Shown piece after piece: positions 1-64,000 of a stretch of 64,000 nt of DNA. Source of the stretch: a bacterium (GTDB taxonomy: Bacteria > Armatimonadota > Zipacnadia > Zipacnadales > Zipacnadaceae); the NCBI GenBank assembly GCA_030603495.1, contig JAUVXR010000001.1:68993-132992 (forward strand), read 5' to 3'. A program made the position numbers and the translations under genes. Numbering within the stretch: the stretch's first letter is position 1; every line of letters starts with the position of its first letter. The notes under the pieces were generated by a model. It had not been told where the DNA came from. It made no database searches and saw only the letters and a list, made by a program, of their open reading frames with translations.

Positions 1-1032
1 GTAGTAGCCTTCGCAGGTACCGATATCAAGTCGCTGGCCCCGCTGCCCTACAACCGGGAGATGTCGCCGGCGCCAGCACCACAGGCCCACGCTATCAGCG
101 GCGACATCCTGGGCCAGGAGGACTGCATCGGCCTGCTCATTGAGTACACCCCGGGCTTTACCTGCGGTATCGGCCTGTATACCTCAGAAGAGGCTCTGCA
201 CTTCCAGGAGCTATGGCCGGCCAACGCCACCCTGGACGCGTTCATTCCCCAGGGCGAGCTGTCCGGCGAAGGCACGCGCTTGAGTCCCTGCCGGTCCTTC
301 CGGCTGGGCGACAAGCGGATCTACTACTACTCATGGGGCGAATACCGCAACTTTGCCTGGTGTCGCTACAACGGGGAGACCTGGTACAGCCTGGCCGACG
401 ATGAAACTGACAGCTACCTGGAAACCTCGATCCTGGAAAGGCCCGAGGGCGGCTGGGGCGAGCTCTACTTCAATCTCGAGCTTAACGACGGGGATATCGA
501 GGTGGAGGTGCTCGACCCGCAAACCGAGCTGCCCGTGGCCGGCTACGGCCGGGACGACTGTGACACCGTGACCAGCGGCCTGGTACAGCCGGTGACGTGG
601 CAAAGCGCTGGTCTGGCCGAACTGACTGATGATTACCTGCGCTTGCGCCTTCACGTGACCCGGCCACAAGCCGAAGATGACTCTCCCCAGCTCTTTGCGT
701 GGGAGATTCAGTCCAAGATTATCCAGTACCCATCGACCTCCGAGCTACGGGTCGAAGGTGAAACCAACCCGGCCAATGTCGTTGATCCCACCCCGACCTT
801 CTCATGGACGTACCACCACACGGCCGGCAAGCAGCAGACGGCGTATCAGGTCATCGTGGCCAGTAGTATGGAGCTGCTGGAAAGTAACGTCGGGGATCTG
901 TGGGACAGCGGCGTGGTCCTAGGCAGCGAGACTAGCGCCACCTACTTGGGCGCAGCGCTTCAGGACCAGCAGACCTATTTCTGGAAGGTGCGCGTGCGCA
1001 GCTCTGAAGGAGTGTGGTCCGAACAATGGTAG
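1..1032 (+). CDS. Phage virion protein with C-terminal FN3-like domain (5' truncated)
   Basis: The frame is open from base 1, so the gene starts left of the window and 343 residues are visible. The first two thirds are rich in acidic and aromatic residues and look beta-rich, with no family I recognise. Roughly residues 245-343 form a fibronectin-III-like domain: a proline-rich entry, FSWTYHH, then AYQVIVASS, WDSGVV, and the strand pair TYFWKVRVRSSEG. This pattern is common in phage decoration proteins and carbohydrate-binding modules. The stop directly follows the domain. It lies just upstream of the head-tail adaptor, where a capsid or decoration protein is expected, and the next gene starts inside its last codons. 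The function as a surface or decoration protein is inferred from the domain and position. Confidence 0.6.
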   Translation, partial: VVAFAGTDIKSLAPLPYNREMSPAPAPQAHAISGDILGQEDCIGLLIEYTPGFTCGIGLYTSEEALHFQELWPANATLDAFIPQGELSGEGTRLSPCRSFRLGDKRIYYYSWGEYRNFAWCRYNGETWYSLADDETDSYLETSILERPEGGWGELYFNLELNDGDIEVEVLDPQTELPVAGYGRDDCDTVTSGLVQPVTWQSAGLAELTDDYLRLRLHVTRPQAEDDSPQLFAWEIQSKIIQYPSTSELRVEGETNPANVVDPTPTFSWTYHHTAGKQQTAYQVIVASSMELLESNVGDLWDSGVVLGSETSATYLGAALQDQQTYFWKVRVRSSEGVWSEQW

Positions 1033-1682
1033 CCTACGGTGTCTTTAGCACAGGAAGCATCAACTCATACTGCAGCGTCGCCCAAGTGCTGGCGCTGCTG
1101 GTGGGCTATGATCTCTCGCGCATCGGCGACAGCCCGGCCATCAACGACCGCATCGAGCAGTTGCTGGGCGGAACCCGCCAGGCCGTGGATACGCTGGCTG
1201 GTCACGACTTCGCTTGGCATGCCGATGAGCAGATAACCGTTGACGGCAGCGGCACTGCTCGATTGCCGCTGGCGCCGCTGGGCATAGTGCCCCTGAGTGC
1301 GGTGCAGCAGATCACGATATCCGGGCGCGAAGTGCCGGCCGACGACTACGTGGTCTACGGCCAAGTCGGCGAGATTCGGCTGCGGCCTTCGGCCAGCATC
1401 GGTAGCTATTTTCCCAGCGGCCTTCAGAACATCGAGCTGGTCGCAGACTGGGGCTACAGCCAGGTGCCGGGGGAAGTGAGTCTGGCCCAGGCCAAGCTCA
1501 CTGCGGCCCAGGTCCTGGCCGAAGCAGCCGGCGAGACCCGCCAGACCGCCTCGGTGCGCATCGGTGACTACGCCGTGCACTATGCTCGCGAGGGCAAGTA
1601 TGGCGGAGTAATCCAGCACTTCGCCGAGGAGGCTGCCGCAGCCCTGCGGCCCTATCGCGGTATGGATATGGCCGCGGTGTAG
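1026..1682 (+). CDS. Head-tail connector / adaptor protein (HK97 gp6-like)
   Basis: This 218-residue protein starts with a helical segment (SVAQVLALLVGYDLSRIG, then NDRIEQLLGGTRQAVDTL), continues with a beta core (LPLAPLGIVPLSAVQQITISG, then DYVVYGQVGEIRL) and ends in a helix-rich tail. That architecture is typical of adaptors that bind the portal ring and receive the tail. The ATG at 1026 is used here. A GTG at 1014 is in frame, but the GAAGGAG at 1006-1012 sits too close to it, while the spacing to 1026 is long, so the start is uncertain. It overlaps the preceding gene by seven bases, suggesting coupled translation. Assignment rests on fold pattern and gene order, not on a database match. 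Confidence 0.6.
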   Translation: MVAYGVFSTGSINSYCSVAQVLALLVGYDLSRIGDSPAINDRIEQLLGGTRQAVDTLAGHDFAWHADEQITVDGSGTARLPLAPLGIVPLSAVQQITISGREVPADDYVVYGQVGEIRLRPSASIGSYFPSGLQNIELVADWGYSQVPGEVSLAQAKLTAAQVLAEAAGETRQTASVRIGDYAVHYAREGKYGGVIQHFAEEAAAALRPYRGMDMAAV

Positions 1683-1715
1683 AATAGCAGCGGCGAGTGG
1701 CTATCATGAAACGGG

Positions 1716-1737
1716 GGGAGCGACATTCTTGTCGCGA
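1716..1737. repeat. Dispersed hairpin repeat, GCGACATTCCTGTCGC family, copy 1
   Basis: GGGAGCGACATTC followed by TTGTCGCGAC forms a small hairpin (GCGACA / TGTCGC). Related copies lie at 22882-22910, 26474-26503 and 28937-28961, the middle two in the opposite orientation. This copy sits in the gap between two phage genes. Confidence 0.6.
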
Positions 1738-1835
1738 CGACCCAGTGGATACTGAACGGCAGCACGGCAACGACTTACACGCACGAAGCCCGCGGCTACG
1801 CTGCGCCATATCCAGGGAGCTTTGGCTATGACTGA
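1725..1835 (+). pseudogene. Possible gene remnant in frame with the adaptor gene
   Basis: After the adaptor stop (TAG, 1680-1682) the same frame continues through a TGA at 1707-1709. It then reads 36 codons with strong G/C preference at third positions, beginning ILVATTQWILNGS and ending APYPGSFGYD before a TGA. No ATG, GTG or TTG opens it; only an ATT at 1725 is available, with a purine-rich GGGGGGAG just upstream. The dispersed repeat at 1716-1737 covers its beginning, so it may be the 3' part of a small gene, or of an extended adaptor, broken by the repeat. Chance coding-like composition in GC-rich DNA is the alternative. Confidence 0.25.
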
Positions 1836-2373
1836 TCTAAGCTTTCAAGAACTACTCAACCAAACCGCCAACCTGTCCCACCCCCAGATCGAAGTGGGCA
1901 ACGAGCTGCAGGTGGCCCACCCTGTCTACGAGCTGCTTGCGGCGGGCGTGGCCATCCGGCTGCGGCCGGTCACCGCTGGACTTGATCGCAGCCTGCTGGG
2001 GCGGTTCCCCCAGACTACGGCCGTGGCGTACCTCCTGCCCACCGATCTGGCCGCCAACGACCGGCTGGCTCAGGTCACCGTGGCAACTGCGCTCGCCGAG
2101 TCAGTACAGGCAGAAAGCAGCGAACTGACGGTCATCTCCAGCTTCGGCATCAGCGTGGGCAGCCGCCTGCACCTGCGGGGCGAGGCAAATTGGGAAGAGG
2201 TCATCGTCGCCCAGGTGGACGGCGAGACAGTACAGTTAGCCGGAGCGCTGAATAACAGCTTCGCCGCTAGCGACGCAGTGGAGGTAGTGATCAGCTATGC
2301 CGTGCTCGGCGTGCTGGATGAATCCGCCGCCAGCCACCACCTCAAGGTCGCCCTCAAACGGCAAGAGGTGTAA
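1828..2373 (+). CDS. Phage head-closure / neck-like protein with C-terminal beta domain
   Basis: The protein has 181 residues. The ATG at 1828 is preceded by AGGGAG (1814-1819) at good spacing; an upstream TTG at 1822 is less likely. The N-terminal part (AVAIRLRPVTAGLD, then AVAYLLPTDLAANDRLA) resembles small barrel head-closure proteins that follow adaptors. From about residue 100 a beta domain reads FGISVGSRLHLRG, EEVIVAQVDGETVQLAGAL, DAVEVVI. The next protein has the same kind of domain near its N-terminus (FSLGDQIRL, YEVVSLVGLTGVQL), so the two share a module. Its position between adaptor and tail tube supports a neck role. No clear family match was recognised. Confidence 0.5.
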   Translation: MTDLSFQELLNQTANLSHPQIEVGNELQVAHPVYELLAAGVAIRLRPVTAGLDRSLLGRFPQTTAVAYLLPTDLAANDRLAQVTVATALAESVQAESSELTVISSFGISVGSRLHLRGEANWEEVIVAQVDGETVQLAGALNNSFAASDAVEVVISYAVLGVLDESAASHHLKVALKRQEV

Positions 2374-2407
2374 GCAATCGCCCCCAGTGTCCGGCGTACT
2401 ATCCTCA

Positions 2408-2460
2408 GCAGGACAGGCCTCGCGTCCGTCCCCTTCGACAGGCGAGACGCCTGTCGTACC
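2408..2460. repeat. Composite two-hairpin repeat (GACAGGC...GCCTGTC family), copy 1
   Basis: AGGACAGGCCTCGCGTCCG is followed by CGACAGGCGAGACGCCTGTCG and TACC, giving one imperfect and one good palindrome. Related copies occur at 3253-3306, 6008-6049, 19756-19780, 24100-24124 and 26358-26412. It lies in the gap between two phage genes, just before the ribosome-binding site of the next one. Confidence 0.7.
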
Positions 2461-2488
2461 GCTGCTCCCTCAGGAGGCTAGTTGATAA

Positions 2489-3166
2489 ATGGACAATATG
2501 CTGCATTACAACGAAATTGCCCGCGCGCTGCGGCTACTATGCCAGAGCGCGGTGGCCCTCGCCGAGGACACCGACGGCACCGACCAGATTTCGGTGGGCA
2601 GCAACAAGCTCTTTTCGCTCGGCGACCAGATTAGACTGGCAGACGACGATACCCCGGCCGAGCAATACGAAGTGGTCAGCTTGGTGGGTTTGACCGGCGT
2701 GCAACTCGACGCGCAAGTCGCCGGGCAGTTCACGGTGGCTAAGAACGCGGTGATTCGCCTGGCGCAGCCGCTGCTGCCCGATCTTAAGTGGGTCGGGCAG
2801 GGCCGCCCGCTGGTCATGCCCCAGCCCCCGGATTTACAGTTTCCCGGCATCGTCGTCGAGCCTGCGGTGCTCGACCAGCCGATGTCCGAAGGAACGAACC
2901 GCAGCGTACGGCAGGACTATCATTACCGGATCTACTACCTGCTGCGGCCCGCCGGGGCGGTAGCCAGCGAGGTTCTACTAGAGGACGCCGGCAAGCTCTT
3001 TGACCTACTGATGCGCGATATCTACCTGGGGGGAAGCTGCTGGTACTCCCAGGTTGTGCGTGTGGATCCCGCCTCCCCCACCCAGCGCCACTTTGCCGAC
3101 CGCGGCATTGAGCTGAGCGTAGTGGAGATGGAACTGGTAGCGCGGCGGCTGGAGCCGATTGCGTAG
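2489..3166 (+). CDS. Phage minor structural / tail completion-like protein
   Basis: The protein has 225 residues. The ATG is preceded by AGGAGG (2472-2477) eleven bases upstream. The N-terminus is helical (NEIARALRLLCQSAVALAE), then comes the beta module shared with the preceding protein (about residues 33-90). The remainder is alpha/beta: YHYRIYYLLRPAG, then VLLEDAGKLFDLLMRDIYLGG and a beta end (GIELSVVEMELVARRLEP). This arrangement resembles small neck or tail-terminator proteins, which have a central sheet crossed by a helix and sit just before the tail tube gene. The terminator assignment is inference from position and shape. Confidence 0.45.
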   Translation: MDNMLHYNEIARALRLLCQSAVALAEDTDGTDQISVGSNKLFSLGDQIRLADDDTPAEQYEVVSLVGLTGVQLDAQVAGQFTVAKNAVIRLAQPLLPDLKWVGQGRPLVMPQPPDLQFPGIVVEPAVLDQPMSEGTNRSVRQDYHYRIYYLLRPAGAVASEVLLEDAGKLFDLLMRDIYLGGSCWYSQVVRVDPASPTQRHFADRGIELSVVEMELVARRLEPIA

Positions 3167-3186
3167 GACTGTGGCGAGCGGGTGGC

Positions 3187-3232
3187 GGCCTCGCCCTCAC
3201 CCCTCTCCCTGCAGAAGAGGGGACAAGGATCT
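3187..3232. repeat. CCTCACCCC-type dispersed repeat, copy 1
   Basis: GGCCTCGCCCTCACCCCTCT followed by a GCAGAAGAGGGG stretch resembles 21505-21543 (GCGGCCTCACCCCTGACCCC, then GCAGGAAAGAGG). The two copies share both arms, and similar pyrimidine-rich repeats are widespread in intergenic DNA of several phyla. Confidence 0.5.
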
Positions 3233-3252
3233 TCTGTCCACAGCAATGTTCG

Positions 3253-3306
3253 GTAGGACAGGCGTCCCGCCTGTCCCCTATCGACGAGCGAGACGCCCGT
3301 CGTACC
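3253..3306. repeat. Composite two-hairpin repeat, copy 2
   Basis: GTAGGACAGGCGTCCCGCCT leads into GTCCCC, then CGACGAGCGAGACGCCCGTCG and TACC. It is the best-preserved two-hairpin copy in the window and lies inside the phage cluster, between a neck-type gene and the tail tube gene. Confidence 0.7.
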
Positions 3307-3380
3307 GAAAGGCAACATTCTTCTGATCGAACAATCACCCTGCGGACACGAGCGTCCGCACTGATAAGGTGGTGTCCAAT

Positions 3381-4289
3381 ATGTCAGTTGCACTTTCACA
3401 CCAAGGCGCCTTCGGCTTCGCTCTGCAATCGGCCAAGGGCAACTACAGTCAGCCTGATACCTGGCTGCCCCTGATGCAAGCAGGCGGTCGCGGCCCGTCT
3501 GACACGATCGAGCTCAAGCACAACTACGTCCCGCTGGACCTGGCCGACGTCAATGAGTACCAGAGCAAGTATTTCTCGGCAGGACAGTGGGCCGAGGGCA
3601 GCTTGCGCTTCCCGCTCCTTCCGGGCGTGGTGGCCAACCTGTTCTCGTGGATTCAGGCCCGCGATAGCTACAACCAGGGCAAGTGGGCCTCGGCGCTGAT
3701 TGACTGCGTGCACGAGGTCAAGAAGCTTACTGACATGAAGGTGCGGCAGGCCACCTTTGACCTGATCAAGGGCGAGCCGGTGATCTGTACGCTGGAGGTC
3801 GCCGCCCTGAAGATGGAAGCCGGCTCCGTGCCCAGCCCCGACATGCCCACGGCGGCACCGTACATATTCCAGGAGGCCACTGTCGAGTTGGCCACCGGTG
3901 GCGGCGCACTGGCCGAGGACGCCAACTGTGAGAAGATCCGCATCGTCGTGGACGCCCTGGTCGAGGATGTTGACGAGGGGCTGCGCCTGGCGGCGACCGC
4001 CGAGCCGGTACAACTCTATAACCTAGCCGGCGTGCGCTGCTGGGGGGCATTCAGCCGTGACTTCGTGGACAACGACGTCTTCGCCGACTTCGCCACCGGC
4101 ACTGAGGCCGCGCTGACTATAACCCTCCAGCGCGGTGCTGCCACCGCCGAGTTGGAGTTGCCGCGCATTCTCTATCAGGCCGATGACCTGGGCCTGCCCG
4201 GCTCGAACCGCCAGCGCATTATTGAGAAGGTGGACTTCCTGGCGCTCGGCAGCACCGACGGGCAAACCCCGCCAATAACACTCACTTAG
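3381..4289 (+). CDS. Phage tail tube protein
   Basis: The protein has 302 residues. The ATG at 3381 follows AAGGTGG (3366-3372) at eight bases; the upstream in-frame GTGs at 3369 and 3372 lie within that site and are unlikely starts. It opens with GAFGFALQSAKGNYSQPDTW, a pattern typical of tube proteins that begin at the inner sheath of the tube. It continues with alternating strands such as EGSLRFPLLPGVVANLF and ICTLEVAALKMEAGSVPSPD, and a repeat-like second half. The gene directly precedes the frameshifting chaperone, as the major tail protein gene does in lambda-like phages. A strong hairpin follows the gene at 4383-4420. The call is based on fold pattern plus position. Confidence 0.65.
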   Translation: MSVALSHQGAFGFALQSAKGNYSQPDTWLPLMQAGGRGPSDTIELKHNYVPLDLADVNEYQSKYFSAGQWAEGSLRFPLLPGVVANLFSWIQARDSYNQGKWASALIDCVHEVKKLTDMKVRQATFDLIKGEPVICTLEVAALKMEAGSVPSPDMPTAAPYIFQEATVELATGGGALAEDANCEKIRIVVDALVEDVDEGLRLAATAEPVQLYNLAGVRCWGAFSRDFVDNDVFADFATGTEAALTITLQRGAATAELELPRILYQADDLGLPGSNRQRIIEKVDFLALGSTDGQTPPITLT

Positions 4290-4312
4290 ACGACATAACA
4301 CTGAAAAACGCC

Positions 4313-4374
4313 TTTGCGGGGAAACCCCTTTCTGAAGAAAGTGGCTTTCCCCGCACCCCTTCCGCAAAGACTTT
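4313..4374 (+). repeat. Palindromic element family A, subtype I, copy 1
   Basis: The element has a long hairpin, GCGGGGAAACCCCTTTCTG paired with AGAAAGTGGCTTTCCCCGC, followed by a tail CCCCTTCCGCAAAGACTTT. The same arrangement occurs at 14841, 19159, 23776, 24022 and 26205. All six copies have the tail to the right. Subtype I (this copy and 19159) differs from subtype II in loop and tail sequence. Confidence 0.8.
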
Positions 4375-4382
4375 TACCTGCC

Positions 4383-4420
4383 GGAAACAAGCCTGGCCAC
4401 AACATGCCAGGCTTGTTTCC
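4383..4420 (+). terminator. Strong hairpin after the tail tube gene
   Basis: GGAAACAAGCCTGGC is repeated as its exact reverse complement (GCCAGGCTTGTTTCC) after an eight-base loop, giving a perfect 15-bp stem. No U-run follows (GTAAGAAAGG). It may therefore act as an mRNA-stabilising or attenuating hairpin between the highly expressed tube gene and the chaperone gene rather than as a classical terminator. Confidence 0.5.
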
Positions 4421-4525
4421 GTAAGAAAGGGAGCACTAGTAGAGCCATCGCAGCCGGGCCCCTCTGGTATACCTACAGGTGCAAGACTGTGACGCTAAAC
4501 AGCCCGCCATCCATCGAGGAAGACT

Positions 4526-4987
4526 ATGAGCCACCGGAAGGAACTCCAGGCCTGGATAATCAGCGCGGCCGGGCCGGAATGCACCCGGCGCTTTGAAGCA
4601 CCTGTTGAGGTGCCCGGCTGGAGCCGTCCACCCTGGATTGAGGTGCGTCCGCTTACCCAGCGCGAGCGCCTTGAGCGCGAAAGCCTGGGCGTCTGCGACG
4701 AGTACTCCCTCGACGACGACGGCAGTATTAAGCGGGTTGTGCGACGCTATGACGCAGCAGCGATGGCCCGATACGACTACGAACACTGCCTGGTGGCATT
4801 CTGCCTGCCCCGGCGCAGTGCACAGGACGATCTGATCAAATGGCGCAAACCGGAGGAGCTCAGCGCCGAGGAGCTACTTGACCTGCTCCCGCCGGAGCTG
4901 GCCGAGTGGCTCGACGGGATCATTGACCAGGTCAACCTGCGCCGCCCAGAGGACCAGCAAACACTGGCAGCGGTAAAAAAAAGATAG
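4526..4987 (+). CDS. Tail assembly chaperone, short form (lambda gpG-like)
   Basis: This 153-residue acidic, helical protein starts MSHRKELQAWIISAAG at an ATG preceded by GAGGAAGACT. It contains a beta part (FEAPVEVPGW, WIEVRPLTQRERL), DYEHCLVAFCLPR, and an acidic helix (SAEELLDLLPPELAEWLDGI). It follows the tail tube gene directly. Tail chaperones at this place in siphophages bind the tape measure protein during tail assembly and are not in the finished virion. The last sense codons are GTA AAA AAA AGA before TAG, so the ribosome crosses a run of eight A (4975-4982). An overlapping -1 frame stays open for another 125 codons, giving a predicted long form (see the 4975-5358 entry). Confidence 0.65.
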   Translation: MSHRKELQAWIISAAGPECTRRFEAPVEVPGWSRPPWIEVRPLTQRERLERESLGVCDEYSLDDDGSIKRVVRRYDAAAMARYDYEHCLVAFCLPRRSAQDDLIKWRKPEELSAEELLDLLPPELAEWLDGIIDQVNLRRPEDQQTLAAVKKR

Positions 4988-5358
4988 CCAGTGCCGCGCG
5001 CAGGTTGGCCCAGGGACTGCCGGTGCCAATGGCCGATCTGGTCGTTGAAGAGACCGGAACGGCGGCGACCCCGGCTTTGCGCGAGGGCCGCGACTTTCAT
5101 AACCAGCGGGAATTCAAACGGCTGAGGCCGGCCTCCCGGGCTCAGCCAATGAGCGCTCCCTTTGTCGCCGAACTGGCCGCGGCAGTGCTAAGTGAACTGC
5201 GCATCTTCGAGCACACCGGCTGCCTGCCCGGTGGCACAAGTTGGTCAGAGCAGCCCGCCTGGCGCGGGGAACTGTGGCAAGCCTACTGGCAAGCGCAAAG
5301 AGACGCTGCTGAGTGGCTCGAACCGCATCACCCACGGGGAGATCAACGATATGACTGA
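4975..5358 (+). CDS. Chaperone T-domain reached by -1 frameshift (lambda gpGT-like extension)
   Basis: The -1 frame is open from the A run through KIASAARRLAQGLPVPMADL to QRYD. Slippage on A AAA AAA (4975-4981) would join 152 residues of the upstream protein to 125 residues of this frame, about 277 in all. That is close to the size of lambda gpGT. The only independent starts are weak: a TTG at 5005 and internal ATGs without a clear ribosome-binding site. This supports expression mainly by frameshift. The segment is basic and helical in its first half (EGRDFHNQREFKRLRPASRA), then AELAAAVLSELRIFEHTGCL. The next gene starts within its last codons. Confidence 0.65.
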   Translation, partial: KKKIASAARRLAQGLPVPMADLVVEETGTAATPALREGRDFHNQREFKRLRPASRAQPMSAPFVAELAAAVLSELRIFEHTGCLPGGTSWSEQPAWRGELWQAYWQAQRDAAEWLEPHHPRGDQRYD

Positions 5359-5920
5359 GGAGACCTCTCTTCTAAGTCGGCACATCGCCGGCCCATATGC
5401 CCGGGCATTTTCTGGGTCACCGTGGTGGTCACAGCGGACGCTGCCGGCACGGCAGCCGATGCCGGCCCCACTGCCCGGCAGGAGTAGTCCTCCTCCCCCC
5501 TCCTTCCTGGCGCCGGCCGCTCCCCAAGCTCACCGATCCCCTCCCGTCGGTAGCTTGAGCGGCCGGCCGCCAGGAAGGGACAGGCAATGCCCTGGTCTCG
5601 ACACAAAACTGCCGAGGGGACCCTCCGCGGCACGCCGATACAGCAGTCATCCGCCCACACCGTCGCCCCAACTCAGCCTCGGCAGGCAGCCGATACTGGT
5701 GAGACCACCCCTTGTGCAGGGCCAGGTCAGAGCAGTACAGCCCAGCACAGCAATAGCCGCGCCGGGAGACATCTGGCACGACTCGCTGCGAGTATCGCCG
5801 GCAGCGGGCGCGGGGGCAGCCGGCCATGTAATGCCACTTGCCGCCCGGCGCTCAGCGTCCGGCCAGTCCGACCTGCCCGAGGACACCGAATTGGACTGGG
5901 CTATCGAATCATCTCGCTAG
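5351..5920 (+). CDS. Proline-rich basic protein between tail chaperone and baseplate gene
   Basis: The protein has 189 residues. The ATG at 5351 overlaps the end of the chaperone -1 frame and follows GGGGAG (5336-5342) at eight bases, which supports it as a real gene. After a short N-terminal segment (MTEETSLLSRHIAGPYARAF) it is low-complexity: SSPPPPSFLAPAAPQ, SHPPTPSPQL and Ala/Arg-rich stretches. It ends acidic (SDLPEDTELDWAIESS). It has no heptad repeats and no membrane segment, so it does not resemble a tape measure protein although it sits in that position. No family was recognised. It could be a disordered linker, a relic of a larger deleted gene, or a scaffold-like factor. Confidence 0.5.
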   Translation: MTEETSLLSRHIAGPYARAFSGSPWWSQRTLPARQPMPAPLPGRSSPPPPSFLAPAAPQAHRSPPVGSLSGRPPGRDRQCPGLDTKLPRGPSAARRYSSHPPTPSPQLSLGRQPILVRPPLVQGQVRAVQPSTAIAAPGDIWHDSLRVSPAAGAGAAGHVMPLAARRSASGQSDLPEDTELDWAIESSR

Positions 5921-6007
5921 CCACAGCAATTGTCGCGCATACCGGGCCACACCGACTTGCATGCTGGGCGATACGACAGGCCTCCCTGGAGTGAGCTTGC
6001 CGAACCC

Positions 6008-6049
6008 TCGCCTGTCCTTCATACCGACAGGCAAGACGCCTGTCGTACC
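6008..6049. repeat. Composite two-hairpin repeat, copy 3
   Basis: GCCTGTCCTTCATACC is followed by GACAGGCAAGACGCCTGTC and GTACCA. The copy occupies most of the 167-base gap between the proline-rich gene and the large baseplate gene; nothing else is recognised in that gap. Confidence 0.65.
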
Positions 6050-6087
6050 AATCAAGGCAGCTTCTTTCGTGAAGGTGAGACCCAACA

Positions 6088-9000
6088 ATGGCGCTTGTTA
6101 ATCCAGGACTAGGCGACCGGCTCGAGGCAGCTGTCAGTGCGGTTCGCGCCAAAGAGGCGGCGGCGGGCGATAACCCAGCGCGACTAGCCCTGAGGAAAGC
6201 GCTGGTCAGCTACGCGCTCTTGATGATTATTGCCGTGCTGTGGCGGCCGGATGGAAGCAATGCGCTGGATTACGACGACGCGCAGCGCACCAGCGACGAG
6301 AACTTCTTCAAGCGCAAGACCGTGCATCTGCTATCGTGGTACCTGGCGCTGCTAGCCCAGGAGCCGGTGCGCACCTGGCCGGAGGTGAGCACGCTCGCCC
6401 AGTGCCTCCAGGCTCTGAGCACCAGCGAGGAGACCGACTGGTCCGGAGAGATAATCGAGCTGGGTGGCAAGCGAGGACTGACTGTAGACCGTACGCACGT
6501 CGCCGGCGGCCTCGCCAGCTTCGTGACGCCCGAGGGGACGGCCTCAGCGTACGTCTACCGCGCGAAGGACCCGGATGTAGCCCTGGACGGAGCGTGGGGC
6601 TACCTAGTTGAAGAGATAAGCGACGAGGGCGAGCTGCTGGGCCGCTATGCGCTGATGGTAGACGACGACTACTGGGGCCGGCGCATCCAGCCGCAAGAGT
6701 TCACCCCCGCTCCCCTGACTGAAGAACTGGTGATGGGCTACCGCCTGGAGGGCCAGATTCTGCACGATGGCGTCCCGCAAGACGAGGCTAATGTCAGCCT
6801 AGAGGTAACACTGGACACCGCCGAGGATGGCGAGGTGGTGTTCTGGGACAGCGAGGAGTACAACCAACTGGTCTGGTCGCAGTCGCTGGAGACGTATGTA
6901 CCCGGCTCAACGGTGCTGGCGCCAATTCGGACCTGGCCGGACGGAATGTGGAGCTTCATCGCACCGAAGGGCCACGGAGCCATCTACCAGCGCGAGGGCG
7001 ACTACCGTGATGATGCAAGCGCGACCAGGTCGCAGCCCCTAAGTCGCTATGTCACGGAGATAAAGGCAGTCTATCGCGGGCGCAAAGCAGAAGTGGCGGA
7101 GGGCTGTCCGGCGATCATTGACATCACCAGCGGCGAGCTGACGATCCAGGCTACGCCCGACGCCTACCTGCGGGTGGGAACGCTGGACGACGCCGGCCAG
7201 ACCTATCAGGTACCACCCTCGGGGACGGTGCAGATTACGGGCCTGCCTGCTGGCGAGCATAGCATCGTCCAGTTCAAGCGCACCGGCGGCGGCCAATGGG
7301 ACCCGTGCTGGGGCTGCCCACGGGTGATCGCTGCGGTCGAACCGGGCGAGACCACCACGGTGCAGATGCCAGCGCTGGAGTACTATTCGTCGTCGGGAGC
7401 GGTTGCATGTGGCCGGGTCTACCAGCGGCCGGGCATCCCGGCAGCGGGCATTGATATCACCATAGTGGACACCGAGTTCGCTGAGATCGTCGGAGTGGCG
7501 GCAACGACCGACGGCGACGGCTATTGGTCGGTGGCGATTCCGCCCGATGGCCTGGGCGGGGACCTGTATATCCTGGACGAGACCTGGGGCAGTCTGCCGA
7601 TAATAGGGTATCCCTATTCCGACGTAGTCCTGGGCGCGCGCGCTTACGCCGGCTGGACGGAAGACCTCAAGCCGGAATGCTGGCGCACCGGCAGCTACGG
7701 TCACCACAACTTTCAGTACGTCCAGGACCAGATACACATCGAAGACAACGACACCGAGCAGAAGTATGCGACTGAGCCGGCCTCCCACGGCGGCTATGTT
7801 ACAATAGAGACCTTGCCCAAGTACAAGTATATTTCGGACGTCCTACAACTGTTGATCTACGGGGCACAACTCAAGAGCTACGCGATTATCGCAGACGAGC
7901 AGGTATTGGATCCCGACTTTCACCTGCGGTCACAGTCGTTCCAGGACCAGCCCACGCTGGCCGGAGATTTCCGCGCTAGCGGCTACTACCCCGAGATGAA
8001 GCTCCTGTTCGGCGGCAAGTTGAAGGCCAACGCCGTGATGCATGGCAAAGAGCGCCTTGATGAGGATCAGCCGGAGGCGGCGCGGGTGGGGCTGGAGTTT
8101 GGCCGGTTGCAGCCCTATATGGAGCTGCGCCAGGCCGACAACGAGACTACGACCTTCAGCGATCTGCTCTGCCCCTATTGCGGCGGGCCGGCCCAGCGCG
8201 ATCCGGGTCAGGCGGTGCCGCGAGGCTTTTGCCAGCAGTGCGCATACGTCTTCGGGCTTCCCCAGGCGATGGACTGCCGCAGTTTCCTACGCAGCCTTAC
8301 GCTGGCCGCCCAGGCCGAACGATACCAGCACCGCCTGGTGGCAATAGGCACGAACGCCCGCAGCCAGCGGCGGGTTGACTACCACTGGCGCCCGGACCTC
8401 TACGACGAGACCGACGCTTTCGCCACCCAGTCCGGACCAGGGCAACTAACCAATGCGCCGCGCTGGGTCGCCAAGCACCTCGACCAGGTCGGCAATGGCC
8501 TGGGGCAGTTCGACGGCGACGAGAGCCCGCCGTACGTTCCGGGCCACGATCTGGCCTACTTCGGCGCGCTACCGTACATTGACCGCGATCTGGGTGTGGC
8601 CCAGTTCAAGCTGGCATTCCCCAGCAGCTACGAGGTGCCCACGGACTTTACGGTCGAGGTTGACTGCCAGCGGATTGACGGCGGGATTGAGACACTGACC
8701 GCCACCATTCCCGCCGGCACGCGCGGGCCGTCGGTACTCGACCCGTTTGGGGAGGTAATCGCGCTGCGGCCTGTGCCCAAACTGCTGGCCGAGGACAAAG
8801 GCGACCCCTACCCGCAGTGCGGTTTCTACCAGGCAGTCACCGATATCCGCTTGGTCGAGCCCGAGACCGCACCGGGTGGCCGATTCACGGTCATCGCCGA
8901 TGTGCCCTTCCTGGCGAATCCGGCGGGCGTGCTCATCGAGCACAACAAGGCCAGCTTTATGGCGCTGCAACTGATCGGCACTTCCGGGCATCCCCATCTG

Positions 9001-9246
9001 TTCGAGGACGCCGTCGGCCAGCTTTTTCTCTTTGACGTGGTGGAAGGCAACATCCGGATGCACCGCCGCTCAGGGCTGACCAGCCCATGGCAGCCGCCGC
9101 GGTGGGTCACCCGGGACGGACAGAGCGACTACCCCTGGGCGGACAAAGACATGCGCGGCGCCATTGTCCTAGCCTATCAGCGCAGTGGTGATAGCGTCAA
9201 GATACTGCGCTCCCGCGACGACGGCCGGAGCTGGGAGGAGGTTTGA
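6088..9246 (+). CDS. Large phage baseplate / tail-tip protein with carboxypeptidase-regulatory-like domain, zinc ribbon and C-terminal Asp-box blades
   Basis: The protein has 1052 residues. About residues 30-50 are hydrophobic (ALRKALVSYALLMIIAVLW). Around residues 440-500 there is a regulatory-like beta fold (ACGRVYQRPGIPAAGIDITI, then TTDGDGYWSVAIPPDG). A zinc ribbon follows at about 695-725, with CPYCGG and CQQC. Near the C-terminus a beta-propeller begins (GQLFLFDVVEGNIRMHRRSG, then GAIVLAYQRSGDSVKILRS), ending in an Asp box, SRDDGRSWEE. Lack of long coiled coils argues against a tape measure role. A single in-frame TGA separates it from the next small gene, which continues the same propeller pattern. 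It probably forms part of the tail tip or adsorption apparatus; exact function is unknown. Confidence 0.55.
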   Translation: MALVNPGLGDRLEAAVSAVRAKEAAAGDNPARLALRKALVSYALLMIIAVLWRPDGSNALDYDDAQRTSDENFFKRKTVHLLSWYLALLAQEPVRTWPEVSTLAQCLQALSTSEETDWSGEIIELGGKRGLTVDRTHVAGGLASFVTPEGTASAYVYRAKDPDVALDGAWGYLVEEISDEGELLGRYALMVDDDYWGRRIQPQEFTPAPLTEELVMGYRLEGQILHDGVPQDEANVSLEVTLDTAEDGEVVFWDSEEYNQLVWSQSLETYVPGSTVLAPIRTWPDGMWSFIAPKGHGAIYQREGDYRDDASATRSQPLSRYVTEIKAVYRGRKAEVAEGCPAIIDITSGELTIQATPDAYLRVGTLDDAGQTYQVPPSGTVQITGLPAGEHSIVQFKRTGGGQWDPCWGCPRVIAAVEPGETTTVQMPALEYYSSSGAVACGRVYQRPGIPAAGIDITIVDTEFAEIVGVAATTDGDGYWSVAIPPDGLGGDLYILDETWGSLPIIGYPYSDVVLGARAYAGWTEDLKPECWRTGSYGHHNFQYVQDQIHIEDNDTEQKYATEPASHGGYVTIETLPKYKYISDVLQLLIYGAQLKSYAIIADEQVLDPDFHLRSQSFQDQPTLAGDFRASGYYPEMKLLFGGKLKANAVMHGKERLDEDQPEAARVGLEFGRLQPYMELRQADNETTTFSDLLCPYCGGPAQRDPGQAVPRGFCQQCAYVFGLPQAMDCRSFLRSLTLAAQAERYQHRLVAIGTNARSQRRVDYHWRPDLYDETDAFATQSGPGQLTNAPRWVAKHLDQVGNGLGQFDGDESPPYVPGHDLAYFGALPYIDRDLGVAQFKLAFPSSYEVPTDFTVEVDCQRIDGGIETLTATIPAGTRGPSVLDPFGEVIALRPVPKLLAEDKGDPYPQCGFYQAVTDIRLVEPETAPGGRFTVIADVPFLANPAGVLIEHNKASFMALQLIGTSGHPHLFEDAVGQLFLFDVVEGNIRMHRRSGLTSPWQPPRWVTRDGQSDYPWADKDMRGAIVLAYQRSGDSVKILRSRDDGRSWEEV

Positions 9247-9249
9247 CCG

Positions 9250-9552
9250 ATGGTGCAGAGCTTATCGTATCCCATAGCTTTCGAGCACAACGGGCTGGTC
9301 TATTTGGTCGGCTACCGCGGTGGAGCACAGTATATCCGGCGCAGCGCCGATGGAGGCACAACGTGGCTGGCGTTCCGCGATGGGGTGACCGAGAGGCTGG
9401 TGGCCGCGCCCTCGGACGCAGATCGGGTGGCGTTGGTGAAGATGGATACACAGGGCTGCCGGCTGGTCGTGGGCGTGCCTAACTACCCCAACATTGATAT
9501 CTACATCTCCGCCGACGACGGCGAGACCTGGGAGCTGGAGGCGTCAATATAA
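9250..9552 (+). CDS. Small Asp-box (BNR) beta-propeller protein continuing the upstream gene
   Basis: The protein has 100 residues in the same reading frame as the preceding gene, from which it is separated by TGA (9244-9246) and one codon. AGGAGG at 9236-9241 lies eight bases before the ATG, so reinitiation can make a separate protein. It contains two blades: NGLVYLVGYRGGAQYIRRSA with DGGTTWLAF, and RLVVGVPNYPNIDIYISADD with GETWELE. Asp boxes (S-x-D-x-G-x-T-W) occur in sialidases and photosystem factors and mark blade turns rather than catalysis. Two blades alone cannot close a propeller, so it probably assembles with the C-terminal blades of the upstream protein or is made as a readthrough fusion. 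Its stop overlaps the next ATG (TAATG). Confidence 0.6.
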   Translation: MVQSLSYPIAFEHNGLVYLVGYRGGAQYIRRSADGGTTWLAFRDGVTERLVAAPSDADRVALVKMDTQGCRLVVGVPNYPNIDIYISADDGETWELEASI

Positions 9553-11846
9553 TGGCACAGCGCGTATATCCGATCGCCAAGGTGGAGCTTCATGAGCCTG
9601 GGCGCCAATACCGCGCGACCTACGACGGCTTCGGGCAGCACGACGTGCTCGCCGACCTGATCCACAACGGCCGCGTCACTGTCCAGTCCACCGACCTGGG
9701 CGCGCTGGGCCGTGCCGGACTCCAGGTGCCTTCGGCGATGCTAGTGGACCACCCCAAGGTCAATGCCGTCCTCGCCCGGCCCTTCTTAGACACCAGCCAG
9801 GCGATCGGTCTGGGGCACTTCACCACCGAAGGGGGGGCGTGGGTAGCCCTGCCCAACCACGGACTCGAAGGCGAGGTGCAGCTCTTCCAATATGATGGCA
9901 CCGCCAACGAAACGACGGGGGCGATAAGCAACTTCACGCTGCCAACTAACCCGGTCTTTGCCCTGTCGCTGTATCGGACCGACCCTCCCCCGGATCACGA
10001 CTGGAGCCAGGCACCGCCGCATACCGAGATTCACTTCGGTGTCGCCGAGACCGATGAGTGGGCGCTGTGCCTGCCCTACGGCGCGCCGATGTTCGTGATG
10101 CGCCGCCAGGGCGGGGTCTGGTACAAGGCGGCCGACTCCGAGAAGTCCGTGAAGGTGCCGACGCTGGAAGGCTTCAGCGCCGGGCAGCGGCTACTGCTGT
10201 GGCTGGCACTGTGGCGCGGGAAGATTGTGATCTCGACCGATGCCTTCGCCCAGGATATCTGGGTCTACGAGGTGCCCGGCTGGGAGCTACGTGTCCGCTG
10301 CGGGAAGATCTCAGTCCTGCACAACGCCGGTCAGTTTATGTTCTCGTTCTTCCCGATAACTATGCCCGCCGCTGTGCTGGACAGTGAGCCGATCGAGACC
10401 GGCTACGCCACCCAGAACAGCACGGGCGAACTGGGGCTTAACTACCGGCAGCTCGCGGTCGTAAACGACTCCGGCATACCGCTACGCGAGGTGCAGGTGA
10501 CCGATACAACCGACACGCGCGAGGATCTCACCACCACCCAGCGGGCCTGGCAGGCGGCGATCGAGCCTTACTTGCACGCGCAGGAGGCCGTAGGGATTGA
10601 TCCGGAGACCGACCAGGCGGTTGATTTCCAGACGATGGTCTCCCCCCAGCTCTTCAGCGTGGGAATCGGGCAGTACCCGCAGGTGGACGAGCTCGGGACG
10701 CTACAGAAGGCGGATATCGCCGGTCACGTTGAGGCCACCGAGGGCGACCACTCCGACCGACTGCGCGGCGTGCGCTATCGCCTGGCGCTGGATAACCAGC
10801 TTGGCCAGTATGCCGACTTAGAAGAGTACCGCCGAGTCAACGTGCAGCTCGGCTGGAAGATGTCGGACGACTCCAATCAGCTTACCTCCACAATCTCCGG
10901 ATATCTGGTCGCGCCGCCGCCGACGGTCTTTGGCGGCGGGGATACGGAGTTGAAGGCAACAGTACTGGACGGAATTGTCCGCCTGCGCGACGAGAAGTGC
11001 GACGGCCGCGCGCCGATCTTCGATAACTGGGCCGTAACAGATGCTTTTCACTGGGTGCTGGACCGCTGCGGGATACCGCGCAGCCAGCAGTCCCTGGAAG
11101 ACACCGGTATGCGGCTGAGCATGGGTGAGCCGGAAGAGCCGTTGTGGGCGGTCGAAGCAGGCCGCTCGTGGCTGGAATTACTCGAGGAAGTGGCCCGGTA
11201 CGACCACGGGGCAGCGATCTTCTTCGATGCCGAGGGGAATTTCGTGAAGGCCTGCCCGCACTGCCGACAGGCCCGCACCGCCGCCAACGTCACGCAGCAC
11301 GACGGGACGGTGACCGGCGCGTGTGGCTCGACGGTATCGTGGTATCTGTACACGCGGGCAGCCGCAGCCCCTGATCCCGCCGAGCCAGGCGAGATCCTGG
11401 CCCTGCGCAAACCGCGGCTGAGCCTGTCAGCGCGTGATTATGTCAACTATGTTGCCGTCTGCGGGCTGGGCAAGGATGGCCGGCCGGTGCGCTCGGTGGT
11501 TTACGATCCGGCGTCACTGTACGACCCGAATTCAGACCAGTTCGTGGGCTGGCGCAAGATGGAAGTCCAGGCCCTGCCCAACTACACCACTCAGGCCGAG
11601 GTCAACCGCCTCGCCCAGGAGATCTTCGCCGAGCGGTCGCGCCGCCCGGAGTTCATCCATGTCCTGACGCCGCTGGAGCCACGAATGACCATCGGCCAGG
11701 TCCTGGCCGTACGCGGCGCAGAGCAAGTGGGTGCCGGTGGGCAGCTCTACCGTATCGTCGCCCTCCATCATAAGGTCCAGCGGCAGCCGGATCGCCTGGC
11801 TGTCACGAGCATCAAAGCCCGCTGGCTGGGTGAGGAGGAAACCTAA
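9552..11846 (+). CDS. Phage tail hub / baseplate-like protein with zinc ribbon
   Basis: The protein has 764 residues; the start overlaps the previous stop by one base. The N-terminal part (about 1-280) is beta-rich and jelly-roll-like (WVALPNHGLEGEVQLFQYDG, then LRVRCGKISVLHNAGQFMF). The middle and C-terminal parts resemble a hub protein: RGVRYRLALDNQLGQYADLE, then WAVTDAFHWVLDRCGIP and a long alternating region. A putative zinc ribbon lies near residues 570-595 (CPHCRQ and GACG). The final domain (VQALPNYTTQAEVNRLAQEI, then MTIGQVLAVRG) is typical of proteins such as gp27-like hubs that recur in tails. Assignment as hub is inference from domain order and position after the tip gene. Confidence 0.5.
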   Translation: MAQRVYPIAKVELHEPGRQYRATYDGFGQHDVLADLIHNGRVTVQSTDLGALGRAGLQVPSAMLVDHPKVNAVLARPFLDTSQAIGLGHFTTEGGAWVALPNHGLEGEVQLFQYDGTANETTGAISNFTLPTNPVFALSLYRTDPPPDHDWSQAPPHTEIHFGVAETDEWALCLPYGAPMFVMRRQGGVWYKAADSEKSVKVPTLEGFSAGQRLLLWLALWRGKIVISTDAFAQDIWVYEVPGWELRVRCGKISVLHNAGQFMFSFFPITMPAAVLDSEPIETGYATQNSTGELGLNYRQLAVVNDSGIPLREVQVTDTTDTREDLTTTQRAWQAAIEPYLHAQEAVGIDPETDQAVDFQTMVSPQLFSVGIGQYPQVDELGTLQKADIAGHVEATEGDHSDRLRGVRYRLALDNQLGQYADLEEYRRVNVQLGWKMSDDSNQLTSTISGYLVAPPPTVFGGGDTELKATVLDGIVRLRDEKCDGRAPIFDNWAVTDAFHWVLDRCGIPRSQQSLEDTGMRLSMGEPEEPLWAVEAGRSWLELLEEVARYDHGAAIFFDAEGNFVKACPHCRQARTAANVTQHDGTVTGACGSTVSWYLYTRAAAAPDPAEPGEILALRKPRLSLSARDYVNYVAVCGLGKDGRPVRSVVYDPASLYDPNSDQFVGWRKMEVQALPNYTTQAEVNRLAQEIFAERSRRPEFIHVLTPLEPRMTIGQVLAVRGAEQVGAGGQLYRIVALHHKVQRQPDRLAVTSIKARWLGEEET

Positions 11847-11849
11847 ACA

Positions 11850-12071
11850 ATGTCTGATGTCGCAGCAATTCGTGAACAGATTGATCGGCGCATCCGGCCC
11901 GGCCAGGTGGCCACGGCTACCGTGCCCACCCGGACACCCGGTTCGCATCTGATCGGCTCAACCCGTACCACCGCCGCTAACCGGTACGACTGGGGCGAGA
12001 CGGAGAACTACCGCTACGCGCTGTACGGACGCAGTAGGTATGGAGCGGGGAGATACCTCGAAGTGGCCTAG
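11850..12071 (+). CDS. Small phage protein of unknown function
   Basis: The protein has 73 residues, begins three bases after the hub-like gene, and has GTGAGGAGG about 12 bases upstream of its ATG. It is hydrophilic, with a short helix (VAAIREQIDRRIRPG) followed by a Thr- and Tyr-rich stretch (TRTTAANRYDWGETENYRYA). No motif or membrane segment is recognised. Close spacing supports co-translation with the hub gene. Confidence 0.5.
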   Translation: MSDVAAIREQIDRRIRPGQVATATVPTRTPGSHLIGSTRTTAANRYDWGETENYRYALYGRSRYGAGRYLEVA

Positions 12072-12142
12072 AAGAAATCGGATGCAGGATACGGGAGACA
12101 GGATAACGGCAAGCGGCGGGAATGTGGCAATGACTTGTTCAA

Positions 12143-12342
12143 TGTAGGGGCGGAAGTTCGTCAGAACTTCCGCCCGCCGTTGCTGCACGTCGCTGCATGC
12201 AAACGAATCCTACCCGCTACAACGGGCGGATGTTTCGCAAGCAACGCTCAACATTCGCCCCTACACACGGCTGCGGCAAACGGCAATCGGGGCATACGCC
12301 TCCGCTAACGCTACGCCGTACAGGAGGGTGCTCCTCCCACAG
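12143..12342. repeat. Repeat-rich gap: TGTAGGGGCG inverted pair, nested hairpin and two mini-repeats
   Basis: TGTAGGGGCG (12143-12152) is repeated inverted at 12256-12265. Inside, GGAAGTTC and GAACTTCC form a perfect hairpin (12152-12171). A 27-base mini-repeat at 12298-12324 (GCCTCCGCTAACGCTACGCC, then GTACAGG) matches the insertion at 23828-23854. GGAGGGTGCTCCTCCCAC at 12323-12340 resembles 26439-26460. No gene is seen between 12072 and 12364. Confidence 0.6.
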
Positions 12343-12364
12343 CCAGATTGACGGAGGTTAGTAT

Positions 12365-13069
12365 ATGCCCACACAGACTGAACATTACGGGCTGGCGGCG
12401 GATGTCGTCACCGACGACTTCGTCCAGCCCGATCACCAAAACCGGGTTGCCGAGACGCTAGACCGGATTGTCGGCAACGTCGTCAAGCAACTGCTTTCCG
12501 CCGGCGTCTATAGCGGCTGGCTGATCCAGGAAGACAAGAGCGTCGCCGCCGGCGCAGGCCTGGTACAGGGCTGCTGGTGCGGCACGGCCACCAGCCAGGA
12601 GATCACCGGCCTGCAAAACGACGCGGTCAATTATGTCTTCGCCGTGGCCAACAGCCAATCGGCCCCGGACGGGGCAGTTGACTTCAGCGCGCAACTGACT
12701 GCCGAAGCTCCCAGCGGGAGTGTCTATCTGGGCAGCCTCGAACTCGATGCCGAGGGCGATGTGCTGGTGGTTGACAATGCCACTGACGCCGACCGGGGCT
12801 GCTTTGCGCTGAAGACGGACACGGTGAGCGGCAGTGGCGAGGTTGAAGCGGTGCCCGGCGGCGCGCAGGTCAGCTTCGTAGTGGACCACACCGAGGTCGC
12901 GAGCTTCCTGGTGCCGGGAGCGATTGAGTTCGAGGTCGAAGGTGACGACTTTGAGGTCGAGCTACGCAAGACCTACCAGAAAGCGCAGTTCGAGGTCATG
13001 GCCACCAACCAGAGCAGCTACCCCCGCGACCTGAGCTATTCCTGGCAGCGCTGGGGCATCATCGAGTGA
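12365..13069 (+). CDS. Phage tail fibre / receptor-binding-like protein
   Basis: The protein has 234 residues and starts at an ATG preceded by ACGGAGGTTAGT. The N-terminus (VADETLDR-like region: NRVAETLDRIVGNVVKQLLS) is helical. It is followed by a beta-rich body with the pattern AGAGLVQGCWCGTATSQEI, AVNYVFAVANSQSAPDGAVD and YLGSLELDAEGDVLVVDN, characteristic of phage fibre and upper-collar proteins that describe an on/off value. The C-terminus is again beta (FLVPGAIEFEVEGDDFEVEL). Its stop overlaps the GTG start of the glycosyltransferase (GTGA), indicating translational coupling. A host-binding role is inferred from the position at the end of the tail module. Confidence 0.45.
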   Translation: MPTQTEHYGLAADVVTDDFVQPDHQNRVAETLDRIVGNVVKQLLSAGVYSGWLIQEDKSVAAGAGLVQGCWCGTATSQEITGLQNDAVNYVFAVANSQSAPDGAVDFSAQLTAEAPSGSVYLGSLELDAEGDVLVVDNATDADRGCFALKTDTVSGSGEVEAVPGGAQVSFVVDHTEVASFLVPGAIEFEVEGDDFEVELRKTYQKAQFEVMATNQSSYPRDLSYSWQRWGIIE

Positions 13070-14121
13070 ACGCGGCGCAGCGGAACGTGGCTGTGCGCCA
13101 TCGCTTCGCGCTACACGGCCAGCTGCCCCAGACTCAGCAGATAACAGCAATCCTGCCGCCGCCTCCCGAACCGCTGTGTCGCCCGGAGGAGCTGGCCGCT
13201 GCGCATAAGCTGGTGGTGCGGCGCGACGCCGGACTGGGCGACTGCCTGATGATCCTGCCGACGCTGGGCGCAATCCGCCAGCACTTTCCCCACCTGAAGA
13301 TCATTTTCCAAGCACCGGCGGCGTATACCAAGCTGCTCGCCGGGTTTGGGGAGGTAGATAAGGCGGTAGCACTCGACGAACTGACCGAGCTCGGGGCCGG
13401 GTCCGATGTCGTCCACGCTGACCTGAGCAATTATATGGAGCGGCATCCGCAGGCATGGCTGGTGCCCCGTATTGACCTGGCCGGTACGGCCTTCGGGATA
13501 GCGCCGGTGCCCCACACCGCCTCCTACCAGCCGCCGCCAGAAATTCAGCGCGAAGCACAGGCGTGGTTGAAGGAACATGAGTGCAGGAAGCGGGCTCGGG
13601 TCGGTATTGCCCTGCGGGGCATCTACGGCCACCGCAGTTGGCTGGTACCGTATGTCTTCGAGCTAGCCCGACGGCTGGCCGCACAGAACTGGGAGGTGCT
13701 CATATTCGACGCCGACCCCCACGCCCAGCAGTGTCCAGGGACCGATGATTTCGATGGCCCTGGAGCAGTAGCCTGCGCATACGGGCTGGAGCTACCCGTG
13801 GTCGCAGCACTGCTGGCAAGCTGTGACGCGGCGATAGTACCCGACACCGGCCTGCTGCACCTGGCGGCGTGCACTGGGACACCCTTTGTGGCGATCTTCG
13901 GCGCTGTGCCGCCGGAGCTGCGGCTCAACTACTACCAGAACTACCGCTGCCTGACCGTGCAGGGCCGCGTGCCCTGCGTGCCCTGCTGCGAGGGACCCCA
14001 GCACATCCGTTGCCGCTACGAGTGCCTCTGGGCGATTACGCCGGAGGAAGTAGAGTTGGCGTTACACGAGTTGTTGACGAAGACGAGCGCAGAGCATCGG
14101 CAGATCCAAATCACAGGATGA
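13066..14121 (+). CDS. Glycosyltransferase family 9 (ADP-heptose:LPS heptosyltransferase-like) inside the phage cluster
   Basis: The protein has 351 residues with a GTG start overlapping the preceding stop. The N-terminal Rossmann half begins VRRDAGLGDCLMILPTLGAI, the GT9 signature GxGDxL. The C-terminal half has the sugar-nucleotide region: LLASCDAAIVPDTGLLHLAA then TGTPFVAIFGAV, followed by a cysteine-rich stretch CVPCCEGPQHIRCRYECL typical of GT9 proteins. Family members transfer heptose or related sugars from nucleotide donors to LPS core or other acceptors in the cytoplasm. It lies between a fibre-like gene and the lysis genes and is coupled to the fibre gene. It may glycosylate a virion protein or alter host LPS. 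The acceptor cannot be read from sequence. Confidence 0.75.
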   Translation: MNAAQRNVAVRHRFALHGQLPQTQQITAILPPPPEPLCRPEELAAAHKLVVRRDAGLGDCLMILPTLGAIRQHFPHLKIIFQAPAAYTKLLAGFGEVDKAVALDELTELGAGSDVVHADLSNYMERHPQAWLVPRIDLAGTAFGIAPVPHTASYQPPPEIQREAQAWLKEHECRKRARVGIALRGIYGHRSWLVPYVFELARRLAAQNWEVLIFDADPHAQQCPGTDDFDGPGAVACAYGLELPVVAALLASCDAAIVPDTGLLHLAACTGTPFVAIFGAVPPELRLNYYQNYRCLTVQGRVPCVPCCEGPQHIRCRYECLWAITPEEVELALHELLTKTSAEHRQIQITG

Positions 14122-14128
14122 ACTGACT

Positions 14129-14461
14129 ATGACGGGCGCTTATCATTGGCTGGCAGTGTTGCTGGGGAACTCGCCGACAGGAGAATATGTGCTATGCGGG
14201 CTGGCCGGGCTACTGGGGGCGCTGGTCAACGCCACCCTCGAAGGCCGGCCCCTGGTCCTGCCCCGCATGAAGGGTAACGAGCTGCACCTGGGCTTCATCG
14301 GCAACCTGATTATCTGCGTGACGGTCGCGTTCATAGTGGATGGCAGCTTCCAGATGGCCTTCTTCGCCGCGCTCACCGGCACATACATCCTGCGCCACCT
14401 TAAAGCCAAGCTCGAACGGGCCTTCGCGGAGGAGATTGATAGTCTTAACTCGGAGGAATAA
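14129..14461 (+). CDS. Small phage membrane protein (holin-like region)
   Basis: The protein has 110 residues and starts seven bases after the glycosyltransferase gene. It has about three hydrophobic segments: YVLCGLAGLLGALVNATL, LGFIGNLIICVTVAFIVDG and FFAALTGTYILRHL, then a charged C-terminal tail (KAKLERAFAEEIDSLNSEE). The layout of short membrane protein with charged tail before lysis genes resembles holins or phage membrane anchors. No family is recognised. It ends four bases before the next gene. Confidence 0.5.
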   Translation: MTGAYHWLAVLLGNSPTGEYVLCGLAGLLGALVNATLEGRPLVLPRMKGNELHLGFIGNLIICVTVAFIVDGSFQMAFFAALTGTYILRHLKAKLERAFAEEIDSLNSEE

Positions 14462-14464
14462 TAG

Positions 14465-14830
14465 ATGATACCTGCCACAATTGTAGTCGGCGTGGTAGAC
14501 GCCGGCTTTATTGTCTGCTTGCTCGCAATATGGTGCGACCTGTGCCGGCGCGGCGTCAACCGCTCCGCGCAGATCACTCTGGCGCTACTGGGAACGGCTC
14601 GCCTGGGAGAACTGGTCGAGCGCTGGCCTGACGGCCTGGTGCCGGCCAGCCCCGCCAACTGGCTGCTGTGGACCGCCTTCAGCTTTGTGTTCCTCTACAC
14701 CATCTACCAGCTAGGCCGGTTCATCGAAGCGGCCCGGTATTGCACCGCCGCATACCGGCCACAACGGCAGGCGCTGAAGGTGCTGCAGTTCGCGAGCCGC
14801 CCGGGCCGGCCGCGGCCGCGGGAATTGTGA
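14465..14830 (+). CDS. Small phage membrane protein, unknown
   Basis: The protein has 121 residues with two or three hydrophobic segments (IVVGVVDAGFIVCLLAIWCD near the N-terminus and WLLWTAFSFVFLYTIYQLG near residue 75). It ends in a basic tail (RPQRQALKVLQFASRPGRPR). CGGAGGAATAATAG lies before the ATG. It is packed tightly against the preceding membrane protein, so the pair may act together in lysis or membrane anchoring. No match is recognised. Confidence 0.5.
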   Translation: MIPATIVVGVVDAGFIVCLLAIWCDLCRRGVNRSAQITLALLGTARLGELVERWPDGLVPASPANWLLWTAFSFVFLYTIYQLGRFIEAARYCTAAYRPQRQALKVLQFASRPGRPRPREL

Positions 14831-14840
14831 AGAACGACCC

Positions 14841-14904
14841 TTGCGGGGAACCCGCTTTTTGAAAAAAAAGCCGGTTCCCCACAGCCCCTCCGGCAAAAAC
14901 TTTC
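14841..14904 (+). repeat. Palindromic element family A, subtype II, copy 2
   Basis: TTGCGGGGAACCCGCTTTTT and AAAAAAAAGCCGGTTCCCC pair as a long hairpin, followed by CCCCTCCGGCAAAAACTTT. It separates the two small membrane-protein genes from the holin gene; the rest of the gap to 15034 holds only the holin ribosome-binding site. Confidence 0.8.
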
Positions 14905-15034
14905 AAAGTGGTCGTGGCAGACAGCGTATGGGAGAATGAGCCGCGCCACTACCCCAGAAGGGCTCGACCAACCAGAGATTCATACGGCCAAAACACCATG
15001 AGCGACAACGACCTAAACTAAGGAGGTTATCGCT

Positions 15035-15331
15035 ATGCTCGAGGCATTGTCATCTTCGCTCAGAAATGTGCTGTTGCCAGCCATCAGCACCATCGTCGTC
15101 GGCTTCATTTGTCAGTTAGTACGCCAGTACATCCAGCGTATCAAAGACGAACAGCTCCGTGAGTTCCTGGAGCGGCTGGTCAACGCCGCCGAGCAGATCT
15201 ATGGCCCGGGCGAAGGCGCCGCCAAATACGAGTATGTCGTACGCCAGGCGCAGCAACGCGGCTACCGGATAAGCCGGGCTGATGTCGAGGCCGCAGTCTA
15301 CAACATTAACTCAGCAAAAGGATGTGAGTAA
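15035..15331 (+). CDS. LLH-type phage holin
   Basis: The protein has 98 residues, and the ATG follows a strong AGGAGGTTATCGCT. There is one N-terminal membrane segment (LLPAISTIVVGFICQLVRQY), then an amphipathic region. The C-terminal pattern ERLVNAAEQIYGPGEGAAKY, EYVVRQAQQRGYRIS, DVEAAVYNIN is the hallmark of the lactobacillus LL-H holin superfamily (Pfam family Phage_holin_6_1). Such proteins form membrane lesions that let the endolysin reach the cell wall. The gene lies three bases before a small exported protein and two genes before the amidase, the expected lysis arrangement. Confidence 0.8.
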   Translation: MLEALSSSLRNVLLPAISTIVVGFICQLVRQYIQRIKDEQLREFLERLVNAAEQIYGPGEGAAKYEYVVRQAQQRGYRISRADVEAAVYNINSAKGCE

Positions 15332-15334
15332 ACG

Positions 15335-15694
15335 ATGACCAAGTACCTGGCTACAGTGACGCTTATCCTGGCGCTGTGCGCCGCGGGCTGGGCGGATAAC
15401 TTTCTCGAAGAGGCCGGCGAGGCGATCACTGAGACCGTGGAACTGTCCCTGCTCAGCGGAACGATCGGCTGGGGCGCTGGCGCGTACTGGCCGCTCTATG
15501 AAGTTGAGCAGATCGAGACGACCCTCGGCCCGTTCATTGCCTTCGGCGATCAGCTCATCGCTGCCGGTCTGGGCGCGAAGTTCGCTGTTGAAATCCCTAT
15601 GTTGGACAACTATGTTGACTTTGTGGCTGCCGGCGGTGCGTACAAGCACGATGACCTGACCTTTGAGGTCTGGGTCGGCAAGACTATCAAGTGA
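15335..15694 (+). CDS. Small exported beta-rich protein in the lysis cassette
   Basis: The protein has 119 residues with a clear signal peptide (MTKYLATVTLILALCAAGWA, cleaved before DNFLEEAG). The mature part is glycine- and aromatic-rich with short alternating strands: LLSGTIGWGAGAYWPLYEV, LGPFIAFGDQLIAAGLGAKF, YVDFVAAGGAYKHDDLTFEV. This resembles one edge of a small outer-membrane barrel. It sits between holin and endolysin, where phages of diderm hosts encode spanins, but has neither lipobox nor coiled coil, so it is not a known spanin type. Its start is three bases from the holin stop, so the two are probably co-translated. An outer-membrane lysis role is inference only. Confidence 0.55.
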   Translation: MTKYLATVTLILALCAAGWADNFLEEAGEAITETVELSLLSGTIGWGAGAYWPLYEVEQIETTLGPFIAFGDQLIAAGLGAKFAVEIPMLDNYVDFVAAGGAYKHDDLTFEVWVGKTIK

Positions 15695-15776
15695 GCCAAC
15701 ACAACGGCCAACGATGGTAGGCAGGAGGGATGACTTCCTGCCACCGGCTCGGAACCGAAGGCGCGAGGTACTGCAC

Positions 15777-16487
15777 ATGCCAACTGAACAACAACTATCC
15801 CTCCCGGAGTGCCAGCAACATATCCGGGAAGTGCCGGTCAGCCGGGCCATTCGCTCGGTGATCGTCCACCATACCTGGCGGCCTACCGCCTCCAACTACC
15901 GCGGTCTGAGCACTGTGCGCGCCGTGCGCCAGTATCACATGAAGCAGCGCGGCTGGTCGGACAATGGCTATCACATTATGATCGGCCCCAGCGGTGACAT
16001 CTTCCTGTGCCGGCCCATAAGCCGCGCCGGCGCGCACTGTCGCGGCCAGAACCAGGACTCCATCGGCCTATCCTACATCGCAAACTTCGACAGCGAAGAC
16101 CCCGCGGACTATCCAGGAACCGAGATTGGTCAGCAGGTCGTCGCCGCCCTGCTCCAGCGCTTCTCACTCACCCCCGACGATATCCATTTTCACCGTGAAT
16201 ACGCCAACAAGACCTGCCCGGGCCGGAATCTGCACCTGGACGAATACCGCCATCAGGTCGAACTGCGTACGTCCGAACAAGCCGGCGACATCAAGGTCGT
16301 CCTGCTCCCGGGCAGCCAGGTCATCGCCTGCCGCCCGCGACTGGAAGACGGCACCACCCGCGTGGACCTGCGCCCGCTGGCCACCGCCCTGGACTGCGAA
16401 GTCTACGACCACCTCGCCGACCAGGGGAAAGTCTACCTGCGGAAGAAGGCAAAGACGCTCCGCGATTTGCAGCATCTCTCCGAGTAG
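15777..16487 (+). CDS. Endolysin: N-acetylmuramoyl-L-alanine amidase (PGRP/Amidase_2) with C-terminal stalk domain
   Basis: The protein has 236 residues. The ATG at 15777 follows GAGGT (15765-15769) at seven bases; the frame extends upstream but without a better start. The amidase domain (about 1-160) shows SVIVHHTWRPTASNYRG with a zinc histidine, WSDNGYHIMIGPSGDIFLCR, and the second zinc pair in FHREYANKTCPGRN. It would cut the amide bond between muramic acid and the peptide stem. The C-terminal 65 residues (KVVLLPGSQVIACRPRLEDG, then LRPLATALDCEVYD and KVYLRKK) resemble the copper-amine-oxidase-N-like stalk domain that this host also carries in exported proteins at 19367 and 31339. It is probably the last gene of the phage cluster. 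Confidence 0.85.
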   Translation: MPTEQQLSLPECQQHIREVPVSRAIRSVIVHHTWRPTASNYRGLSTVRAVRQYHMKQRGWSDNGYHIMIGPSGDIFLCRPISRAGAHCRGQNQDSIGLSYIANFDSEDPADYPGTEIGQQVVAALLQRFSLTPDDIHFHREYANKTCPGRNLHLDEYRHQVELRTSEQAGDIKVVLLPGSQVIACRPRLEDGTTRVDLRPLATALDCEVYDHLADQGKVYLRKKAKTLRDLQHLSE

Positions 16488-16514
16488 GTTGCCGTAATTA
16501 CAGTAAACTTCCCC

Positions 16515-16543
16515 TTGCTGCCCTGCGCCAAACCTGCTATAAT
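16515..16543 (+). promoter_or_regulatory. Sigma-70-type promoter for the universal stress gene
   Basis: TTGCTG (16515-16520) and TATAAT (16538-16543) are separated by 17 bases, and TGC directly before the -10 makes it an extended -10. It lies 33 bases before the ATG of the next gene. Confidence 0.75.
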
Positions 16544-16575
16544 TCGCCTCGCTTTGGGAGGCGAGTTGAGCAGGT

Positions 16576-17412
16576 ATGATTAAGAATATCCTCGTTGGCT
16601 ACGACAATTCCCGCTCCGCGCAAGTAGCGCTGGCCCAGGCTATTGACCTGGCCGAGGCCTGCGCCGGGCGCGTACACCTGCTGGTGGTAGACACTGAAGA
16701 AGGTCTGGCACCCGAGCCGGAACTACCGGCTGAACCCACCCTCGTGGAGATGGCGGAACCGGTCGAGGATGCTGAGGAGTTCGAGACTGAGAGTCGCGTG
16801 GTGCCGCAGTTCGTAGAGGAGGCACGGCTGAAGCTGCACCAGGCACATGTGGCCGGGAGTATCCGCATAACCAGTGGCATCCGGCCAGCAATTCGCCTGC
16901 GCGAGGAATCGAGCCTGGCTGACCTGGTGGTGGTGGGGCGGGGTGGTAGACGCGGAGGCGGAGGCGGGCTGGCCGGCCGAACTACCCGGCGGCGGCTGCA
17001 GGCCCGACTGCGGTGTCCCACACTGATCTGCGCCAGCGAATACATCGAGCCGAAGTCAATCCTGCTGCTGTATGAGTTCTCCCCGGCCGGGGGGCGGGCC
17101 GTCTCGGTCGCCGGCGAGCTATCCGCGACCTTGAACATTGACCTTGACGTAGTAGTTACCGCGAACAAGCGCTACTCTGCCGAGAGACTGGGCAAGCGGG
17201 TAGCATCGGCGCTGCTGGCCCACCATGCCGAAGGCGAGATTATCTCGTCTGTCAGTAACCCGGCAGAAGCACTGCTCACCGCAGGCCTAGACCGCGACCC
17301 CTCTATCGTCGTTATCCCTCAGCCACCACGTCCCATGTGGTCGTGGCAGCTTCCCCCGCTGTACACCGCCGCGCTTCAGTTGCCGCACACGATGATACTG
17401 ATCGTCCCCTGA
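16576..17412 (+). CDS. Universal stress protein (tandem UspA)
   Basis: The protein has 278 residues in two Usp halves. The first opens MIKNILVGYDNSRSAQVALA and has an acidic insertion (about 45-80). Its nucleotide-binding end DLVVVGRGGRRGGGGGLAGR resembles the G-2x-G-9x-G-S/T loop, followed by CPTLICAS. The second half (from about 160) begins SILLLYEFSPAGGRAVSVAG and ends HTMILIVP, with a degenerate nucleotide loop (PQPPRPMWSWQLPPLYTAAL). Universal stress proteins are cytoplasmic ATP- or AMP-binding factors induced by starvation and envelope stress. The gene has its own promoter and marks the return to chromosomal genes right of the phage cluster. Confidence 0.8.
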   Translation: MIKNILVGYDNSRSAQVALAQAIDLAEACAGRVHLLVVDTEEGLAPEPELPAEPTLVEMAEPVEDAEEFETESRVVPQFVEEARLKLHQAHVAGSIRITSGIRPAIRLREESSLADLVVVGRGGRRGGGGGLAGRTTRRRLQARLRCPTLICASEYIEPKSILLLYEFSPAGGRAVSVAGELSATLNIDLDVVVTANKRYSAERLGKRVASALLAHHAEGEIISSVSNPAEALLTAGLDRDPSIVVIPQPPRPMWSWQLPPLYTAALQLPHTMILIVP

Positions 17413-17432
17413 ATGAGCCCATATTCCTCCCG

Positions 17433-17461
17433 TTGACACCCTCCCTTCCCGAGCGTATACT
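17433..17461 (+). promoter_or_regulatory. Sigma-70-type promoter for the M48 protease gene
   Basis: TTGACA (17433-17438) and TATACT (17456-17461) with a 17-base spacer match the consensus closely. The start codon at 17498 lies 37 bases downstream. Confidence 0.8.
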
Positions 17462-17497
17462 TCCCTGTGAGTGATTCCGCTCATAGGAGGTGGCAGA

Positions 17498-19141
17498 ATG
17501 TTCAATCTCGCAGTGCGTTCGGTGCTCACGCTGGTTGTCTTGTTTGGCATCCTGTTTGCGGTGCTGACTGCGGCATTGTATACCACGGGCGCGCCCATGT
17601 GGGTGGCGCTGGTAATCGTCCTGGCGTTCGCCGGCGTCCAGTACCTGATCAGCCCCTTTATCATCGAGTGGATCTACAAGATCCAGTGGCAGCCGCCTGA
17701 GCACGCTGATCCCGGCATCGCCACGCTGATCCGCCAGGTCTGTCACGAGCGGGGTCTGCACGAGCCGAAATTCGGCGTCATCGAAGACGGCAACCCCAAC
17801 GCCTTCACCTTCGGGCACTACCCCGGCGACGCGCGGCTGGTCATCACGCGGGGCATCCTCGACCTGTGCGACGAGGAGGAGCGGCGGGCCGTGGTCGCGC
17901 ACGAACTGGGCCACATCGTCCACTGGGACTTCGTGGTAATGACCGTTGCGGCGACGATTCCGCTGGTGCTCTATTACATCTTTCGCTTCGGGCTGTATAG
18001 TGGCAGAGGGCGCCGGGGCAAGAGTGGTGGGGCGGTGGTTGCGGTGGCGATTGCCGCGTTCGTGGCCTACATCGTCAGCCAGTATATCGTCATGTTCCTG
18101 TCGCGGGTGCGGGAATACTACGCCGACCAGTATTCGGGGCAGATCACCCGTAATCCTAATGCCCTGGCGACGGGGCTGGTCAAGATCGCCTACGGGCTGG
18201 CGCGCACCCCTATTGAGCAGGAAGACGAAAAGACCGGGAAGCTCCGCCCGGCGGCGGCAGTAGCCGGGGGGGCGAAGATGCTGGGGATATTCGACCGCGA
18301 CTTCGGCGGCTCGTTGGCACTCGCCGCGGCCAGCACGCACGCCGCGACTGACGGCACTGATCTGCGGACGGTCAGCCGAGCTATGGCCTGGGACCTGTTC
18401 AACCCGTGGGCGACAATCTGCGAGCTTAACTCAACTCACCCCCTACCCGCGCGACGGCTGCGCGCGCTCCAGCGTCAGTCGGAGCAGATCGGTCAACGAC
18501 CAGCCTATGAGCTACCCGAGAAGGGCACCGAAAGCTACTGGGACGAGTTCTTTGTGGACCTGTTCATGAACTACCTGCCACTGCTGGGCCTACTGGGCGG
18601 GGTCGTCGCGGCGATCGTCCTGGGTGCGGGCGGACAGGTTGTGGCCGGCGTCGGCGCGGCCCTGTTGGGGCTGGGCCTGGGCCTGCTGGGCCGGACGCTG
18701 TTTGCGTACCCCAAGCACGGATTCGCCCCCCGAGGAATCGCCGACCTGATCGCAGAGGTGAAGGCCTCGCGGATTCGCTCGGTGCCAGCCAGTATCGAAG
18801 GGCGCATCATCGGCCGGGGGATCCCCGGACTATTCTGGAGCGAGGACCTCGTGCTGCAGGACAACAGCGGCTTTATTACGCTCGACTACCGCCAGCCGCT
18901 GGGCATGCTCCAACTATTGTTCGGGCTATTCCGCGCCGAGAGCTTCGTCGGGCAGCGGGTCCAGGTGGAAGGCTGGTACCGGCGCTACCCGCGACCGTAC
19001 CTGGAGCTGTGGAAGCTGCACGCGCCCGACGGGACTACCCAGACCTCACACAACTGGGCCGTCACCTTCTGGGGCAGCCTGCTGCTGACCTTCATTGGGC
19101 TGCTGATCGCCGCCGGCGGCCTGCTAATGGCAGCAGTCTGA
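17498..19141 (+). CDS. M48-family membrane metalloprotease (HtpX-like)
   Basis: The protein has 547 residues, and the ATG at 17498 has AGGAGG seven bases upstream. Two N-terminal membrane segments (VLTLVVLFGILFAVLTAALY and WVALVIVLAFAGVQYLI) precede the catalytic domain. This carries AVVAHELGHIVHWDF with the zinc-binding HExxH, and EYYADQY as the likely third-ligand helix. Two more membrane segments flank the active site, as in HtpX. The C-terminal third has two membrane segments and an OB-like region (SIEGRIIGRGIPGLFWSEDL, then GQRVQVEGWYRR) that is not in Escherichia coli HtpX. HtpX-type proteases degrade damaged membrane proteins from the cytoplasmic side. A second M48 protease lies downstream at 20706. 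Confidence 0.85.
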   Translation: MFNLAVRSVLTLVVLFGILFAVLTAALYTTGAPMWVALVIVLAFAGVQYLISPFIIEWIYKIQWQPPEHADPGIATLIRQVCHERGLHEPKFGVIEDGNPNAFTFGHYPGDARLVITRGILDLCDEEERRAVVAHELGHIVHWDFVVMTVAATIPLVLYYIFRFGLYSGRGRRGKSGGAVVAVAIAAFVAYIVSQYIVMFLSRVREYYADQYSGQITRNPNALATGLVKIAYGLARTPIEQEDEKTGKLRPAAAVAGGAKMLGIFDRDFGGSLALAAASTHAATDGTDLRTVSRAMAWDLFNPWATICELNSTHPLPARRLRALQRQSEQIGQRPAYELPEKGTESYWDEFFVDLFMNYLPLLGLLGGVVAAIVLGAGGQVVAGVGAALLGLGLGLLGRTLFAYPKHGFAPRGIADLIAEVKASRIRSVPASIEGRIIGRGIPGLFWSEDLVLQDNSGFITLDYRQPLGMLQLLFGLFRAESFVGQRVQVEGWYRRYPRPYLELWKLHAPDGTTQTSHNWAVTFWGSLLLTFIGLLIAAGGLLMAAV

Positions 19142-19158
19142 GGCAAGGCATGAACGGA

Positions 19159-19263
19159 TTGCGGGGAAACCCCTTTCTGTAGAAAGTGGCTTTCCCCACA
19201 CCCCTTCCGCAAAGACTTCTGAATTGGGCCACGGGCTTGCCCCGACAGCAAGCCCGTGCCACC
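19159..19263 (+). repeat. Palindromic element family A, subtype I, copy 3, plus adjacent CACGGGCTTGC hairpin
   Basis: The family A element (19159-19219) has TTGCGGGGAAACCCCTTTC and GAAAGTGGCTTTCCCC arms and the tail CCTTCCGCAAAGACTT. It is followed at 19230-19263 by another hairpin, CACGGGCTTGC...GCAAGCCCGTG with a short loop, of a type common in intergenic DNA. Confidence 0.75.
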
Positions 19264-19366
19264 AAGTGATTCCCCTCGTCCCCATCTGCACCCCGTGCAG
19301 GAACCCACTGAGTTATGCAGAATATACCAGAGGATAGTGCAAAGGTCGGCAAGGAGCGGTGCCGGG

Positions 19367-19738
19367 ATGCGACGGAACGCAGCACTAATCGGATTGGTCG
19401 TGACGCTGGTGACGGGGATTGCGCTGGCCGATATGCTGGTTGGGGTCTACGTCAACGGGAAGAAGCAGGAGTTCAAGCCGGCAGCACGGGTGCGGGGAGG
19501 GAAGAGCTACGCGCCGCTGCGCGCGGCATGTGAAGCGGTCGGCGCGGAAGTAAAATGGCAGGAAGAACAGCAGTTAGCAACAGTCTGCAAGGGACTGCGG
19601 TGCGTGCTGATTCGCAAGGAGCAGGGGATCATCGTCGAGGGGCGGCTGCTGATCCCGCTGCGGCTGATGGCCGAGGCGCTGGACGCGCAGGTGAGCTGGG
19701 ACAGCGAGCACAAAGCGGTGAGGATAGTAACGAAGTAG
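19367..19738 (+). CDS. Exported copper-amine-oxidase-N-like (stalk) domain protein
   Basis: The protein has 123 residues. The ATG at 19367 has AAGGAG ten bases upstream and begins a signal peptide (MRRNAALIGLVVTLVTGIALA). The mature part is one stalk domain: VGVYVNGKKQEFKPAARVRG then YAPLRAACEAVGAEVKWQEE, and LLIPLRLMAEALDAQVSWDS with a final VRIVTK. This domain occurs as one or a few copies in exported proteins of Firmicutes, Armatimonadota and related groups. It probably mediates wall or surface interactions and has no amine oxidase activity. The gene lies between an M48 protease and a membrane protein gene. Confidence 0.75.
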   Translation: MRRNAALIGLVVTLVTGIALADMLVGVYVNGKKQEFKPAARVRGGKSYAPLRAACEAVGAEVKWQEEQQLATVCKGLRCVLIRKEQGIIVEGRLLIPLRLMAEALDAQVSWDSEHKAVRIVTK

Positions 19739-19755
19739 TGGTTAGTGGATAGTAG

Positions 19756-19780
19756 CGACCGGTGAGACGCCTGTCGCACC
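19756..19780. repeat. GACAGGC-type hairpin repeat, single, copy 4
   Basis: CGACCGGTGAGACGCCTGTCG and CACC correspond to the second hairpin of the composite family. It overlaps the upstream part of the next open frame, which argues for the downstream TTG start of that gene. Confidence 0.55.
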
Positions 19781-19800
19781 GAGCAAGGGCGGCGGAGAGA

Positions 19801-20709
19801 TTGGCTGAGACGGTATTTACCAGGCAATTCAAGCGAAAAGTACGGGCGCTGGCGGGGCTGGCGCTGCTTGCCGCCGGTACTGTCCCCTTCGCAGCCGGTC
19901 TGATCGCAATCACTTGGCTGCTGGCCAGCGCGACTGGAGTGGCGGCTGCTGTCGTCAGCGCGGTTGCCTTCGGGCTGGGGATAGTGCTGCCGTGGCTGGC
20001 GCAGAACCGCCTGGCACTGCTGGGTAACTACGAGCTGCGGCAGCGACTGGCCGAAAAGCTCACGGCCTCAGGCCATCCGCCCGAGGGGAGGCAATTCGTG
20101 GGCTTCTCGCCCGGCGATACGCTGCGGTTGTGGCAGGGCGAGACGGATCGGGACGTGGGCTTTCTAGAGTTGACTGACGCAGGGCTGATCTATCGAGGGG
20201 ATGCGTTCGCCTGGAGCCTACGGCGCGAGAGCACTGATTCACTGGAACTGTTAGAGAGGCCCGGGGTGCCGCAGCGCGTCGTGGTAGCCTGGCATACGCC
20301 GGGCCAGCCGCGCCGGCACTTCAGCCTGGGCTCACGGGAGGCCAGGACGCTGAAGGGCTCAAATCGAGCCACCGTAGCCCTGTTCAGGCGACTGGAGCAG
20401 TGGTATGGGCAGCCGGCAGCGGAAGGCGAACTACCGGCGCTGGGTTGGCCACCAACCAGCGTCGCAGACAGTCTACCGCTGGAGAAGCTGCCCGCCGGCT
20501 CGTGCTTGAGCGTACTGGCCATCGTGGTGATGACAGTGCTGGCCGTGTGGTATGTGGCACAGCGCTCAGTAGCCCAAGGCCTGTACTACCACGGGGTTCT
20601 GTGGGCGGGACTAATCACAGTTACTGCCATGATTCTGGCTTCGTACTTCCTGAGCTACCTGCAAAGCTCGGAAGCGCGGCAATCGCCTACTACGGGGACC
20701 CAAATATGA
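19801..20709 (+). CDS. Membrane protein of unknown function, coupled to M48 lipoprotein protease
   Basis: The protein has 302 residues. The TTG at 19801 is preceded by GGCGGAGAGA. A GTG at 19762 is also in frame but lies in a dispersed repeat. Two membrane segments near the N-terminus (ALAGLALLAAGTVPFAAGLI and AAAVVSAVAFGLGIVLPWLA) precede a soluble domain with a PH-like feel (GDTLRLWQGETDRDVGFLEL, then GDAFAWSLRRESTDSLELLE). Two more segments lie at the end (LSVLAIVVMTVLAVWYVAQR, VLWAGLITVTAMILASYFLS). Its stop overlaps the ATG of the M48 protease (ATGA), so the products probably work together, perhaps as a membrane partner of the protease. No family is recognised. Confidence 0.55.
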   Translation: MAETVFTRQFKRKVRALAGLALLAAGTVPFAAGLIAITWLLASATGVAAAVVSAVAFGLGIVLPWLAQNRLALLGNYELRQRLAEKLTASGHPPEGRQFVGFSPGDTLRLWQGETDRDVGFLELTDAGLIYRGDAFAWSLRRESTDSLELLERPGVPQRVVVAWHTPGQPRRHFSLGSREARTLKGSNRATVALFRRLEQWYGQPAAEGELPALGWPPTSVADSLPLEKLPAGSCLSVLAIVVMTVLAVWYVAQRSVAQGLYYHGVLWAGLITVTAMILASYFLSYLQSSEARQSPTTGTQI

Positions 20710-21455
20710 CAAGTGGACGGACGCACATGCTGTTTTGCATGGTTGTGTTCATTGTGTTTGTGCCAGGTGTGACAACCGGCTGTAAGGGCCGGCTGATTAG
20801 CAAAGGCGAGGAGATCAAGCTCGGGCAGGATGCCGGTGACGACTTCGAGCGGAAGTACGGCCGGGAAACGGACCCGCGCCTCACTACTCTAGTCAGCACC
20901 ATCGGCGCGGATATCGAGCGGGCCGCGGAGCCTCCGGACTATCCCTACGACTATCGGATGCTGGCGGATGACACCACCAATGCCGTGGCCTTCCCCGGCG
21001 GGCGCATCTATATCTTCCGGGGGATGATTGGGGCACTGAACTCGAACCGCGACAAGATCGCCTGGGTCCTGGCGCACGAAACAACACATGTAGCCCGGCA
21101 GCATGCAGTGCGCCGTATTGAGCGCCAACTCGGCTACGAAGCGATCATCGCGCTGATACTCGGCAGGAAAGACTCGGCGCGGATCGCCTCGGCCGTCGCG
21201 GGGCTGGTGCTCCTGGACTACGGGCGCGATAATGAGTACGAGGCCGACCGTATGGGGATGCTCCACGCCCACAACGCGGGCTACGATCCGACTGTGGCAG
21301 TGGCGGTGTTGCAGACGTTCCAGGAGATCCAGGCGCGCGAACCCAACGACTTCGAGATAATGTTCGCCACTCATCCGGGCAACCAGGACCGCATCAACCA
21401 CGCTAAGGGCTATATCGGGCAGATGGGCTGGCGGGGGGCGTATTACGCTCCATAG
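20706..21455 (+). CDS. Exported M48 metalloprotease (BepA/LoiP-like)
   Basis: The protein has 249 residues. The ATG at 20706 overlaps the previous stop. The N-terminus is a signal sequence (MLFCMVVFIVFVPGVTTGC) ending in a cysteine that could be lipidated, although TTGC is a poor lipobox. The catalytic motif is VLAHETTHVARQH (HExxH with a Thr pair), with NEYEADRMG as the third-ligand helix, and AFPGGRIYIFRGMIGALNS is the typical M48 substrate-entry strand. Relatives are periplasmic proteases that help quality control of outer-membrane proteins. That fits the diderm envelope, with bamA elsewhere in the window. There is no C-terminal TPR domain, unlike BepA. Confidence 0.8.
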   Translation: MTSGRTHMLFCMVVFIVFVPGVTTGCKGRLISKGEEIKLGQDAGDDFERKYGRETDPRLTTLVSTIGADIERAAEPPDYPYDYRMLADDTTNAVAFPGGRIYIFRGMIGALNSNRDKIAWVLAHETTHVARQHAVRRIERQLGYEAIIALILGRKDSARIASAVAGLVLLDYGRDNEYEADRMGMLHAHNAGYDPTVAVAVLQTFQEIQAREPNDFEIMFATHPGNQDRINHAKGYIGQMGWRGAYYAP

Positions 21456-21504
21456 ACGGGCAAGCTCAACCTGGGGCCCATCTATCGCAGGCAAGGGAAG
21501 AACA

Positions 21505-21543
21505 GCGGCCTCACCCCTGACCCCTCTCTGCGCAGGAAAGAGG
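21505..21543. repeat. CCTCACCCC-type dispersed repeat, copy 2
   Basis: GCGGCCTCACCCCTGACCCC followed by TCTCTGCGCAGGAAAGAGG matches the copy at 3187-3232 inside the phage cluster. It lies just before the glycosyltransferase start. Confidence 0.5.
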
Positions 21544-21566
21544 CACACACAGGCACACTGCAGTGG

Positions 21567-22823
21567 ATGGACAACCAATACACCATACTACAACTTATCC
21601 CACGCGGTGACCCCGATGCTCTTGACCAGACGACCGCGTTGCTCGAGGGTCTCGATGCCAGCCGGTGGCGGCTGCTTGTAACTGGCATGCTCTCCCCCCG
21701 GCTGCGGGAACGACTAGAGGCGCGCCAGATTACCTGGGTCAACGTGGCTATCCCCGTAGGCCGCCCATCACGCCAAGACCGGGCAGCGGAGGCCCAGTTG
21801 CACCGGCTTATCTCCACGCGAGATGTTGACCTGGTTCACTGCCACGGCCTCGCGGCCACCGCTATCGCCGTGCGGACCCATTATCCGACTCGCCCTCGCC
21901 CGCCTCGGCCGGTTGTTGCCACTCTCCACGCGACCGCTCTAAGCACACTTGAACAAGCCTCCCAGCGTTGGAGCCGGCGGCTGGGGCTACGCCGACTGCT
22001 GAAGCGGTGCACTGCGGTGATCGTCTCGTCGCAACACGACCGCGAACTGCTCCAGAGGCTGGCCCCACACACAGGTAGAAGGACCCACGTGATCTACCCC
22101 AGCCTGGAGCGATCCCTCAGCCGCCCGTACGAAGCCGGGGTCAAACGCCGGCAGGTGGGCCTGCACCGGGATGCGGCGATAGTGGGGCTGGTCAGCCGCT
22201 TGGAGCCCGGTCACGGCGTTGAAGAATTCCTGCAAGCGGCCGCATTGGTTAACGCTGATCTACCCAATGTGGAGTTTGTGGTAATGGGAGAGGGCTCGGG
22301 GCGTGCCGTTCTGCAGGAGCTGTCCCACGAACTCGGGCTGGGTGGAGCCTGCGTTTTCCTGGGCGAGCGCCGCGACGCCCGGCAGATCGTGGAGGCTCTG
22401 AATGTAGTGGTACTGCTCAGCGATGCCGATAGAGCGCCCCTGCGCGGACTCCAGGCGCTGGCCGTCGGGCTGCCAGTGATAGCTGCCGAGACCAGCGCGC
22501 TCGCTGATATTTTCAGTGATCTGCCCGGAGCTTACTTGGCTGACGTAACCGACGTCACGCAGCTTGCCGCTGCGATCCGACGCCACCTTCTGGCGCCGCC
22601 AGAGATGGGCGATGCGGAGATCATCGTCGAGGGCCAGCGCAGTATCACCTACCGGGACTTCCTCGTTTCGACAGTGGAGTATGACCTCGAAGAGCCGTGG
22701 TCAAGCGCCGCCGGGGCGGAGCAAGACGATTCAGCGATCAGCCGGGCTGTACGGCAGCGCTATGGGCCTGAGCGGATGATCAGCGAGATTGAGTCGGTCT
22801 ACTACCAAGTACTCGAAGAATAG
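21567..22823 (+). CDS. Glycosyltransferase family 4-like
   Basis: The protein has 418 residues with a GT-B fold pattern. The N-terminal acceptor domain begins MDNQYTILQLIPRGDPDALD and has DLVHCHGLAATAIAVRTHY, then TAVIVSSQHDRELLQRLAP. The C-terminal donor domain has IVGLVSRLEPGHGVEEFLQA, VEFVVMGEGSGRAVLQEL, and ALAVGLPVIAAETSALADIF with the usual nucleotide-sugar glutamate region altered (DADRAPLRGLQA instead of the common E-x7-E). Enzymes of this family add sugars to surface glycans. No other sugar gene is adjacent, so the acceptor is unknown. The usual EPFG-like motif is not obvious, which leaves donor specificity open. Confidence 0.75.
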   Translation: MDNQYTILQLIPRGDPDALDQTTALLEGLDASRWRLLVTGMLSPRLRERLEARQITWVNVAIPVGRPSRQDRAAEAQLHRLISTRDVDLVHCHGLAATAIAVRTHYPTRPRPPRPVVATLHATALSTLEQASQRWSRRLGLRRLLKRCTAVIVSSQHDRELLQRLAPHTGRRTHVIYPSLERSLSRPYEAGVKRRQVGLHRDAAIVGLVSRLEPGHGVEEFLQAAALVNADLPNVEFVVMGEGSGRAVLQELSHELGLGGACVFLGERRDARQIVEALNVVVLLSDADRAPLRGLQALAVGLPVIAAETSALADIFSDLPGAYLADVTDVTQLAAAIRRHLLAPPEMGDAEIIVEGQRSITYRDFLVSTVEYDLEEPWSSAAGAEQDDSAISRAVRQRYGPERMISEIESVYYQVLEE

Positions 22824-22881
22824 AGCGCCTCCGCCAGATTGCAGAAAGAGCTGCAGTGCAAGCTTACAGGAGAAGAACTGC

Positions 22882-22910
22882 CAGTCGCGACAGGAATGTC
22901 GCTCCTACCG
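22882..22910. repeat. GCGACATTCCTGTCGC-type repeat, copy 2 (inverted)
   Basis: CAGTCGCGACAGGAATGTCG followed by CTCCTACCG lies between the convergent glycosyltransferase and mutM genes. Its right part overlaps the mutM stop at 22905. Confidence 0.65.
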
Positions 22911-23744
22911 AGGTACTGGCTGGCATCGCGGGCAGTAGTAGGTACTGCGGCCGGCGTGGGTGGTGCGGACGATTGTATCCCGGCAGTTGCGCCGGCGGCA
23001 ACGCTTCCCCTCACGGCCGTAGACGCGCAAACGCTTCTGGAATGCCCCCGGCACCCCCCGCCCGGTAACATAGTCAGAGACCGTAGTTCCCCGCCACTTT
23101 ATCGCCTCGTCCAACACCCGGCGGATCGCCCGCAGCAGCTTCCGCACGGCCTTGGGGTCGAGCGAGTTCGCTAGCGCATCGGGGTGGATACGGCAGCGGT
23201 GGAGGATTTCGCTCGCATAGATGTTGCCGAGGCCGGCGATGTGCGTCTGGTCGAGCAGCCACTGCTTGAGCGCAATCGAATGCGGCCGGAGCATCTCCCC
23301 CACTACCTGCTCGTCCACCTCATCACTGAGCGCATCCATTCCCATCTTCTGAAGCATCTTCGCCTCAGTGAGACGGTTGGAATCAGCAATCTCCAGCCGG
23401 CCCAGGCGGCGGGGATTGACGAATAGCAGCCGCTGCCCGTTACTGAGGTGAAAGACGGCACGGGTGTGGTCCGGTAGGGTCTGATCGGCAGGCACGGGAT
23501 AGAGCCGGCCGGTCATGCGTAGGTGCACCAGCAGGCAGACCCCGCCGGAAAGCTCGATGATCAGCACCTTTCCCCAGCGGCGTATGTCGAGGATCTGGCG
23601 GCCAGACAGGCGCCTCGCGAACTGCCGGGGCGTCACGCCCACCAGCACCATCTCGTCACGAGCCTGCACCGAGTCAATGGTCAGGCCGACGATGGTCTCG
23701 TTCAGATCGCGGCGGATGACTTCTACTTCGGGTAGCTCGGGCAT
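22905..23744 (-). CDS. mutM: Formamidopyrimidine-DNA glycosylase
   Basis: The protein has 279 residues, the normal family length. It begins MPELPEVEVIRRDL: the exposed Pro is the catalytic nucleophile and the Glu at position 3 is the general acid. The Lys of the beta-hairpin (RWGKVLIIELSGG) and the helix-two-turn-helix (LLDQTHIAGLGNIYASEILH) are present. A C-terminal zinc finger (CRRRNC, then YYCPRCQ) binds DNA. The enzyme removes 8-oxoguanine and formamidopyrimidines and cuts the abasic site by beta,delta elimination. It stands alone, flanked by repeat-rich DNA on its upstream side. Confidence 0.95.
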   Translation of the reverse strand: MPELPEVEVIRRDLNETIVGLTIDSVQARDEMVLVGVTPRQFARRLSGRQILDIRRWGKVLIIELSGGVCLLVHLRMTGRLYPVPADQTLPDHTRAVFHLSNGQRLLFVNPRRLGRLEIADSNRLTEAKMLQKMGMDALSDEVDEQVVGEMLRPHSIALKQWLLDQTHIAGLGNIYASEILHRCRIHPDALANSLDPKAVRKLLRAIRRVLDEAIKWRGTTVSDYVTGRGVPGAFQKRLRVYGREGKRCRRRNCRDTIVRTTHAGRSTYYCPRCQPVPR

Positions 23745-23775
23745 TGGCTACCTCATAAGATTTGCCAACGGCTCT

Positions 23776-23869
23776 CGCGGGGCACCCGCTTTTTAGGCAA
23801 AAAAAGCCGGTTTTCCAAACCCCTCCGGCCTTCGCTAAAGCTACGGCAGACAAGCCGGCAAAAACTTTA
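23776..23869 (+). repeat. Palindromic element family A, subtype II, copy 4, with nested insertion
   Basis: The hairpin arms CGCGGGGCACCCGCTTTTT and AAAAAAGCCGGTTTTCC match the family. The tail, normally CCTCCGGCAAAAACTTT, is split after CCTCCGG by a block (see 23828-23854) and resumes as CCGGCAAAAACTTT, so CCGG appears on both sides like a target duplication. Confidence 0.75.
23828..23854 (+). repeat. 27-base mini-repeat inserted in a family A element
   Basis: GCCTTCGCTAAAGCTACGGC then AGACAAG closely matches 12298-12324. This copy interrupts the tail of a family A element between two CCGG tetramers. It suggests a very small mobile or template-copied sequence. Confidence 0.55.
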
Positions 23870-23890
23870 GAATTGGACAGGGCTATCACC

Positions 23891-23983
23891 CTACTCAGCC
23901 TCCTGCGTGGGCAGATACTCGGCCCGCACAATCTGCTCGCGGTAGCCGCGAACGCCGGTTATCTTGTCGAGGAAGGATTTGGT
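23891..23983 (-). pseudogene. Possible C-terminal gene remnant between two family A copies
   Basis: On the minus strand a short open stretch of about 30 codons ends at TAG (23891-23893) and reads SFLDKITGVRGYREQIVRAE then YLPTQEAE, with protein-like composition. It starts right after a TAA and has no plausible start codon. It lies between two family A elements, so it may be the tail of a deleted gene. Confidence 0.25.
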
Positions 23984-24021
23984 TTACATTAGCAATAAAG
24001 GCTAAGGGAATGGAAGACGGC

Positions 24022-24081
24022 TTGCGGAAAACCCGCTTTTTGAAAAAAGCCGGTTTTCCGTACCTTTCCGGCAAAAACTTT
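24022..24081 (+). repeat. Palindromic element family A, subtype II, copy 5
   Basis: TTGCGGAAAACCCGCTTTTT pairs with AAAAAAGCCGGTTTTCCG, then the tail CCTTTCCGGCAAAAACTTT. It lies about 150 bases from copy 4 in the same orientation, both downstream of a minus-strand gene. Confidence 0.85.
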
Positions 24082-24099
24082 CAAATTAGTAAGGCAGCC

Positions 24100-24124
24100 G
24101 ACAGGCGGGACGCCTATCGTACCG
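24100..24124. repeat. GACAGGC-type hairpin repeat, single, copy 5
   Basis: GACAGGCGGGACGCCTATCG followed by TACCG is a single hairpin of the composite family, placed directly before the stop of the small membrane-protein gene. Confidence 0.6.
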
Positions 24125-24126
24125 AA

Positions 24127-24405
24127 CTAGCGATCTTCCGTGTCCGACTCGTCCGGTGACATGAACGGCATCGGCTGGCCGCCGGTTTGGGGCTGCTCCT
24201 GGAGGTCGCGCATCTGGCGGCTGTACTTCAGCCCGGCGCGGACACGCGCCAGCCGGCGGATGAAGATGATAACTACCAGCACTCCCGCCACACCGTAGAA
24301 CAGGTAGCGGACGTGCAGCGGTATCGCCTCCAGCAACAACATCGGCCAGAAGGCGACGATGATGCCGATCATTATGATCGCTTCTATCAGTTCCTCGCGG
24401 CTCAT
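24127..24405 (-). CDS. Small membrane protein of unknown function
   Basis: The protein has 92 residues with two membrane segments (AIIMIGIIVAFWPMLLLEAI and YLFYGVAGVLVVIIFIRRLA). A basic stretch and a polar acidic tail (QEQPQTGGQPMPFMSPDESD) follow. It is the last gene of a minus-strand run folE2 - unknown - this gene, starting three bases after the preceding stop. No family is recognised. The topology suggests a membrane anchor or a partner of the 323-residue protein. Confidence 0.6.
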   Translation of the reverse strand: MSREELIEAIIMIGIIVAFWPMLLLEAIPLHVRYLFYGVAGVLVVIIFIRRLARVRAGLKYSRQMRDLQEQPQTGGQPMPFMSPDESDTEDR

Positions 24406-24408
24406 CGG

Positions 24409-25380
24409 CTAGGTTCCCCCGCTGGGCTCCAGTTGGCGCAGGCAGTGCAGTGCTTCGTAGATGCTGAGGCGCAGGGCATCGTCGAGGGGCAGCTCGTCAA
24501 GCGGTCCGGGGGCGGTGGCCAGCTCCGAGTCGGCCTCCTGCGAGGGGGAGGTGAGGTCCTCGGCCATCTCGCGGGTCTGTTCCGAGCCGTGCGTACACCG
24601 GAACTCGACTAGAGAGCGGTGGAGGTCGTCGGCATCGCTGCGGTGCGCTTCGATGGCGGGGCGGTTGACCTGAAGCTCACGTCCGCGCAGCCGCTCCAGC
24701 CAAGTGGGGCGAGACAGCTCGCGCATGTAGCCGGCGGCAACCAGTGCTTCTTCGACATACTTGCACAGGTCGCCGTAGACGCCCTGGCGCTTCCAGAAGC
24801 CGATCTCAGCACGGGCGACCTTGAGCACCTGCTCGAGCAGCTCATCCAGGCCGACCCAAAGCTGCTGCTCATCCTCCTCGGCAGCCCCGAGGCCGCGCCG
24901 CTGATAGATGACAGTGAAGGCCACGTTCAGGCAGTCAAGCAGCGGCGAGGAACTCAGCGCGTCGGCGCGGCGCATCTCCAGCTCCCAGCTCTTCTGGGGG
25001 AACGGCTGCATCATCGAGGGCGCCCGCTCGACCAGGCGGAACTCCAGCCGGCTGCCCTGGTACTGGTCCACCAGGATAGCGTAGACGAGGCGGCCGGCCT
25101 CGTCGCACAAGTCTATGGACTCCTGAGTCAGTGGCGCGGTGCCGGTCCTGCCGGGCGCGGCCACAGCATCGTCACAGGTGCCCACGAAGCGCTCCGGGAA
25201 GAGGAAGACCAGCGCATCGGGGCCAAGAGCGCCGCCCGGGACGGCTTCAGGCATCGCTGGCTCCTCAGCGGGCTGCCCCGCCAGCGGAGCCCTCTGGATC
25301 ACCGACCGCCCGAAGCGCTGCCCGTACCAGAGTAGTAACACGCCGACTGTCGCCAGTACTATCCCAATTGCAATGGCCAT
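24409..25380 (-). CDS. Membrane-anchored protein of unknown function
   Basis: The protein has 323 residues with one N-terminal membrane segment (AIAIGIVLATVGVLLLWYGQ). A proline-rich linker and a long, mainly helical cytoplasmic-type domain follow, with ALVFLFPERFVGTCDDAVAA, DLCDEAGRLVYAILVDQYQG and LLEQVLKVARAEIGFWKRQG. The C-terminus is acidic with a final helix (LDDALRLSIYEALHCLRQLE). The ATG directly abuts the folE2 stop, so the genes are co-transcribed. No motif gives a function. The helical part could be a protein-binding scaffold. Confidence 0.55.
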   Translation of the reverse strand: MAIAIGIVLATVGVLLLWYGQRFGRSVIQRAPLAGQPAEEPAMPEAVPGGALGPDALVFLFPERFVGTCDDAVAAPGRTGTAPLTQESIDLCDEAGRLVYAILVDQYQGSRLEFRLVERAPSMMQPFPQKSWELEMRRADALSSSPLLDCLNVAFTVIYQRRGLGAAEEDEQQLWVGLDELLEQVLKVARAEIGFWKRQGVYGDLCKYVEEALVAAGYMRELSRPTWLERLRGRELQVNRPAIEAHRSDADDLHRSLVEFRCTHGSEQTREMAEDLTSPSQEADSELATAPGPLDELPLDDALRLSIYEALHCLRQLEPSGGT

Positions 25381-26163
25381 CTATTGTCCGCCACTCTCCG
25401 CATAGGCATAAGCGGTATGATTGTGGATTGACTCGTAGCTCTTACATTCTACCGAAAACCAGCTCACGTGCGCAAGCGAGGCCAGCGCCAGGACGGTGTC
25501 GCGAACGACATCTTCGACGAACTTGGGATTGTCATAAGCGCCCTCGGTGACCACCTTCTCGTCGCTGCGCTTGAGTATCGGGAAAACCTCGTAGCTGCCC
25601 TGCTGCTCGAGGAGGGGGACGAGGTCCTCCAGCCAGATTATGAAGTGCCCGTCAGTGCGCAGGCGGACAGTCAACTCGGCCCGCTGGCTGTGCGCGCCAT
25701 AGTCGGCGATCTCCCTGGAGCAGGGGCAGAGCGTCATTATCGGGACGGTCACGCCCAGGGTGAAGATATAGCCGTCGCTAGCCAGCCGCCCCTCGAAAAG
25801 ACAGTCGTAATCCAGCGACGAGACCATCCCGCTGGCCGGCGAGGCCTTCTCCAGGAAGTACTTGAATTGGAGGCTGAGTCGGGCGGCATTAGCCTGGAAA
25901 GCACCGCGGATCTCTTCGAGCATCTCGCGAATCTCGTCCATAGCCACGGCCTTGCGGCTCCAGCGCGAAAGGATCTCGACGAAGCGGCTCATGTGGGTAC
26001 CGCGCTCGTGATGGGGCAGTTGCACGCTGACGTCGAACTCCCCCAGTACCCGAGCCATCCCGCCGTCTTTCTCGCGGATCATCACCGGCAGGCGAATATC
26101 ACGCACGCCTACGCGGTCAATGGTAATGCCTCGATTGTCTGACTGGGCAGCAACATCACGCAT
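25381..26163 (-). CDS. folE2: GTP cyclohydrolase type IB
   Basis: The protein has 260 residues, the usual length. It carries the family signature VPIMTLCPCSREIADYGAHS followed by QRAELTV, where the cysteine binds the catalytic metal. RGTHMSRFVEIL at the N-terminal half and the final ESIHNHTAYAYAESGGQ are also typical. The enzyme opens GTP to dihydroneopterin triphosphate for folate or queuosine synthesis. Type IB can use metals other than zinc and often replaces FolE under zinc limitation. No folate or queuosine genes are adjacent; two membrane-associated unknowns follow in the same run. Confidence 0.93.
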   Translation of the reverse strand: MRDVAAQSDNRGITIDRVGVRDIRLPVMIREKDGGMARVLGEFDVSVQLPHHERGTHMSRFVEILSRWSRKAVAMDEIREMLEEIRGAFQANAARLSLQFKYFLEKASPASGMVSSLDYDCLFEGRLASDGYIFTLGVTVPIMTLCPCSREIADYGAHSQRAELTVRLRTDGHFIIWLEDLVPLLEQQGSYEVFPILKRSDEKVVTEGAYDNPKFVEDVVRDTVLALASLAHVSWFSVECKSYESIHNHTAYAYAESGGQ

Positions 26164-26204
26164 TCTTACACCAGCTCTGGAACAGCAAAAGTCGTGAACG
26201 GATT

Positions 26205-26264
26205 TTGCGGAAAACCCGCTTTTTGAAAAAAGCCGGTTTTCCGCGCCTTTCCGGCAAAAACTTT
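26205..26264 (+). repeat. Palindromic element family A, subtype II, copy 6
   Basis: TTGCGGAAAACCCGCTTTTT pairs with AAAAAAGCCGGTTTTCCGC, then CCTTTCCGGCAAAAACTTT. The flanks GTGAACGGAT and TTAGAAGTTGGACAG resemble those of the 19159 and 23776 copies, so the conserved unit is larger than the hairpin. Confidence 0.85.
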
Positions 26265-26357
26265 AGAAGTTGGACAGTGTCGTAGGTGAATTCGCCGGGC
26301 AGGCCAGGGCAACCTCCTGCTCTGTCAAGGGGCAATGACCCCGCGAGTACCAAATCA

Positions 26358-26503
26358 GTAGGACGGGCCTCTGGCCCGTCACTGACTATTGACAGGCGGG
26401 ACGCCTGTCCCACTGGAGTGTGTAGAGAATGGCGGTCGGGGCAAGGGTGCCCCTCCCACGGAGTTGGCGACGGCAGTCGCGGCAGGAATGCCGCTCCTAC
26501 CGG
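26358..26503. repeat. Repeat cluster: composite two-hairpin copy 6, GGGTGCCCCTCCCAC repeat, GCGACATTCC repeat copy 3
   Basis: The composite element (26358-26412) has GACGGGCCTCTGGCCCGTC and GACAGGCGGGACGCCTGTC. GGGGCAAGGGTGCCCCTCCC at 26439-26460 recalls 12323-12340. CAGTCGCGGCAGGAATGCCG then CTCCTACCGG (26474-26503) is an inverted copy of the 1716/28937 family. No gene is seen between 26164 and 26527. Confidence 0.7.
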
Positions 26504-26527
26504 TGAGGAAGGGTAAGGAGAGGCGGG

Positions 26528-28054
26528 TCAGGCGGTGGCGCGCTTGGCGCGTTTGGCCTGCTTGGTACGGTACATCGCTGCGTCGGCCTGGGCGAGGACC
26601 TCCTCGACGGCGACGTCGGTGTCCGGTTGGTAGCAGGCCACGCCCATGCTGAAGCCGAGATCCGCCGGCAGATCGGGGGGTAGCGCCCCCTCCTTGACCC
26701 GTTGGTCCAGCCAGTCGGCGAAGGCCTGCTGGAAGCGCTCGACAGCGGCGTGGGCCTGCTCAGTACTGGTCTCGGGCATCACCACCAGGAACTCGTCGCC
26801 GCCGTAGCGGATGATAACATCAGCCGCGCGGACCGACTTCTGGAGGACCTCGGCCACGCCCTGCAGCATCTGGTCACCGACCAGATGCCCGTAGCCATCA
26901 TTGATCGCCTTCAGATTATCAATATCGCCCATTATGAAGCTGACGTGGTGCCCGTAGCGGTCGGCACGCTGGATTTCCTGGATGATGGTTTCGTTGAAGT
27001 AGCGGCGGTTGTAGACGCCGGTGAGGGCATCGCGGACCAGTTGGTGGTTCAGTTCATCCCAGAGCATCTTGGTCTCGCTGATGTCGCGATCTACGCCGCG
27101 ATAACCCAGCAGCTCCCCGCCCGCATCAAGAATTGGAACACCGCTAGTCTCAAGCACTACAATTTGCCCATCTTTGTGCAGATTGGCATTCTCTAATCTG
27201 TCGAAGGGTTCCCGAGCCTTAGCGGCAGCCTCGAACTGAGCGGCGACTCGTTTTGCCTCATCCGGAGGCATGAGATCGAAGGGCGTCTTGCCAATGACCT
27301 CCTCGGGCTCGTAGCCCAAGAGGTCCTTGACTCGGGGACTGGCATAAGTGTAGATGCCCTCGGCGTCTACTTCCCATATCCAGTCACTGGTCGTCTCGAC
27401 CAGAGAACGAAATCTTTCTTCGCTGGCTTGCAGGGCCTCTTCCGCCTGCTTGGCCTGGGTGATGTCCCAGAAAACGCCCAGTATGCCGACAACCTTGCCG
27501 TCTTCGTCTCTGACGGGCGTCTTAACCGTATGGACAAATACCTCTTGCCCATCCTGGATATAGGCCTCCTCGATCTCTTCTGTCTCTCCTGACTGCATAA
27601 TCCTCGCGTCGTCTGCGCGGTACTTCTCGGCCAATTCCTTGGGGTAGAAGTCATAGTCTGTGTGTCCCGGGATCTCATCAGGCTTAAGCCCCAGGTCCCG
27701 CGCGTATTCTTCGTTACAGGATACATAGACCAAACTCCTATCCTTGATGAACACCTTCTGAGGCAGATTCTCAACGAGCGTCCTATACTTGCCCTCGCTT
27801 TCGCGCAGGGCTTCTTCGGACCGCTTGCGCCTGGTTGTAGCAACGTAGGCATAGACACCAAACGGGATGACAAGGATGGCAACCAACGAACGCAGCCAGA
27901 CTTCATGCGGGAGGGGGGCGAATAGCTGCTGGGCGAAGCTGCCCTCATGAAACACAAAGGCATGTGCCGCCGCTTCAATAATCCAGTAGAGGACGGCCAG
28001 TGCAATTCCAACCACTATGAAGTGACGGTCTTGGTGTTTGCTGCTATTCTTCAT
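26528..28054 (-). CDS. Membrane PAS-PAS-GGDEF diguanylate cyclase
   Basis: The protein has 508 residues. The ATG at 28054 has CTGGAGG about ten bases upstream; an upstream GTG at 28108 lacks a ribosome-binding site. Two N-terminal membrane segments (FIVVGIALAVLYWIIEAAAH and LRSLVAILVIPFGVYAYVAT) precede PAS 1 (YRTLVENLPQKVFIKDRSLV) and PAS 2 (FRSLVETTSDWIWEVDAEGI). The GGDEF domain has DALTGVYNRRYFNE, FIMGDIDNLKAINDGYGHLV and IRYGGDEFLVVMPE. An RAAD inhibitory site lies five residues before GGDEF, so product feedback is likely. It should make c-di-GMP in response to a signal sensed by the PAS domains. The HD-GYP gene upstream on the same strand would oppose it. Confidence 0.9.
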   Translation of the reverse strand: MKNSSKHQDRHFIVVGIALAVLYWIIEAAAHAFVFHEGSFAQQLFAPLPHEVWLRSLVAILVIPFGVYAYVATTRRKRSEEALRESEGKYRTLVENLPQKVFIKDRSLVYVSCNEEYARDLGLKPDEIPGHTDYDFYPKELAEKYRADDARIMQSGETEEIEEAYIQDGQEVFVHTVKTPVRDEDGKVVGILGVFWDITQAKQAEEALQASEERFRSLVETTSDWIWEVDAEGIYTYASPRVKDLLGYEPEEVIGKTPFDLMPPDEAKRVAAQFEAAAKAREPFDRLENANLHKDGQIVVLETSGVPILDAGGELLGYRGVDRDISETKMLWDELNHQLVRDALTGVYNRRYFNETIIQEIQRADRYGHHVSFIMGDIDNLKAINDGYGHLVGDQMLQGVAEVLQKSVRAADVIIRYGGDEFLVVMPETSTEQAHAAVERFQQAFADWLDQRVKEGALPPDLPADLGFSMGVACYQPDTDVAVEEVLAQADAAMYRTKQAKRAKRATA

Positions 28055-28131
28055 CTGGCAGCGGCCTCCAGTTGGAAGCTCCTCTTCAGGGCGGATAATT
28101 GTGTACACAGAAAGCGAAGGGCAATAACTGC

Positions 28132-28797
28132 CTATGCTGCTTTCAGCTTCCTATCCTGGATGATGTCAATGAAGAGTCCGGCCGCCTCCGGATCAAATTG
28201 GCCGCCGGCGCCGGCATATAGCTCATCGAGAACCACTGAATCACTAAGGGCGGGGCGGTAGGGACGGTCGCTACACATCGCGTCGTAGGCATCCACCACG
28301 CCCAGGACACGGGCCTCCGGGCGGATGTCCTCACCCGCCAGCCCCTGAGGGTACCCGTCCCCGTCCCAGCGCTCGTGGTGCTGGTGGATGATCCGAGCCA
28401 CTTCGATCAGGCGGGGGACAGACCCCTCCCACAGTTCGCGGCCCAGCACCGGGTGCATATATATCACCTGCCACTGGAAAGCATCGAGCGGACCGGGCTT
28501 GTTGAGTATGGCGCTGATAATCCCGACTTTCCCGATGTCGTGAAAAGTAGCGGCGATCAGCAGGTTGCTGAGCTGCTGGTCGGACAGGCCCAGCGCCTCG
28601 CCTAACGCCCGCGCGTAATCCTGGACGCGCCGGCAGTGGCCGAGGGTGTAACCGTCCTTGGTCTCGACGACGTTGTTGAGTAGCTTCAGACTCCACAGAC
28701 GGGAGGGCGGTAGGCTCTGGAGGCTGACTTCGGTATAGTCCGTCCACCAGGAATTCGCGTGGTCAGATAAGTCTGACCGGCCCTTGGTCGGAATCAT
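28132..28797 (-). CDS. HD-GYP domain phosphodiesterase
   Basis: The protein has 221 residues. The ATG at 28797 has GAGGGAG nine bases upstream; the frame is open to 28848 without a site. After an N-terminal helical part the HD-GYP domain runs LLNNVVETKDGYTLGHCRRV, then LLIAATFHDIGKVGI with the metal-binding HD, and HHERWDGDGYPQGLAGEDIR, where GYP is part of GDGYP. VLGVVDAYDAMCSDRPYRPA is typical of the family. It should hydrolyse c-di-GMP to pGpG or GMP. The 77-base gap to the diguanylate cyclase suggests co-expression. No receiver domain is attached. Confidence 0.9.
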   Translation of the reverse strand: MIPTKGRSDLSDHANSWWTDYTEVSLQSLPPSRLWSLKLLNNVVETKDGYTLGHCRRVQDYARALGEALGLSDQQLSNLLIAATFHDIGKVGIISAILNKPGPLDAFQWQVIYMHPVLGRELWEGSVPRLIEVARIIHQHHERWDGDGYPQGLAGEDIRPEARVLGVVDAYDAMCSDRPYRPALSDSVVLDELYAGAGGQFDPEAAGLFIDIIQDRKLKAA

Positions 28798-28936
28798 TGT
28801 GCTCAGCTCCCTCATAGCCCGCCGGGCGGGCGGATGCGACTTGAGCATTGTTGTTATTGGCCACGCCTACGTCCAACTTGAAGAACCCAACGCAAGCAGG
28901 AGGTAAACAGCAACCCAGCGAGGAACGTATGAAACC

Positions 28937-28961
28937 CGTAGGAGGGACATTCCTGTCGCGA
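28937..28961. repeat. GCGACATTCCTGTCGC-type repeat, copy 4
   Basis: CGTAGGAGGGACATTCCTGT then CGCGA lies just before the RmlD-like start codon, in the divergent gap between the HD-GYP and reductase genes. Confidence 0.6.
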
Positions 28962-28974
28962 GCAGGGGGGCGAT

Positions 28975-29847
28975 ATGTCTGATGTGAGCGAGGACAAGCT
29001 GGTCGTAGTCACCGGAGCGGCGGGGATGCTGGGGTCGGCGTTGATGGCGCTGGCGCCGAAGTCGGTGCGGGCCGTCGGCGTGGATATTGCTGAGGGGGAC
29101 CTGTCTACCCAGGAAGGCATCACGAGTGCACTGGGGCCCTACATCCCTGAGGTAGTTATCCACTGCGCCGGTTACACCGACGTCGAGGGCGCCACCAACC
29201 AGCCTGAACTGGCCAACCGGCACAATGCAGTGGCGACTGAGAATGTCGCCCGCTTCTGTGCGGAGGTGGGTGCGCGGCTTGTCTATATCAGCACGGATTA
29301 CGTCTTCAACGGCATGAAGGGCGAGCCGTATACCGAGGAGGATAGGCCCAATCCCATAAATGCCTACGGCCGGTCGAAGCTGGCCGGCGAGCAAGCGGCG
29401 CAGGAGATCACCCCGGACTGCCTGATCGTGCGGACACAGTGGCTGTTCGGGCTGCTGGGCCGCAACTTTGTGGAAGCGATCATCCGCCGCGCCCGTCAAG
29501 GCGGGAAACTGCAGGTGATCACTGACGAGGTCGCTTCACCGACGTACAGTCAGGATCTGGGCGGCGCGCTGTGGGAGATCGTCGCCCGGCCAGTGAGCGG
29601 GATCGTGCACATCACCAACAGCGGATACTGCTCGCGGGCGGAGTTGGCGCGGGTGGCGCTAGATGCCGCCGGCTTGGCAGACGTACCGATCACCGAGATC
29701 ACCAGCGCCGACTGGGACAGTCCCACCCAGCGCCCGGCGTTCTCGGTACTTGACAATCGGCGCTGGCAGCAGTTAGGATTTACTCCGCTGCAGCCGTGGC
29801 AGGAGGCAGTAGGCGAGTATGTGCAGAGTTGCCTTGCAGTCCGGTAG
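28975..29847 (+). CDS. rfbD: dTDP-4-dehydrorhamnose reductase-like (RmlD)
   Basis: The protein has 290 residues. It opens MSDVSEDKLVVVTGAAGMLG with the Rossmann glycine motif, has VVIHCAGYTDVEGATNQPEL, and the short-chain reductase active site YISTDYVFNG then YGRSKLAGE with YxxxK. The final part (FSVLDNRRWQQLGFTPLQPW) is characteristic of RmlD. The enzyme reduces dTDP-4-keto-L-rhamnose to dTDP-L-rhamnose. Other rhamnose genes (rmlA-C) are not adjacent, so a related NDP-sugar or methionine adenosyltransferase-beta-type role is possible. AGGGGGG lies four bases before the ATG. Confidence 0.8.
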   Translation: MSDVSEDKLVVVTGAAGMLGSALMALAPKSVRAVGVDIAEGDLSTQEGITSALGPYIPEVVIHCAGYTDVEGATNQPELANRHNAVATENVARFCAEVGARLVYISTDYVFNGMKGEPYTEEDRPNPINAYGRSKLAGEQAAQEITPDCLIVRTQWLFGLLGRNFVEAIIRRARQGGKLQVITDEVASPTYSQDLGGALWEIVARPVSGIVHITNSGYCSRAELARVALDAAGLADVPITEITSADWDSPTQRPAFSVLDNRRWQQLGFTPLQPWQEAVGEYVQSCLAVR

Positions 29848-29882
29848 CGATGGCGCGAGTATTGCAGGAGCTCCCCTATATG

Positions 29883-29912
29883 TTGTTCTCGTGTCGCTGC
29901 ACACTCTATAGC
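29883..29912 (+). promoter_or_regulatory. Candidate promoter upstream of ahcY
   Basis: TTGTTC and TATAGC with an 18-base spacer lie 46 bases before the ahcY start. Both boxes deviate from consensus. I see no SAH-riboswitch pattern in the leader. Confidence 0.35.
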
Positions 29913-29957
29913 GGAATGACCAGTTGCTACTGATACCAGGGGGAGGAACCCAAACTG

Positions 29958-31214
29958 ATGGAGTATGATATTACCGACGTCGAACTGCACGAGGCTGGCA
30001 GGCGCCGGATCGAATGGGCCAACCGGCAGATGCCGGTGCTGCAGCTTGTCCGCCAGGAATTTGCCGAGCAACAGCCACTAGGCGGCGAGCGCATTGGCTG
30101 CTGCCTGCACGTGACCTCCGAGACGGCCAATCTGATGCGGACCCTGAAGGCGGGCGGTGCGGAAGTGGCCCTGTGCGCCAGCAATCCGCTTAGCACCCAG
30201 AATGAGGTGGGCGCAAGCCTGGTCACTGACTACGAGATACCAGTTTTCGCCCGCCACGGTGAGGACCGCGAGACTTACTACAACCATATCAATGCCGTAC
30301 TGGACATCAAACCGACCATCACCATTGACGATGGTGCCGACGTCATATCAACGCTGCACTCCGAGCGACCGGAGCAGATCGCAGACATCAAGGCGGGGAT
30401 GGAAGAGACCACCACGGGTGTAATCCGGCTACGAGCGATGGCGGCTGACGGAGCGCTAAAATACCCGCTTATCGCAGTGAACGATGCCAACACCAAACAC
30501 CTGTTCGACAACTACTACGGCACCGGCCAGAGTACGATTGACGGCATCCTGCGGGCGACGAACACCCTGCTGGCAGGCAAGAACTTCGTGGTCTGCGGGT
30601 ACGGCGACTGCGGGCGCGGCGTCTGCCGACGAGCAGCCGGAATGGGAGCGAAGGTGATCGTCTGCGAGGTGGATCCGCTGCGCGCGCTTCAGGCAACGAT
30701 GGACGGCTACCAGGTTATGCCCATCGCCGACGCGGCCGGGATCGGCGACATCTTTATCACCGTTACCGGGGATAGGTCCGTAATTCGCCGCGAGCAGTTC
30801 GAACTGATGAAGGACGGCGCAGTGCTGGGTAACTCAGGGCATTTCGACGTGGAGATTGACTTGCCTGACCTGCGCGAGATGAGCACCACCATCCGCACTG
30901 TCCGGCCCAACCTGGAGGCCTATCAGCTTGAAGATGGGCGGGAGGTCTTCGTAATCGGCCAGGGACGGCTGACCAATCTGGCCGCGGCAGAGGGCCATCC
31001 GGCGGCGGTCATGGATATGAGCTTCGCCAACCAGGCGCTATGCACGGCATACGTGGCAGGGCTAAGTGAGCCGCTGGCGATAGCTGTTCACCCGGTGCCG
31101 CAGGAGATTGATGAGCGCGTCGCCACGCTTAAGCTGCAGACTATGGGCATATCCATAGACACACTGACGCCCGAGCAGGAGGAATATCTCGCAAGCTGGA
31201 AGATGGGGACGTAA
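29958..31214 (+). CDS. ahcY: Adenosylhomocysteinase
   Basis: The protein has 418 residues, and the ATG has GGGAGGAACCCAAACTG upstream. Substrate-binding and catalytic parts are clear: [56 protein letters not shown] and [20 protein letters not shown]. The NAD-binding Rossmann motif is [32 protein letters not shown] and [20 protein letters not shown] follow. It converts S-adenosylhomocysteine to homocysteine and adenosine, relieving product inhibition of methyltransferases. It lacks the long insertion of some bacterial forms, like archaeal and Thermotoga-type enzymes. It appears to be a single gene. Confidence 0.95.
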
Positions 31215-31262
31215 AAGGGCAGGAGAACGACAGGCAGGAGCAGAAGCTGACGGCACTTCGCT

Positions 31263-31291
31263 TTGACATCTGCGCAAGCGTGTGGTATACT
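31263..31291 (+). promoter_or_regulatory. Sigma-70-type promoter for the stalk-domain gene
   Basis: TTGACA (31263-31268) and TATACT (31286-31291) are separated by 17 bases. The start codon at 31339 follows a 47-base leader with AGGAGG. Confidence 0.8.
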
Positions 31292-31338
31292 AGCGGGGAC
31301 TGAAGGTGTATCTCTTGCGTTTTTCAGGAGGAACCACC

Positions 31339-31815
31339 ATGCAAACGAGACGCTACTTGGCCCCAGTAGTAGGAACAGTATTTGTCGCTAGCCTCCTGTT
31401 AACCAGCATAGGCACGGGATGGTCGGAACAGTTCAAGATCATCGAGCGGCAGAAGATCGAGCGCGAGATGGTCTGGTTCAACGGCCGGGAGGGCGACTTC
31501 GAGCACAAGCCGTTCCTCAAAGAAGGGCGCGTCTACGTAACGCTGGTAGATCTGATGCGCCATATCAAGGGCACTATCCTCAAGGGCCCGCCTAGCGACC
31601 TGATCGAACTGGAGCGCAACAGCGTGCTGGTCCGGGTGCTGCCCGGTGAGAGCTATGTACTGATCAACGGCGTAGAGGCCGATGTGGAACGGGCACCAGT
31701 CAAGCACGTAGGGGCGCTGTACGTGCCTCTGCGCTTCTATTGCAATCTGTTTGGCATCGCCGTGGAATGGAGCCGGATTGAGCACCGGGCCTACGTGACC
31801 TTTCGCACCGACTAG
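31339..31815 (+). CDS. Exported stalk (copper-amine-oxidase-N-like) domain protein
   Basis: The protein has 158 residues. The ATG at 31339 follows AGGAGG at six bases and begins a signal peptide (RYLAPVVGTVFVASLLLTSI). The mature part has two half-repeats: VYVTLVDLMRHIKGTILKGP with an internal strand, and LYVPLRFYCNLFGIAVEWSR then RAYVTFRTD. It has its own consensus promoter and a terminator downstream, so it is a monocistronic gene that is probably well expressed. A structural or wall-binding role is likely; the function is unknown. A related single-domain protein is encoded at 19367, and a similar module is fused to the phage endolysin. Confidence 0.7.
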   Translation: MQTRRYLAPVVGTVFVASLLLTSIGTGWSEQFKIIERQKIEREMVWFNGREGDFEHKPFLKEGRVYVTLVDLMRHIKGTILKGPPSDLIELERNSVLVRVLPGESYVLINGVEADVERAPVKHVGALYVPLRFYCNLFGIAVEWSRIEHRAYVTFRTD

Positions 31816-31842
31816 TAACGTCGCCAATCATCTCAGGTTGAC

Positions 31843-31879
31843 AGCGCTCTCGTCGCCAAGGCTAGGGAGAGCGCTTTTT
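31843..31879 (+). terminator. Rho-independent terminator
   Basis: AGCGCTCTC pairs with GAGAGCGCT across a 15-base loop and is followed by TTTTT. It lies 28 bases after the stalk-domain gene and just before the next start codon. Confidence 0.8.
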
Positions 31880-31896
31880 GCTGTCGGCGAAAAGCA

Positions 31897-32685
31897 ATGA
31901 TAGACCTTCACTGTCACATTCTGGCCGGGCTGGACGACGGAGCCGCAGACCTAGAAACTTCCCTGGCGATGGCGGAGATCGCCGTGGCAGACGGCATCGA
32001 GACGATCGTAGCCACCCCGCACGTGGGTGTGGGGGGCGGACGCAGGCCCCAGATGTTCTTCCCATATGCGACGACCAGCGTACGCACAGAGGCGGGGGGG
32101 GCCACGGTACCTGAAATAGTCCGGGCCGCCACCGCCGAACTGAACGAAGCACTCATCGAGCGGGGCCTGGCGCTAACGATCCTGCCGGGGATGGAAGTCG
32201 AGGCACATCCGGAGGTAGCATGGCTGGTCCGGCAGGGAGAGTTCCTGGCACTGGGCGACCAGGGCAAGTACCTGCTGCTGGAAGTGCCCCTTGCGGGGAT
32301 CCCGACCTACCTCGAACAGCTCTGTTTCGAGCTACAAATCGCGGGTATTACCCCAATACTCGCCCACCCGGAGCGCTCGGAACTACTGCGGCAGGAACCA
32401 GGGGTGTGCGAGCGGCTGGTCGAGCGAGGCTGCCTGATGCAGGTTAACGCCGACAGTGTCCGCGGGCGGCAGGGCCGCACCGTTCGTAACATTGCCACTG
32501 ATCTGATCCGCGAGGGACTGGCCCACATCCTATCCACCGATGCCCACAATGCCAGCTCGCGCCCGCCACGGCTGAGTGACGCGCGCGATGCTGTAGTCCA
32601 GATCGCGGACGAAGACACCTTCCTTAGAATGACCGAAGTTGTGCCGCGTGCAGTCCTGGTCGGCGGCGAACGGAAATCCCCGTAG
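31897..32685 (+). CDS. CpsB/CapC/YwqE-type tyrosine-protein phosphatase (PHP domain)
   Basis: The protein has 262 residues. It starts MIDLHCHILAGLDDGAADLE, the PHP metal motif with two histidines, followed by VATPHVGVG. ITPILAHPERSELL and HILSTDAHNASSRPPRLSDA give the remaining metal ligands. The relatives dephosphorylate tyrosine kinases that control capsule or exopolysaccharide export. A polysaccharide sugar transferase lies convergent at 32848, which supports a surface glycan role. A cognate tyrosine kinase is not in the window. A terminator precedes it, so its own promoter must lie in or near the short leader or come from readthrough. Confidence 0.85.
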   Translation: MIDLHCHILAGLDDGAADLETSLAMAEIAVADGIETIVATPHVGVGGGRRPQMFFPYATTSVRTEAGGATVPEIVRAATAELNEALIERGLALTILPGMEVEAHPEVAWLVRQGEFLALGDQGKYLLLEVPLAGIPTYLEQLCFELQIAGITPILAHPERSELLRQEPGVCERLVERGCLMQVNADSVRGRQGRTVRNIATDLIREGLAHILSTDAHNASSRPPRLSDARDAVVQIADEDTFLRMTEVVPRAVLVGGERKSP

Positions 32686-32847
32686 CCTGGTACAAGTGTG
32701 TCGGTCCCCCTCTGTGCGCCTCTTGCCGCTCTGTGCTGGCTGGGATCACGCCAGCTTTGAGGCACGGTCCGGCCAATGAGGTCTGTGCGAGGGGCTTCGG
32801 TGAACGGCGAGGCAGGCAGCTGGTAGGCCGCTTGTCTGCGGCCAATA

Positions 32848-33453
32848 CTAGTAGGCGCCTCGCGTGGTGATGACAGCGGGGACGGTCAGAAGCAGTAGCT
32901 TGAGATCTTGGAGCAGGCCACAGGAGCGGACGTATTGGATATCCATGCGCACCCACTCGTCGAAGGGAATATCGGAGCGGCCACTAACCTGCCAGGTGCA
33001 GGTCAGCCCGGGCTTGACCGCTAGGCGCTCGCGCTGCCAGGGCTCGTAGCGCGCTACTTCATCAGGAATGGGCGGCCGGGGGCCGACCAGACTCATCTGG
33101 CCGCACAGGATGTTCCATAGCTGGGGCAACTCGTCGAGGCTGTACTTGCGGACTATGCGACCAACGCGGGTAATACGGGGGTCGGAACGGATCTTGAAAA
33201 CCGGGCCAGGGATTTCGTTATCAGCCAGAAGCTGCACCTGGAGCACTGGTGCTTCCTGGTACATCGAACGGAATTTGAGCATGACAAAGGGCCGGCCATC
33301 TTTGCCCAGACGCATATGGCGAAATAGAACCGGCCCAGGACTTTCAAGCTTAATGGCAATAGCCACAAGCAGCATTAGCGGGGCGGCCACTACCAATCCA
33401 GCACAGGTGGCAACCACGTCAACAACGCGCTTGGTGCTTTCATAGAACGACAT
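32848..33453 (-). CDS. Undecaprenyl-phosphate sugar phosphotransferase
   Basis: The protein has 201 residues. The ATG at 33453 was chosen because the frame upstream (to 33510) does not look coding. One N-terminal membrane segment (VATCAGLVVAAPLMLLVAIA) is followed by the bacterial sugar transferase domain. Typical motifs are GPVLFRHMRLGKDGRPFVML with KFRSM, YSLDELPQLWNILCGQMSLV with GPRPP, and PGLTCTWQVSGRSDIPF. Such enzymes start repeat-unit synthesis by moving a sugar-phosphate to undecaprenyl phosphate. The short form without the four-helix N-terminus resembles WbaP/PglC-type catalytic cores. It is convergent with the YwqE-type phosphatase. Confidence 0.9.
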   Translation of the reverse strand: MSFYESTKRVVDVVATCAGLVVAAPLMLLVAIAIKLESPGPVLFRHMRLGKDGRPFVMLKFRSMYQEAPVLQVQLLADNEIPGPVFKIRSDPRITRVGRIVRKYSLDELPQLWNILCGQMSLVGPRPPIPDEVARYEPWQRERLAVKPGLTCTWQVSGRSDIPFDEWVRMDIQYVRSCGLLQDLKLLLLTVPAVITTRGAY

Positions 33454-33563
33454 ATACCGAAATCCACCCGTCTCCCCCCGCATCAGGCAACAGACATCGC
33501 ACACGGCCACTACCGGAGAGATTATATCACAAACAAGCGACCAAACAAAGGCTACTGGGCCAG

Positions 33564-35549
33564 CTAGTGTAAAGGCACGGCAACACTGTAGACGTCGACT
33601 TCTTCAGCAAAGCCGTGGATAGGAATGTGCCCCTTGTGCTCAGTGGTCACAGCATCTCTGACTAGCTGGTAGGTGGCATCGCTGATAAGAATGCGGGTGT
33701 CGAGCTTCTTGGTCAGTTCCTCCAGCCGGGCAGCGAGGTTGACCTGAGCACCGATCGCAGTATACTGCATCCGCTCACGGGAGCTGACATATCCGACGAT
33801 GGCTTCGCCGGTGGATATGCCGATTCCCGCCGCCAACTCGGCCCAGCCGCAGAACTCCCACTCGGCCCGGTTGAACTCAATGCGGCGCTGCATCTCGATA
33901 GCTGTCCGAACAGCGCGGAGGGCATGATCGGGTTGGTCCACCGGGGCATTGAAGAACGCCATCAGGCCATCGCCGATGAACTTGTCGAGGGTACCTTCGA
34001 ACTCCCAGATGACTTCGTGCATCAGGCCGAAGTAGCGGTTGAGCAGCGTAACGGTGACGTCGGGAGAGAGCCGCTCACTGGCAGCGGTGAAATCGCGTAG
34101 ATCACAGAACAGAACACTGACGACACGCCGTTGGCCCCGGAGAGTGGCGGCAGCCTCGTCCTCCAAGAGCTGGGAGGCGATCTGGGCGGGGACAAAGTGG
34201 CTCAGCGTCTCGCGCGCCTGGGAACGGTGGCTTTCCTCGCGGAGCAGGCGGTAGCTGACCAGGGCCAGGATGGTAATCACTCCGGTGACGGTGGGGACGA
34301 AGAGGTCAACGATTACCCCCCGGTGTACAAAGGCCCACACGCCCAGCCAGTTGTAGGCAAAGAGTAGGCCCAATGAGTAGACCAGGGCATGAGTGGTGGG
34401 CAGAATACCAAAGATCACGCCGATGGATAAGCCGATAAACAGCACCACCAGCAGCATTCGCTCGGGTAGTGCTTCGACCAGGAACTGCTGATTAACGATG
34501 TTATCCAGAATGGTGGCCTGCACTTCGCCGCCGGTGACCAGGTTGCTGAAGGGGCTGGTGCGCACGTCGTGTAGGCCTTGGGCAGTAACGGCGACCACGA
34601 TCGTCTTACCCTCAAGGCGGACGTCGGTTTCGAGGTCGGATGACTGGAGGATGCGCCAGGCGGGCAGGTGAGGGTAGGTCTTCTCTTTGCCGACGAAGTT
34701 GACAACCATCCGGCCCCAACGGTCAATAGGAATACGGCGGCGATCACCCAGTACAATGCTGTGGCCAAGGCGCACGCTAATCTGAGCAGGAGTGACGCCG
34801 AGCAGGCCAGCAGCCGCCACCACTGGCAAGGATGGGTAGATTTGACCCTGGTATTGCGCCAGGGGCGGGGTATAGCGAAAGACGCCGTCGCCCGCCTGGA
34901 CCAGAGCGGTATAGCCGATGCCGCGGGCAGCGCCAGCCAATTCGGGGAAGGGATAGGTCAGGTCCGCCAACTGGCACAAGCCGGCCCAGGAACCCAGGCC
35001 GCGGCCCGCGACAAGTCTGGTTTGCGTCCACGCATACCGGTCGATTGCGCTAGTTCCTGCGCTGGCCAGAGGTTCGCCCCTCGCGTCTTGCCCGCTGGCA
35101 GCGACCGATTCGGTAGCATCGCCGAATCCCGCCAGATAGACGTTGCCGGCGCCCACGAGGGCCGCAACGAAGGCAGCTTCGCCCTCAGGATCCTGCTCGC
35201 GTTCCACGAAGAATATATCGTAGATGATGGCCCGGGCACCGGCGGCAGCGAGATTGTCAGTAAGATGGGCAAGCGTGCGGCGGGGCCAGGGCCACTTGCC
35301 CACCTTCTTAATACTCTCCTCATCTACGGTCACCAGGACAATACCGGGGTCAGGCGGCAGCCGACCACGATAGTGGAAGCGCCAATCCACCGTGCGCAGC
35401 TCCATTCGATCCAGCATGGTGGTGGTGGGCCAGAAGTCAGCTATGAGCATCGCTAGCGTGCACACCGCAGCAACTGCCAAGAGCTTGACTTTGCGCTTGC
35501 TCGGTTCCCGGCTCGACCGCTGGCCACTTTGCACCCGGGGCTCCTGCAT
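33564..35549 (-). CDS. CHASE2 sensor - class III adenylate/guanylate cyclase
   Basis: The protein has 661 residues. One membrane segment near residue 30 (LLAVAAVCTLAMLIADFWPT) is followed by the extracytoplasmic CHASE2 domain (about 45-340), with IVLVTVDEESIKKVGKWPWP and AIIYDIFFVEREQDPEGEAA. Three membrane helices lie between about 355 and 440. The cyclase domain has SVLFCDLRDFTAASERLSPD and FEGTLDKFIGDGLMAFFNAP with both metal aspartates and the base-selecting lysine. MQYTAIGAQVNLAARLE carries the transition-state Asn and Arg. It should make cAMP in response to an envelope signal. The FecR-domain gene is divergent from its 5' end, a pairing often seen for CHASE2 cyclases. Confidence 0.9.
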   Translation of the reverse strand: MQEPRVQSGQRSSREPSKRKVKLLAVAAVCTLAMLIADFWPTTTMLDRMELRTVDWRFHYRGRLPPDPGIVLVTVDEESIKKVGKWPWPRRTLAHLTDNLAAAGARAIIYDIFFVEREQDPEGEAAFVAALVGAGNVYLAGFGDATESVAASGQDARGEPLASAGTSAIDRYAWTQTRLVAGRGLGSWAGLCQLADLTYPFPELAGAARGIGYTALVQAGDGVFRYTPPLAQYQGQIYPSLPVVAAAGLLGVTPAQISVRLGHSIVLGDRRRIPIDRWGRMVVNFVGKEKTYPHLPAWRILQSSDLETDVRLEGKTIVVAVTAQGLHDVRTSPFSNLVTGGEVQATILDNIVNQQFLVEALPERMLLVVLFIGLSIGVIFGILPTTHALVYSLGLLFAYNWLGVWAFVHRGVIVDLFVPTVTGVITILALVSYRLLREESHRSQARETLSHFVPAQIASQLLEDEAAATLRGQRRVVSVLFCDLRDFTAASERLSPDVTVTLLNRYFGLMHEVIWEFEGTLDKFIGDGLMAFFNAPVDQPDHALRAVRTAIEMQRRIEFNRAEWEFCGWAELAAGIGISTGEAIVGYVSSRERMQYTAIGAQVNLAARLEELTKKLDTRILISDATYQLVRDAVTTEHKGHIPIHGFAEEVDVYSVAVPLH

Positions 35550-35652
35550 CGTTTAATTATCCTGGCGACAGGGTAAATTTCTGCTGATAGTGGCAGCCAA
35601 GTAACTGCACCTATTATACAACAATGACGCCGCAAACTGGAGGGCTAGGGAT

Positions 35653-36585
35653 ATGCGCAGGGCTAGTTTCGCAATTATCGTGGGGTTTGCCTCGCTGGCA
35701 GGACTGGCATTTCTGCTGACACAAACCGTCGTGATACTCCAACGAGTCGCCCACGTCAGCAACGTCTCGGGGGAAGTCCAGATCATCCCCAATGATGAGG
35801 AGACGACCAAGCCGCTAAACCCTGAAAAGACGCTGGTGCAGGCCGGCGACAAGCTGATCACCGGCCCCGATGGGCGGCTGAGCCTGAACTGGATAGACGG
35901 CACACGCATCCGAATGGAGCCTGACACCGAGTTGACGGTGGCAAAGTGCCAGGTCGCCCGGGGCGCAGAGTATTCGACGTTTCGTCTGGATCTGGGCAAG
36001 GTCTGGATCCGCATACTCAGAGTGCTATCCCAGCAGGACAAGTTCGAGATCGTGACCCCCACGGCGACCGCGGGAGTGCGGGGGACGACTTTCTCGGTGG
36101 AGGTCACTACTGACGGCACGACCGAAGTGCAGGTATACGAAGGCCAGGTAGCTATCGAAGCTGAGCAAGGCGACCTGGCGATTGCGGCCCACGAGACAGC
36201 CCAACTGGCTACAGCAGGCTATGGGGCGCAGGTTATCGAGTTCACTGACGACGATAGCCAGAGGTGGGAGCAGCAGATCGCGGAATTGGGGCCGTACCTG
36301 GAGATAACCAGCCCTGCCACTAGAGAGGAGTTCGAGGGCAACACTGTTACCGTAGCGGGCCGCTGCGAACGGGATGCCGAACTGACGGTGAACGACCAGG
36401 TGGTCAGACCGAAGTTCAACGGTCGGTTTACCGTTGACGTTCCAGTGCCGGCGGATGCAGAATACTTCACCGTACACGTCGTCGCCTCTGATCGGCGCGG
36501 TCATGCGACCGAGGATTGGCGGCGCTTGGCCCGGGCGATGCCAGGAACGGCGCAGTCGCTGGAGCCAGCGACTGTCAGCGAGTGA
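35653..36585 (+). CDS. FecR-domain exported protein
   Basis: The protein has 310 residues with an N-terminal signal anchor (FAIIVGFASLAGLAFLLTQT). The FecR domain (about 40-150) has VSNVSGEVQIIPNDEE, GDKLITGPDGRLSLNWIDGT and FEIVTPTATAGVRGTTFSVE, and ends in QVYEGQVAIEAEQGDL. A C-terminal Ig-like or glucodextranase-type beta domain (about 220-290) includes YLEITSPATREEFEGNTVTV. It starts 103 bases from the divergent CHASE2-cyclase gene, so a shared control region is likely. In other bacteria such pairs act as envelope sensors. The ligand is unknown. Its 3' end overlaps the convergent exported-protein gene by 11 bases. Confidence 0.8.
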   Translation: MRRASFAIIVGFASLAGLAFLLTQTVVILQRVAHVSNVSGEVQIIPNDEETTKPLNPEKTLVQAGDKLITGPDGRLSLNWIDGTRIRMEPDTELTVAKCQVARGAEYSTFRLDLGKVWIRILRVLSQQDKFEIVTPTATAGVRGTTFSVEVTTDGTTEVQVYEGQVAIEAEQGDLAIAAHETAQLATAGYGAQVIEFTDDDSQRWEQQIAELGPYLEITSPATREEFEGNTVTVAGRCERDAELTVNDQVVRPKFNGRFTVDVPVPADAEYFTVHVVASDRRGHATEDWRRLARAMPGTAQSLEPATVSE

Positions 36586-38365
36586 AGCTGCGTAGGACCA
36601 GGGTGACCGGGTAGTTGGAACCGGATTGAGGTATGGTCTGGATAGGAATTGACTTGGTGGCGCCGGCGCCAACCCAACCCCGGAAAATGACACCCTCCTG
36701 AAGCGGACGCATGGGCCCCGTATCCACTAGCTGCCCATCAATAAGGTAGAGTCCCCGCCCTGCCCCCCCTGAGGCGATCACCGCGATTTCGAACCGGGCT
36801 TGCTGCTGGCTGCGGTTGACCACCTGGGCAGCGACGTCGTACATCACACCGTAGTGCCCGGCAAGCTGAACCATGTCAGCGTCGGGAGTGCGCTTGCCGA
36901 CGTGGAAGAAGCCCCACGCGCCGCCGATTTCGTGGACAAGCTCAGCGCTCTTGGAGCCGGGATACTCGAAGTCAGACAGCTTCCGGAGATGGTCGGCGTC
37001 GGGGTCAATAGTGACCAAAGGCAGCGGGTCGGGAGCAGAGATGGCTAGCATCTCGATCAGCAGGGGCTGAGAGCCGAGATTAGCGAACTCAGAAACTCCG
37101 CTGACTATCCGGGACGGGTGGGCCGAGCAGCGGTAGGCCTCCCAGACGGTGCCGGGGGGCACAGTGGCAATGTAGCCGATGGAGCCAAGGAGCGTCCGCC
37201 AGAAGTGGTACATCGCCAGGTGGCCGGTGTAGATCTCATCGTGGCTCGGGCCAGCCTGGGCACCGACAATGTAGACACTGGCCGGTTCTTCGCCCAGGTT
37301 CACCACCCGCACGATGAAGGTCAGCGGGCTGTGGGCAGCGTTAACGTGGTGCCACAGCAGCCGGCAACTGCGGGCGCCGAGCAGCATCTGCCGGAGTAAT
37401 GTCTGCGGTTCGGTGACCTTCTCGGGCTCATTGCTGACCAGGACGCAATCGGGAGTGACATCGGGCCGCGATACCAGCGTAGGCGTGACCGTCACGGTCT
37501 GCGCGCGGCGCAGATGATCTGGGCTAGATATGACGACGGCCGCCTCCCAGTTGGGGGAGCGGCCGCGTAGCTCCTCGATTGTGACAGTGGCTCCCGGCGC
37601 CGCGCTGACATTGCTAAGAATGGCGTTGAGCACCGCCGGGCGCATAACGGCCTCGGGAGCCTCGGAGGCAGTGAGTTGGGCGGCGACGAAGTGCTGGATC
37701 TCCCCAGCCCAGGGGAGACACTCGACCGGGAAGCTGCCGGAAATCTCGGCGGCGCTCACCGTAATCCGGGCCACCCCTCGGGCCAAGCCACTGACTACGA
37801 GCAGTCTATTCTCGTCGTCTACAACCACCGAGATCAGATCGGCCGCGTCACTGGTGGCGGTGAGCTTGCCCGCATAGGTCCCGCCGTAGCGGACCTGGCG
37901 CGACTCGCTCAGCGGTACGGTTAGCTTACCGTCAATATCAAGACACAGATACGGACCAGCCAGGGCCTGGCGCAGATTCTCCGCCCACTGCTCCGCCAGC
38001 GCCCGTCGGGGGCTTTGGGCGAGATTGGCGGTAGCCGGATCAACCGTGAGCAGGAGAGTCTTGTCGGCCATTATGGTCACAGTTGACCCGAGTGGGGCAA
38101 CCTGGATAGAAGACGCCGCGAGGCCCTGCAGGGCCTGCTGCTGGAGGCGCTGGGCCACGAGGCGTGCGCGGCTGGCGACCTCGCCAGGATCAGCACCGCG
38201 AAAGCGTAACAATACGGTTGGGCCGGCCCGCACTTCCCCAACTGCCACTGCGCCCTGCTGCGCTACAGAGGAGGCAAAGTAGAGCAGGTCAGCAGTCGCC
38301 AGCCGGGGGGAACCGAGACAGCTCAGACCTAGGATTGAAATAAGAAGGGAAGTGGGCCTAATCAT
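36575..38365 (-). CDS. Large exported protein of unknown function
   Basis: The protein has 596 residues. The ATG at 38365 begins a signal peptide (MIRPTSLLISILGLSCLGSP); the frame is open to 38461 but with poor coding character. About residues 30-140 match the pattern of a periplasmic module: SRARLVAQRLQQQAL, then LLLTVDPATANLAQ and RALAEQWAENLRQALAG. A similar module is in the protein at 52447. The middle part has Ig-like strands (ISVVVDDENRLLVVSGLARG). The rest has LTFIVRVVNLGEEPASVYIV and a final beta sandwich that ends LVLRSFTR. No enzyme motif is seen. It is the last gene of the lpxD-kinase run and overlaps the FecR gene tail to tail. Confidence 0.5.
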   Translation of the reverse strand: MIRPTSLLISILGLSCLGSPRLATADLLYFASSVAQQGAVAVGEVRAGPTVLLRFRGADPGEVASRARLVAQRLQQQALQGLAASSIQVAPLGSTVTIMADKTLLLTVDPATANLAQSPRRALAEQWAENLRQALAGPYLCLDIDGKLTVPLSESRQVRYGGTYAGKLTATSDAADLISVVVDDENRLLVVSGLARGVARITVSAAEISGSFPVECLPWAGEIQHFVAAQLTASEAPEAVMRPAVLNAILSNVSAAPGATVTIEELRGRSPNWEAAVVISSPDHLRRAQTVTVTPTLVSRPDVTPDCVLVSNEPEKVTEPQTLLRQMLLGARSCRLLWHHVNAAHSPLTFIVRVVNLGEEPASVYIVGAQAGPSHDEIYTGHLAMYHFWRTLLGSIGYIATVPPGTVWEAYRCSAHPSRIVSGVSEFANLGSQPLLIEMLAISAPDPLPLVTIDPDADHLRKLSDFEYPGSKSAELVHEIGGAWGFFHVGKRTPDADMVQLAGHYGVMYDVAAQVVNRSQQQARFEIAVIASGGAGRGLYLIDGQLVDTGPMRPLQEGVIFRGWVGAGATKSIPIQTIPQSGSNYPVTLVLRSFTR

Positions 38366-38460
38366 TCGCAATGGGTTGGCAGCCCGTTTGCCGTGAAATA
38401 CCCCGCCACCTTCGCGGGACTGGGCCACAGGGCTGGTGCCGTGCTGCGACTGGATCAGCA

Positions 38461-39282
38461 TTAGTACAGAGCGCCGCGGGGCTGAGCCACGTAGTCGCCG
38501 GCATAGCTGACGGCGAACTCGGCAGCTTGATAGATATCGCGGCCTTGGGCTAGTCCCACAGCCAGGCCACAGGTGAAGGAATCCCCGGCGCCGATAATCT
38601 GGGCATTATTGACCGGCTGGGTCGGTATCTCACGCGTCAGGCTGTTGGAATGGACCACCGCGCCTTTTTCTCCATGGGTGACTACGACGTACTGGGTGTT
38701 GATATTGTCAAGCTGCTGGAACTCGCGCAGATTGGGTGTGGCAGCGGTGGCTCCCGTATAGATTTGCAGGTAGTCACACGGCCGCGGATCCACTACCGTC
38801 GGGCACCCCCACTCGATGATGTGCTGGACGGCCTGCTCAACGTGAGGGCCAAAGACGCCCTTGCCGTAATCGCTGAAGACGACCGCGTCGGGTGGGGTGG
38901 TGCTGCAGCCCTCTTCGAGAGCCGCCTCCACCGGATAGGTCACCGGCACTATTGCTTCGCAATCAACGCGGGCGATCAACTGCTCCTGGGCGTGGGCCCG
39001 CAGCTTGACGATGGTCGCGGGCAGTAGCGGCTTACAGAAATGGGTAATGCGACCGAGCAGGTGCTGAAGCTGGGAGGCCGCCCAATCGGGTCCCACCAAG
39101 CCAAAGAGACTGACCTGATGACCCATGCCGCGCAGCAGCGCGGCGACGTTGGCGGCACCGCCCGGGTGATACTGCCACTGGGGACCGGTGATACACAAGG
39201 CCGCTCCCTCGTAATTCTCACGGAAGTGGCCTTGGAGTTGTACGTCCAACATCACATCGCCGATTACAAATACATTCATCAC
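38461..39282 (-). CDS. PfkB-family carbohydrate kinase (RfaE1/HldE domain I-like)
   Basis: The protein has 273 residues. It has the ribokinase-fold motifs FVIGDVMLDVQLQG, YHPGGAANVAALLRGMGHQV, VVFSDYGKGVFGPHVEQAVQ, TVVDPRPCDYLQIYTGATAA with TPNLREF, and the catalytic NNAQIIGAGDSFTCGLAVGL. The order and wording resemble D-glycero-beta-D-manno-heptose-7-phosphate kinase, the first half of HldE, which feeds LPS heptose synthesis. Its place right after lpxD supports an LPS role. It is shorter than most RfaE1 (about 310-330), mainly in the lid region, so specificity is uncertain. Confidence 0.7.
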   Translation of the reverse strand: MMNVFVIGDVMLDVQLQGHFRENYEGAALCITGPQWQYHPGGAANVAALLRGMGHQVSLFGLVGPDWAASQLQHLLGRITHFCKPLLPATIVKLRAHAQEQLIARVDCEAIVPVTYPVEAALEEGCSTTPPDAVVFSDYGKGVFGPHVEQAVQHIIEWGCPTVVDPRPCDYLQIYTGATAATPNLREFQQLDNINTQYVVVTHGEKGAVVHSNSLTREIPTQPVNNAQIIGAGDSFTCGLAVGLAQGRDIYQAAEFAVSYAGDYVAQPRGALY

Positions 39283-39340
39283 TCGACCAGAACCAGGTGC
39301 AATTAGAATCCGGCTATGTAGGCCATGCTGGGCGCCAGCC

Positions 39341-40381
39341 CTACCCTGGGTTGTGGCTCTCGAGGTCAGCGACCTTTTCCTCCAGCTCCTTGATACGGTC
39401 TAGGAGCCGGGGAATACGGTGCTGGAGCGCCAGCATCTTGAGGTTATCGTGATGGGCGCGAGCGGGCACGCCCGAGTAGATGCCCGGCTGGTCAATGTCC
39501 CCATAGACGGCAGTACCCCCGCCCAGGACGACGTCGTCGCATATGGTGATGTGGTCATTGATGCCGACCTTGCCACCCATCATCACGTTGTTGCCGATCT
39601 TGGCGCTACCGGCAATACCGACGTGCCCACACAGCAGGCAGTTCTCACCGATCACAACATTGTGGGCGACGTGACAACTGTCGTCAATCTTGGTGCCGCG
39701 GCCGATGCGGGTAGCCGAGACGGTCGCCCGGTCTACGGTACAATTGGCACCGATCTCAACATCGTCTTCTACGATCACTGTACCAATCTGCGGGATTTTG
39801 CGATGACCGTGCTCGTCGGAGTAGTAGCCAAAGCCGTCGCTACCAATAGCTGCCCCCGCATGGATAACGACCCGGTCACCGATGATGACGCGGTCACCAA
39901 CGTAGATTTGGGGAAACAACTCCGACCCGTCACCGATAGTCACCTCATGGCCGATGTAGGCCAGCGGATGGATGACGACGTTATCGCCAATCATCACGTT
40001 GTTACCGACAAAGGTCCCCGCGCCGATGGCTGTACCCTTGCCGATGGTCACGTTCTCGCCGAGGTGAGCCAGCGGGTGGATGCCTTCGGGCAGGCGGCGC
40101 TCGGGCGCGAAAAGCTCAAGGACCTTGCTGAAGGCTAAGCGGGGGTCTTCGGTGACGATGATAGGTTTGGTCTTCAGCCTGCTGCCCGGCGGCACAATCA
40201 GCGCCGAGGCGCAGCTGTTCTCGCCAGCCGGCAGTAGATCAAGGCCCGCCAGGTAAGCGATATGCCCTTCTTTGGCTTCTTCAAGGTTGCTGACGCCCGT
40301 GATGGTCACCGAGGCATCGCCTTCGACCATACCGTCAATAAGAGTGGCCAGGTGCCCCAAGCGATATGCTGTCTTTGTCAC
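39341..40381 (-). CDS. lpxD: UDP-3-O-(3-hydroxymyristoyl)glucosamine N-acyltransferase
   Basis: The protein has 346 residues. The GTG at 40381 overlaps the previous stop (GTGA) and has AGGAGGGG upstream; the longer frame to 40423 lies within the preceding gene. The N-terminal uridine-binding domain (TITGVSNLEEAKEGHIAYLA) is followed by a long left-handed beta-helix of hexapeptide repeats (about 105-310). Landmarks are AAIGSDGFGYYSDEHGHRKI, CTVDRATVSATRIGRGTKID, and DDSCHVAHNVVIGENCLLCG with the catalytic His. The C-terminal helix (MLALQHRIPRLLDRIKELEE) trimerises and binds acyl carrier protein. It adds the second acyl chain in lipid A synthesis. Other lpx genes are not adjacent. Confidence 0.95.
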   Translation of the reverse strand: MTKTAYRLGHLATLIDGMVEGDASVTITGVSNLEEAKEGHIAYLAGLDLLPAGENSCASALIVPPGSRLKTKPIIVTEDPRLAFSKVLELFAPERRLPEGIHPLAHLGENVTIGKGTAIGAGTFVGNNVMIGDNVVIHPLAYIGHEVTIGDGSELFPQIYVGDRVIIGDRVVIHAGAAIGSDGFGYYSDEHGHRKIPQIGTVIVEDDVEIGANCTVDRATVSATRIGRGTKIDDSCHVAHNVVIGENCLLCGHVGIAGSAKIGNNVMMGGKVGINDHITICDDVVLGGGTAVYGDIDQPGIYSGVPARAHHDNLKMLALQHRIPRLLDRIKELEEKVADLESHNPG

Positions 40382-41601
40382 CTGTGCTTCCCCTCCTGTG
40401 TTAGGGACGCTTGCGACGCCCACATTGCCGCGAGCTTTTCTGCAGTTAGCGGGGTTAGGTCTTCACCCACCTTGCTATCTCCGGGCAATAAGTATAACTC
40501 CAGATTCTGCTCCCAGGCTACCCGAGCCGCCGCGCGGCGGGTAGCTTGGGCAATAGCCACAATCAAGTCTACCTGCTGGGCAATAAGCCGATCCACCTGC
40601 GCGGACATCGCCCGCTGATATTCCCGGCTCGCCGCCTGTCGCAACTCATCGGCCGCAAGCAGTTGGTCAGCGCTAGGTGACGCGCCGATGAGCAGCTCCT
40701 CATACTGACCTACCGGGCCGGCAAACTGCTCCATTCGATTGGCCAACTCTCCTTGCAGTCGGCCGCTGGGAGCCGTGCTGTAGCTACGCCGCTGCTGAGC
40801 CCTTTGCCGCAGTTCATGTTGGACCTGCGCAAGGGCCTCCTGCTTTTGCTTTTCAAGTGTTTCACCCAGCTCCCGAAGCCGGGCTTCGCTGGCAGGAACT
40901 GCTTCGGCCAAGACCTCTTCCACAATGTTTTGGCGCAACTCGTTGGCCTTTTCCCTGGCTTCGTCAGTCGGAATGTTCAGGTCCAATTCTCGATTGCTTA
41001 CTTCGGTCTGGCGGCGCTGCACCGCCTCGACCTGTACCTGGGCCAGCCATTGGCTCTCCTGGGCACGCGCTTCGGCTAGCTGTTGGCTCACGTACCACTC
41101 AAGACGATTTACTTCCCAGCTTAGCCGCGCCTGCAAATCGCTGGGCAACTCTTCCAGCGCTCCGCCTGGGACTGGGTGGATACGCCTCCGCCACTGGCTG
41201 CTGTGCAGCTCCAGCGCCTCCAGGCCTTCGTCGAATGTCGGCGGGACAATGATCGGACTGTCCCACTGTTGCCCAATTTGGGCGGCAAGGGCTGGTAACT
41301 CGCCCGCACGCAAGGTATCAATGCGGTGCTGGAGCGCCCCCAGCTCGCCATAGAGCGGGTGCGCTGGCATCAGGGCCGGGAGATAGGCGTAGCCCTTTTT
41401 AGCTTTGGACAGTACGGGGGGTAATTTGGTTTCAGCTTTTTCCTGACCACAGCCACCCACCACAAGACACAGCGCCAGCATAGCTACTGCTGGCACCGGG
41501 ATGCGTCGAATAGACTGTTGGCAAAGCCAGTAATGCCTAACCGTGTTTGCCTCCCCTACCCCGGCGCTGCGCCAGCCCGTCTGAGCGGGTGCCAAGACCA
41601 C
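40378..41601 (-). CDS. Coiled-coil lipoprotein, possibly OmpH/Skp-associated
   Basis: The protein has up to 407 residues; the start is uncertain. The GTG at 41601 gives a long N-terminus, whereas an ATG 40 codons in directly precedes the signal sequence. MLALCLVVGGCGQEK contains a good lipobox (VGGC). The mature protein is almost entirely helical and charged: LSWEVNRLEWYVSQQLAEAR, LRELGETLEKQKQEALAQVQ, LAQVQHELRQRAQQRRSY. This suggests a long coiled coil on the periplasmic face of the outer or inner membrane. It sits between the OmpH-like gene and lpxD and is coupled to lpxD by GTGA overlap. Its C-terminal part (VDLIVAIAQATRRAA) resembles the end of OmpH-type chaperones, so it may be a divergent lipid-anchored relative. 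Confidence 0.6.
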   Translation of the reverse strand: MVLAPAQTGWRSAGVGEANTVRHYWLCQQSIRRIPVPAVAMLALCLVVGGCGQEKAETKLPPVLSKAKKGYAYLPALMPAHPLYGELGALQHRIDTLRAGELPALAAQIGQQWDSPIIVPPTFDEGLEALELHSSQWRRRIHPVPGGALEELPSDLQARLSWEVNRLEWYVSQQLAEARAQESQWLAQVQVEAVQRRQTEVSNRELDLNIPTDEAREKANELRQNIVEEVLAEAVPASEARLRELGETLEKQKQEALAQVQHELRQRAQQRRSYSTAPSGRLQGELANRMEQFAGPVGQYEELLIGASPSADQLLAADELRQAASREYQRAMSAQVDRLIAQQVDLIVAIAQATRRAAARVAWEQNLELYLLPGDSKVGEDLTPLTAEKLAAMWASQASLTQEGKHR

Positions 41602-41628
41602 GGCGGCGAACTCTCACGAGCGCAGGAA

Positions 41629-42339
41629 CTACTGCCCTTCAGCCGCTTCGTCCGCCTCCTCGTCGGGGGACTCATCCGGGGGATTGAGTCTCTCAATAAT
41701 TGCCGAGGTTACATCGGCACCGCCGTAGATGACAACGGCTCGATCCAGAACCAGATCGTAACCGTTCTCCTGGGCATACCGGGCCACGACTTCTTCAACG
41801 TTACCCATGAAGTGTTCGCGAGCCGTCGCGACCTGTTGCTGGTATTCATCGTATATATTGCTCTCGAGCTGGCGTAGTTGTTGCTGGCGGAGACTCAAGT
41901 TTTGCTGGAGCATGCTGAATTCCTCAGTCTCTTCGGTGGTGCGGGGGAACTTGGCCTCCAACTCGAGATACCGCCCGTAATTCTGTTCGGCGAGGGCGAC
42001 GAGTTCCTCGATTCGCGCCTGATTTTCTTCGGCAAGGGGCACAGGCATACTGACGATTTCGAGCACCTCGCTAAAGTGGATCTCGGACAGGAACACAAAG
42101 TCCTGGAGAGATTTCAGATGCTGCAAGCGAGCAGCGTGCCAGGCTTCCAGCTCGGCGCCCTTGTCCTGCAATGCTTGGTACTCGCCACCCACCTCCACTA
42201 TGTCAACGACTGCTATTCTCACGGCAGTAACCGCAGATAACTCAGCCTCCTCCTCCTGAGCCCATGCTGCCAGCGACCCGGCCAGGATCAGCAGGATACC
42301 GGCAACAGCCCAACTGGTAGTACGCAATGGCGACTTCAT
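41629..42339 (-). CDS. OmpH/Skp-family periplasmic chaperone
   Basis: The protein has 236 residues. The ATG at 42339 has GAGGAGG nine bases upstream and starts a signal peptide (TTSWAVAGILLILAGSLAAW). The mature part shows the OmpH layout: a strand (RIAVVDIVEVGGEYQALQDK), a long coiled-coil tentacle (LRQQQLRQLESNIYDEYQQQ), then a closing strand (YAQENGYDLVLDRAVVIYGG) and DVTSAIIERLN. Skp-type trimers hold unfolded outer-membrane proteins in the periplasm and deliver them to BamA. The gene follows bamA with a gap of about 140 bases, as in many diderms. A highly acidic tail (PPDESPDEEADEAAEG) is unusual. Confidence 0.85.
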   Translation of the reverse strand: MKSPLRTTSWAVAGILLILAGSLAAWAQEEEAELSAVTAVRIAVVDIVEVGGEYQALQDKGAELEAWHAARLQHLKSLQDFVFLSEIHFSEVLEIVSMPVPLAEENQARIEELVALAEQNYGRYLELEAKFPRTTEETEEFSMLQQNLSLRQQQLRQLESNIYDEYQQQVATAREHFMGNVEEVVARYAQENGYDLVLDRAVVIYGGADVTSAIIERLNPPDESPDEEADEAAEGQ

Positions 42340-42480
42340 ATAATGCGGCCTCCTCAATATGGCCTCTGTGATGAACTGAGCGACAATGACCCGTAAGTGG
42401 CTGGTGCCGTCTACGCGTATGCCCCCGAGTTGCTCGCAGCGCACGAGCGGTTGTTTGAGTTGCCGGGCAGGCAAGCCGGC

Positions 42481-44346
42481 CTAGAAAGTATGTCCAAAGC
42501 CAAAGTGTGTCTGGCTGCCATCTTCGCCAAAGCCGAAGTCGAGGCGGAGCGGGCCCAGGGGGGTGACCGCGCGAATGCCGAACCCCATGCCGACGTGGAG
42601 ATCAAGGCGCTGGTCATCAGCCCCGATAGTAAAGCCCGGGATGATGGTATCAAAGGTGCCTCCGTAGGCGTCCCCAGCATCTACAAAGCCCACAACAGTC
42701 AAGCTGTCGCTCAGGCCGTAGCGGTACTCCGCATTGAAGAGGGCCATGTTCTCCCCCCGGTAGCGGTCCTGTTGGTAGCCGCGCAGGGAGTTGGCGCCAC
42801 CGACGCTGAACGAGTCAAACAACGGGATGCTGCCAGTGGTCGTGCCGAGAAGCAAACGCAGGGCCAGGACATCATTGCTGCCGCGCATCGGCAAGTACCG
42901 GCGCTGCTCCCAGCGGTACTGCTGGTAGGTGCTTTCACCACCCAAGAAGCTGCCCGCCAGTTCCACAAGCGCGCTTCGATAGCCGCCACGGGTCGGGTTA
43001 GCCACGATATCCCGGGTATCGCCGTGCCAGCCCAGGTTGAAGCTATTGACCCGGCCACCGGGATGCAAGGGTGCCGCCACGACGATAGGCTTTTCGTCGT
43101 AGCCAGGCCCGGAGCCGCCGCTGCCAGGTAGAGCGAGCGTACTTATGGTACCGCCCAGGCTGCGACTGGCCTGGAGGAAGGAGCTGGAGACCTGTTCTGT
43201 ACGCAGGCCGACGCTGACTTTCTCGGTCTCGGTCATGGGCCGGGCCAGGCCGATAGTAGCACCGGTACGACGCTCTTCGAATTCATCCTCGGCCAGACTG
43301 ACCGCCGCGCCACCGATGAAACGACGCTGCCGCTCGGTGTCGAAGACATTGAAATTGAGTTCGGTGTTATTAACGTCCAGGTAGGGCTCGTAGAACTTAA
43401 AGTCGTAGCTGGTGCGGCCGAACAGCTCGAGGTCCAGAGAGCCGCGTTCGGCGCGGCCGCGCAGATTGTTCTCGGACACCGACAACATAGCCACAAAGCG
43501 GTCGAGTTCGCTGTAGGCAGCAGCGATAGAGACCATCCCAGTCGGCTTCTCCTCGACCCCGATTACCGGGATGACCGATGCTTTGCTGGGCTCGGGCTGG
43601 TCCGGGGGGACACGAGCCAGTCTGACGTCAGCCAGCTCAACGTCTTTGAATAGGCCCATATTGAAGATGCGATTCAAGTCCTGGGTAATGCGTTCCCGCC
43701 GGAACAGCTCGCCCGGTCGGGTCTTCACCTGGCGACGGACCACCCACTCTTCGGTTTTCTCCAGACCCTCGATAACGATCTCCTCGATATAGGCCTCGTT
43801 TATAACGAAGATGAGTACACCGAAGTCATCAATGTCGGCGTGCGCGACCTGGGCGATGTAGCCCTGTCGTTCATAGTAGCGCTGGATCTTCTCCACATCC
43901 GCGCGGATGGGGCTCTCGCGGACATCAGTCGGAACGGCGATATGCCCTACTTGGCTGGTGATGGCTTGCCCGAGCTCTTCGTCAGTGACGACGGTGTTGC
44001 CCACGAAGACAATCTGCTCGATGTGCTGGTGCTCGACGACGGTTATGACCACTTCGACATCTTCGCCGACCTGCCTATGGGCCAGTACCACCTCGGCGTA
44101 GTAACCCATCTTCTTTATCGCCGCCTGGGCAGCCCACTTGGCTTGCTCTGTGTACGGCGCGCCAATATTGAGGATGTCTTTTAGCTGGTCGAGAATAGCA
44201 TCGGCCGAGGTATATTGAACGCCGCGCACGACAATGTCGGCGATCAACGGTTGGCGTTGAGCGCTAGCCGATGACACTGCCACCGTCAACAGTAGGGCGG
44301 CAGCCACCGGGTAGACGATGAATGAGTTGCGCTTGGCAAGCCACAT
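42481..44346 (-). CDS. bamA: Outer membrane protein assembly factor BamA
   Basis: The protein has 621 residues with a signal peptide (FIVYPVAAALLLTVAVSSAS). Three POTRA-like domains can be read: PLIADIVVRGVQYTSADAIL, HIEQIVFVGNTVVTDEELGQ, and YIEEIVIEGLEKTEEWVVRR. This is fewer than the five of Escherichia coli. The C-terminal barrel (about 280-621) has FNLGWHGDTRDIVANPTRGG, the substrate-gate motif SFSVGGANSLRGYQQDRYRG (an SxGGxxSLRGY type), and FVDAGDAYGG, and ends in an aromatic FGFGHTF. It inserts beta-barrel proteins into the outer membrane. The upstream ECF sigma gene and downstream ompH-like, lipoprotein and lpxD genes form an envelope operon. Confidence 0.95.
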   Translation of the reverse strand: MWLAKRNSFIVYPVAAALLLTVAVSSASAQRQPLIADIVVRGVQYTSADAILDQLKDILNIGAPYTEQAKWAAQAAIKKMGYYAEVVLAHRQVGEDVEVVITVVEHQHIEQIVFVGNTVVTDEELGQAITSQVGHIAVPTDVRESPIRADVEKIQRYYERQGYIAQVAHADIDDFGVLIFVINEAYIEEIVIEGLEKTEEWVVRRQVKTRPGELFRRERITQDLNRIFNMGLFKDVELADVRLARVPPDQPEPSKASVIPVIGVEEKPTGMVSIAAAYSELDRFVAMLSVSENNLRGRAERGSLDLELFGRTSYDFKFYEPYLDVNNTELNFNVFDTERQRRFIGGAAVSLAEDEFEERRTGATIGLARPMTETEKVSVGLRTEQVSSSFLQASRSLGGTISTLALPGSGGSGPGYDEKPIVVAAPLHPGGRVNSFNLGWHGDTRDIVANPTRGGYRSALVELAGSFLGGESTYQQYRWEQRRYLPMRGSNDVLALRLLLGTTTGSIPLFDSFSVGGANSLRGYQQDRYRGENMALFNAEYRYGLSDSLTVVGFVDAGDAYGGTFDTIIPGFTIGADDQRLDLHVGMGFGIRAVTPLGPLRLDFGFGEDGSQTHFGFGHTF

Positions 44347-44455
44347 AGCTTATCCCCTCTGAGTCCTATTGATGATCCGTCGGTCAGTGCTTAACAGACG
44401 ACTGATGCGGCGCAGTAATCCCCCGTGCGCCGTGGCCGGTTGTCTCATCTTTTCC

Positions 44456-45061
44456 CTATCTGCCCGGCATTTCCTCCTCATAAGAGTCGATCGGGTTGTT
44501 TGCAGCGGACGCCAAGTAGGGCTCCAGCTTCTCCCGCAAGTCACTGCGAGCGCGAAACAGGCGGGACTTAACGGCCTGGAGGCTGCAGCCGAGCACTTCC
44601 CCAATCTCCTCGTAAGAGAGGTCCTCGTAATCGCGTAGAATGATAACCTCTTTGTAATCCTGCCTGAGCTGGGTGACGTAGTTGGCGATAAGTTCACCCA
44701 GTTCGGTGTTGGCGGTGAGATGCTCCGGCGCCTGCGACCAGTCTTCGACGTGACGTTGGCGCTGATCGCCTTCACTGCTCTCGACTGGCTCGTCCAACGA
44801 ATAGCCATGAAGCTGGCGCCGCCGCCCCATCCGCTCTAGCCGGTTCTTAGTCAGGTTAACCGCGATCCGATACAGCCAAGTATATACCTGGCTCTCTCCG
44901 CGAAAATCATCCCAGGCCCGGTAGGCGTTGACAAAAGTGTCCTGCGTCAAGTCTTCCGCTTCCTGGCGATCGCCCAGAAGCCGATAGATGACAGCGTAGA
45001 CACGCTTGTAGTTTTGAGCAATGACCCTGTCGAATTGTGTTGAGCTGGGCCGGTCACTCAC
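44456..45061 (-). CDS. ECF RNA polymerase sigma factor
   Basis: The protein has 201 residues. The GTG at 45061 has AGGAT upstream; a TTG at 45106 would lie within the likely promoter. Region 2 reads VIAQNYKRVYAVIYRLLGDR and AEDLTQDTFVNAYRAWDDFR, then VYTWLYRIAVNLTKNRLERM. Region 4 has YVTQLRQDYKEVIILRDYED followed by the helix-turn-helix LSYEEIGEVLGCSLQAVKSR. It belongs to the RpoE/SigW type. No anti-sigma gene follows. Instead bamA begins about 110 bases downstream, so this factor may control outer-membrane biogenesis directly. The C-terminal extension after region 4 is short and acidic-polar. Confidence 0.9.
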   Translation of the reverse strand: MSDRPSSTQFDRVIAQNYKRVYAVIYRLLGDRQEAEDLTQDTFVNAYRAWDDFRGESQVYTWLYRIAVNLTKNRLERMGRRRQLHGYSLDEPVESSEGDQRQRHVEDWSQAPEHLTANTELGELIANYVTQLRQDYKEVIILRDYEDLSYEEIGEVLGCSLQAVKSRLFRARSDLREKLEPYLASAANNPIDSYEEEMPGR

Positions 45062-45105
45062 GGGCAGATCCTGCGTAATGCCTGGATATGACTGATGTTC
45101 AGGCA

Positions 45106-45114
45106 ATTATACCA
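45106..45114 (-). promoter_or_regulatory. Extended -10 promoter for the ECF sigma gene
   Basis: On the minus strand TGG precedes a perfect TATAAT (TGGTATAAT). No good -35 box is seen at 16-18 bases. It lies 45 bases before the GTG at 45061. Confidence 0.5.
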
Positions 45115-45213
45115 CAGAAGAGCTGCCGCTCGCCACCGTGGGCGCCGCGCCCGAGCCAGGTTGGCACGATAATTAGACAACTGGGCGCGCCGGCAGTTCC
45201 GGCAGCGCCCCAG

Positions 45214-48200
45214 CTAGAACTCGCGGGTAGAGCCGATGCGGAACTGGGAGTCCCCCTTTTCATCAGTGGCGAAGCTGACCCGCAGTCGGCGGGGTAGCTC
45301 ATAGGAGAGACTCAGGTCCCACTCGTCTTCAAACTCGGAGACAACGTTATGCCGGTAACTGACCAGTAGATTTTCCATGACATGCTTCCCGATACGGACA
45401 TCCACGGGCTGGTCAAAGCCAAATAGGACAGTGAACTGATCCAGGCCCAATGCTTGCTTAATCTGCTCTTCGAGAGGCCGGAGTATGGTGGCACGGAATC
45501 CGGCTGCCAGTAGCCCGCTGAATTGCTGAGACAGGAGCCGAGCGATGTCGGTACCCTCCGCGCCGTGGGCAGCGAACAGGCCCAGGGGCTGTGCACCGAT
45601 GATTTGATACAACTGGTCCTCGCTCAGGGAGGGCTCGGACGTTAAGTGTAGATTGATCGGTTCGGGCAGATTGCCGTCAATGTTGATCAGTATGCGCAAC
45701 TGCTCCAACTGGCGGCCATCTACGAGGGCCGAAGCGATGATTTGTTCAGCCTGGCCCCATATCTCCCCGGACAGCCCCAGCTTAACCGGTGGGCGATACT
45801 CGCCGGACATGGGCCCATAGCGGTAAGCAACACCCAGCTCGGTGATGCGTACCGAACCGGCAGGTACGCTAGCCCTCTCGGGCCTGACCTCGATGCGGCC
45901 GGTGACAAGCGGCTTTTGGGATGTGCCGGTGGCATGGACGGCGTAGGCAGTAGGCTCCAGAGTAGCGGACAGGCTAGGGATCTTGAGTACGACATTGGGC
46001 CCGAGGCCCGCGACAAGATCGAAGCCCAGCGCAGGCTGGTTGGGCCCCCAACCATAGACTGGCCCGCCCGCACCGGCGCCCCCGGCTGGCGGTGCTACGC
46101 GGGCATCGTGCAGGACAAGCCGGCCGCCGACAGCAACTGGTTGCTCCGGTTCAGGGTTAGCCAGCGTGATTGAGCCATCCACCAAGCCATCGTAGACCGG
46201 AATGTACTTGAAGGCAGCGTCGCTCAAGTCTAGACGGATGTCCGCCTGGTTGTGGGCAAGCTGGGCCGGATCGAAGTTGGCCAAGCGGGCCCAGCCAGCG
46301 ACTTGCACAGTGCCGGGCCCCAGGGCGCCTTTGATCTCTTCAATGGTCAGCAGATGCGAGGAATCAGCCTGAGAGGCTAGCATAATCCGGCCGGTCAGGT
46401 CCTTGACAACCGTCTGGCCGAACAAGCTCTGTTCGGGCGAGTCGAGGTCAACGGACAAGTCAAACTCATTGCCCCAGAATGTACTGAAGTCTCGAAGCCA
46501 GGCCTGGCCGGCTACGGTCACTGCAGTCTCGTCCCACTGCATAGTAGCCGTGCGGATGTCCACAATGTTCTGACCTTCCTGCCGGGCAAAGTCAACGTCG
46601 ATTTGCAGGTTGTCAAAGCCGTGGCTGACGCCCGGCACGGCGAGCCTGGCGTCCGAAAGACGCAGGTAGCCCTGAAGCACCGGATCGTGCAGTTTGCCGG
46701 CGATGGTGACTTCACTGTTCACCTGCCCCCGGGCCTTGAACTCACTCCAGATGGTGGCCTCGGCCACTTTGCTTGCTGGGGCCCGGGAGCGGAAGAACTC
46801 ATCAAGCAGGGGAGGGAAAAAGCTCAAGTCGGTGTTTTCGATCTTGCCGGAAAGCGTGATCTCACCCTGGGGGTCCAGGCCCAGCGGCTCCCAGCGGAAG
46901 GGGAGCTTACCACTGGCGACGATCTCCTGCTCGTCGAGCTTGAGGAGCATGATATCAATGTCCAGGCCGTTCTGATCGAGACGCAAAACCGGAATTCTAG
47001 CCAGGTCAAAGTGGACACCTTGGAAGGTAGGATTAAAGACGTCCAGACTGCCCATGAGGGCGGGCGAGCGGCTGGGGCCAGTGGCGTCAACAAGCAGGCT
47101 CACGGTACCGCCCAAAGATATCGCCTCGGGCAGCCACTGGCGCCATTGAGCGATACTGAAGTTGGTACCGTCGGCGAACAGCGACAGTTCGCCGTCGGGG
47201 TCAACTTCTCCCTCAATGGTGAGCAGGCCCTCGCCCTGGGTGACCTCCATGTCTATCTCGCGCACCATAGCCAGCTCACCCTCGACTAGGTCCAGAGTCA
47301 ACTTGCCGCTGACATCCGGTAGATCCTTGCGGTCGAAGCTAAGCTGCGTAACCTGAGTCTGCACCTGGGCGGTCAGAGCTTCCGGTGAACCCTGGACGTC
47401 GAGCAAGAGCTCCACTGCCCCGCGGGTGCGCAGGCTGTAGCTGCGCAGGTCGCGTGAGATGTCCCCACCCCCGTCAGTGGCGACCAGCTTGCTGATAGGG
47501 ACGGCCAGTCGCAGCAACGCCTCGATGCGCCCGCCAGTCAGCTTCAGCTGTGCTCCTGCCTGCTTCTGCTCCCAGAAGTAGCTCGCACCTGCCTGGATTT
47601 CGGCGTCACCGACCCGCAAGGTCGTATCCTGGAGGGAGACCTTGCCCCCTGCCACCACAACTATCGTGTCAATGGCGCTGACCTGTTGGCCGCCGATGAC
47701 GAGCTGAGGCAAGAGCAGGTGCGCTTTGCCAATGGGGCCATCAGGCGTGGAGCGGATCTGGATAACGGGCAAATCCACACGGCCCTCGATCTGCACATCA
47801 GTCTTCTCGGGAGGGACAAATGCCTGCAGGTCGGCATTCTTGACGGAAAGACGGATCGAATACTCCGGCTTAACTGAGGAATCCTGCAAGTACTCCAGCC
47901 ATTTCTCCACCTGGCCCTCCAGGTCAACGGGGGCTTCGGCCACCATAAGGTGTCCTTCGCTGACGCGTAAGCTGTCTCGATCGGCAGTCACCGCTATACT
48001 CGCCTCGGTTATCGGATACGAGCCATACGAGCCGTAAGGAATCCCGACCTGTATGCTAAGGCGCGGGTCATCCACCGTGCCGGCCACCACAGCGGCCACT
48101 TCACCTACGCCGCTGACGGGTGGGTTGAGGTCGGCCAGGTCGCTGACCTCCTCAAGCTGGATACCGACGATTCTGATGTCGCCAGCAACGGGCATCTGCT

Positions 48201-50415
48201 CGAAATCGTCACCCAGGCCCGCCAGCCGACCAGCGGCGCGAAGCGTTGCCGGTCCCCGCGCGGCCAGCAACTCCTCGAGCTGCACTGCCGACCGTTCAAG
48301 CTTGAGTTTGCCGAACAGGGCGTCAACGGCGAAATCTCGGCTGCCAGCGTCAAAAGCGACCAGTTGCGCCGTGCCCGCCAGATCGTCCAGTGAGCCGGTC
48401 AGACTACCCTGCAGGTAGGCGGTGCCCGTGAGATCGGGCTTGTTGAAATGTCGGCCCCAGGCAGCGATGTCCAGGTCGGCGGCAGTAAGCTGGAGGTCCA
48501 TCTCCTCGCCGTCGAGACTGACAGCGCCGTGCGCCCAGAGCCGTCCCATGTCACTGCGGAGCTGCACGATGGGCAGATCGATATCTTCACCACACCACTG
48601 CACCAGGCCAACTGCCTCTTCCACGACGACATCCTGGAACCGGAGTCCCCTGACGCGGGCGCGGGCGGCTATGGTCGGCTGGTGCGCTGCGACAGAGCCG
48701 ACCAGCAAGAGATTAGCCTGGCCGGCCAGGTCGGCAGTGTCAAATCCCCGCAGACGCGCCGCCTCCGCCAGTTGCAGGTCGCGGGCAGCGAGGTCGAAAT
48801 AAACGGTGGGCGGCCCATGCTGGTTGAACTCGGCCAGGGCCTGCCCGACCAGCTCACCGCCGGCCACCTGGGCGCGGACGCCGGAGAGGCGTACCGTGGG
48901 GCCGGCCATCTGCACACCCGCGCTGAGGCCGGTGATGGGCAGGTCGTCCACGGTGACCTGCTCGACCTGGAGAGTACTTTCCAGCACCGGCACATCACCG
49001 GCGTAGAGTAACTCGGCCTCAAGCCCGGCGACATCGCTGATGCGGACGGTATGAGCAACCGTTTCACTGCCAGAAGGCGTCGAAATAGTCAGAGGAGTGA
49101 TACTGGCCTGTTGCGCACTGGCGCGCGCCGCAACCGCCTGGTCCACCACGTTGGGGACAGTGGCCTGCAACTCAAACCCGGTGAGCTTTACACGCACGCT
49201 CTCGGCCAACGTCGCCTGGAGTTGGCCGGCGGACCGGGCCGCAAGGTCAACCGTCAGATCGGGGACAGGCCCAGCTACCCGGAGATCAGCATCAATCCGA
49301 CCAGCTTGTTGGAGCACATCGAGCGACTGACGAGTCTGCAGCGGCAGCAGTGTTAGAAGCGAGCCAGACGCCAGATTCCTGACCTGAACCGACAGGTCAA
49401 CGCCCAGGTGCGCCCAGTCAAAGAGGTTGCCCGTCGCCGTCACCTGAGCTCCATCCCACTGGGCAGTGAGGCTCTCGACGTCGATCCCCTCGGGCGTCAC
49501 GCTGACGCGGCCAGCGAAGTAAACCGGCTCGCCCAGGTAGGCGATGTGGGCGGTGGCGTCGGATATCTGGGCGCACGCATAGTAATCGAGGCCGCGGTAG
49601 GCGTCGCCACTGGTGCCAGACCACAGTGTGAACCGGCCGTGAAGGTGGCCGCTAGTCAGTTGAAAACCGGGGGACTGGACGAACCGGTCATACCACCACG
49701 CCGCGTCAACACCGTCGAGTGTGCCGTCCACGGCGAAGATGTTCTTCTCGGTGTCAGCGTTGACATCGAGAATCACCGCGGAGACGCGCTCACCAGGGGA
49801 ACCGGCCTCCAGGTGTGCCCGGAGCGGACCGAATTGGCTGACCAGCGCCTCCCCCTGCACGTCGGTAAAGCGCATCTCGATCGGCTGGCCGTCGCGGGTG
49901 GGGGCGACTTCGTCGCGGTAGTCAATCACACTGTCACGGACGACAATCTGGCCGCGGAAACGCTGCTCGGGTGGCACCACTATCGGCGGTACGGCCGGCG
50001 GGAAGATCTGGGTGAGGTTTACCACTCCGCTTTCGTCGCGGACGACGTCGGCGTAGGCCTGCTCCAACTCCACGCGCTGAAGGCAGGCCAGCAGCGCTTT
50101 GCCCCGCAGCATGGCAAAGAGGTCATAGTCTAGCCGGATGCGCTCAGCCGCCAGTACGACCCCGTCTTCGAGCTTGCCCTCGGCAGCGATGGCGAAGCTA
50201 TTTACCACGACGCCGCTGAGCAGGTCGCCCTCGATCTCGCCGACCTGGACCTCCCGCCCGCTGCGCTTCGCCAACTCCTCAGCGATGACCGCACGCACCT
50301 GCGCATGCACCCAGTCAGTCCGGCTCGCAAGGTATATGCCGGCAACCGCCAGCAGGGCCAGCGGTACCAGACAGATTAGGAGGGCTCTAACGATGCGCCG
50401 CAGCAAGACAATCAC
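45214..50415 (-). CDS. tamB: TamB-like translocation/assembly or lipid-transport protein
   Basis: The protein has 1733 residues, larger than Escherichia coli TamB (1259). The N-terminal membrane anchor is LLICLVPLALLAVAGIYLAS. It is followed by an AsmA-like start (WVHAQVRAVIAEELAKRSGR, then VQVGEIEGDLLSGVVV) and a very long repetitive beta region with many D/G-rich turns. The C-terminal DUF490 domain (about 1330-1733) has LYQIIGAQPLGLFAAHGAEG, LRPLEEQIKQALGLDQFTVL and VDVRIGKHVMENLLVSYRHN. TamB-type proteins bridge inner and outer membrane as a hydrophobic groove for phospholipid transport or barrel assembly. No TamA is in the window, but bamA lies two genes downstream. Confidence 0.93.
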   Translation of the reverse strand: MIVLLRRIVRALLICLVPLALLAVAGIYLASRTDWVHAQVRAVIAEELAKRSGREVQVGEIEGDLLSGVVVNSFAIAAEGKLEDGVVLAAERIRLDYDLFAMLRGKALLACLQRVELEQAYADVVRDESGVVNLTQIFPPAVPPIVVPPEQRFRGQIVVRDSVIDYRDEVAPTRDGQPIEMRFTDVQGEALVSQFGPLRAHLEAGSPGERVSAVILDVNADTEKNIFAVDGTLDGVDAAWWYDRFVQSPGFQLTSGHLHGRFTLWSGTSGDAYRGLDYYACAQISDATAHIAYLGEPVYFAGRVSVTPEGIDVESLTAQWDGAQVTATGNLFDWAHLGVDLSVQVRNLASGSLLTLLPLQTRQSLDVLQQAGRIDADLRVAGPVPDLTVDLAARSAGQLQATLAESVRVKLTGFELQATVPNVVDQAVAARASAQQASITPLTISTPSGSETVAHTVRISDVAGLEAELLYAGDVPVLESTLQVEQVTVDDLPITGLSAGVQMAGPTVRLSGVRAQVAGGELVGQALAEFNQHGPPTVYFDLAARDLQLAEAARLRGFDTADLAGQANLLLVGSVAAHQPTIAARARVRGLRFQDVVVEEAVGLVQWCGEDIDLPIVQLRSDMGRLWAHGAVSLDGEEMDLQLTAADLDIAAWGRHFNKPDLTGTAYLQGSLTGSLDDLAGTAQLVAFDAGSRDFAVDALFGKLKLERSAVQLEELLAARGPATLRAAGRLAGLGDDFEQMPVAGDIRIVGIQLEEVSDLADLNPPVSGVGEVAAVVAGTVDDPRLSIQVGIPYGSYGSYPITEASIAVTADRDSLRVSEGHLMVAEAPVDLEGQVEKWLEYLQDSSVKPEYSIRLSVKNADLQAFVPPEKTDVQIEGRVDLPVIQIRSTPDGPIGKAHLLLPQLVIGGQQVSAIDTIVVVAGGKVSLQDTTLRVGDAEIQAGASYFWEQKQAGAQLKLTGGRIEALLRLAVPISKLVATDGGGDISRDLRSYSLRTRGAVELLLDVQGSPEALTAQVQTQVTQLSFDRKDLPDVSGKLTLDLVEGELAMVREIDMEVTQGEGLLTIEGEVDPDGELSLFADGTNFSIAQWRQWLPEAISLGGTVSLLVDATGPSRSPALMGSLDVFNPTFQGVHFDLARIPVLRLDQNGLDIDIMLLKLDEQEIVASGKLPFRWEPLGLDPQGEITLSGKIENTDLSFFPPLLDEFFRSRAPASKVAEATIWSEFKARGQVNSEVTIAGKLHDPVLQGYLRLSDARLAVPGVSHGFDNLQIDVDFARQEGQNIVDIRTATMQWDETAVTVAGQAWLRDFSTFWGNEFDLSVDLDSPEQSLFGQTVVKDLTGRIMLASQADSSHLLTIEEIKGALGPGTVQVAGWARLANFDPAQLAHNQADIRLDLSDAAFKYIPVYDGLVDGSITLANPEPEQPVAVGGRLVLHDARVAPPAGGAGAGGPVYGWGPNQPALGFDLVAGLGPNVVLKIPSLSATLEPTAYAVHATGTSQKPLVTGRIEVRPERASVPAGSVRITELGVAYRYGPMSGEYRPPVKLGLSGEIWGQAEQIIASALVDGRQLEQLRILINIDGNLPEPINLHLTSEPSLSEDQLYQIIGAQPLGLFAAHGAEGTDIARLLSQQFSGLLAAGFRATILRPLEEQIKQALGLDQFTVLFGFDQPVDVRIGKHVMENLLVSYRHNVVSEFEDEWDLSLSYELPRRLRVSFATDEKGDSQFRIGSTREF

Positions 50416-50499
50416 TCGCCTGGGTCGAGATAAGCCAGAGAATCACAGCACGCTCGCTGGGCAACAAGCTCGCCACGAACTGGCAACTTGCGCCACCGT

Positions 50500-51405
50500 C
50501 TATTTCGCCACGACTTCCCGGGCGGCCTCCGCCGCGCAGTAGCTGCTGCGCACGAACGGGCCAGAGATGACCTGGGCAATGCCCGCCTCTCGTCCCCACT
50601 CCTTATACAGCTCGAACTCCTCGGGAGGGACGTAGCGGCTGACCGGACGGTGCTGGCGGGTAGGCTGGAGGTATTGGCCGACGGTCAGGATGCTCACACC
50701 GACTTGGGCTAGGTCAGCCATCGTCGCGCGGATCTCTTCACCGGATTCGCCGAGGCCAACAATGAGACCCGACTTGATGAGCAGTTCTAGAGCCATCTGG
50801 TGAGCTGCGGCCAGTACCGCCAGGGAACGGTCATAATCGGCCTGGGGCCGAACTTCAGCCTGAAGGCGGCGGATCGTCTCAACGTTGTGGTTGAAGACCG
50901 TCGGGCCGGCCTCGATAACCACAGCGACGGCAGCTAGATTGCCCAAAAAGTCCGGCGTGAGCACCTCGACAGCAGCCGTGGGAAGGCGCTGGTGAACAGC
51001 TCGGATGGTATCAGCAAAGTGCCGCGCACCACCGTCGGGCAGGTCATCGCGGGTGACGGAGGTCACAACGACGAAATCGAGGCCCAACTCCCCGGCCATC
51101 TCCGCAACGCGCTGGGGTTCCTGCGGGTCAAGCGGCGGGGGTTTCCCGTGGCTTATTGCACAAAAGCGGCAGTTGCGGGTGCAGACCGTGCCCATAATCA
51201 GGAAAGTCGCCGTGCCGCACCCGTAGCACTCGCCGATATTGGGGCAGCCCGCCTGCTCACAGACAGTCGCCACATGGTGCGAGCCGAGCAGACGGCGCGT
51301 GCTGCTGCTAAGCTGCCGCTTCTTTATCTTCACCCGCAGCCACGGAGGCAAGGGGCCGGGGCCTGGCGGCAGTTCCATCTCGGCTGTGGGGACATCCTGA
51401 TTCAT
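50500..51405 (-). CDS. lipA: Lipoyl synthase
   Basis: The protein has 301 residues. It has both iron-sulfur signatures: CEQAGCPNIGEC (auxiliary cluster, CxxxxCxxxxxC) and the radical-SAM CTRNCRFCAI. FVVVTSVTRDDLPDGGARHF, FNHNVETIRRLQAEVRP, KSGLIVGLGESGEEI and the final VRSSYCAAE, where RSSY supplies the serine ligand, complete the family pattern. It inserts two sulfurs into protein-bound octanoate. The frame begins directly downstream of thiL with a gap of 13 bases. No lipB or lplA is adjacent. Confidence 0.95.
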   Translation of the reverse strand: MNQDVPTAEMELPPGPGPLPPWLRVKIKKRQLSSSTRRLLGSHHVATVCEQAGCPNIGECYGCGTATFLIMGTVCTRNCRFCAISHGKPPPLDPQEPQRVAEMAGELGLDFVVVTSVTRDDLPDGGARHFADTIRAVHQRLPTAAVEVLTPDFLGNLAAVAVVIEAGPTVFNHNVETIRRLQAEVRPQADYDRSLAVLAAAHQMALELLIKSGLIVGLGESGEEIRATMADLAQVGVSILTVGQYLQPTRQHRPVSRYVPPEEFELYKEWGREAGIAQVISGPFVRSSYCAAEAAREVVAK

Positions 51406-51418
51406 AAGCTGATCTTAC

Positions 51419-52438
51419 CTATTGCACGGCAAAATGGTCCCAGCCGCCCTGCGGCAGCTCCATAGGGCTGCCGTCACTGGCGAGCACCGTCACCCCTAGG
51501 CCTTTGCTCACAGAGCCGATGCGTGTCAACATGACACCAACCTTCTGGGCCTCGGCCACAGCTTGATCAGCGTAGGCTGGCGGGAGAGCCAGGAGCAGTT
51601 CGTATTCCTCGCCGCCGGTCAGGGCCCAAGGCACGGGGTCGGCATCAGGCTGCACGGCCGCCTCCGCACAGGCTGGCGAAACCGGCAGGCAAGGCGCCTC
51701 GATGGTCAGGGCCACCGCGCTGCGCTCAGCGATGTGCCCGGCATCCTGCACGAGGCCGTCGCTGATATCAATTGCCGCCGGCGGCTCGGGTAATTGCCGC
51801 AGAGCTTGCGCCAAGGCGAGTTGAGGAGTTGGCCGTGTGAATCTACTGCGCAGGGCCGCGGGCAGTGCGTCGGCATTCGCTGCCCGCCCGGACTCCAGGA
51901 GGTGGAAAGCAGCCGCCGCTCCACCGAGGGTGCCGCTCACCAGCAGGATGTCGTCCGGACGAGCGGTACTGCGCAGCCAGGGGCGGTCCACCTCCCCCAC
52001 CACAACCACGTCGAGCCATACACCCGCGGGAGTGGCAAAGGTATCGCCGCCGGCGAGGCTCGCATCCCAACTCCTGGCGACATCGTGGAGGCCACGCACC
52101 AACTGCTCGCCAAAGGCGGCGTCTTCGCCAGGAGGCAGTCCCACGGAGAGCAAGACAGCGCGGGCTTCGCCGCCCATCGCCGCGATATCACTCAGCGCTG
52201 CGCACGCCGCCCGCATGCCGATCTGCTCAGCGGAGAGCCACTCGCGTCGAAAATGCCGGCCTTCAACGAAGGCGTCGGTGGTGACCAGCACATAGCAGTC
52301 GCCGCTGGTCTTCAGCACCGCGGCGTCATCACCAATGCCCTCGACCACAGCCCCTTCAGGCTCACCAACCAACTCGGCGACTCTTGCTATGAAGCCAAAC
52401 TCGCCCAATTTCTCCAGTCGCACCGGCCGCACTCTCAA
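51419..52438 (-). CDS. thiL: Thiamine-monophosphate kinase
   Basis: The protein has 339 residues. Family motifs are EFGFIARVAELV, GIGDDAAVLKTSGDCYVLVT with TDAFVEGRHF, AALSDIAAMGGEARAVLLSV, SLAGGDTF, DISDGLVQDAGHIAERSAVA and LTGGEEYELLLALPP. These bind magnesium and ATP in the PurM-like fold. The enzyme phosphorylates thiamine monophosphate to the active diphosphate. It starts nine bases after the preceding exported-protein gene and lies within the envelope gene block. The link to lipA is a cofactor theme rather than one pathway. Confidence 0.95.
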   Translation of the reverse strand: MRVRPVRLEKLGEFGFIARVAELVGEPEGAVVEGIGDDAAVLKTSGDCYVLVTTDAFVEGRHFRREWLSAEQIGMRAACAALSDIAAMGGEARAVLLSVGLPPGEDAAFGEQLVRGLHDVARSWDASLAGGDTFATPAGVWLDVVVVGEVDRPWLRSTARPDDILLVSGTLGGAAAAFHLLESGRAANADALPAALRSRFTRPTPQLALAQALRQLPEPPAAIDISDGLVQDAGHIAERSAVALTIEAPCLPVSPACAEAAVQPDADPVPWALTGGEEYELLLALPPAYADQAVAEAQKVGVMLTRIGSVSKGLGVTVLASDGSPMELPQGGWDHFAVQ

Positions 52439-52446
52439 TCAGCGGC

Positions 52447-52956
52447 TTAAGGAACGGGTAGAGCTTCAGCCTCGGCGCGGTCGGCCGCCAGGGCCGCCGG
52501 CGGGGCGTAGCTGGCAGGCACGACCCGGAGCAGAGCCGCCGCCGTGGACTCAGCCCACTTCTCCGCCAGCACTCGGGCACAGGCCGCCCCGGCGTTAACT
52601 GCATCTTCGTCGTAGACCGTGATCAGCCGATACGAACCGACATAGACGGTGGGCTGGCCGCGGACGGCACCAACATACACCGGGCCGGTGACACCCTCGG
52701 AGGCGATTGCCGTGATCCGGGTGTCAACGATCTCACAACGAGTCGCCAGCGGCAGGCCACCGCCATTGCCCGGTATGACGAAGAACTCCACACTGCCCAC
52801 TGCCACCATGCCAGTAGCCGCGGACGGCCACCAGCCAACGGTGGGTACATCTTCGTAACTACCATAGATGACGATCTCTTCAGCTTCTTGCGCGCAAACA
52901 CCGACCACCCCTACAGCCAGGGTCACCACCAGCATCGCGACCATCAGGATACGCAT
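52447..52956 (-). CDS. Exported protein of unknown function sharing a module with the 36575 gene product
   Basis: The protein has 169 residues. The ATG at 52956 has AAGGAGG about nine bases upstream and starts a signal peptide (ILMVAMLVVTLAVGVVGVCA). The mature part reads VEFFVIPGNGGGLPLATRCE, IVDTRITAIASEG, VYVGAVRGQPTVYVGSYRLI, and VLAEKWAESTAAALLRVV. The arrangement of paired strand, RC-IVDTRI helix, VYVG strand and LAE-WAE helix repeats the layout of a periplasmic module in the larger protein at 36575. Function is unknown. It lies between uppS and thiL in the long minus-strand block. Confidence 0.55.
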   Translation of the reverse strand: MRILMVAMLVVTLAVGVVGVCAQEAEEIVIYGSYEDVPTVGWWPSAATGMVAVGSVEFFVIPGNGGGLPLATRCEIVDTRITAIASEGVTGPVYVGAVRGQPTVYVGSYRLITVYDEDAVNAGAACARVLAEKWAESTAAALLRVVPASYAPPAALAADRAEAEALPVP

Positions 52957-52988
52957 CAGCACGGACCTCCTTGTGAAGTTACTGAGCA

Positions 52989-53711
52989 CTATTCTACACC
53001 GGGCACGCCGCCAAAGCGGCGCTGCCGGGCGTTATACTCTACGATGGCTTCGATGAGATGGCCGCCGTCAAAGTCCGGCCAGAGCACGGGCATCACCACG
53101 ATCTCGGCATAGGCAATCTCCCAGAGGAGGAAATTGCTCACGCGCATCTCTCCGCCCGGACGCAGGAGCAGATCCGGATCGGGCAAGCCCGGGGCGTAGA
53201 GACACTCGCGGAGAAGCTGCTCAGTGATGTCCTCAGGAGCGATCTCACCAGCCTGAACCCGGTAGGCCAGAGCACGAGTCGCATCCACGATCTCGGCTCG
53301 CCCGCCGTAGTTAATGAGCAGATTGAGCACCATTCCATCCTCGTCAGCAGTGCGCTTCTCCGCCCCCACGAGCATCCGCTGGAGAGACTCCGGCAACTCA
53401 CAGCACCGTCCCGAGGCAAGGAAGCGGATATCGGCACCGATCAAGTCATCCAGCTCCTCGCACAGAGCATCTTCAATCAGGTGCATCAGGCCGTTGACCT
53501 CGTCGCTGGCCCGGCCCCAGTTCTCCGCGCTAAAGGCATACAACGACAGGACCTGGACACCCAGCCCAACGCAGGCTTTGACCACGCTGCGGGTGGCCTT
53601 ACAGCCTTCGATGTGCCCCTCGAGCCGGCTCAGCCCCCGTTGCTCGGCCCAGCGGCCGTTGCCGTCCATTATTATGGCGATGTGCGCGGGCACACGGCAA
53701 TCAGCAGGCAA
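52989..53711 (-). CDS. uppS: Isoprenyl (undecaprenyl diphosphate) synthase
   Basis: The protein has 240 residues. It has the cis-prenyltransferase motifs HIAIIMDGNGRWAEQRGLSR with the catalytic Asp, LEGHIEGCKATRSVV, LSLYAFSAENWGRASDEVNG, NLLINYGGRAEIVDA, and DPDLLLRPGGEMRVSNFLLW then EIAYAEIVVMPVLWPDFDG. It makes the C55 lipid carrier for peptidoglycan and surface polymers. A TTG at 53711 and a GTG at 53693 are both possible starts; the TTG gives a few more residues. It follows the frr and PASTA-like genes, the common order in many bacteria apart from the mini-gene. Confidence 0.95.
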   Translation of the reverse strand: MPADCRVPAHIAIIMDGNGRWAEQRGLSRLEGHIEGCKATRSVVKACVGLGVQVLSLYAFSAENWGRASDEVNGLMHLIEDALCEELDDLIGADIRFLASGRCCELPESLQRMLVGAEKRTADEDGMVLNLLINYGGRAEIVDATRALAYRVQAGEIAPEDITEQLLRECLYAPGLPDPDLLLRPGGEMRVSNFLLWEIAYAEIVVMPVLWPDFDGGHLIEAIVEYNARQRRFGGVPGVE

Positions 53712-53769
53712 CTGCTCTAGTATGTTAGTGGAGGACTGTGCCAGACTTGCGCCCCTCCGGTTAGTCTAA

Positions 53770-53982
53770 CTACCTCTTCAACGAGATCTCACGGGCGACG
53801 ACTAAGACCACCTGCCCCGGCTCCACCTGGCGCTGCTGGACGACCCGCAGCGGCCCATTAGGCTGGCCGTGCTTGTCGGGCGGCCTGGTCTCCTCAATCT
53901 CTACTATTCCCCACTCCGCTTTCGCGAGCAGCTCGCGGGCCCGGGCCAGCGGCTGGCCGAGAGTATCGGGGGCTGCACTCAT
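53770..53982 (-). CDS. Stand-alone PASTA-like mini-protein coupled to frr
   Basis: The protein has 70 residues. Its ATG overlaps the frr stop (ATGA), so translation is coupled. The pattern DTLGQPLARARELLAKAEWG, then IVEIEETRPP and QRQVEPGQVVLVVARE matches a single PASTA domain (a helix followed by three strands with a GQ/PG turn). PASTA domains normally occur extracellularly on penicillin-binding proteins and Ser/Thr kinases. No signal peptide or membrane segment is present here, so the role is unclear. It lies between frr and uppS, where most genomes have no extra gene. Confidence 0.6.
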   Translation of the reverse strand: MSAAPDTLGQPLARARELLAKAEWGIVEIEETRPPDKHGQPNGPLRVVQQRQVEPGQVVLVVAREISLKR

Positions 53983-54533
53983 ATCTCCCTGATTTCGGCG
54001 ATCTTGGCTTCGAGCATCTCGTCAAGCTTGCCGATGAATTCGTCGGTCATCTCCTGGACTTCCTGTTTGCCCCGCCTCACTTCATCCTCCGAGAGGCTAT
54101 CGTCTTTCTCCATCTTCTCGATGCCGGCGTTGGCATCGCGGCGGATATTACGGATACTCACCCGAGCCTCCTCCGCCATCTTCTGGGCAACTTTGACCAG
54201 CTCTTCTCGGCGCTCTTCAGTCAGCGATGGGATGGCCAGGCGAATGACCGTGCCGTCACTGCTGGGCGTCAGGCCAATATCAGAAGTCAGTATGGCCTTT
54301 TCAATGGCCGACAGGCTGGACTTATCCCAGGGCTGAATGACGATCAGGCGGGGTTCGGGCACCGAGATCGTAGCAAGCTGGTTGATCGGCAGCTTGGCGC
54401 CGTAGTAGTCAACCTTTACGGGATTGAGAACGGTCGGTGAGGCTCGACCGGTGCGGACGCCGCCTAACTGCTCGGCGGCAACTTGCACAGCCAGCTCCAT
54501 CTCCTGCTTATGCGCAGCGATCAATCTGTCCAT
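53979..54533 (-). CDS. frr: Ribosome recycling factor
   Basis: The protein has 184 residues, the usual size. It has the family signatures VAAEQLGGVRTGRASPTVLN, VDYYGAKLPINQLATISVPE, IVIQPWDKSSLSAIEKAILT and VRNIRRD-like VSIRNIRRDANAGIEKMEKD. The three-helix bundle and small beta domain mimic tRNA, and with EF-G they split post-termination ribosomes. It is the fourth gene of the rpsB-tsf-pyrH-frr run. Confidence 0.97.
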   Translation of the reverse strand: MDRLIAAHKQEMELAVQVAAEQLGGVRTGRASPTVLNPVKVDYYGAKLPINQLATISVPEPRLIVIQPWDKSSLSAIEKAILTSDIGLTPSSDGTVIRLAIPSLTEERREELVKVAQKMAEEARVSIRNIRRDANAGIEKMEKDDSLSEDEVRRGKQEVQEMTDEFIGKLDEMLEAKIAEIREI

Positions 54534-54565
54534 CGGATCGTCTCCCCCTTCTCAGACCAGGATTG

Positions 54566-55345
54566 TCAATCGGCTGACTCAGCGCCCGGCTGCTCGTCGG
54601 CAAAAGCTGTTTCACAGTCGGCCACGTAGGTACCGGTCATCTCGCCGTTCAGGGCACGGCGGATGTTGCCGGGGATGGTCAGATTGCAGACGACAATGGG
54701 CAACTGATTGTCCATACTCAGGGAGATAGCGGTGGCATCCATCACCTTCAGGCCCTGACTAAGGACATCCAAATAGCTGATGCTGGCATAGAGGCGGGCA
54801 TCGGCGTGCTCCTGGGGGTCTTTGTCATAGACGCCGTCCACATCGGTGGCCTTGATGACGACGTCCGCGCCGATCTCGGCGGCCCGGAGCACCGCAGCGG
54901 TATCAGTAGTGAAGAAGGGGTTACCGGTGCCGCCGGCAAAGATGACTACCCGACCTTTTTCGAGATGGCGAATGGCGCGGCGGCGGATGAAGGGCTCGGC
55001 GACCTGGCGCATTTCTACGGCGCTTTGCACCCGCGTCTCCATCCCCAGTCGCTCCAGGGCATCCTGCAGGGCAAGGGAGTTAATAACGGTGGCGACCATG
55101 CCAGCGTAGTCGGCGGTGGCGCGGTCCATGCCCTGTTCGGCGGCGGCGTGCCCCCGCCAGATATTGCCGGCGCCCACCACCACCGCTGCCTGGCGGCTGA
55201 TCACAGCACAGGCGGCGATTTCCTCAGCGATGCTCTGGACTACCGTCCAGTCAATCCCAAAGCCGGCAGGGCCGCTAAACGACTGGCCGCTGAGCTTGAG
55301 CAGCGCCCGCTGGAACTGCACACGGGTACGCGAGGTCTGGTTCAA
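54566..55345 (-). CDS. pyrH: UMP kinase
   Basis: The protein has 259 residues. The TTG start overlaps the tsf stop (TTGA). Motifs are [33 protein letters not shown] with [20 protein letters not shown], and [20 protein letters not shown], followed by [20 protein letters not shown]. These mark the amino-acid-kinase fold of bacterial UMP kinase, which makes UDP for nucleotide and sugar-nucleotide pools. The C-terminal tail after [17 protein letters not shown] is a little longer than usual. Overlap with tsf indicates tight coupling. Confidence 0.97.
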
Positions 55346-55944
55346 TCCAACTCCTCTCCGACCTGGTAGCGGACAAAGCGGCGCACCAGAAGCTTCTCGC
55401 CCATCTTGGCTACCAGCTCATTGAGCAAGTCCGCGATGGTGATGCTGTCGTCGCGGATATAGGGCTGATTCATCAGGCAGTGCTGCTCGTAGAACTTCTT
55501 CAGGCGACCTTCGACCATCTTCGCGACGATGTGGTCGGGCTTACCCTCCGCCAGGGCCTGCTCAGTCAGGATTTCGCGCTCACGGGTCAAGGCCTCTTCG
55601 GGGACATCCTCAGGCGCGACCCAGGTAGGCTGCTGCGCCGCGACCTGCATCGCCACTTCCTTGGCGAAAGTGCCGAATTCCTCAGTGCGCGCCACGAAAT
55701 CGGTCTCGCAGTTGACCTCCGCCAGGACGCCAATCTTCTCGCCGGCGTGGATGTAGGCATAGACGACGCCTTCGGTGGCTTGCTTGGCGTCGCGCTTGGC
55801 GGCGACTTGTATGCCCTTCTTGCGCAGTGTGGCAACAGCCTCGCCCAGATCGCCGTCCGCCTCCTCCAGAGCTGCCTTGCAGTCCATGATGCCGGCGCCG
55901 GTCTGTTTACGTAGCTTCTTGACATCTTCAATCGAAACGGCCAT
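55342..55944 (-). CDS. tsf: Elongation factor Ts
   Basis: The protein has 200 residues. The ATG at 55944 has AGGAGG seven bases upstream and gives the canonical [20 protein letters not shown] start; the frame is open further upstream through the rpsB end but is not coding there. [35 protein letters not shown] and [15 protein letters not shown] are typical. It has one core domain, as in Thermus-type short EF-Ts. It catalyses nucleotide exchange on EF-Tu. It lies about 50 bases downstream of rpsB. Confidence 0.97.
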
Positions 55945-55990
55945 CAAGAGATCCTCCTGCTTATGCTGGTCTATTCGTTGGTCTGTGGGC

Positions 55991-56839
55991 CTACGGCGCT
56001 TCTTCCTCGGACTCTTTGTCGTCGGCTGAGAGAATGAACTGCTCTTCAAGCAACTCCTCTTCGTCAACGAACGAGACTGCTGGCTGGTAAGGTATGACCT
56101 CTTCCTCGGCGAGGGCCCCAGTTGCCAAAGCCTGCTGCTCGGCAAGCTGGGCTTCATACGCAGCCCGGCCCTCGACTACGGCATCGGCCATTTTGGTGGT
56201 AATCAGGCGAATTGCGCGAATGGCGTCATCGTTGCCGGGAATGATGTAATCAATCGCATCCGGGTCGCAATTGGTGTCCACCAGAGCAATTACCGGCAGC
56301 CCCAGCTTGCTGGCCTCGGCGACGGCCAGCTCCTCACGACCGACGTCAACCACGAAGACCGCATCGGGCAATTCGGGCATATTGCGAATGCCCCCCAGGC
56401 TGATCAGGAGCTTCTCCTTCTCGCGCTGGCGAGAGAGGCCTTCTTTCTTGGTCAGGCGCCGCCACTCCCCTGATTCTTCGGCAGCGATGAGCTCTTCCAT
56501 ATGGCGAACGCGCTGGCGGATAGTCTGGAAGTTGGTGAGCATCCCGCCAAGCCAGCGCTTGTTGACATAGGGCATGCCACAGCGTTCAGCCTGCTCCTCA
56601 AAGGTATCCTGGGCCTGACGCTTAGTGCCGGTAAACAGCACTGTGCCGCCCTGCTCCGCGAGGCTGCGGACAAATTGGTAAGCCTCCTCAAGCAGGCGGA
56701 GAGTCTGGTGGAGATCAATGATGTAGATGTCGTTACGCGCGTGGTAGATATAGGTCCGCATCTTGGGGTTCCAGCGGCGGGTGGGGTGACCAAAATGAAC
56801 CCCCGCCTCGAGCAGGTCCTTCATAGTTGCCAAGGCCAC
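55991..56839 (-). CDS. rpsB: 30S ribosomal protein S2
   Basis: The protein has 282 residues. The GTG at 56839 has GGAGG seven bases upstream and gives [18 protein letters not shown], the expected start; the frame is open to 56896. [35 protein letters not shown] and [20 protein letters not shown] are family landmarks. About 45 C-terminal residues after the conserved end are acidic and alanine-rich ([20 protein letters not shown], ending [12 protein letters not shown]), an extension seen in various phyla. S2 joins late on the small-subunit back. It heads the long minus-strand operon and has a consensus-like promoter upstream. Confidence 0.97.
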
Positions 56840-57086
56840 GACTTTGCCTCCATTCGTCGGTCCGCCGGAGCGAGGAAAAGACTGGGCGAACCGCACCCGC
56901 CGACAGGCCGGGCCACGGCGCTGTCGGGCAGGTTAGTCCTGAGATTCCGCTGAGCATGACGATCAGTACGACAGTATGCAACTACATCCACGCCCTGGCG
57001 CCAGCTTGCCACACAGCCTCCTCGCTACAGGCAAACCAGGCAGGCCGCGGCCCTACCGTCAACTCAGCAGGTGCATCACTGTCCAC

Positions 57087-57115
57087 AGAATACCAGAAAA
57101 ACGGTGCACCGTCAA
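57087..57115 (-). promoter_or_regulatory. Sigma-70-type promoter for rpsB
   Basis: On the minus strand TTGACG and TATTCT are separated by exactly 17 bases, pointing to rpsB. Confidence 0.65.
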
Positions 57116-57185
57116 GTCGCAGGCCCCAATGCCGAGGCAAGGGACGAGCCGAAGCGCGCGAAATTATTTGGGGCCCACACGGAAC

Positions 57186-57215
57186 TTTACTGAGTCTTAG
57201 TTTGTTATGTATACT
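57186..57215 (+). promoter_or_regulatory. Sigma-70-type promoter for the 57290 gene
   Basis: TTTACT and TATACT (57210-57215) are separated by 18 bases. The start codon is 75 bases downstream. Confidence 0.55.
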
Positions 57216-57289
57216 GGTGACTTAGAGGCGCAGTGTGCTGCGGCAGCCAGCCAACGCGCGGCAGCAGTCTATCAGAAGAAGGTGATCCC

Positions 57290-58147
57290 ATGCCGAAGTG
57301 GAGTGTAGTAGCCCTGATCTGTTCGATGCTGTTGGTGGTCGTTGTCTTCGCCCAGGAGGCACCCGAGCCGGCTGCAGAGGAGTTGTACGAGCTTATCTAT
57401 GCCCCCGAGTTTGGCGCCATTGCGACGTACCAGATGAAAGCCGACGTGCTCGATGTGACGCTCCAAGACAGCCCCATGGGCATCACAGCGGAGGGCAGCG
57501 CCAAGGTCAATGTGCGGTTCGCGCCGCTGGTGCCAGCAGGCCCGGGTACCAAAGTAACGGTGACGCTGACCCATATTAAAGGAAGCACACCCAGTGAGCA
57601 GTACAGCCTGACCGGCTCGCAGGTAGTTACGCTTACCGTGGACGAGCAGGCCCGGGTCGTCGCCCACGAGATTGGGCAGAGGGTGGCGCCCAGCGAGTTG
57701 TCGGCAGGGGCCGATGCCCTAACCGCCCTGACCGTCCTCAGCGTCCTGCCTCTGCTGCCGCCCGAGCCAGTGGCGATAGGGGCACAATGGGAGTGGCAAA
57801 TGGTTGTACACCTGCCCGGCGCCGGGGCAGCCACGCTCAATATAACCAGCCGCCTGGCAAGCTGGTCGCCCGAGCAGATCGTAATCGAATCGAGCAGCCA
57901 GGGCACACTCCCCCAGATACAAGCGCTTAACCCGTTGGTGCCCGGCCAGCAGATGACAATGGCTAATGCTCAAGTCATCGTCTCGAAACTCAAGCAGACC
58001 TGCGATGCACGGTCGCTGGCGGTGCTGACGGCGGAGGGGGCGGGCAGTGTCAAGTTCGACGGCGTAACCCCGGACTATACCTTGCCCCTTGGCGTGCAGA
58101 TGAAGTTCAAGCTGACACCGCCGACCAGCGCTGAGCAAGCTCAGTAA
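57290..58147 (+). CDS. Exported protein of unknown function
   Basis: The protein has 285 residues. The ATG at 57290 follows GAAGGTGAT and begins a signal peptide (WSVVALICSMLLVVVVFAQE). The mature part is a beta-rich repeat protein: ATYQMKADVLDVTLQDSPMG, VNVRFAPLVPAGPGTKVTVT, VAIGAQWEWQMVVHLPGAGA and LNITSRLASWSPEQIVIESS. It has a plastic, lipocalin-like feel similar to families that bind lipid or polymer. No motif gives a function. An RHS-repeat fragment follows 17 bases after its stop. Confidence 0.6.
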   Translation: MPKWSVVALICSMLLVVVVFAQEAPEPAAEELYELIYAPEFGAIATYQMKADVLDVTLQDSPMGITAEGSAKVNVRFAPLVPAGPGTKVTVTLTHIKGSTPSEQYSLTGSQVVTLTVDEQARVVAHEIGQRVAPSELSAGADALTALTVLSVLPLLPPEPVAIGAQWEWQMVVHLPGAGAATLNITSRLASWSPEQIVIESSSQGTLPQIQALNPLVPGQQMTMANAQVIVSKLKQTCDARSLAVLTAEGAGSVKFDGVTPDYTLPLGVQMKFKLTPPTSAEQAQ

Positions 58148-58164
58148 CCAAGGCGAAGAGGCCC

Positions 58165-58494
58165 GTGCAGTGGGCCTACACTTTCACATATGATGACGTG
58201 GGCAACCGGCTGACGCTGATCACTGATCCCAGTAGTAACCTGACCACCAATACTTACGATAACAACGGGAACCTGACCGTCACCAATGACAACGGCACGG
58301 TGACCACCAACACCTGGACTTATGACAACCGGCTGCGGACGGTGACGCTGGCCTCGACGGTGACGAGCGTGGCCCAGGCTGATAGCACGATGAGCGCGCC
58401 GTTATCCCCCGTCTTTCCGAGCCCCGAATCCTTCTCATCCTCAGTATCTGTCAACTCACACTGCTTGACTTTACAAAGCTATTTACAGCTATAA
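58165..58494 (+). pseudogene. RHS/YD-repeat protein fragment
   Basis: From a GTG at 58165 about 65 residues match YD repeats: FTYDDVGNRLTLITDPSSNL, TTNTYDNNGNLTVTNDNGTV, NTWTYDNRLRTVTLAS. RHS and toxin-delivery proteins normally have many such repeats over 1000 or more residues. After about position 58360 the frame loses the pattern and ends. There is no toxin tip, immunity gene or full shell, so this is a relic. Confidence 0.65.
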
Positions 58495-58495
58495 C
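58465..58495 (+). promoter_or_regulatory. Candidate promoter for the truncated DapA-family gene
   Basis: TTGACT and TATAAC with a 19-base spacer lie 48 bases before the ATG at 58543. The spacer is longer than optimal. It sits in the AT-richer end of the RHS fragment. Confidence 0.4.
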
Positions 58496-58542
58496 GCGCA
58501 AACCCTATACACATATCAACACTTTCCCCGGAGTTTTCCACA

Positions 58543-58761
58543 ATGAATGAGGGAATCAACAAGTACACCGGCATCTGGCCCACGCTGATCACGCCGATGC
58601 ACAACGACGGCAGCATTGACTGGGCCGACTATCGTGAGTTCGTCGAGTGGCAGATTGCGGCGGGAATAGGCGGCTTGTTTGCCAACTGCATCTCCGGCGA
58701 GATGTGGCACTTGACCAACGAAGAGCGCCCTAGGTGGACCCCAAGAACTGGACAACAATAA
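58543..58761 (+). pseudogene. DapA-family (dihydrodipicolinate synthase-like) gene, 5' part, cut by IS element
   Basis: The first 62 residues match the DHDPS/NAL family: KYTGIWPTLITPMHNDGSID, then WADYREFVEWQIAAGIGGLF and CISGEMWHLTNEER. The family normally has about 300 residues in a TIM barrel. At 58732 the sequence turns into an insertion-sequence end, and the last ten codons are read from it. The upstream ATG has GGAG and a candidate promoter, so the gene was functional before the insertion. Confidence 0.75.
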
Positions 58762-58858
58762 TAGGGTACCATAGATAGCATGACCAAGCGAAAGACGTAT
58801 ACGGCAGCCTTCAAAACCAAGGTAGTATTAGAGCTCTTGCGGGAGAAAAACCCGCGGG
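58732..58858 (+). mobile_element. IS3-family left-end fragment with start of orfA
   Basis: The end sequence TGGACCCCAAGAACTGGACA begins at about 58735, and an ATG at 58780 starts MTKRKTYTAAFKTKVVLELL followed by REKN, the usual N-terminus of an IS3-type OrfA (helix-turn-helix part). The similarity stops near 58855. The rest of orfA, orfB and the right end are absent, so the element is a deletion relic inside the former DapA-family gene. Confidence 0.7.
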
Positions 58859-58872
58859 CGCTAGCAAACATG

Positions 58873-58905
58873 GGAAGGAGGCCCCTGCTTCTGAAGCCTC
58901 CTTCC
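58873..58905 (-). terminator. Hairpin downstream of the 58971 lipoprotein gene
   Basis: GGAAGGAGGC and GCCTCCTTCC form a perfect 10-bp stem with a 13-base loop, about 65 bases past the lipoprotein stop on the minus strand. No clear U-run follows on either strand. Confidence 0.4.
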
Positions 58906-58970
58906 GTCGCTGCTGAGGGGAAGGGATTATCCACCCCTCAACGAACGGCCACTTATTGCTTGACAATGTA

Positions 58971-59975
58971 TCACCAACCGAAGGACCGCCCCAGCGTCAT
59001 CTGCTGCTCGACTCCCTCGTCCCACTTGCTGACGATCAGCGTCCCACCGGACAGCTCATACTCCGCCCACCACGACTCCTCGTCGCCCTCGAATACTAAC
59101 CAGCCGGACCAACAGGAGTGCACGGTGCCCTCTTCGCTGGCTGCGCCAATGAACAGTGAGTACTCCTCGCCGCCGACATCGCCAGACCAATTGCCGGCCA
59201 GACCTTCGGCCGGCTCGACCTCTCGCTTCTGCATCCACACCTCTTCGTCCCCGAAATCTAGGATGGCGTAGCCAGCATCCGTCTCAAAACTGGCCTGCCG
59301 GTGGGCGGAGGGTAGCTGCCACAGCACGTCGTCCTCCCCCGAGGCCAGCCACTGGCCCTGCTCGAAGCCTACTTCGTAGCCCTCCGCGTAACTACGAACT
59401 TCCAGTCTCCCGTCACGTGCCATCCAAACCATCTTGAAGTCACCTGCATCCCAGCTTTCCTCCTGGCCCGGCGCCGGGCGAACTAGCCAGTTCCCCTGCA
59501 GCATAATCGGCCCGATGTCCCGCAGCTTCACGTACGTTTCCACACCCTCTCCCCACTGCAGGGCCGCCACCTCCGGAGCATATTCCAGCGTGACGCGCGA
59601 GCCACTCAGACTATAGCTGAAGATGATCGGCTCATTCAATGGGGGCGGCGATATCTGGCTGATCTCAACAGAGCAGTTCGTCCAGACTACTGTTCCGCTG
59701 CCGTATGCCCCTTCCACGCTTCCCTCCAGCCATTCAAGCCCACTCCCTCCATCCACCCGGATCTGCCCCTGGGGTGAAATGCTCATGGTAACCGGAGTTG
59801 CTCCCTCGCCATCTTGTGCAGGCTCGGAGCCTCCATCAGCAAGGAATAACCAGTCACCAACCAGACCGCCGTCAAGACCGGCAACAACCGCGGGTCCACC
59901 TCCACCACACCCGCTCATGACTACACTAGCTGATAGTACTACGACCGCAATCCACCACCACTGTCTCGTATTCAT
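58971..59975 (-). CDS. Lipoprotein of unknown function with repeated beta units
   Basis: The protein has 334 residues. The ATG at 59975 has GGAGG eight bases upstream; the signal ends in a good lipobox (IAVVVLSASVVMSGCGGGG). The mature part is built of repeated WxG-type strands: GGLVGDWLFLADGGSEPAQD, IMLQGNWLVRPAPGQ, LAGNWSGDVGGEEYSLFIGA, suggesting a lipocalin-like or propeller fold of three or four units. No family is recognised. Two further surface-type genes lie upstream on the same strand. Confidence 0.6.
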   Translation of the reverse strand: MNTRQWWWIAVVVLSASVVMSGCGGGGPAVVAGLDGGLVGDWLFLADGGSEPAQDGEGATPVTMSISPQGQIRVDGGSGLEWLEGSVEGAYGSGTVVWTNCSVEISQISPPPLNEPIIFSYSLSGSRVTLEYAPEVAALQWGEGVETYVKLRDIGPIMLQGNWLVRPAPGQEESWDAGDFKMVWMARDGRLEVRSYAEGYEVGFEQGQWLASGEDDVLWQLPSAHRQASFETDAGYAILDFGDEEVWMQKREVEPAEGLAGNWSGDVGGEEYSLFIGAASEEGTVHSCWSGWLVFEGDEESWWAEYELSGGTLIVSKWDEGVEQQMTLGRSFGW

Positions 59976-60002
59976 AGTGATTACCTCCCCCAATCTAATC
60001 AT

Positions 60003-60346
60003 TGACTAAAGCCAGTATACCCAAATCCTCAGGATTTAATCAAGGTCACCTCTGCGTGCTCTCCTTTGCAGCACCAATACATGCCAACTACCCCAACGAT
60101 TGAGGAGAGATAACCCCCTGGCCACGGATTGCGCTTCGTTCACCGCACCGCAGACTCGGCTCACCTTTCTCCATCGGATGTGAGCCGGCTAGTCTCTATC
60201 CTTTATTGCGCGGTCCTCGATGAAGTTGGTCTGTCAAGAGCTCACGAGGAGGGTTGTAAAGCGGACAACGTAGGGAACAATAAAGGGGTTCACAGGCAAC
60301 CTTGTGGAATGGAACCGGGGCTGGAGCCAACTCAGCTCGGCATGCT
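60003..60346. other. Intergenic region with one promoter, otherwise nothing recognised
   Basis: It carries a minus-strand promoter at 60014-60043 for the lipoprotein gene. The remaining 300 bases have mixed composition, no hairpin of note, no repeat copy and no convincing frame. Confidence 0.5.
60014..60043 (-). promoter_or_regulatory. Sigma-70-type promoter for the 58971 lipoprotein gene
   Basis: On the minus strand TTGATT and TATACT are separated by 18 bases, and the ATG at 59975 lies 39 bases downstream. Confidence 0.65.
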
Positions 60347-61807
60347 CTATAACCGATACTCAACAGAGAACGTTGCAATGGGGTTCGGCTTCAGCTTAGT
60401 CGAAGGCCCTCCTGCGCCGCCATCCCCATCGCCAACAATGCCTTTGAACGCGTCATTTACATCTGCGTAGCCACCGGTGTAGGCGAAGCTGGCCGTGCAC
60501 CGATCACTATCGTAGCTTAGGCCCAACGTCAGTGCCAACAAGTGCAAACGGCCACCAGTAATGTGGGCCTCGGACATTGTCTCCGGATCTTGCCCTATGC
60601 CCTCTGACCTGCGCAAACGCCAGTTGCCGGTCAGTTTGCTGCGGTGAGCGCTGGCCGCTGACAACCACGACCAATTCCCTGCTATCGGCCGCTGGTAACT
60701 ATACCGCAGCGATACAGTAGATACGTCTACGTCGGCGCGGAGGGTATAAACGTCCCCCAGGATACCAGGCAGAAGACCCTCGTAGCCTTGAGCGTAGCCC
60801 CCGACACAACTATCGCGCCAGTCCAACTGAAGGTGCTCAACCCAAGAACCGTGGTCTGCCCGCCAGCCGATGCCCACCGACAAGTCCTCAGTGCTTAACC
60901 TGATGTCGCCCCGGCCCAGTGCACCCAGCAGGATTGGACCGCTACTGCGGCTGTTGTAGTCATAGCCAGTTAGGAAGTACGTTTCGCTGCCCCGGTGTCG
61001 AGCCAAGTAGACCTCTGTGCGTTGCGAGGTGGTCAGCGTGGGGGCAGTATAATGGCTATCATCCCTGGTGACGTAGAGTGAGTGGTGTGGGTCCGACGCG
61101 TCGTACTGGACACCCCATTCCCACCGTGGTGTGGCCCACGACAGTCCCACTGTATATGCCCGGGCATCAGAGCACAGTCTCGGCCAGTCAGTTGTGCCGC
61201 CGGATAGATCCAGGATCTCCGCAACACTGGCGCCTTGCGCGGTGGCGTTGACTTCCCCCCAGTTGTAGGCAGCGCCGGCTCTCCATCTTCGCTGTGAGGT
61301 ATAGGCGAGTGCGGCGGCGAACTGGCTGCTGCTGGAGCACAGCGCGTAGGCTTCGTCTTCGAAGTTATACCAGATATCGTCGTCGGTAGTCCGCCGCTGC
61401 AGACCTAGCGTCCAGGCAGACTCGTGCGCCGACCTCCCCACAGGCAGTATGTACTGCGCGTCGAGCGCATTACTGCGCCATTCGCCAATGGTCGCGCCCT
61501 CGCGCTTTAGGACCAGAGGGGTCTGGGAGCAATAGTCAAGCCGAACTACAGCCCGGTCGGTTTCGGGTAGACTGGTTGGCCGACGCATCTGGGGCTGGCC
61601 AGTTATCTGCCCTGGTACATCGCCACCACCATTGGCCAGGGCAGCGGTGTCCGCCCGGAGAAACAAGTCGTATGGGCTCGCTGCTCTGGCCGGTCGCCCC
61701 GCACCACTAACCAACACACCACCCAACAGCACAAGCAAGACTCTCCGGGACAACACGAAGAAGTGGCGAAGGAAGCCCTCATGCCTCTGGCCATCAATCA
61801 TTATCAT
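60347..61807 (-). CDS. Outer-membrane beta-barrel-like protein
   Basis: The protein has 486 residues. The N-terminus has a signal-like segment (LSRRVLLVLLGGVLVSGAGR, cleaved after PARAA). The mature part shows regular alternating strands with aromatic girdles: SAWTLGLQRRTTDDDIWYNF, QFAAALAYTSQRRWRAGAAY, RAYTVGLSWATPRWEWGVQY, VYTLRADVDVSTVSLRYSYQ. The C-terminus reads ATFSVEYRL. This points to a barrel of perhaps 16-18 strands of unknown specificity. It follows a lipoprotein gene on the same strand with a 19-base gap, so the pair is probably an operon. Confidence 0.65.
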   Translation of the reverse strand: MIMIDGQRHEGFLRHFFVLSRRVLLVLLGGVLVSGAGRPARAASPYDLFLRADTAALANGGGDVPGQITGQPQMRRPTSLPETDRAVVRLDYCSQTPLVLKREGATIGEWRSNALDAQYILPVGRSAHESAWTLGLQRRTTDDDIWYNFEDEAYALCSSSSQFAAALAYTSQRRWRAGAAYNWGEVNATAQGASVAEILDLSGGTTDWPRLCSDARAYTVGLSWATPRWEWGVQYDASDPHHSLYVTRDDSHYTAPTLTTSQRTEVYLARHRGSETYFLTGYDYNSRSSGPILLGALGRGDIRLSTEDLSVGIGWRADHGSWVEHLQLDWRDSCVGGYAQGYEGLLPGILGDVYTLRADVDVSTVSLRYSYQRPIAGNWSWLSAASAHRSKLTGNWRLRRSEGIGQDPETMSEAHITGGRLHLLALTLGLSYDSDRCTASFAYTGGYADVNDAFKGIVGDGDGGAGGPSTKLKPNPIATFSVEYRL

Positions 61808-61826
61808 TACCGACTGACTCCTCTTA

Positions 61827-63182
61827 TTATGGCAGCCACGGATCAGCGCCTATGCAAAACGAGCCATAACACACGGATATTCTATCGTAGCCGCCCTCCA
61901 CTATGCTCCTAATGGCGTCGGGATCGGGAAACACACCAGAGAACGTATCATCAGGAAGGCTGTCCATGTCGGGTTTGAAATCTCCCGAGTCTGGCGGGTC
62001 CTCGACTAGTGGCGGTAATAAATCACGGAAGCTGTAGGACGGATTGTCCCACAATTCTCGTAGATTCAAGGGGACCTGGGTCTCCGTGCCCGCGTTAGCT
62101 GGCCACATGCCGTACTCAACTGTCACGTCAACCTGACCGCCCAGCAATTCAGCGACATCCTCAAGATAGGTCTGAAGTTCACCGGGGTCTTCGTCCGCCA
62201 GCACCTGATTCACCGCCTCATCACTATCGGCAACTTGCCGCTGTTCGATGGCCTGCCATAGCCGATCAACGCCATCGCGCAGGCAGCCACCCGCCTGCGA
62301 CCACTCCGGCCCATCAATGTTTGCAAACGGTGCATGCGGTGCATATTCAAGTACGGTGAGAATACCATCGTCATTCACGTCACGCTCAGCCATAGTCAAA
62401 TCCCAAGCGTACCAACCGTAGTTGGGGTCAACTGAAGATACCATCAACGCTGCGCAGCGAATCAACTGGGTTGTAGCCGCCAATGCGTGGAAATCGGCAC
62501 CATAGAGACTGCACGGATTGCTGTTGACCTCCAGGGCCAGAAGCCTCGTTGCCGGATCTGCATTATCCGCCACACTGGCCAGCCGTTCGGCACAATTCGC
62601 CAGTGGACCCAACAGGTATTCCTTCACCGCAACTCGGCAGACTTGTAGTTGAGGGACACCGGGCGGGGCGTCAGCTGCCGGCCGCACTGGGGCAGCCCCA
62701 CCGCGCAGCTGAGGGATGCTTTTCAGCGTTGCCACCATCAGTGCATCAGTGACGAAACTGCTGGGGCTTAGTTCCTCGCTAAAGGCCATTGCCGTGACAC
62801 CTGGCAGGTTCAGCTCCTCGAATATGTCGTAGCCCAGGAAATCACCCGCGTTGTGGATAGCGGCGGCCAGGATAGTCAACGCGAGCCCCAACTGGCAGGC
62901 CGAGTCTTCCGGATTGGCGGCCACAAGCTGCACCCACATCTCCAGTTCAGCTTCAAGCGCATCACGATCTTGGGGAGGGCCGTTGCCTTCCCAAGCATCC
63001 AGAGCATCCTGACACGTCTGACATCCCACGTCGGGATCTGCGGCCAAGAGCACCGCCATAGCCGGCTCGAGATCAATGTCGGCACCCGGCAAAACTGGGC
63101 TACCACCTCCACCCCCACCACAACCCACAATACCGAAAAGCAAGGCCGTGCCAACGACTGTGGCCAGAATTCGCGCACCCAT
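61827..63182 (-). CDS. Lipoprotein with single EF-hand-like calcium loop
   Basis: The protein has 451 residues. The ATG has AGGAGG seven bases upstream; the lipobox is FGIVGCGGGGGG. The mature part is mostly helical, with a TPR-like start (VGCQTCQDALDAWEGNGPPQ, LEMWVQLVAANPEDSACQLG) and LALTILAAAIHNAGDFLGYD. Near residue 270 DVNDDGILTVLEY resembles a dockerin or EF-hand loop. The C-terminus has LWDNPSYSFRDLLPPLVEDP. No family is recognised. It is likely co-expressed with the barrel protein downstream; the two could form a surface complex. Confidence 0.6.
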   Translation of the reverse strand: MGARILATVVGTALLFGIVGCGGGGGGSPVLPGADIDLEPAMAVLLAADPDVGCQTCQDALDAWEGNGPPQDRDALEAELEMWVQLVAANPEDSACQLGLALTILAAAIHNAGDFLGYDIFEELNLPGVTAMAFSEELSPSSFVTDALMVATLKSIPQLRGGAAPVRPAADAPPGVPQLQVCRVAVKEYLLGPLANCAERLASVADNADPATRLLALEVNSNPCSLYGADFHALAATTQLIRCAALMVSSVDPNYGWYAWDLTMAERDVNDDGILTVLEYAPHAPFANIDGPEWSQAGGCLRDGVDRLWQAIEQRQVADSDEAVNQVLADEDPGELQTYLEDVAELLGGQVDVTVEYGMWPANAGTETQVPLNLRELWDNPSYSFRDLLPPLVEDPPDSGDFKPDMDSLPDDTFSGVFPDPDAIRSIVEGGYDRISVCYGSFCIGADPWLP

Positions 63183-63260
63183 CTGCTTTCCTCCTTATCA
63201 AGCTGCCGCCAGCTAGGCTGACGGTATTCGACCAGAATAGAACGGCGAAGGCATAATCCT

Positions 63261-63671
63261 TCAGGATAGACCTACTACATGTACAAGGAGCATACTGAGG
63301 CCAAAGTATATCAGCAACGCAAAGCTATCATTGAGCGTAGTCACCAGCGGGCCGGAGGCCAGCGCCGGGTCAATATTCAGGCGGTTGAAGACAATCGGCG
63401 TAATGGTCCCCACCATTGATGCCCAGACAATCGCGCAGACCAGAGCACTGCCGATAATCGGCCCGTAGGCTGTCTGCCCGGTCAGCAGGACGGCGCCCAT
63501 TCCCGCTAATGCCCCGCAGGCCAGGCCGAGCGCAGCCGCGGTCACAAGCTCCCGTCCCAGCAGCCGATAGACACTCACCTGGCTGCAGGCTGCAGCTCGA
63601 ATCGCAGTTGCCACCTCTTGCGGATCTTGCGCCCACGGCACCCGCTTGGTCGTACTTTTCACATCAGCCAC
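63261..63671 (-). CDS. MgtE-like C-terminal membrane domain, half-length
   Basis: The protein has 136 residues. It matches only the last part of MgtE magnesium channels: VTAAALGLACGALAGMGAVL, SALVCAIVWASMVGTITPIV, then LNIDPALASGPLVTTLNDSF and ALLIYFGLSMLL. The metal-site Asp in PALASGPLVTTLND is kept. The cytosolic N domain, CBS domains and the first membrane helices (about 300 residues) are missing, and the region upstream does not encode them. It may be a truncated gene or a stand-alone half transporter that dimerises. An ATG at 63671 is used, without a clear ribosome-binding site. Confidence 0.6.
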   Translation of the reverse strand: MADVKSTTKRVPWAQDPQEVATAIRAAACSQVSVYRLLGRELVTAAALGLACGALAGMGAVLLTGQTAYGPIIGSALVCAIVWASMVGTITPIVFNRLNIDPALASGPLVTTLNDSFALLIYFGLSMLLVHVVGLS

Positions 63672-63713
63672 TGCATTAGCCCTTTGAAGCTCTTTGCCTA
63701 TATCACAATCTTA

Positions 63714-64000
63714 CTACCACTGCTCGTGGTGCACATTCTCCATCGGCCCAGGTGCTTTGGGATGGGACGGGCCGGCGGGATAGCCGAGGCTGACCAACCC
63801 CAACACGCGGATGCCCTCGGGAATACCGCAGACCTCACACACTTGCTCCTCTGTGCTCATGGGATGGCCGGGACTGCCACCCCGGATGCCGATCCAGCAG
63901 GTGCCCAAGCCCAGGTCAACAGCCTGGATGAGGGCATTCTCCACCGCGGCGGAGGCGTCTTCGATCCACCAGTGCGGGGAAGCCTGCTCTTCGGCGCAAA
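63714..64000 (-). CDS. Nitroreductase-family protein, C-terminal part (cut by right edge)
   Basis: The frame is open to the right edge, so the N-terminus is outside. The visible 95 residues read HWWIEDASAAVENALIQAVD, then LGLGTCWIGIRGG and GIPEGIRVLGLVSLGYPAGP, the typical FMN-binding end of nitroreductase-type flavoproteins with the ED-A-A-EN-x-x-x-A helix and GLG-CWIG loop. The substrate cannot be deduced. Its stop lies 43 bases before the MgtE-like gene, so the two may be co-transcribed. Confidence 0.85.
   Translation of the reverse strand, partial: CAEEQASPHWWIEDASAAVENALIQAVDLGLGTCWIGIRGGSPGHPMSTEEQVCEVCGIPEGIRVLGLVSLGYPAGPSHPKAPGPMENVHHEQW

Follow-up and report, generated by a model that had tools for sequence, protein, structure and literature searches.

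Introduction

Why should a short phage-type gene in a bacterial genome end just past a run of adenines, while the -1 frame stays open for more than a hundred further codons? Ribosomal slippage of -1 on such runs is familiar from lambda and numerous further phages. The locus that raises the question here lies in a stretch of 64,000 nucleotides (the window), for which the initial annotation, made from the letters alone, proposed a programmed -1 frameshift in a tail assembly chaperone and, tentatively, a little-studied phylum as its source. The latter was correct, as the source belongs to the class Candidatus Zipacnadia of the phylum Armatimonadota. A search of the open-access literature turned up no report of frameshifting in Armatimonadota. 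As set out below, comparison of related genomes and structure models make it very probable, in our judgement, that the locus carries a conserved programmed -1 frameshift of the lambda G/GT type, located in a single-copy cluster that is vertically inherited within Ca. Zipacnadia.

Reading frames and slip site in the window

The features at the centre of the question are as follows.

4526..4987, + strand: zero-frame gene of 153 aa, probable G-type tail assembly chaperone (homologues, predicted fold)
4975..4981, + strand: slip heptamer A_AAA_AAA inside the A8 run 4975-4982 (sequence, conservation)
4985..4987, + strand: zero-frame stop TAG, 3 nt past the heptamer (sequence)
4981..5358, + strand: T domain in the -1 frame, 125 codons plus the stop TGA (selection, homologues)

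The 3' end of the zero-frame gene reads GTA AAA AAA AGA TAG, and the heptamer in the A8 run is in frame. After a shift of -1 the reading can continue from 4981 through 5355 to a stop at 5356-5358, so that the predicted fusion would comprise 152+125 = 277 residues. On rechecking, the coordinates first given for the A run, the slip site and the gene end were all exact, and the 125-codon extension and the fusion of about 277 residues were reproduced. The accompanying claim that the T frame has no strong start of its own needs qualifying: three candidates exist (TTG 5005, GTG 5023 and ATG 5029), all lacking a Shine-Dalgarno match and none conserved.

Such runs are scarce in this genome, where A7 occurs at just 42 sites on both strands of the whole 2.67 Mb. 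In frame, A_AAA_AAN was found at the end of the chaperone gene and at one other site among 100,427 codons around homologous loci in 19 genomes.

Gene neighbourhood

The chaperone gene lies within a conserved head-tail-lysis cluster, which is covered by window positions 1-16487 together with L028 9625-20000. Genes for terminase, portal, protease and an HK97-type capsid lie upstream of the window. Within the window the following genes accompany the chaperone.

3369..4289, + strand: tail tube protein gene, directly upstream of the chaperone gene (Pfam Phage_tube_2, 3.5e-8)
5351..5920, + strand: low-complexity ORF of 189 aa in the tape-measure slot (position, rapid divergence; without a family match)
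6088..9246, + strand: conserved cluster protein of 1052 aa, probably a tail tip or fibre protein (at least 12 genomes)
9552..11846, + strand: conserved protein of 764 aa, tail-protein-like (weak PHROG 1887 tail match, conservation)
15035..15331, + strand: holin-like gene near the cluster end (Pfam Phage_holin_6_1, 1.8e-5)
15663..16487, + strand: Amidase_2 endolysin-like gene, last of the conserved cluster (Pfam 7.3e-16, conservation)

The tail tube gene had been placed directly upstream of the chaperone from the outset, and the Phage_tube_2 match confirms this; the same order is repeated in other families. The wider claim of a lambda-like G/GT gene order holds on the upstream side, but the full order was not confirmed because no recognisable tape-measure gene follows. 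None was found after T or elsewhere in the cluster. The ORF after T in the relatives is of low complexity and mostly 140-323 aa, with little in common beyond its C-terminal residues, and in some loci no clear ORF was found there. As a guess, the product of 5351-5920 may serve as a short tape measure; if true, the tail would be short as well.

The structural cluster also includes three glycosyltransferase genes, one GT4 and two of GT9 type (L028 13105-14166 and 16219-17475; window 13066-14121). They are present in the window's family and absent from the other families examined.

Identity of the probable chaperone

The label of tail chaperone, as first given, found support in predicted fold and none in sequence. 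Searches of G/GT against Pfam and PHROGs identified no tail-chaperone family, and the same searches with 14 fusion sequences gave isolated weak matches only. Profile comparison with lambda gpG and gpT yielded no match, and a PDB sequence search with the chaperone gave no convincing one. The AlphaFold model of G (pLDDT 76) matched one solved structure best, the HK97 tail assembly chaperone 2OB9, with 93 residues aligned at 6% identity and an rmsd of 5.6. The Z score was 5.6, well apart from the next row at only 2.3, yet below 8, at which the score alone would demonstrate a common fold. A Foldseek search of the model against the PDB returned nothing significant. Among viral structure models (BFVD), matches had E values of 6e-4 to 1 and included several proteins named as phage tail chaperones, mostly weak singly; the best match (6e-4) was to an unnamed protein. 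A 277-aa tape measure chaperone of Salmonella phage Shivani (A0A0A7TXI3) matched with an E value of 1.4e-2, a probability of 0.98 and 12% identity, and further matches were to tail assembly chaperones of ctsDY37 and HHTV-2 and to Mu FS-gp41. Because these fold matches coincide with a tail tube gene directly upstream, the G part is a probable tail assembly chaperone. The model of the T domain was poor (pLDDT 58).

Conservation of the slip site

A profile of the fusion was run against 46 genomes of the class Ca. Zipacnadia and matched 28 of them. Both frames, with an in-frame -1 slip heptamer at their junction, were found in 26 genomes, distributed over six families, two of which lie outside the window's order. 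The heptamer was A_AAA_AAN in 24 of these loci (19 A_AAA_AAA, 2 A_AAA_AAG and 3 A_AAA_AAC) and G_GGA_AAA, likewise a canonical -1 site, in the other 2. In G041, whose family lies outside the order, the junction reads GTA AAA AAA TGC TGA. The zero-frame stop follows the heptamer by 0-6 nt, with the exceptions of L016 and L019. Alignment of the homologous clusters had been put forward as a check on the frameshift, and in these 26 loci a slip heptamer and the -1 frame are kept together. Since nearly all relatives that bear the gene retain the slip site, the frameshift is very probably real.

A few genomes depart from this pattern. In G023 (L027) both domains are encoded in one in-frame ORF that lacks a slip site and part of the G domain, and in G003 a single stop interrupts T. 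In G009 (L110 18340-19200) all that is left of the chaperone gene is a remnant of T, and the capsid gene of that cluster is disrupted as well; the cluster appears to be in decay in this lineage. The fused ORF of G023, the decayed region of G009 and the proneness of homopolymers to error could suggest that the split in the window is itself an artefact of assembly or sequencing, or a sign of gene decay. We regard this as the least probable explanation, to be given next to no weight, as the split is common to 26 genomes, different sequencing projects among them, the run varies in length (7, 8 or 9 A, or G3A4) while the stop nearly always falls within 6 nt, and both frames are under purifying selection.

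The variation of the run also bears on transcription. With 7-9 A in most loci, RNA polymerase could slip on the run and gain or lose A residues, so that the changed transcripts would encode the fusion. However, the sister genomes G018 and G027 carry G_GGA_AAA with the frames unchanged, while G030 retains A_AAA_AAA; G3A4 is no long homopolymer, several other loci have just seven A, and the -1 heptamer is always in the correct phase. The swap to G_GGA_AAA fits tandem tRNA slippage and disfavours transcriptional slippage, because the latter needs long homopolymers, and slippage of the polymerase is accordingly thought very improbable.

Selection on the slip codons and the T frame

Wherever the aligned loci have Lys at the slip site it is encoded by AAA, in 24/24 and 22/22 cases for the two codons; these figures are counts and not probabilities, because related sequences are not independent. 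AAA makes up 2-42% of the Lys codons in these loci. The two slip Lys columns were the only invariant ones among 30 conserved codon columns in G; unlike them, other conserved codons in the same related sequences do vary.

Downstream of the slip site, pairwise dN/dS for T in the -1 frame was 0.14-0.59, close to the range for G (0.07-0.50). In loci with an uninterrupted T frame that frame contains no stops, whereas the other two frames of the same strand contain 1-9 each. From these comparisons the -1 frame is judged to be under purifying selection and to evolve as protein.

A protein-coding T frame might be translated separately, by re-initiation or from one of its own weak starts (TTG 5005, GTG 5023 or ATG 5029), with the A run incidental. 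The window and four relatives share an ATG at T codon 16, and in G041 an ATG overlaps the slip site. Across the relatives, however, no conserved T start codon was found, Shine-Dalgarno matches for such starts are rare and scattered, and in L012-L014 the sole candidate is a TTG at the conserved motif itself. Separate translation would also leave the invariant AAA AAA codons and the swap to G_GGA_AAA unexplained, and it is considered a very slight prospect beside a fusion made by slippage.

Stimulatory elements were also sought. Neither single-sequence z-scores nor consensus folds revealed a consistent stimulatory RNA structure downstream of the slip site: the z-scores scatter about zero, with only L018 reaching -3.5 (80 nt), and the consensus folds were no better than column shuffles. 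A Shine-Dalgarno-like GGAGG lies 5' of the slip site in L011-L014, and not generally.

Proposed mechanism

By analogy with lambda, most translation would end at the TAG at 4985 and yield the G-type protein of 153 aa. A minority of ribosomes, carrying tRNA-Lys on AAA AAA in both the P and the A site, would slip by -1 on A_AAA_AAA and continue in the -1 frame to 5356, yielding a 277-aa GT-type protein that would consist of the chaperone domain common with G and an added T domain. A zero-frame stop close to a slip site may aid slippage. On the lambda model, the tape-measure protein would be coated by the G part and tail tube subunits would be brought in by the T part, and the slip would set the G:GT ratio for tail assembly. 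The occurrence of slippage, its rate, the roles of both products and the identity of their client are inferred.

Inheritance and nature of the host element

The conserved block from terminase to endolysin (C20:58624 to 85479) measures about 27 kb and has the same gene order across families. Capsid and terminase genes are present in one copy per genome in the order, apart from copies split into pieces. In the capsid tree the genomes group by host family in as few changes as possible, and the trees of terminase and GT come close to this; in the single-gene RecA tree itself, family f1 is not a single clade. The identities of capsid and RecA are correlated (r = 0.68), and host genes downstream of the cluster are syntenic in G000, G004 and G006, within the genus. 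No relatives were found among 2.9 million viral contigs (IMG/VR) and the INPHARED phages, in scans that rely on short conserved peptides and thus reach close relatives only. The single copy, the host-following trees, the RecA correlation, the synteny and this lack of viral relatives together make vertical inheritance of the cluster well supported.

Two side observations belong here. The phage proteins of G035 (L013) and G040 (L012) are identical or nearly so while their RecA differ; a mis-binned contig or a recent transfer is possible. Also, some 3 kb upstream of the cluster the window's genome has a tyrosine recombinase gene, which may be of the host Xer type or a phage integrase (L028 5740-6663, minus strand).

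Genes for integration or replication are absent from the conserved block. Given its single copy, its vertical inheritance and its synteny within the genus, the cluster appears less likely to be an ordinary prophage than a domesticated or gene-transfer-agent-like element. A more specific proposal, that the frameshift serves the tail particle of such an element and that G/GT acts there on a short, disordered and fast-evolving tape measure instead of a long helical one, is speculative and, on balance, rather doubtful.

Comparison with known systems

The closest parallel is the programmed -1 frameshift of lambda gpG/gpGT (Levin 1993; Xu 2004, 2013, 2014, as cited in PMC5009743). There, the tape measure is the binding partner of gpG and of the G part of gpGT, and the major tail protein that of the T domain (reviewed in PMC5009743). 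Common to both systems are a short chaperone gene right after the tail tube gene, a heptamer at its end and a -1-frame T domain without a conserved start. The fusions are also about equal in size, a likeness already pointed out in the initial annotation for the product of about 277 residues. In contrast, sequence similarity of lambda gpG and gpT to the Zipacnadia pair is not detectable, and the heptamer is A_AAA_AAA in the window and G_GGA_AAG in lambda. The Zipacnadia slip site also differs from that of lambda in lying within a few nucleotides of the stop, and no recognisable tape-measure gene adjoins it.

Among other chaperones, that of HK97 (2OB9) resembles the G model as its best solved match and differs in its low identity and high rmsd. 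The Shivani chaperone shares with the Zipacnadia fusion a long form of 277 aa and differs at 12% identity; its phage is T5-like.

The G/GT recoding rule is thus extended to Armatimonadota, with unusually clean comparative evidence in the replacement of the slip site in one subclade and the fusion of the frames in one lineage. Retention of the mechanism in an element passed on with its host suggests continuing selection on tail assembly, and makes a new gene-transfer-agent-like system a testable idea. Like the Zipacnadia cluster, gene transfer agents of the RcGTA kind are head-tail clusters present in one copy and transmitted along with the host genome, the likeness here being one of cluster make-up and inheritance. 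The Zipacnadia cluster differs from RcGTA in also bearing a holin and an endolysin at its end.
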